This document shows, one piece after another, positions 1 to 13,560 of a stretch of 13,560 nucleotides of DNA; the first letter of the stretch is position 1, and each line of letters begins with the position of its first letter. Under the pieces are notes generated by a model that was not told the origin of the DNA, did not search any database, and saw only the letters and a list, made by a program, of their open reading frames with translations. Origin of the DNA: an uncultured Collinsella sp. Its GTDB lineage: Bacteria > Actinomycetota > Coriobacteriia > Coriobacteriales > Coriobacteriaceae. Both the position numbers and the translations under genes were made by a program. The stretch spans positions 1 through 13,560 of the forward strand of contig CAKUGT010000032.1 in the NCBI GenBank assembly GCA_934654795.1. Reading direction: 5' to 3'.

Positions 1-86
1 GATTGAGTTCGAATTCATTAGCTGGGAGCTAATGCTGCGATAAACGGTCGCGCAAGCGCGCCTTCCGCGGCAGCCCGCGGGAAACA
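1..86. other. Gene-free left edge with three short hairpins
   Basis: No credible coding sequence is seen here. There are three compact palindromes in a row: an 8-bp stem CATTAGCT/AGCTAATG around a GGG loop (16-34), a GC-only palindrome near 49-60, and CCGCGG repeated around a CAGC loop (about 66-81). They lie just downstream of the minus-strand membrane protein gene that ends at 87, so one or more could help end its transcript. None has a convincing U-tract on either strand, so no terminator is called. Confidence 0.35.
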
Positions 87-425
87 CTACCCCACCGTAA
101 CGGGCTCTCCGGTAAAGGCACTAATCATTAGCAGAACAAAGAACGCCAGATAGCTAATGCTCAATAGATAGGCGATGACCAAAAAGACAACCCATCCCAC
201 ATTGGTTTTGCCGTCGGCACGACGTTGCTCGCGGGAGCGGTAGAGCCAGATTGTCACGCCAATGGCGACAATCAGCAGCACGAGTGCCGCTGCGGCTAGT
301 CCAGCAAGCGCAAACATCACGCCTATGCTCACAGCAATAACCGGGAGCAACAATAAGCCACACCCGCATCCACCCGGACTATATACGGCAGACTGTCGGC
401 GTCGTCTCATCGCCACCCCCATCAT
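87..425 (-). CDS. Small hypothetical membrane protein, two hydrophobic segments
   Basis: The 112-residue product is not recognised as a named family. After a basic N-terminus (RRRR near residues 7-10) and a Gly/Cys-rich patch (GGCGCG, about 18-23) there is a long hydrophobic stretch at about 24-62, long enough for one or two membrane spans. A basic cytoplasmic-type loop (YRSREQRRADGK) follows, then a second hydrophobic segment at about 76-105. This suggests a small inner-membrane protein with its basic parts inside. Two nearby ATGs compete for the start: 423-425, used here, and 408-410, which gives MRRRR and has a G-rich stretch just upstream that could act as a ribosome binding site. The gene follows higA by about 10 bases on the same strand, so it may be co-transcribed with the toxin-antitoxin pair. 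That does not establish a functional link. Confidence 0.6.
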   Translation of the reverse strand: MMGVAMRRRRQSAVYSPGGCGCGLLLLPVIAVSIGVMFALAGLAAAALVLLIVAIGVTIWLYRSREQRRADGKTNVGWVVFLVIAYLLSISYLAFFVLLMISAFTGEPVTVG

Positions 426-434
426 CTTTGAGCA

Positions 435-776
435 CTACAGTGCGATGGCCTGCTGAACAGGAACGATCTTATCGAGTTCCGGTTCAATCCGCCTTTTCTC
501 GGCCTCAAGGTCAAACGCCACCTGAGCGCGCAGCCAATAACCATCCGTCAGGCCAAAATAACGGCAAAGACGGAGGTCGGTGTCGGCCGTCACGCGACGT
601 TTTCCCAAGATAATCTGCCCGATACGCTGAGCCGGAATCCCGGTCTCCTTAGCAAGGCGATATTGAGAAATGCCCATGGGAACAAGAAACTCCTCTTTGA
701 GAAGCTCACCAGGAGTCACCGGCGACAACAAATCGGCCGAAGTCTCATCACTTGTGATAATCGACGATTTCGACAT
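435..776 (-). CDS. higA: HigA-type antitoxin, XRE-family DNA-binding protein
   Basis: This is the antitoxin of a type II toxin-antitoxin pair. In the HigA family the protein neutralises the HigB RNase and represses its own operon. The 113-residue product has the usual layout: a short N-terminal arm with TPGELLKEEFL (about 22-32), then a helix-turn-helix covering about residues 35-65 (SQYRLAKETGIPAQRIGQII), then a charged helical tail. LGKRRVTADTDLRLCRYFG after the recognition helix is typical of HigA proteins. The frame is open further upstream to 851, but the ATG at 774-776 is preferred: it starts at the normal N-terminus and has AGGAG about 10 bases upstream. Its first 29 bases overlap the end of higB, so the two are probably translationally coupled. 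The toxin-first gene order is typical of hig loci. Confidence 0.85.
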   Translation of the reverse strand: MSKSSIITSDETSADLLSPVTPGELLKEEFLVPMGISQYRLAKETGIPAQRIGQIILGKRRVTADTDLRLCRYFGLTDGYWLRAQVAFDLEAEKRRIEPELDKIVPVQQAIAL

Positions 777-1029
777 TCCAAGCCATCTCCTGTCTCCACT
801 CAAAGCAGACCCGATAGCGCTCGTTAACACGGATGCTATATTGACCGGCACGATCGCCCTTCAAAGCTTCCAGGCGGTTGCCCGGTGGAACGCGAAGATC
901 ATCAAGCGAAGCACAAACCTGCAGTTGGCGAATCTTCCTCAACGCAACACGCTCAAAGGGCACGAACCTCCTGACCCGCACACCCATGGCAAAGCGTTCG
1001 GTATCCTCATCTTTATACGATGCAATCAT
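748..1029 (-). CDS. higB: HigB-type toxin (RelE superfamily mRNA interferase)
   Basis: The 93-residue product matches the HigB/RelE-like toxin pattern, a ribosome-dependent mRNA endonuclease by family knowledge. Visible landmarks are LRKIRQLQVCASLDDLRVPPGNR in the first half, then RLEALKGDRAGQYSIRVN and YRVCFEW, the beta strands with the basic residues expected to contact mRNA, and the closing VEIVDYHK motif common in this family. Length is normal and no frame damage is seen, so the toxin is probably intact. The ATG at 1027-1029 has an AAGG-containing site 7 bases upstream. It is the first gene of the higB-higA unit and is preceded by an AT-rich promoter region with inverted repeats, unlike the GC-rich surroundings, which fits acquisition of the pair by transfer. 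Confidence 0.87.
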   Translation of the reverse strand: MIASYKDEDTERFAMGVRVRRFVPFERVALRKIRQLQVCASLDDLRVPPGNRLEALKGDRAGQYSIRVNERYRVCFEWRQEMAWNVEIVDYHK

Positions 1030-1040
1030 AGTATCGCCTT

Positions 1041-1053
1041 ACGTTAGTAACGT
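1041..1053. promoter_or_regulatory. 13-bp perfect palindrome in the higBA leader
   Basis: The sequence ACGTTAGTAACGT is a perfect palindrome with a single central base, lying 12 bases upstream of the higB start codon and downstream of the predicted transcript start. Its position suits a binding site for the autoregulatory HigA antitoxin, but no HigA site for this organism is known to me, so the role is inferred. Confidence 0.4.
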
Positions 1054-1080
1054 CAAACGTTTCTATAGACTTACATCTCT

Positions 1081-1117
1081 ATTATATCGTACGTTTGTTC
1101 GTGTTTTCTAGAACAAA
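1081..1117 (-). promoter_or_regulatory. higBA promoter with inverted repeat in the -35 region
   Basis: On the minus strand a perfect -10 hexamer TATAAT lies at 1081-1086. The matching -35 region at 17-18 bp spacing is poor (AGAAAA or TAGAAA), suggesting a weak or regulated promoter. An inverted repeat TTTGTTC/GAACAAA (1094-1100 and 1111-1117, 10-base spacer) brackets that -35 position, so a bound dimer would block RNA polymerase. Autorepression by HigA is the likely logic. The region is much more AT-rich than its neighbours. Confidence 0.55.
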
Positions 1118-1131
1118 TAGTCCTTCACGCC

Positions 1132-2319
1132 TTAGTCAAGCAAAAGCAATCGTTTGTAGACATCGAGGCCCTTGAGTAGGATTTCCTCGTCGAAGAGCAT
1201 ACTATCGGTATGCAGAGCGCTTGTGGCATAGGCTGGACAGCCATCAGCGTCGATCGGGTTTTCTTGTCCCCCTGGCATACCCGTGCCCAGCAAGAAGAAC
1301 ACGCCCGGCAGATGGCGCTGATAGAACGCGAAATCCTCGGCAATGAGCAGCGGCTCGTCCACCAGTTGCAGCTCGGACAAGGCAGGCGCAATGTGGGCGA
1401 ACAGCTCGGGGTCGTTATCGACCGGCGGATAGCCCTCGGCAAAAACGAGATCGTACGTGCAGCCCGTTGCAGCGCATGCCTCATCGAGCACACGGCGTAC
1501 GCCTTCGCGTGCGCGGTCGAACATATCGTCCGTAAACACGCGCAAGCTGCCCGCAACATGGGCCTCCCCCGCCACCGCATTGCAGACGGTGCCGGCCTGC
1601 AGCAGGCCGAACTTACCAATGCAGGGTTCGTCGGCACCCAACTCGTCCATGAGCTCACGCTCGGAAACTAAGAACTTGGCCGCTGCCAGCGCCGCATCGT
1701 GCGATTCCTCGACTGGAACGCCGTAGGTCTTGGCGATATGGATACTCGTGCCATGGATATGAATGTGCATCTCGCTCGAACGCGCTAGCAGCGGACCGGG
1801 ACAGCTCGCCAACGTACCGGCAGGCAAATCGGGCCATACATGGAAGCCGAAGATGCGATCAACCCCAAAGCGTTCGAACACACCACTCTCGCATACCGTT
1901 TTGGCGCCGCCCGTTGTTTCCTCGGCCGGCTGGAACACAAAAAGCACGTTGCGCTTAATAACGCCCGGCTGCTCACGAATCGTACGGTCGACATAAGTTG
2001 CTGCCGCCAGTGCCATGGCCATGTGTCCATCGTGGCCGCAAGCGTGCATCTTGCCGGGATGCGTCGAGGCAAAGGCCGCTCCCGTTGCCTCCGCGATGGG
2101 CAGGGCGTCCATATCGGCGCGAATCGCCGTGGCATTCGTAGCGCCCACACCGGCATCGAAGAAGGCACAGACGCAGCTCGGGCAGGGATAGGTCACCTCG
2201 CAGGCAAGCAGAGCGAGCACGCCCTCGATATAGGCGATAGTTTGCTCAAGATCGAAGTCGAGCTCCGGAATGCGATGCAGGTCGCGACGATAACGACGGA
2301 GTTCTTGGAGCTCGATCAT
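1132..2319 (-). CDS. M20-family metal amidohydrolase, possible N-acetyldiaminopimelate deacetylase
   Basis: The 395-residue product is a two-metal M20D-type amidohydrolase. Candidate metal ligands are Cys94 and His96 in MHACGHDGH (91-99), Glu133/Glu134 in QPAEE (130-134), His160 in GFHVWPD and the late His of ALHTDSM. AEDFAFY in the C-terminal third is also typical. Family members remove acyl groups from amino acids; in the acetylase route to lysine such an enzyme (YkuR in Bacillus) deacetylates N-acetyl-LL-diaminopimelate. Divergent placement beside lysA-dapA-dapB-dapH favours that role, but aminoacylase or hippurate-type activity cannot be excluded. The dimerisation-domain loop is unusual: TSIHIAK replaces the usual GGHAA type, although a His is kept. 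The open frame extends to 2403, but the ATG at 2317-2319 is chosen because AAAGGA precedes it at proper spacing and MIELQELRRYRRDLHRIPEL is the usual N-terminus. Confidence 0.82.
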   Translation of the reverse strand: MIELQELRRYRRDLHRIPELDFDLEQTIAYIEGVLALLACEVTYPCPSCVCAFFDAGVGATNATAIRADMDALPIAEATGAAFASTHPGKMHACGHDGHMAMALAAATYVDRTIREQPGVIKRNVLFVFQPAEETTGGAKTVCESGVFERFGVDRIFGFHVWPDLPAGTLASCPGPLLARSSEMHIHIHGTSIHIAKTYGVPVEESHDAALAAAKFLVSERELMDELGADEPCIGKFGLLQAGTVCNAVAGEAHVAGSLRVFTDDMFDRAREGVRRVLDEACAATGCTYDLVFAEGYPPVDNDPELFAHIAPALSELQLVDEPLLIAEDFAFYQRHLPGVFFLLGTGMPGGQENPIDADGCPAYATSALHTDSMLFDEEILLKGLDVYKRLLLLD

Positions 2320-2411
2320 GGGGATTCCTTTCATGAGACGACTCGGTTGACACCTATTGTGACGCAGGATTGTGGCACCCTTGTTTCTAGCATGATGCTG
2401 CATTTTTAAAC

Positions 2412-2440
2412 GTTATATACGAATACTCTTGTTTGGTAAA
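2412..2440 (-). promoter_or_regulatory. Candidate promoter of the M20 amidohydrolase gene
   Basis: On the minus strand TTTACC (2435-2440) and TATAAC (2412-2417) are separated by 17 bases, a fair match to -35 and -10 consensus (4/6 and 5/6). Transcription would begin near 2405 and leave a leader of about 85 bases before the ATG at 2319. The -35 overlaps one arm of the inverted repeat GGTAAAG/CTTTACC (2435-2441 and 2458-2464) shared with the divergent lysine operon. Confidence 0.45.
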
Positions 2441-2457
2441 GTGCAACGTGGTAGGGT
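2430..2457 (+). promoter_or_regulatory. Weak candidate promoter for the riboswitch-lysA operon
   Basis: TTGTTT (2430-2435) and TAGGGT (2452-2457) are 16 bases apart and would start transcription near 2463-2465, just before the first paired base of the lysine riboswitch. The match to consensus is modest. Position is the main argument: the aptamer must be transcribed from somewhere very close upstream. Confidence 0.3.
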
Positions 2458-2464
2458 CTTTACC

Positions 2465-2630
2465 ACTTGATAGAGGCGCGGGCACGAAGAGCCGCGGGCG
2501 AGTCGGCAGACTTTGACCCTGCGGGGAGGCGAAACCCGCCGAACTGGGCATTTCGGGCACGAACAGCCTGGTGGGCCTGTGGGAAACACCCGCAGGACTG
2601 TCTGCAGCAATGCGGGAGCGCTATCCGGAC
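2465..2630 (+). ncRNA. Lysine riboswitch (L-box) aptamer
   Basis: This leader carries the conserved core of the lysine riboswitch, which binds free lysine and turns down lysine biosynthesis. P1 pairs GATAG (2469-2473) with CTATC (2621-2625). The 5' strand continues with AGAGGCGCG and GAAGAG, and GGGGAGGCG...CGCCGAAC closes the P2 side. P3 is ACTGGGC (2543-2549) with GCCTGGT (2566-2572). P4 is CCTGTGGG (2576-2583) with CCCGCAGG (2589-2596). P5 is CTGCA/TGCGG around a GCAA tetraloop (about 2602-2615). GGACTGTC and GGGAGCGCTATC at the 3' side match the well-known Bacillus lysC leader in order and spacing. It lies directly upstream of the lysA-dapA frame, the expected target. Confidence 0.92.
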
Positions 2631-2696
2631 ATTGGGTCCACGTTATGCGGATTCGATGCGCAGGTAGCGCCGTCTGGATAGCGAGGTTTACGGGAC
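2619..2696 (+). promoter_or_regulatory. Riboswitch expression platform and lysA ribosome binding site
   Basis: The 3' strand of aptamer helix P1 can instead pair downstream: 2619-2630 (CGCTATCCGGAC) with 2672-2683 (GTCTGGATAGCG), 12 bp with one G-U. The two pairings are mutually exclusive, as expected of a switch. The alternative helix ends at the GAGG (2683-2686) that is the only ribosome-binding-like sequence before the ATG at 2697, spacing 10 bases. No hairpin with a U-tract is present between aptamer and gene, so control of translation is more likely than a transcription terminator. How lysine binding would hide the start site is not obvious from the sequence. Confidence 0.55.
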
Positions 2697-5006
2697 ATGT
2701 CATTGACTCCCAACGAGGCATATGCGGCCAAGCGGCCGTTTGTGGACAAGGAGACGCTCGAGCATATCGTCGAGCAGTTCCCTACGCCGTTTCATCTATA
2801 CGACGAGGCGGGCATCCGCCGCAACATGCAAGAAGTGCGCGATGCCTTTGCATGGAACCCGGGCTTTAAGGAATACTTTGCCGTCAAGGCCAACCCCAAC
2901 CCGGCGCTCATCTCCATTCTCAACGAATACGGCTGCGGCTGCGATTGCTCGAGCTATACCGAGCTCATGATCGCCCGCTCGCTGGGTATCACGGGACACG
3001 ACATCATGTTCTCGTCCAACGACACGCCGGCTGCCGACTTTGAGCTCGCCGACAAGCTGGGCGCCATCGTCAACTTTGACGACATCAGCCATATCGAGTT
3101 CTTTGAGCGTGTCGCGGGGCCCATCCCCAAGACAGTCAGTTGCCGCTTTAATCCGGGCGGCTTGTTCCAGCTCTCCAACGGCATCATGGACAACCCGGGC
3201 GACTCCAAGTACGGCATGACCACCGAGCAACTCTTCGAGGCCTTCCGCATGCTCAAGGCCAAGGGCGCCGAGGACTTTGGTATCCACGCATTCCTTGCCA
3301 GCAACACCGTCACCAACGACTACTACCCCAAGCTTGCGCGCATCCTCTTTGAGCTTGCCGCGCGCTTGGAGCGCGAGACGGGCGCTCATGTCGCCTTCAT
3401 TAACCTGTCCGGTGGCGTGGGCATCCCCTATCTGCCCGAGCAGCAGGCTAACGACATCCACGCCATCGGCGAGGGCGTACACGCAGCCTACGACGAGATT
3501 CTGGTTCCCGCCGGCATGGGCGATGTGGCGATCTGCACCGAGATGGGCCGCTTTATGATGGGCCCCTACGGATGCCTGGTCACCAAGGCCATCCACGAAA
3601 AGCAGATTTACAAGGACTATATCGGCGTCGACGCAAGCGCCGTCGATCTCATTCGCCCTGCCATGTATGGCGCCTACCACCACGTTACAGTGATGGGCCA
3701 GCCGGGTGGCCCCGACAAGTCAGCAGCTCCCGTCACGAACACGTACGACATCACGGGTAACCTGTGCGAAAACAACGACAAGTTCGCCATCGACCGTGAG
3801 CTGCCGCAGATCGACATGGGCGATCTGCTCGTGATCCACGACACCGGCGCGCATGGCTACTCCATGGGCTACAACTACAACGGGCGCCTGCGCTCTGCCG
3901 AGGTATTGCTGCGTCCCGACGGCTCGGCGGATCTTATCCGTCGTGCCGAGCGCCCGGGCGACTACTTCGCCACGCTCGACGTACTGCCGTGCGGACGCGA
4001 GTTGCTGGCCAAATCGCGCGCCGAAAGCGCCCGCCGTCGTGCTCAGGACGAGCGTCTGGCCGTCGCTGCCCAATGGAACAAACGCATCCAGATCGCAGAA
4101 GCGAAGGAGAAGAATATGGATGTCCGCAATCTCGAGGGCTCGATCGTCGCCCTCGTCACGCCGTTTAAAAAGGACGGCAGCGTCGACTTTGACGCGCTCG
4201 AGCGCCTTATTGATTTCCATCTGCAGAATGGCACCGACGCCATCCTCACCTTGGGTACCACCGGCGAAAGCGCCACGATGACCGATGACGAGGACAACTC
4301 CGTCGTTGCCGCCGTGGTCAAGCAGGTCGCAGGCCGTATCCCCGTCATCGCCGGCTCGGGCTCCAACTCCACGCAGACGATGCTCACCAAGTCGCTCACC
4401 TACCAGGGCTTGGGCGCCGATGGCCTGCTGCTCATCACCCCCTACTACAACAAGTCCAACGAAGAGGGTATCTACCAGCACTTTAAGACCGTGGCCGACG
4501 CCGTGGACATCCCCTGCATCCTGTACAACATTCCCGGTCGTTGCGGTTGCGGCATCAGCGAGCGCAATGTCGAGCGCCTGGCAGCACATCCCAACATCAT
4601 GGGCATCAAGGAGGCCTCGGGCAACGTCGCCTATGCCGCCAAGATCGCGCATCTGCTGTCCGACGACTTCCGCATGTACTCGGGCGAAGACGCGCTTACC
4701 GTGCCGCTCATGAGCCTGGGCGCCTCGGGCACCATCAGCGTGTGGGCCGACGTGCAGCCGCAACTCGTGCACGACATGTGCCGTGCCTACCTGGACGGTG
4801 ACGTGGAGCGCGCCCGCGAGATCCAGATTGCCGGTCAGCCGCTCATCAACGCCCTCTTTAGCGAGGTCAACCCCATCCCCGTTAAGGAAGCGCTCGCCCA
4901 GATGGGCATGATCGAGGCAAACTACCGCATGCCGCTGTGTCCCATGGCAGACGACACGCGCGCCGCACTCACCGATGCTCTGAAGGGAGCTGGTCTGCTT
5001 GATTAA
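2697..5006 (+). CDS. lysA-dapA: LysA-DapA fusion: diaminopimelate decarboxylase + 4-hydroxy-tetrahydrodipicolinate synthase
   Basis: One uninterrupted 769-codon frame joins the last and an early enzyme of lysine synthesis. Residues 1 to about 435 are a PLP-dependent fold-type III decarboxylase making lysine from meso-DAP: PLP lysine K64 in YFAVKANPNP, GIHAFLASNTVTNDYY (196-210), SGGVG (238-242), TEMGR (281-285), CENND (357-361) and GYNYNGRLR (391-399). Residues about 436-473 form a charged, probably helical stretch (RRRAQDERLAVAAQ). Residues 474-769 are a full DapA, joining pyruvate and aspartate semialdehyde: GTTGES, YNIPGR (Tyr610) and GIKEAS (Schiff-base Lys638). A ribosome binding site and ATG lie at the junction, so free DapA may also be made. 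The ATG start at 2697 follows the riboswitch; the TAA overlaps dapB. A recently lost lysA stop codon or a sequencing error are alternatives to a functional fusion. Confidence 0.88.
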   Translation: MSLTPNEAYAAKRPFVDKETLEHIVEQFPTPFHLYDEAGIRRNMQEVRDAFAWNPGFKEYFAVKANPNPALISILNEYGCGCDCSSYTELMIARSLGITGHDIMFSSNDTPAADFELADKLGAIVNFDDISHIEFFERVAGPIPKTVSCRFNPGGLFQLSNGIMDNPGDSKYGMTTEQLFEAFRMLKAKGAEDFGIHAFLASNTVTNDYYPKLARILFELAARLERETGAHVAFINLSGGVGIPYLPEQQANDIHAIGEGVHAAYDEILVPAGMGDVAICTEMGRFMMGPYGCLVTKAIHEKQIYKDYIGVDASAVDLIRPAMYGAYHHVTVMGQPGGPDKSAAPVTNTYDITGNLCENNDKFAIDRELPQIDMGDLLVIHDTGAHGYSMGYNYNGRLRSAEVLLRPDGSADLIRRAERPGDYFATLDVLPCGRELLAKSRAESARRRAQDERLAVAAQWNKRIQIAEAKEKNMDVRNLEGSIVALVTPFKKDGSVDFDALERLIDFHLQNGTDAILTLGTTGESATMTDDEDNSVVAAVVKQVAGRIPVIAGSGSNSTQTMLTKSLTYQGLGADGLLLITPYYNKSNEEGIYQHFKTVADAVDIPCILYNIPGRCGCGISERNVERLAAHPNIMGIKEASGNVAYAAKIAHLLSDDFRMYSGEDALTVPLMSLGASGTISVWADVQPQLVHDMCRAYLDGDVERAREIQIAGQPLINALFSEVNPIPVKEALAQMGMIEANYRMPLCPMADDTRAALTDALKGAGLLD
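4103..4118 (+). promoter_or_regulatory. Internal ribosome binding site and ATG for dapA inside the fused frame
   Basis: GAAGGAG (4103-4109) stands 6 bases before ATG (4116-4118), a better ribosome binding site than the one used at the start of the whole frame. The ATG is exactly where a normal DapA begins. It decides whether DapA is made only as a fusion or also as a separate protein. Confidence 0.7.
4116..5006 (+). CDS. dapA: DapA, internal start within the lysA-dapA frame
   Basis: Translation from the internal ATG would give a 296-residue DapA of normal family length. It is a class I aldolase TIM barrel that condenses pyruvate with aspartate-4-semialdehyde. Numbered from this ATG, the catalytic residues are present: Thr48/Thr49 in GTTGES, Tyr111 in TPYYNK, Tyr137 in YNIPGR with Arg142, and the Schiff-base Lys165 in GIKEASG. 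NPIPVKEAL near the C-terminus is also typical. The N-terminus MDVRNLEGSIVALVTPF is what a stand-alone DapA looks like, and nothing upstream is needed for the fold. The stop TAA (5004-5006) overlaps the TTG start of dapB by 8 bases, so translation of the two is probably coupled. Listed separately because both products are plausible. Confidence 0.75.
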   Translation: MDVRNLEGSIVALVTPFKKDGSVDFDALERLIDFHLQNGTDAILTLGTTGESATMTDDEDNSVVAAVVKQVAGRIPVIAGSGSNSTQTMLTKSLTYQGLGADGLLLITPYYNKSNEEGIYQHFKTVADAVDIPCILYNIPGRCGCGISERNVERLAAHPNIMGIKEASGNVAYAAKIAHLLSDDFRMYSGEDALTVPLMSLGASGTISVWADVQPQLVHDMCRAYLDGDVERAREIQIAGQPLINALFSEVNPIPVKEALAQMGMIEANYRMPLCPMADDTRAALTDALKGAGLLD

Positions 5007-5739
5007 GACCGTCATTATGGGAACGGGCCGCATGGGCTCGCTCATCCGCACCACCGCCGAGGGCATTGTCGATGCCGCCGGTCAGCCCGTCTTTGATATC
5101 GTCACCCAGATCGGCTTTAACCTGACCGAGCTCGAAAGCGCTCCGGCGGCTGACGTGATTATCGACTTCTCGAACGTCGTGACCTTTGACGCCGTTGTCG
5201 CCTATGTCGAGCGCACGGGCGCTGCACTGGTCTCGGGCACCACGGGATATACGCCCGAGCAGATGGACCGCCTGCGCGAGCTGGGCCAGAACGCCCGCGT
5301 CATGCATTCGGGCAACTACTCCATCGGCATCGCCGCCCTGCGTCACCTGGTGGCCCAGGCAACGCGCGAGCTGCCCGGCTTTGACTGCGAGATCGTCGAG
5401 ACACACCACAACCAAAAGGTCGACGCCCCCAGCGGCACGGCCAAGCTGCTGCTTGACGCCGTGGTCGAAGCCGAGCCTGAGGCCGGATACCATCCCGTCT
5501 ACGGCCGTGAGGGCATGTGCGGCGCCCGCGACCCCAAGGAGATCGGCATGCACTCGCTGCGCGGCGGTACCGTAGCCGGTGTGCACGAGGTGAGCTTCTT
5601 TGGACAGGACGAGGAGGTCACCCTCACGCACCGCGCCACGAGCCGCCAGATCTTCGTCAACGGCGCCCTGGCGGCCGCCCAGAAGCTCGTCGTCCGCGAC
5701 CCCGGCTTCTACACCTTCGACCAGGTCATGTTTGCCTAA
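4999..5739 (+). CDS. dapB: 4-hydroxy-tetrahydrodipicolinate reductase DapB
   Basis: The 246-residue product reduces the DapA product to tetrahydrodipicolinate with NAD(P)H. The N-terminal Rossmann fold shows VIMGTGRMG (5-13), IIDFSN (54-59) and SGTTGYT (79-85). The catalytic and substrate-binding block is ETHHNQKVDAPSGTA (134-148), with His136/His137 and Lys140. SLRGGTVAGVHEV and the C-terminal FVNGALAAAQ follow the family. The start is TTG at 4999-5001, preceded by AAGGGAGC at good spacing; it reads straight into the conserved nucleotide-binding strand, so a later start would remove essential sequence. It overlaps the end of the dapA frame by 8 bases. Length is slightly short of some proteobacterial enzymes but normal for Gram-positives. 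It is the second gene of the riboswitch-controlled operon. Confidence 0.95.
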   Translation: MIKTVIMGTGRMGSLIRTTAEGIVDAAGQPVFDIVTQIGFNLTELESAPAADVIIDFSNVVTFDAVVAYVERTGAALVSGTTGYTPEQMDRLRELGQNARVMHSGNYSIGIAALRHLVAQATRELPGFDCEIVETHHNQKVDAPSGTAKLLLDAVVEAEPEAGYHPVYGREGMCGARDPKEIGMHSLRGGTVAGVHEVSFFGQDEEVTLTHRATSRQIFVNGALAAAQKLVVRDPGFYTFDQVMFA

Positions 5740-5778
5740 CCAATCATTAACCAAGCCCACGTAAAGGAGAAACAGTAT

Positions 5779-6498
5779 ATGAGCAACGCAGCCGAGATGG
5801 ATGCACAGGAGATTATCAACTACATCGCCACCGCGCCCAAGAAGACGCCCGTCAAGCTGTATGTGCGCGAGAAGCCCGGCATGAAGGTTGCCTGGGGCGA
5901 TGCGCACGTCTATGGCGGTCGTCGTGGCAAGACCGTCTTTGGCGACTGGGATGAGCTCAAGACCATCCTCGACGCCAACGCCGACTCCATCGACTACTAC
6001 GACGTCGAGAACGATTGCCGCAATTCCGCCGTCCCCATGCTCGACCTTAAGGGCATCAACGCCCGCATCGAGCCGGGCGCGATTATCCGCGACCGCGTCG
6101 AGATCGGTGACCGCGCCGTCATCATGATGGGCGCCATCATCAACATCGGCTCTGTCATTGGCGAAGGTTCCATGATCGATATGGGCGCCGTGCTAGGCGG
6201 CCGCGCCACCGTGGGCAAGAACTGCCACATCGGTGCCGGCACCGTACTGGCGGGCGTCGTTGAGCCCGCGAGTGCCACGCCCGTCATCATCGAGGACGAT
6301 GTCATGATTGGCGCAAACGCCGTGGTCCTGGAGGGCGTGCGCGTGGGCAAGGGCGCCGTCGTAGCCGCCGGTGCCGTATGCGTCGAGGACGTCCCCGCCG
6401 GCGCCGTCGTGGCCGGCGTTCCCGCCCGCGTCATCAAGATGCGCGACGAAAAGACCGACAGCAAGACCGGTCTCGAAGAAGGTTTACGTCAACTTTAA
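5779..6498 (+). CDS. dapH: Tetrahydrodipicolinate N-acetyltransferase DapH
   Basis: The 239-residue product acetylates tetrahydrodipicolinate with acetyl-CoA, which commits the cell to the acetylase branch of DAP synthesis. An N-terminal DapH-specific domain (about 1-90, including [19 protein letters not shown]) precedes a left-handed beta-helix of hexapeptide repeats from about residue 95 to 215 ([36 protein letters not shown] and so on). The [22 protein letters not shown] segment is typical of DapH. A strong AAAGGAGA lies 8 bases before the ATG, 39 bases after dapB. It is the last gene of the operon: its TAA is followed immediately by a perfect hairpin. The presence of DapH rather than succinylase DapD argues that a deacetylase and an N-acetyl-DAP aminotransferase are needed; candidates for both lie in this window. 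Confidence 0.95.
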
Positions 6499-6530
6499 TA
6501 GTTACGGCGTTTTACCAAACGCCGTAACTA
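6499..6530. repeat. Perfect 14-bp hairpin directly after the dapH stop
   Basis: TAGTTACGGCGTTT (6499-6512) and AAACGCCGTAACTA (6517-6530) are exact complements around a 4-base loop TACC. It starts at the base after the dapH stop codon, so it would cap the 3' end of the operon mRNA. Neither side has a U-tract, so it is not a standard intrinsic terminator. It may protect the 3' end or belong to a larger structure with the following element. Confidence 0.6.
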
Positions 6531-6541
6531 CCCGACGCTGC

Positions 6542-6639
6542 AAACGCCCCTAGGCGGCAATCTGACGTTCAATCGTCGGTCGCGTACCGAAGTACGCTTC
6601 CCTCCTCTTTCACGTCACCTTGCTCACCTAGGGGCGTTT
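6542..6639. other. 98-nt rod-like structured element with UUCG-type apex (possible small RNA or repeat)
   Basis: The ends are exact complements: AAACGCCCCTAGG (6542-6554) and CCTAGGGGCGTTT (6627-6639). Moving inward, GCAA (6557-6560) pairs with TTGC (6620-6623), TGACGT (6563-6568) with ACGTCA (6612-6617), GG (6578-6579) with CC (6600-6601), and GCGTAC (6582-6587) with GTACGC (6592-6597). On the minus strand the apical loop reads C(UUCG)G, a classic extra-stable RNA tetraloop; on the plus strand it is CGAA. This suggests that the minus-strand RNA is the functional one, though all stem pairs are Watson-Crick and do not decide strand. No protein-coding frame with a good start covers it. It could be a small RNA, a dispersed repeat, or an unusual 3'-end structure. 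Confidence 0.5.
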
Positions 6640-6682
6640 TCGCTGACGTATGCTCAGTCTGCAACTCAATTCAGCTCCAAGC

Positions 6683-6722
6683 AAAAAGGCCGAAGTCCCG
6701 AAGGGTTTCGACCTTTGTTTTT
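6683..6722 (-). terminator. Intrinsic terminator of the nucleoid-associated protein gene, probably bidirectional
   Basis: Read on the minus strand, AAAGGTCGAA pairs with TTCGGCCTTT (one G-U), capped by an inner CC-UUCG-GG loop, and is followed by UUUUU (complement of 6683-6687). It begins about 25 bases after the stop of the minus-strand gene ending at 6743. On the plus strand the same hairpin has one A-C mismatch and is followed by TTTGTTTTT, so it may also stop readthrough from the lysine operon. Confidence 0.85.
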
Positions 6723-6742
6723 CTGCAGCTTACAAGCGCAGT

Positions 6743-7756
6743 TTATCGATTCTCAATTGACCCGATGTTTTTGAGCTCGATGGAGATGAGGCCGTTGGGC
6801 TCGTTGACGAACTCGATGTACTCGGAGTTCGAGCCCATCTCGGCCGGGAAGCTGATTTCGATGCCCGTGTCGGTACGTATCTTATGATTGCGCACGGCCG
6901 CGCGCTCGACCTGTTTGCGCTCCACGGGCACGCGCTCGGGCACCTTCTCCTCGGTCAGCGCCGCACGCACGCTCTCTTTGATGACCGGCTCGTCCTCAAA
7001 GACCTCGTCGACGATATCCCAAGGCGGCAGTTCCTCGTCGTCTTCGACCTTCTCGGCAACAGCGGCCTTGACCTTGGCGAGCACCACGGCCGTGTTGGCG
7101 CCGTGCTCCTCGGCAACCTCCTCGACCACACGCGTCACGGTGTCGATAATCTCCTTGCCCGACACGCCCGTATCGCACTGCAGCAGCCCGTCAGGAATAA
7201 GCATGCGGTCCTCGCCGGCGATCTTGCGCTTCTTGTCCACGTAGCCGATCTCCATGGTGCTCGCACGCACGATTGCGTAGCTCGGCACCTTTTGCGAAGG
7301 GTTCGGCAGGATGGCGTAATGGCGCGCGATATCGTTGCGTACCTCACCCTCCTCGCGGCCCACCTCGTGCATAAAGGCCTGCTTGGAGCCAAGCAGCATC
7401 ACGGCAAACCAGCGGGCGTCCTCGTCATCGTCAAAGTCCGCCACAAGCACGTCGGTGGACTCGGCCTTTTCGGCCTTGGTAAGCTCCGAAGAGATGAACT
7501 CCGCAATCTGCTGCGACAGGTCTACGAACTCGCGCTCGCCAAAGAAATAACCCTTGAGCTCGCCGCCGAATGCGGAGTTCTCGGCAAATGTGGCGCGCTT
7601 GTTATCTGCCGAAGTACGGGCGCGACGCAGGTGCGTGGTCACGAAGTTGCGCACGGTACGGCTCTCGATATCGAGCTCGCGTTGGCTCATGACGTTGACG
7701 GCCGAGTCAAAGTCCAGGATATGCAGGATTGCGTGATTGATTTTCATATACGGCAT
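6743..7756 (-). CDS. Nucleoid-associated protein, YejK/NdpA family
   Basis: The product (337 residues) resembles the 37-kDa nucleoid-associated protein family. Members bind or associate with the nucleoid; their exact biochemical role is poorly defined. Supporting features are the N-terminus INHAILHILDF, the segment SSELTKAEKAESTDVLVADFDDDEDARWFAVMLL (about 90-123) and the KQAFMHEV region with a following beta strand (ILPNPSQKVPSYAIV), plus the C-terminal ISFPAEMGSNSEYIEF and ISIELKNIG. A strongly acidic stretch (EDDEELPPWDIVDEVFEDEP) divides the two halves. The start is ambiguous: ATG 7754-7756 gives MPYMKINHAIL, while ATG 7745-7747 gives MKINHAIL, which fits the usual family start and has GGA about 9 bases upstream. 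It ends before a good terminator. It appears to be a single-gene unit, independent of the lysine operon it converges on. Confidence 0.8.
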   Translation of the reverse strand: MPYMKINHAILHILDFDSAVNVMSQRELDIESRTVRNFVTTHLRRARTSADNKRATFAENSAFGGELKGYFFGEREFVDLSQQIAEFISSELTKAEKAESTDVLVADFDDDEDARWFAVMLLGSKQAFMHEVGREEGEVRNDIARHYAILPNPSQKVPSYAIVRASTMEIGYVDKKRKIAGEDRMLIPDGLLQCDTGVSGKEIIDTVTRVVEEVAEEHGANTAVVLAKVKAAVAEKVEDDEELPPWDIVDEVFEDEPVIKESVRAALTEEKVPERVPVERKQVERAAVRNHKIRTDTGIEISFPAEMGSNSEYIEFVNEPNGLISIELKNIGSIENR

Positions 7757-7822
7757 TCCGTTCTAGATCGAATTGAGCACGAATCAGTATAGCGGTCGAG
7801 CCCTCTCCAAGCGCATCGAAGA

Positions 7823-7854
7823 TTGGTGCATCGGGGACAGGTCGCTTTGCGCCA
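7823..7854 (+). repeat. REP-like palindromic repeat, diverged copy
   Basis: These 32 bases contain a copy of the unit that forms each arm of the big inverted repeat at 9037-9111; 25 of 31 aligned positions agree with the 9037-9067 arm. The ends GGTGC and GCGCC can form a short stem, a common feature of REP sequences. It lies 4 bases beyond the stop of the DUF2974-type gene, in the same orientation as the copy upstream of that gene. Confidence 0.6.
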
Positions 7855-7858
7855 GTGG

Positions 7859-9019
7859 CTAGTGCAGAAGCTCGGACTGCCATGCCTCGAGCTGCTCCGC
7901 CAGGCTCTTGCCAGCGATGGGAACATTGAGCTCGGCGCGCTTGGGCAGCAGCGCACATTTTAGAATTGCTACGATCGTCTGCGAAATAAAGCGGCGCGTA
8001 TCCTTGTCGAAGCCTTGGGCAGCCTGAAGCATCACCGGCAGGCTCTCGCGCAGATTCCCTGCGATATCTGCAAACCGTTCGGCGCCCGTAGCCTCAAACA
8101 CGGAAAACAGCGCGTCCACAAAGCGCTCGCGTTCGGCAGGCTCCACCGCAAGCAACATCTCACGAATAGAGCTATCGACGTATCGCGCGCCGGCAGACAG
8201 ACGCTCGCAATACACAAAGTCGCAGCCGTCAATGACCCAGCTAAAGGGATTGTGCTGCAGCAGACTGAATTCGGTGCTCTCGACAATGGCGTAATCCTCC
8301 TGCGTCTCGAACATCATGCCGAAAATCGACGACTGCGGCAGGGTTTTATCGATGCGACCGGACAGGCCTGCAAAGGCATCGCCACTCAGGAACTCCTCGA
8401 CAAAGCCGGGGCCATCATGCGAGAAGGCCCTCTCGATTCGGTCACCAGCGGCGTCAGAGCACATCGCCGCGCCATACACCGCCAAGTTGCCGCCTTTGGA
8501 ATGGCCTCCGCACAAGAGCGGTCCATCAATCGCGGCCGCCGCCTCGTCCACGTAGCGCGCCGCAGATTCCTGGGAGGGCACGGGACACCGGAACGCCATG
8601 TTAAAGTCCTCTTTCCAGCCCACGATCGTGCTGTCGGTCCCGCGGAAGGAAAGGTAGCTGAATCCTGCCGGAAATCGGAACGTCATGGCTGCAAATTGCT
8701 CCGTCATCGACGCATCGTTCACGTCACGATAACCGCAAACGCGCACGCCGCGGTAGCGAGGACTTGCCGCAACAGCCTCCAGCAAGGCGCGACTCTCCTC
8801 CGGGTCCCACAGGTCACCAATCATGTCCTGGTAGCACTCGGCACGCAGCAGTTCACGCATGTCCAGCCCCTGCCAGCCGGCAAGCTCCGGCATATCCCCC
8901 GGCAAGCGCAAATACGACAGCCATGCAAACACCAGGCTGTCCACCGCGCAGAACGACCGCTCCTCAAACGAATCGAACGCCGTCTGGGCATACGTCAAAA
9001 AGTTAGGCGAATCCGACAT
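7859..9019 (-). CDS. DUF2974-type alpha/beta hydrolase (lipase-like)
   Basis: The 386-residue product looks like the DUF2974 family, lipase-like alpha/beta hydrolases with unknown substrate. The N-terminal part has EERSFCAVDSLVFAWLSYL (about 19-37), typical of the family. A beta strand with FRGTDST (125-131) leads to the nucleophile elbow GGHSKGGNLAVYGA (171-184) with predicted catalytic Ser174. FSHDGPGF (about 197-204) supplies an Asp in the usual position, and a later His would complete a triad. No signal peptide or transmembrane segment is obvious, so it is probably cytoplasmic. GGGAG precedes the ATG at 9017-9019 by about 5 bases. It is flanked by related short palindromic repeats and does not look co-transcribed with ldh, whose terminator intervenes. 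Confidence 0.8.
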   Translation of the reverse strand: MSDSPNFLTYAQTAFDSFEERSFCAVDSLVFAWLSYLRLPGDMPELAGWQGLDMRELLRAECYQDMIGDLWDPEESRALLEAVAASPRYRGVRVCGYRDVNDASMTEQFAAMTFRFPAGFSYLSFRGTDSTIVGWKEDFNMAFRCPVPSQESAARYVDEAAAAIDGPLLCGGHSKGGNLAVYGAAMCSDAAGDRIERAFSHDGPGFVEEFLSGDAFAGLSGRIDKTLPQSSIFGMMFETQEDYAIVESTEFSLLQHNPFSWVIDGCDFVYCERLSAGARYVDSSIREMLLAVEPAERERFVDALFSVFEATGAERFADIAGNLRESLPVMLQAAQGFDKDTRRFISQTIVAILKCALLPKRAELNVPIAGKSLAEQLEAWQSELLH

Positions 9020-9036
9020 GCCTCTCCCATCAACAA

Positions 9037-9111
9037 TGGTGCATTGGGGTCAGGTTTGTTTGCACCAATCGCGCCCTTTTTGGTGCAAACAAACCTGACC
9101 CCAATGCACCA
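9037..9111. repeat. Perfect 32-bp inverted repeat, REP/BIME-like
   Basis: The arms 9037-9068 and 9080-9111 are exact reverse complements (32 bp) around an 11-base loop (9069-9079). Each arm contains GGTGC...GCACC, itself able to form a small stem, so the element is a head-to-head pair of REP-like units. The core GGGGTCAGG resembles short repeats that are often linked with Y1 (IS200/RAYT-type) transposases; that link is from memory and no transposase is in the window. A third, diverged copy is at 7823-7854. Confidence 0.85.
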
Positions 9112-9144
9112 AAAAAGGCGCCCGGGCCGTGGGGCCTGGACGCC
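9111..9144 (-). terminator. Intrinsic terminator of ldh
   Basis: On the minus strand GGCGTCC pairs with GGGCGCC (one T-G), with an inner GGCC/GGCC stem, followed by UUUUUU (complement of 9111-9116). It lies about 33 bases beyond the ldh stop codon. Its U-tract abuts the right arm of the large inverted repeat. Confidence 0.9.
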
Positions 9145-9176
9145 TTCATTGTAGCTTGCTGACAAACGAGCTGGAT

Positions 9177-10127
9177 TTAGCAGGAGAAATCGACGCTGTC
9201 GATGATGTCCTTGAGGGCCTTTGCAGAAGCGGTAAGCTCGCTCTGCTCGGACTCGTTCAGCGGCACGGGAACGCGGCAGACAACGCCGTCGCGACCGACG
9301 ACGGTCGGCATGGAGATGGCCAGATCGGACAGGCCGTACTCGCCCACCATGAGCGAGGAGACGGGCAGAACGGTCTGCTCGTCACGCATGACAGCGGTGC
9401 AGATACGCTTAACGGCCATGGCAACGCCGTAGTAGGTGGCGTGCTTCTTCTCGATGATGGTGTAGGCGGAGTTCTTGACGTCCTCGGCGATACGCTTCTC
9501 GGCAGCCTCGTGCTCCAGATGGCCGTGAAGCTCGCAGAAGGTGCTCAGCGGCACGCCGGCAACCTGGGCGCTGGACCAAGCGACGAACTCGGAGTCGCCG
9601 TGCTCGCCCATGACGTAAGCCTGAACGTCGCGCGGGTCGACCTCGACGTGGGCGCCGAGCATCTGCTGCAGACGGCCAGTGTCGAGCACGGTGCCGGAAC
9701 CGATGACGTGGCCCTCGGGCAGGCCGGACATCTTGATGGCGGCATAGGTCAGAACGTCAACCGGGTTGGAGACGATCAGCAGGATGCCGTCAAAGCCGGA
9801 CTTCTTAATCTCGGGGATGATGGACTTAAAGATGTTGACGTTCTTGTTGACCAGGTCCAGGCGGGTCTCACCGGGCTTCTGGGCAGCGCCAGCGGTGACG
9901 ACGATCATAGCGGCGTCGGCGACATCAGAATAATCGCCGGCATAGATCTTCATCGGCTCGGCAAACGTCATGCCGTGCGCAATATCCAGGGCCTCGCCCT
10001 CGGCGCGGTTCTTGTCCACGTCGATGAGAACCATCTCGGAGAACAGACCACTCTGCATCAGTGCGAACGCCGAGGACGAACCGACGAAGCCGCAGCCGAC
10101 AATAGCGACCTTCTTCTCGTTAACCAT
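9177..10127 (-). CDS. ldh: L-lactate dehydrogenase
   Basis: The 316-residue product interconverts pyruvate and L-lactate with NADH/NAD+, regenerating NAD+ during fermentation. The Rossmann fold shows GCGFVG (11-16) and an acidic residue at strand end (Asp36, NAD preference). In the active-site loop, AAQKPGETRLDL carries Gln83, the residue that specifies lactate over malate, and Arg89. Asn121 (VSNPVD), Arg152 (DTGRLQ) and the proton-relay His176 in VMGEHGDSE are all present. The frame is open far upstream to 10427, but the ATG at 10125-10127 is clear: MVNEKKVAIVG is the usual start and GGGAG sits 6 bases ahead. It is preceded by a 199-base gap with a terminator-like hairpin and followed by a strong terminator, so it is probably a single-gene transcript. 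No clear redox-repressor (Rex) site was recognised. Confidence 0.96.
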   Translation of the reverse strand: MVNEKKVAIVGCGFVGSSSAFALMQSGLFSEMVLIDVDKNRAEGEALDIAHGMTFAEPMKIYAGDYSDVADAAMIVVTAGAAQKPGETRLDLVNKNVNIFKSIIPEIKKSGFDGILLIVSNPVDVLTYAAIKMSGLPEGHVIGSGTVLDTGRLQQMLGAHVEVDPRDVQAYVMGEHGDSEFVAWSSAQVAGVPLSTFCELHGHLEHEAAEKRIAEDVKNSAYTIIEKKHATYYGVAMAVKRICTAVMRDEQTVLPVSSLMVGEYGLSDLAISMPTVVGRDGVVCRVPVPLNESEQSELTASAKALKDIIDSVDFSC

Positions 10128-10149
10128 TACAAACTCCCATCTCTCTCCA

Positions 10150-10179
10150 CAAACAAACCGCCCAGGGCGACCCGAGCGG
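10150..10179 (-). terminator. Terminator-like hairpin in the ldh leader
   Basis: On the minus strand CCGCTCGGG pairs with CCTGGGCGG (9 bp, two wobble pairs) around a TCGC loop, followed by UUUGUUUG (10150-10157). It ends about 22 bases before the ldh ATG. It may end readthrough from the aminotransferase gene, or act as an attenuator if the ldh promoter lies upstream of it (10190-10320). No clear promoter was recognised in that remaining stretch; it holds only a weak CGAAA/TTTCG hairpin at 10287-10300. Confidence 0.5.
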
Positions 10180-10326
10180 CTTGCCGTAATCCCAATACAT
10201 CCAATCGGGACTTTGATTATGCTCCTATTGCAGCCAAATATCGACCGTTTACCGAAATTGTTTGCAGAATTCGTAAAATAACTGCACGAAATCGGTTTCG
10301 AGCTATTGACTAGCCCAAATGAACTT

Positions 10327-11490
10327 CTAATACAGGCCCGCCTCGCGAATAGCCTCAACAGCCAAGGCGATCTGATCGGGCGGCAGCACCAGCGCCATAC
10401 GCACGTGTCCCTCGCCCGAAGGGCCAAAGCTCGCGCCCGGCGTCACGACGACACCGGCCTTCTCCATGAGCTCCTCGCAAAACGCCATCGAGTCGGTGCG
10501 GCCGCCGGGGAGCTTGGCCCACACGAACATGGAGCCATGCGCGTTGGGGCGCTCCCAGCCTAGGCCCTCAAGACCATCGCACAGGGCATCGCGACGCTCC
10601 TGGTACTTCAGGCACTGCGCCTCGACCTCATCGCGCGGACCGTTGAGGCAGGCGATAGCGGCCTTCTGGATCGGGAAGAACATGCCAAAGTCAATCTGGC
10701 TGCGCAGCTTGGCGAAGGCCGAGACCACGTCCTCGCGACCGACCAAAAAGCCGATGCGGGCGCCGGTGACGTTAAACGACTTGGAGAGCGAGAAGAACTC
10801 CACACCCACCTCGAGCGCACCGGGATACTGCAGAAAGCTGCCGCCCGGCTCGCCGTCGAACACGATATCCGAATAGGCGTTGTCGTGGACGATCAGCAGG
10901 TCGTGCTCGCGGGCGAAGGCGATAATCTCCTCGTAGACCTCAGGCGTGCCCACCGAGCCAACCGGGTTGGCGGGCAGCGACACGATCATGTACTTGGCGC
11001 GGTCGGCGACCTCTGGATCGATGCCCGCCACATAGGGCAGGTAGTTATGCTCGGCGACCAACGGGTAGTACTCGAGCTTGGCATCGGCGATCTTGGCGCC
11101 CGCCTCAAAGACTGGGTAGCACGGATCGGGCACCAGGATCGTATCGCCCGGGTCGAGCAGCGCCAGACCCAAGTGGCCCACGCCCTCCTGCGTGCCGTTG
11201 CACGACTGCACCATGGACGGCGTAATGCCCGAAACGCCAAAGCGGCGCTCGTAGTAATCGCACACGGCCTGCTTGAGCTCGGGCAGGTCGCGCAGGGCGT
11301 ACTTCCACATCTCGGGGTCCTGGGCGGCCTGGGTCAGCGCCTCGACCACGTGGTCGTATGGCTTAAAGTCGGGCGTGCCCACACTCATGTTGTAAATGGT
11401 CTTGCCCTGGGCTTTAAGCGCAAGAAGCTTGTTGTTGAGCGAGGCAAAAACCTCCGCGCCAAAGCGGTCGAGACGCTGCGATGCCTGCAT
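10327..11490 (-). CDS. PLP-dependent class I/II aminotransferase, possible (N-acetyl-)LL-diaminopimelate aminotransferase
   Basis: The 387-residue product is a fold-type I aminotransferase. Visible landmarks are MSVGTPDFKPYD (35-46), CNGTQEGVGHLGLALLDPGD (97-116), PDPCYPVF (121-128), PANPVGS (173-179), HDNAYSDI (202-209) with PLP-contacting Asp203 and Tyr206, and SLSKSFNVTGARIGF (234-248) with Schiff-base Lys237. A C-terminal Arg in GHVRMAL is the expected carboxylate binder. The overall pattern is close to LL-diaminopimelate aminotransferase-like proteins. With dapH in the window, a role as the N-acetyl-LL-DAP aminotransferase (PatA-like) is attractive but unproven; alanine or another amino acid is also possible. 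The frame extends upstream to 11580, but the ATG at 11488-11490 has AAAGGTGG just ahead and gives the usual N-terminus. A strong hairpin terminator lies only 18 bases before this ATG. Confidence 0.85.
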   Translation of the reverse strand: MQASQRLDRFGAEVFASLNNKLLALKAQGKTIYNMSVGTPDFKPYDHVVEALTQAAQDPEMWKYALRDLPELKQAVCDYYERRFGVSGITPSMVQSCNGTQEGVGHLGLALLDPGDTILVPDPCYPVFEAGAKIADAKLEYYPLVAEHNYLPYVAGIDPEVADRAKYMIVSLPANPVGSVGTPEVYEEIIAFAREHDLLIVHDNAYSDIVFDGEPGGSFLQYPGALEVGVEFFSLSKSFNVTGARIGFLVGREDVVSAFAKLRSQIDFGMFFPIQKAAIACLNGPRDEVEAQCLKYQERRDALCDGLEGLGWERPNAHGSMFVWAKLPGGRTDSMAFCEELMEKAGVVVTPGASFGPSGEGHVRMALVLPPDQIALAVEAIREAGLY

Positions 11491-11508
11491 GGTGCCACCT
11501 TTCGATAC

Positions 11509-11540
11509 AAAAAACGCGACGCTCCGACAAGAGCGCCGCG
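11509..11540 (-). terminator. Intrinsic terminator between nadE and the aminotransferase gene
   Basis: On the minus strand CGCGGCGCTC pairs with GAGCGTCGCG (10 bp, one G-U) around TTGTCG, followed by UUUUUU (complement of 11509-11514). It lies about 90 bases after the nadE stop and only 18 bases before the aminotransferase ATG. It can end nadE transcription, but leaves no room for a promoter downstream, so it must lie inside the aminotransferase leader. Confidence 0.85.
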
Positions 11541-11629
11541 CGATACGGGCCATCAGATTGCAAAAGTGTAACGCTTGCATCCCCTGTTTTGGTTCAATTT
11601 AGCCAACCTGAGCCAATCGGAGCGCGGTG

Positions 11630-13560
11630 TTAGTCGACTGGGCGCAGCGCGTCAATCTGCGCGAGCCACAGACGCGAACTGGCGTCGCTCGGCATGCGCC
11701 AATCGCCGCGCGGGCTGAGCGTGACCGAGCCCACCTTGGGACCGTCGGGTAGACAGCTGCGCTTAAACTGCTGAGCGAAGAAGCGACGATAGAACGTGCG
11801 CAGCCACGTGTGGATGGTGGTCTCGTCGTAGACGCCCTCAAAGCTCTTAAGCGCCATGCGATAGATCTTGCTCGGCTCAAAACCAAAGCGCAGCAGGTAA
11901 TAGAGGAAATAGTCGTGCAGCTCGTACGGACCCACCAGATCCTCGGTTTTCTGAGCGATCTCGCCATCGCCCGTCGGAGGCAAAAGCTCGGGCGACACCG
12001 GCGTATCGAGAATGTCGAGCAGCGTGGTGGCGATGCGGCCGCCAAAGACATCGGCAGCATAGCGCACCAGATGGCGCACAAGCGTCTTGGGCACGCTCGC
12101 ATTGACGGCATACATACTCATATGGTCACCGTTATAGGTGGCCCAGCCGAGCGCCAGCTCGGACAGGTCGCCCGTGCCGATGACAAAACCACCGGCCTGG
12201 TTGGCGAGGTCCATGAGAATCTGCGTGCGCTCGCGCGCCTGGCTGTTCTCATAGGTCACGTCCTGGACCGTCGGGTCGTGCTCGATGTCCTTGAAGTGCT
12301 GCTCCACGGCCGCGTGGATCGAGACCTCGCGGAAGCTCACGCCCAGATCGCGGGCAAGTGACTCGGCATTGGACTTGGTACGATGTGTCGTTCCAAAGCC
12401 CGGCATAGAGACAGCCGTAATGCCCGTGCGTGGCAGGCCCAGGGCGTCGAACGCGCGCACGGTCACGAGCAGCGCCAGCGTGGAATCGAGGCCGCCCGAA
12501 AGGCCGATGACGGCCGCCTTGGTTCCTGTATGCGCAAGGCGCGTCTTAAGACCGGCAGTCTGCAGGTCGAGGATGGTCTCGCAGCGCTCGGCCAGGTCAC
12601 CGTGGTCTGCCGGCACAAAGGGCGCGCGCGGGAAGGCACGGTCAATATCGCAGGCATCGCGCAGGGCGGGTTCTTCTGCGAGCGTGCCCTCAAACGAAAA
12701 CTCAACGGTCGTGGCCTCCGGCGCTTCATCCGGGCGCGTCCACGTCGTCGAGCGGCGACGCTCAGCCACCAGACGATCGAGGTCAACGTCGGCCACTGCC
12801 ATATCGCAGGTGAGGAGCTTGGTCGCGGCGAGCTTCGAGCCGTTTTCGTAGACGAGGTTCTCCCCCGCAAAGACCATATCGGTCGTGGACTCGCCCTCGC
12901 TCGCGTCCGCGTAGGCATAGGCGCAGTACAGGCGCGCGCTCTGGTTGGAGATGAGGCTGCGGCGGTAGTCGGCCTTGCCGATGATCTCGTCCGAAGCCGA
13001 CGGATTGAGGACCACCGTCGCGCCGGCAAGCGCCATCTCGGTCGAAGGGGGTGCCGGCACCCACAGGTCCTCGCAGACCTCAACGCCAAGCACCATGTCC
13101 TCGGCACCCTCGTCACAGCAACGATAGATAAGCCCCGAACCAAGCGGCACCGGACCCTGGCCGGCAAATTCAATCCACATGGGATCGGCGGGTGCCGGAG
13201 CAAACCAGCGGCGCTCATAGAACTCGCCATAATTGGGCAGGTGCTTCTTGGCCGTAAGGCCCAAAAGCTCGCCCGCGCAGCACACGGCAGCGCAGTTGTA
13301 GATGTTCTCGGCCACCGCAACGGGAAGACCGACCGCAAAGACGATCGGCAGCTCGCGAGTCTCATCAAGGATGCGCACAAGCGCCGCCTCGCAAGCATGC
13401 AGTAGCGTGCGGTTATGGAACAGATCCGCCGCGGTATAGCCGGTCAGGTTAAGCTCGGGCAGCACGAGTGCACGAACGCCGCACTCAGCAGCCTCGCGAA
13501 CAGCCGCCAGCGCAACCTCGGCATTGCCCTCGACATCGGCCACGCGAATCCGCGGCGACG
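11630..13560 (-). CDS. nadE: Glutamine-dependent NAD+ synthetase (partial, N-terminus beyond window)
   Basis: The product converts deamido-NAD+ to NAD+ with ATP, using ammonia from glutamine. The N-terminal nitrilase-type glutaminase supplies the triad: Glu in VLPELNLTGYT, Lys in TAKKHLPNYGEFYE and Cys in GVEVCEDLWVP. The C-terminal synthetase has the PP-loop GLSGGLDST, then VSMPGFGTTHRTKSNAE, TYENSQARERTQILMDLAN, GTGDLSELALGWATYNGDHMSMY and NASVPKTLVRHLV. About 643 codons are visible. The gene is not complete: a GTG at 13541-13543 could be mistaken for a start, but the frame stays open to the window edge and reads SPRIRVADVEGN, which matches the usual sequence a short way inside the N-terminus. 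The true start is therefore to the right of 13560. The stop TAA is at 11630-11632. Confidence 0.96.
   Translation of the reverse strand, partial: SPRIRVADVEGNAEVALAAVREAAECGVRALVLPELNLTGYTAADLFHNRTLLHACEAALVRILDETRELPIVFAVGLPVAVAENIYNCAAVCCAGELLGLTAKKHLPNYGEFYERRWFAPAPADPMWIEFAGQGPVPLGSGLIYRCCDEGAEDMVLGVEVCEDLWVPAPPSTEMALAGATVVLNPSASDEIIGKADYRRSLISNQSARLYCAYAYADASEGESTTDMVFAGENLVYENGSKLAATKLLTCDMAVADVDLDRLVAERRRSTTWTRPDEAPEATTVEFSFEGTLAEEPALRDACDIDRAFPRAPFVPADHGDLAERCETILDLQTAGLKTRLAHTGTKAAVIGLSGGLDSTLALLVTVRAFDALGLPRTGITAVSMPGFGTTHRTKSNAESLARDLGVSFREVSIHAAVEQHFKDIEHDPTVQDVTYENSQARERTQILMDLANQAGGFVIGTGDLSELALGWATYNGDHMSMYAVNASVPKTLVRHLVRYAADVFGGRIATTLLDILDTPVSPELLPPTGDGEIAQKTEDLVGPYELHDYFLYYLLRFGFEPSKIYRMALKSFEGVYDETTIHTWLRTFYRRFFAQQFKRSCLPDGPKVGSVTLSPRGDWRMPSDASSRLWLAQIDALRPVD

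Follow-up and report, generated by a model that had tools for sequence, protein, structure and literature searches.

In Bacillus subtilis, the aspartokinase II gene contains an internal in-frame start and yields the alpha and beta subunits of the enzyme. In phage endolysins, one gene can give a longer and a shorter product in the same frame through internal initiation, and some of these products join in a complex of unequal subunits, according to the excerpted text of PMC9430671. The nearest known kind to the locus described here is the ask-lysA fusion of Xanthomonadaceae, for which the authors suggest co-localization and faster feedback in the accessible portion of their paper (PMC1885841). 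A literature search with little coverage of subscription journals found no description of a LysA-DapA fusion, and the accessible portions of PMC1885841 and PMC8305020 describe none.

We analyzed a window of 13,560 nucleotides from an uncultured Collinsella sp. (contig CAKUGT010000032.1, positions 1 to 13,560). On its forward strand, a single open reading frame (ORF) at 2697..5006 encodes a lysA-dapA product of 769 amino acids with no stop codon inside; among the relatives, 20 have the same frame open and one has it split by TAG. The initial annotation had placed LysA and DapA in one frame, and the matches to TIGR01048 and TIGR00674, found in this order along the 769 codons, bear this out. The computed masses are 83.9 kDa for the fusion and 31.7 kDa for DapA. 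The profile of the aspartate kinase/LysA fusion (PRK08961) was matched at positions 497-859 of 861 only, with 175.1 bits against a cut-off of 802. In the genomes of the fused group, the fusion is the sole full-length LysA match and the sole DapA above the cut-off; a further DapA-family gene, below the cut-off, occurs in every one of them except G035.

The LysA domain (2697..4004, plus strand, residues 1-436) matched TIGR01048 over residues 15-424, as well as diaminopimelate (DAP) decarboxylases in the PDB. The match is nearly full-length, with 270.8 bits against the curated NCBIfam cut-off of 297.9, which LysA reached in 0 of the 43 genomes of the genus. With the score under this cut-off, we infer the substrate of LysA: judged by the operon and the riboswitch, the domain should act as LysA, and membership of the equivalog family is not claimed. 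By its profile scores, the LysA of the genus (2697-4010 in the window) is a divergent subfamily. LysA proteins of Lachnospiraceae are ~70% identical, which hints at gene transfer. The DapA domain (4116..5006, plus strand) has its own ATG at codon 474, present in 22 of 22 sequences, and passed the curated cut-off of TIGR00674 over residues 481-763 (337.5 bits versus 206.15). The initial annotation had found the joining of LysA to an often feedback-inhibited step unusual, an argument that is weak for this enzyme. Positions 53, 56 and 84 (E. coli numbering), which we take to belong to the lysine site of DapA, are D, D and T by a hand count on the alignment to Pseudomonas aeruginosa DapA. Lysine feedback is therefore unlikely, and we would expect this DapA to be lysine-insensitive.

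The genes lie on one strand in the order lysine riboswitch, lysA-dapA, dapB and dapD. The dapB gene (4999..5739, plus strand) matched TIGR00036 with 178.5 bits, and the TTG start of its mechanical ORF overlaps the dapA stop; dapD (5779..6498, plus strand) is of the acetyl type and matched TIGR03532 with 346.7 bits. The lysine riboswitch aptamer (RF00168, 2463..2631, plus strand) ends 65 nt ahead of the lysA start and was found in the Rfam search of the window over the full model length, with 72.8 bits against a gathering score of 30. The riboswitch region could be aligned with few differences across all 22 sequences. The 3' strand of its P1 helix is able to pair with GTCTGGATAGCG directly 5' of the lysA start, and inspection revealed no T-run in the 65 nt between the aptamer and the start. 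Translational control by the riboswitch is plausible from these features.

The frame spanning both genes is found in 21 of the 43 genomes of the genus (20 open and one, G007, with a TAG), while 12 have separate genes and 10 lack both; the completeness of these genomes is not given. In a wider scan, which sampled 396 Coriobacteriia genomes evenly out of a larger set and scored two candidates per genome, a stop-free spanning match was confined to those 20, and spanning matches with at least one stop were seen in G007 and 31 other genomes. A scan of species genomes gave 80 loci, of which 35 have dapA no more than 1 kb downstream of lysA, fused in 12 and separate in 23. All 12 fused loci are titled Collinsella and probably overlap with the 20 open-frame genomes. 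Relatives had been named as the place to look for a stop between the genes: more distant ones do have it, as in the closest unfused genome found (G013), with an in-frame TAA five codons before the dapA ATG, but all except one of the 21 closest frames are open, and the fusion stands. Within the fused set, LysA shows a mean pairwise synonymous difference of 0.25 per site, indicating that the fusion is not recent. Judged from this divergence, the fusion predates the split of the 21 genomes carrying the spanning frame. The recent stop loss envisaged in the initial annotation is thus contradicted, both by this age (~25% of synonymous sites differ in LysA) and by the conservation of the linker as protein. 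On these comparisons, the LysA-DapA fusion is almost certainly real, settled and widespread.

The linker (4005..4115, plus strand, codons 437-473) was compared over 22 distinct sequences (the window and 21 relatives) by uncorrected Nei-Gojobori counts. The pN/pS was 0.048 for LysA, 0.081 for the linker and 0.035 for DapA. Parsimony on the tree gave 79 synonymous, 17 nonsynonymous and one nonsense change in the linker, and under neutrality, with an assumed kappa of 3, the probability of 17 or fewer nonsynonymous changes among 96 is 3e-27. By this pattern of changes, the linker is translated and under strong purifying selection as protein. A pN/pS of 0.08 makes it very probable that the fused chain is produced and has a use. 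The linker had also been taken for a probable helix: AlphaFold2 indeed placed a helix at residues 431-466 (pTM 0.57), but the confidence was below 50 at 453-471, so the model lends the helical linker weak support.

We consider the locus, with a probability of roughly 0.6, to encode a bifunctional lysine enzyme, settled in the Collinsella aerofaciens group, that would also yield free DapA for mixed tetramers. In the known families, LysA dimerizes and DapA forms tetramers. When lysine is low, ribosomes would initiate at lysA to give LysA-DapA, and would also initiate at the retained internal AAGGAG/ATG to give free DapA. The free DapA would enter the DapA tetramers, in which some subunits would then have no LysA, and the LysA dimers would thereby be kept from cross-linking tetramers into networks. 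The fusion would be tolerable if, as is probable, DAP is not in the wall; DapA and LysA would then serve one product, making separate control unneeded. The complete scheme, in which one lysine-controlled gene would supply the fusion and free DapA at a fixed proportion for mixed tetramers carrying LysA dimers, a particle uniting an early and the final enzyme of lysine synthesis, enabled by a wall that abandoned DAP, is tentative, and we give it clearly less than an even chance.

The wall component of this scheme was compared with the genomes of the genus. The same 33 of the 43 genomes carry lysA, the operon dapA and dapB, and all three are jointly absent from 10 (G015, G017, G022, G023, G025, G027, G028, G033, G038 and G043), of which G025 retains one other DapA-family gene above the cut-off. 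The best MurE matches of 14 genomes (L142-L155; two fused, two with separate genes and 10 without the route) read DDPG in 10, DDAG in one, EDPA in two and DEPA in one at the specificity motif; the best match of G001 is of a different type, with EDPA. DNPR, which we assume marks DAP use at this motif, was found in 0 of the 14, in an alignment with no DAP-type MurE as control. The wall of C. aerofaciens probably contains ornithine. The accessible portions of three papers give a 'unique peptidoglycan type' for Collinsella, include a table that lists A4beta under Eubacterium and cites the C. aerofaciens transfer paper, and do not state the diamino acid of the Collinsella wall (PMC11382707, PMC6113628, PMC4149003). 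From the gene content and the motifs, the genus probably has a wall without DAP. If DAP is only a lysine intermediate, LysA and DapA could be joined without starving the wall.

The junction reads GCGAAGGAG AAGAAT ATG GAT. GAAGGAG at 4103-4109 is followed by a 6-nt spacer and the ATG at 4116-4118, which is codon 474 and lies exactly at the dapA start. The ORF hence contains a ribosome-binding site and an in-frame start codon, in agreement with the earlier proposal that the dapA start was kept and that the gene could give two products. The putative internal ribosome-binding site (AAGGAG, 4104..4109, plus strand) and the ATG are invariant in 22 of 22 sequences (the window and 21 relatives). For the background, we collected 720 distinct internal in-frame ATG contexts from mechanical ORFs of at least 200 amino acids in the window and 24 related loci, and counted AAGGAG or AGGAGG located 4-10 nt 5' of the ATG. 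Such a 6-mer preceded 12 of the 720 ATGs. Seven were variants of the codon-474 site, and the other five fell at presumed starts of dapA or lysA in other Collinsella, the mechanical ORF being over-extended there at the 5' end; the remaining 708 internal ATGs had none. A looser 5-mer criterion was satisfied at 26 of the 720. The 6-mer was present at only 13 of 176 mechanical ORF starts, many of which are surely misplaced, so not every gene of this group requires it.

These counts weigh against the strongest rival, in which the product is always LysA-DapA and the internal site is a leftover, preserved through protein selection on the linker or through codon bias: a 6-mer at such spacing preceded none of the 708 other internal ATGs, and the site is invariant throughout. 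Furthermore, the divergent fused proteins P0013 and P0018 keep KEKNM before DapA even though the earlier linker has changed. Other observations fit the rival. Linker codons 458-473 are constrained as protein, with 10 nonsynonymous among 31 changes. Synonymous-site conservation near the site was not significant: third-position changes are few there, but the lowest of the 12 windows tested is equalled or beaten by 12% of windows, and this conservation was dropped as proof of an internal start. Elsewhere, AAG and GAG codons that encode a constant residue do not vary in nine of 21 and 11 of 25 cases, respectively, so invariance at the internal site proves little. Among the 22 database proteins spanning the junction, 20 have KEKNM and two (P0017 and P0030, the latter representing 34 members) have KGKNM, which would break AAGGAG. 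Taken together, a protein that is always fused is the less likely reading, and the sequence evidence leans modestly towards use of the internal DapA start.

A second rival holds that the open frame is incidental: the internal start would provide most DapA, and the fused product would be a minor or useless by-product. The internal site exists, as this rival requires, and both a split allele and a shifted one are known. In G007, a TAG at codon 439 (4011..4013, plus strand; AAA in the window) divides lysA from dapA and leaves the internal site intact; P0032 runs into another frame after the linker, which fits the alternative frame of the window with its stop inside dapA. G007 groups with the window and L081 within the fused group in a tree drawn without branch support, and this nesting makes the TAG a derived state. 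It was rejected as the ancestral state on this ground and because P0013 and P0018 have R at the codon-439 position. The TAG may be a sequence error in this one genome, or its DapA may no longer function, as the genus tolerates the loss of lysine synthesis. Split alleles, seen here in G007 as a single genome, are therefore no proof of a working start. Protein selection on the linker and 20 open frames out of 21 are hard to explain with an incidental frame, which we regard as very improbable.

The bifunctional enzyme with additional free DapA was also compared with the database proteins at this locus, for which we examined the best 120 of 7994 matches; fusions outside Coriobacteriia were assessed only among these. 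P0002, a 769-residue fusion, represents a 90% cluster of 44,670 member sequences. Such clusters may include fragments, so member counts are not taken as counts of intact fusions. Two divergent fused representatives are P0013 (88% identity, nine members) and P0018 (86%, 40 members). Stand-alone LysA proteins at 97% or more among the 120 are P0031 (71 members), P0032 (353), P0239 (122), P0240 (four) and P0257 (71), the last three being short pieces. DapA proteins of 296-310 amino acids at 97% or more among the listed 120 are P0122 (five members) and P0123 (423 members). P0123, in which the linker is translated in a different frame before the DapA frame resumes, was set aside. P0014-P0028 combine a Lachnospiraceae-like LysA front with a near-identical Collinsella rear. 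They are likely assembly chimeras, possibly products of recombination, and were excluded as fused lineages. P0036, P0037 and P0042 likewise resemble chimeras, which makes the protein tree a weaker guide to the history of the P0035 stop. A sequencing or assembly artefact, which chimera-like entries such as P0014-P0028 might suggest, has a negligible probability, as none was found at the junction and the same open frame occurs in 20 genomes and 12 named Collinsella loci.

Loss of the lysA stop, possibly at codon 459 (4071..4073, plus strand), may have created the fusion, in one event or a few. This codon, the candidate lost stop, is CAA in the window, one change from TAA; across the 22 sequences it is CAA in 17, CAG in four and AAA in one, each one change from TAA or TAG. 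P0035, an unfused LysA of 459 amino acids (two members), stops where the fused proteins have residue 459 and has most of its tail in common with the fused P0018. It kept its stop or could have regained it. The stretch from WNKRI onward is conserved in P0001, P0013 and P0018 and would be the old dapA leader. Further fusions were considered in G042 and G036, whose LysA frames have 850 and 737 codons, and no DapA fusion was found: the G042 frame ends with LysA and has its surplus length upstream, and the 731-residue ORF of G036 ends before the dapA stretch. In both genomes (L172 2-2548 and L173 948-3143, respectively), ~300-400 open codons lie upstream of LysA, either by chance, the DNA being GC-rich, or as an upstream extension. 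G005 (C2:22117-26042) and G009 (C5:30499-34425) contain the remains of a second lysA-dapA copy: a DapA piece of 66% identity that includes a TAG and, ~3 kb to its upstream side, a LysA piece of 56% identity.

The fusion sits in a very common group of human gut bacteria. With the LysA half below the NCBIfam cut-off, annotation may name DapA only, and lysine synthesis may seem unfinished. With its fused, split and lost states, the locus is a natural system in which to study the reasons for fusion of pathway enzymes and to ask if a dimer is more easily joined to a tetramer when an internal start is present. A connection of wall chemistry with enzyme fusion can be tested in it as well.

Comparison with known systems showed both similarities and differences. 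In other Coriobacteriia, lysA and dapA are separate neighbors in the same gene order, and spanning matches exist in 31 genomes; however, at least one stop lies within the match in 31 of 31. In B. subtilis aspartokinase II, a lysine-pathway gene likewise has an internal in-frame start that gives a second subunit, but the products are two forms of one enzyme, as opposed to two pathway enzymes. Phage endolysins share the in-frame internal start, whereas the proteins are unrelated and the two products are proven there, as reported in the accessible text of PMC9430671, while those of lysA-dapA are predicted. The ask-lysA fusion of Xanthomonadaceae (PRK08961), as described in the accessible text of PMC1885841, also joins LysA to an early enzyme of the same pathway. 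However, its partner is aspartokinase and LysA forms the rear, whereas in Collinsella LysA forms the front and the partner is DapA.
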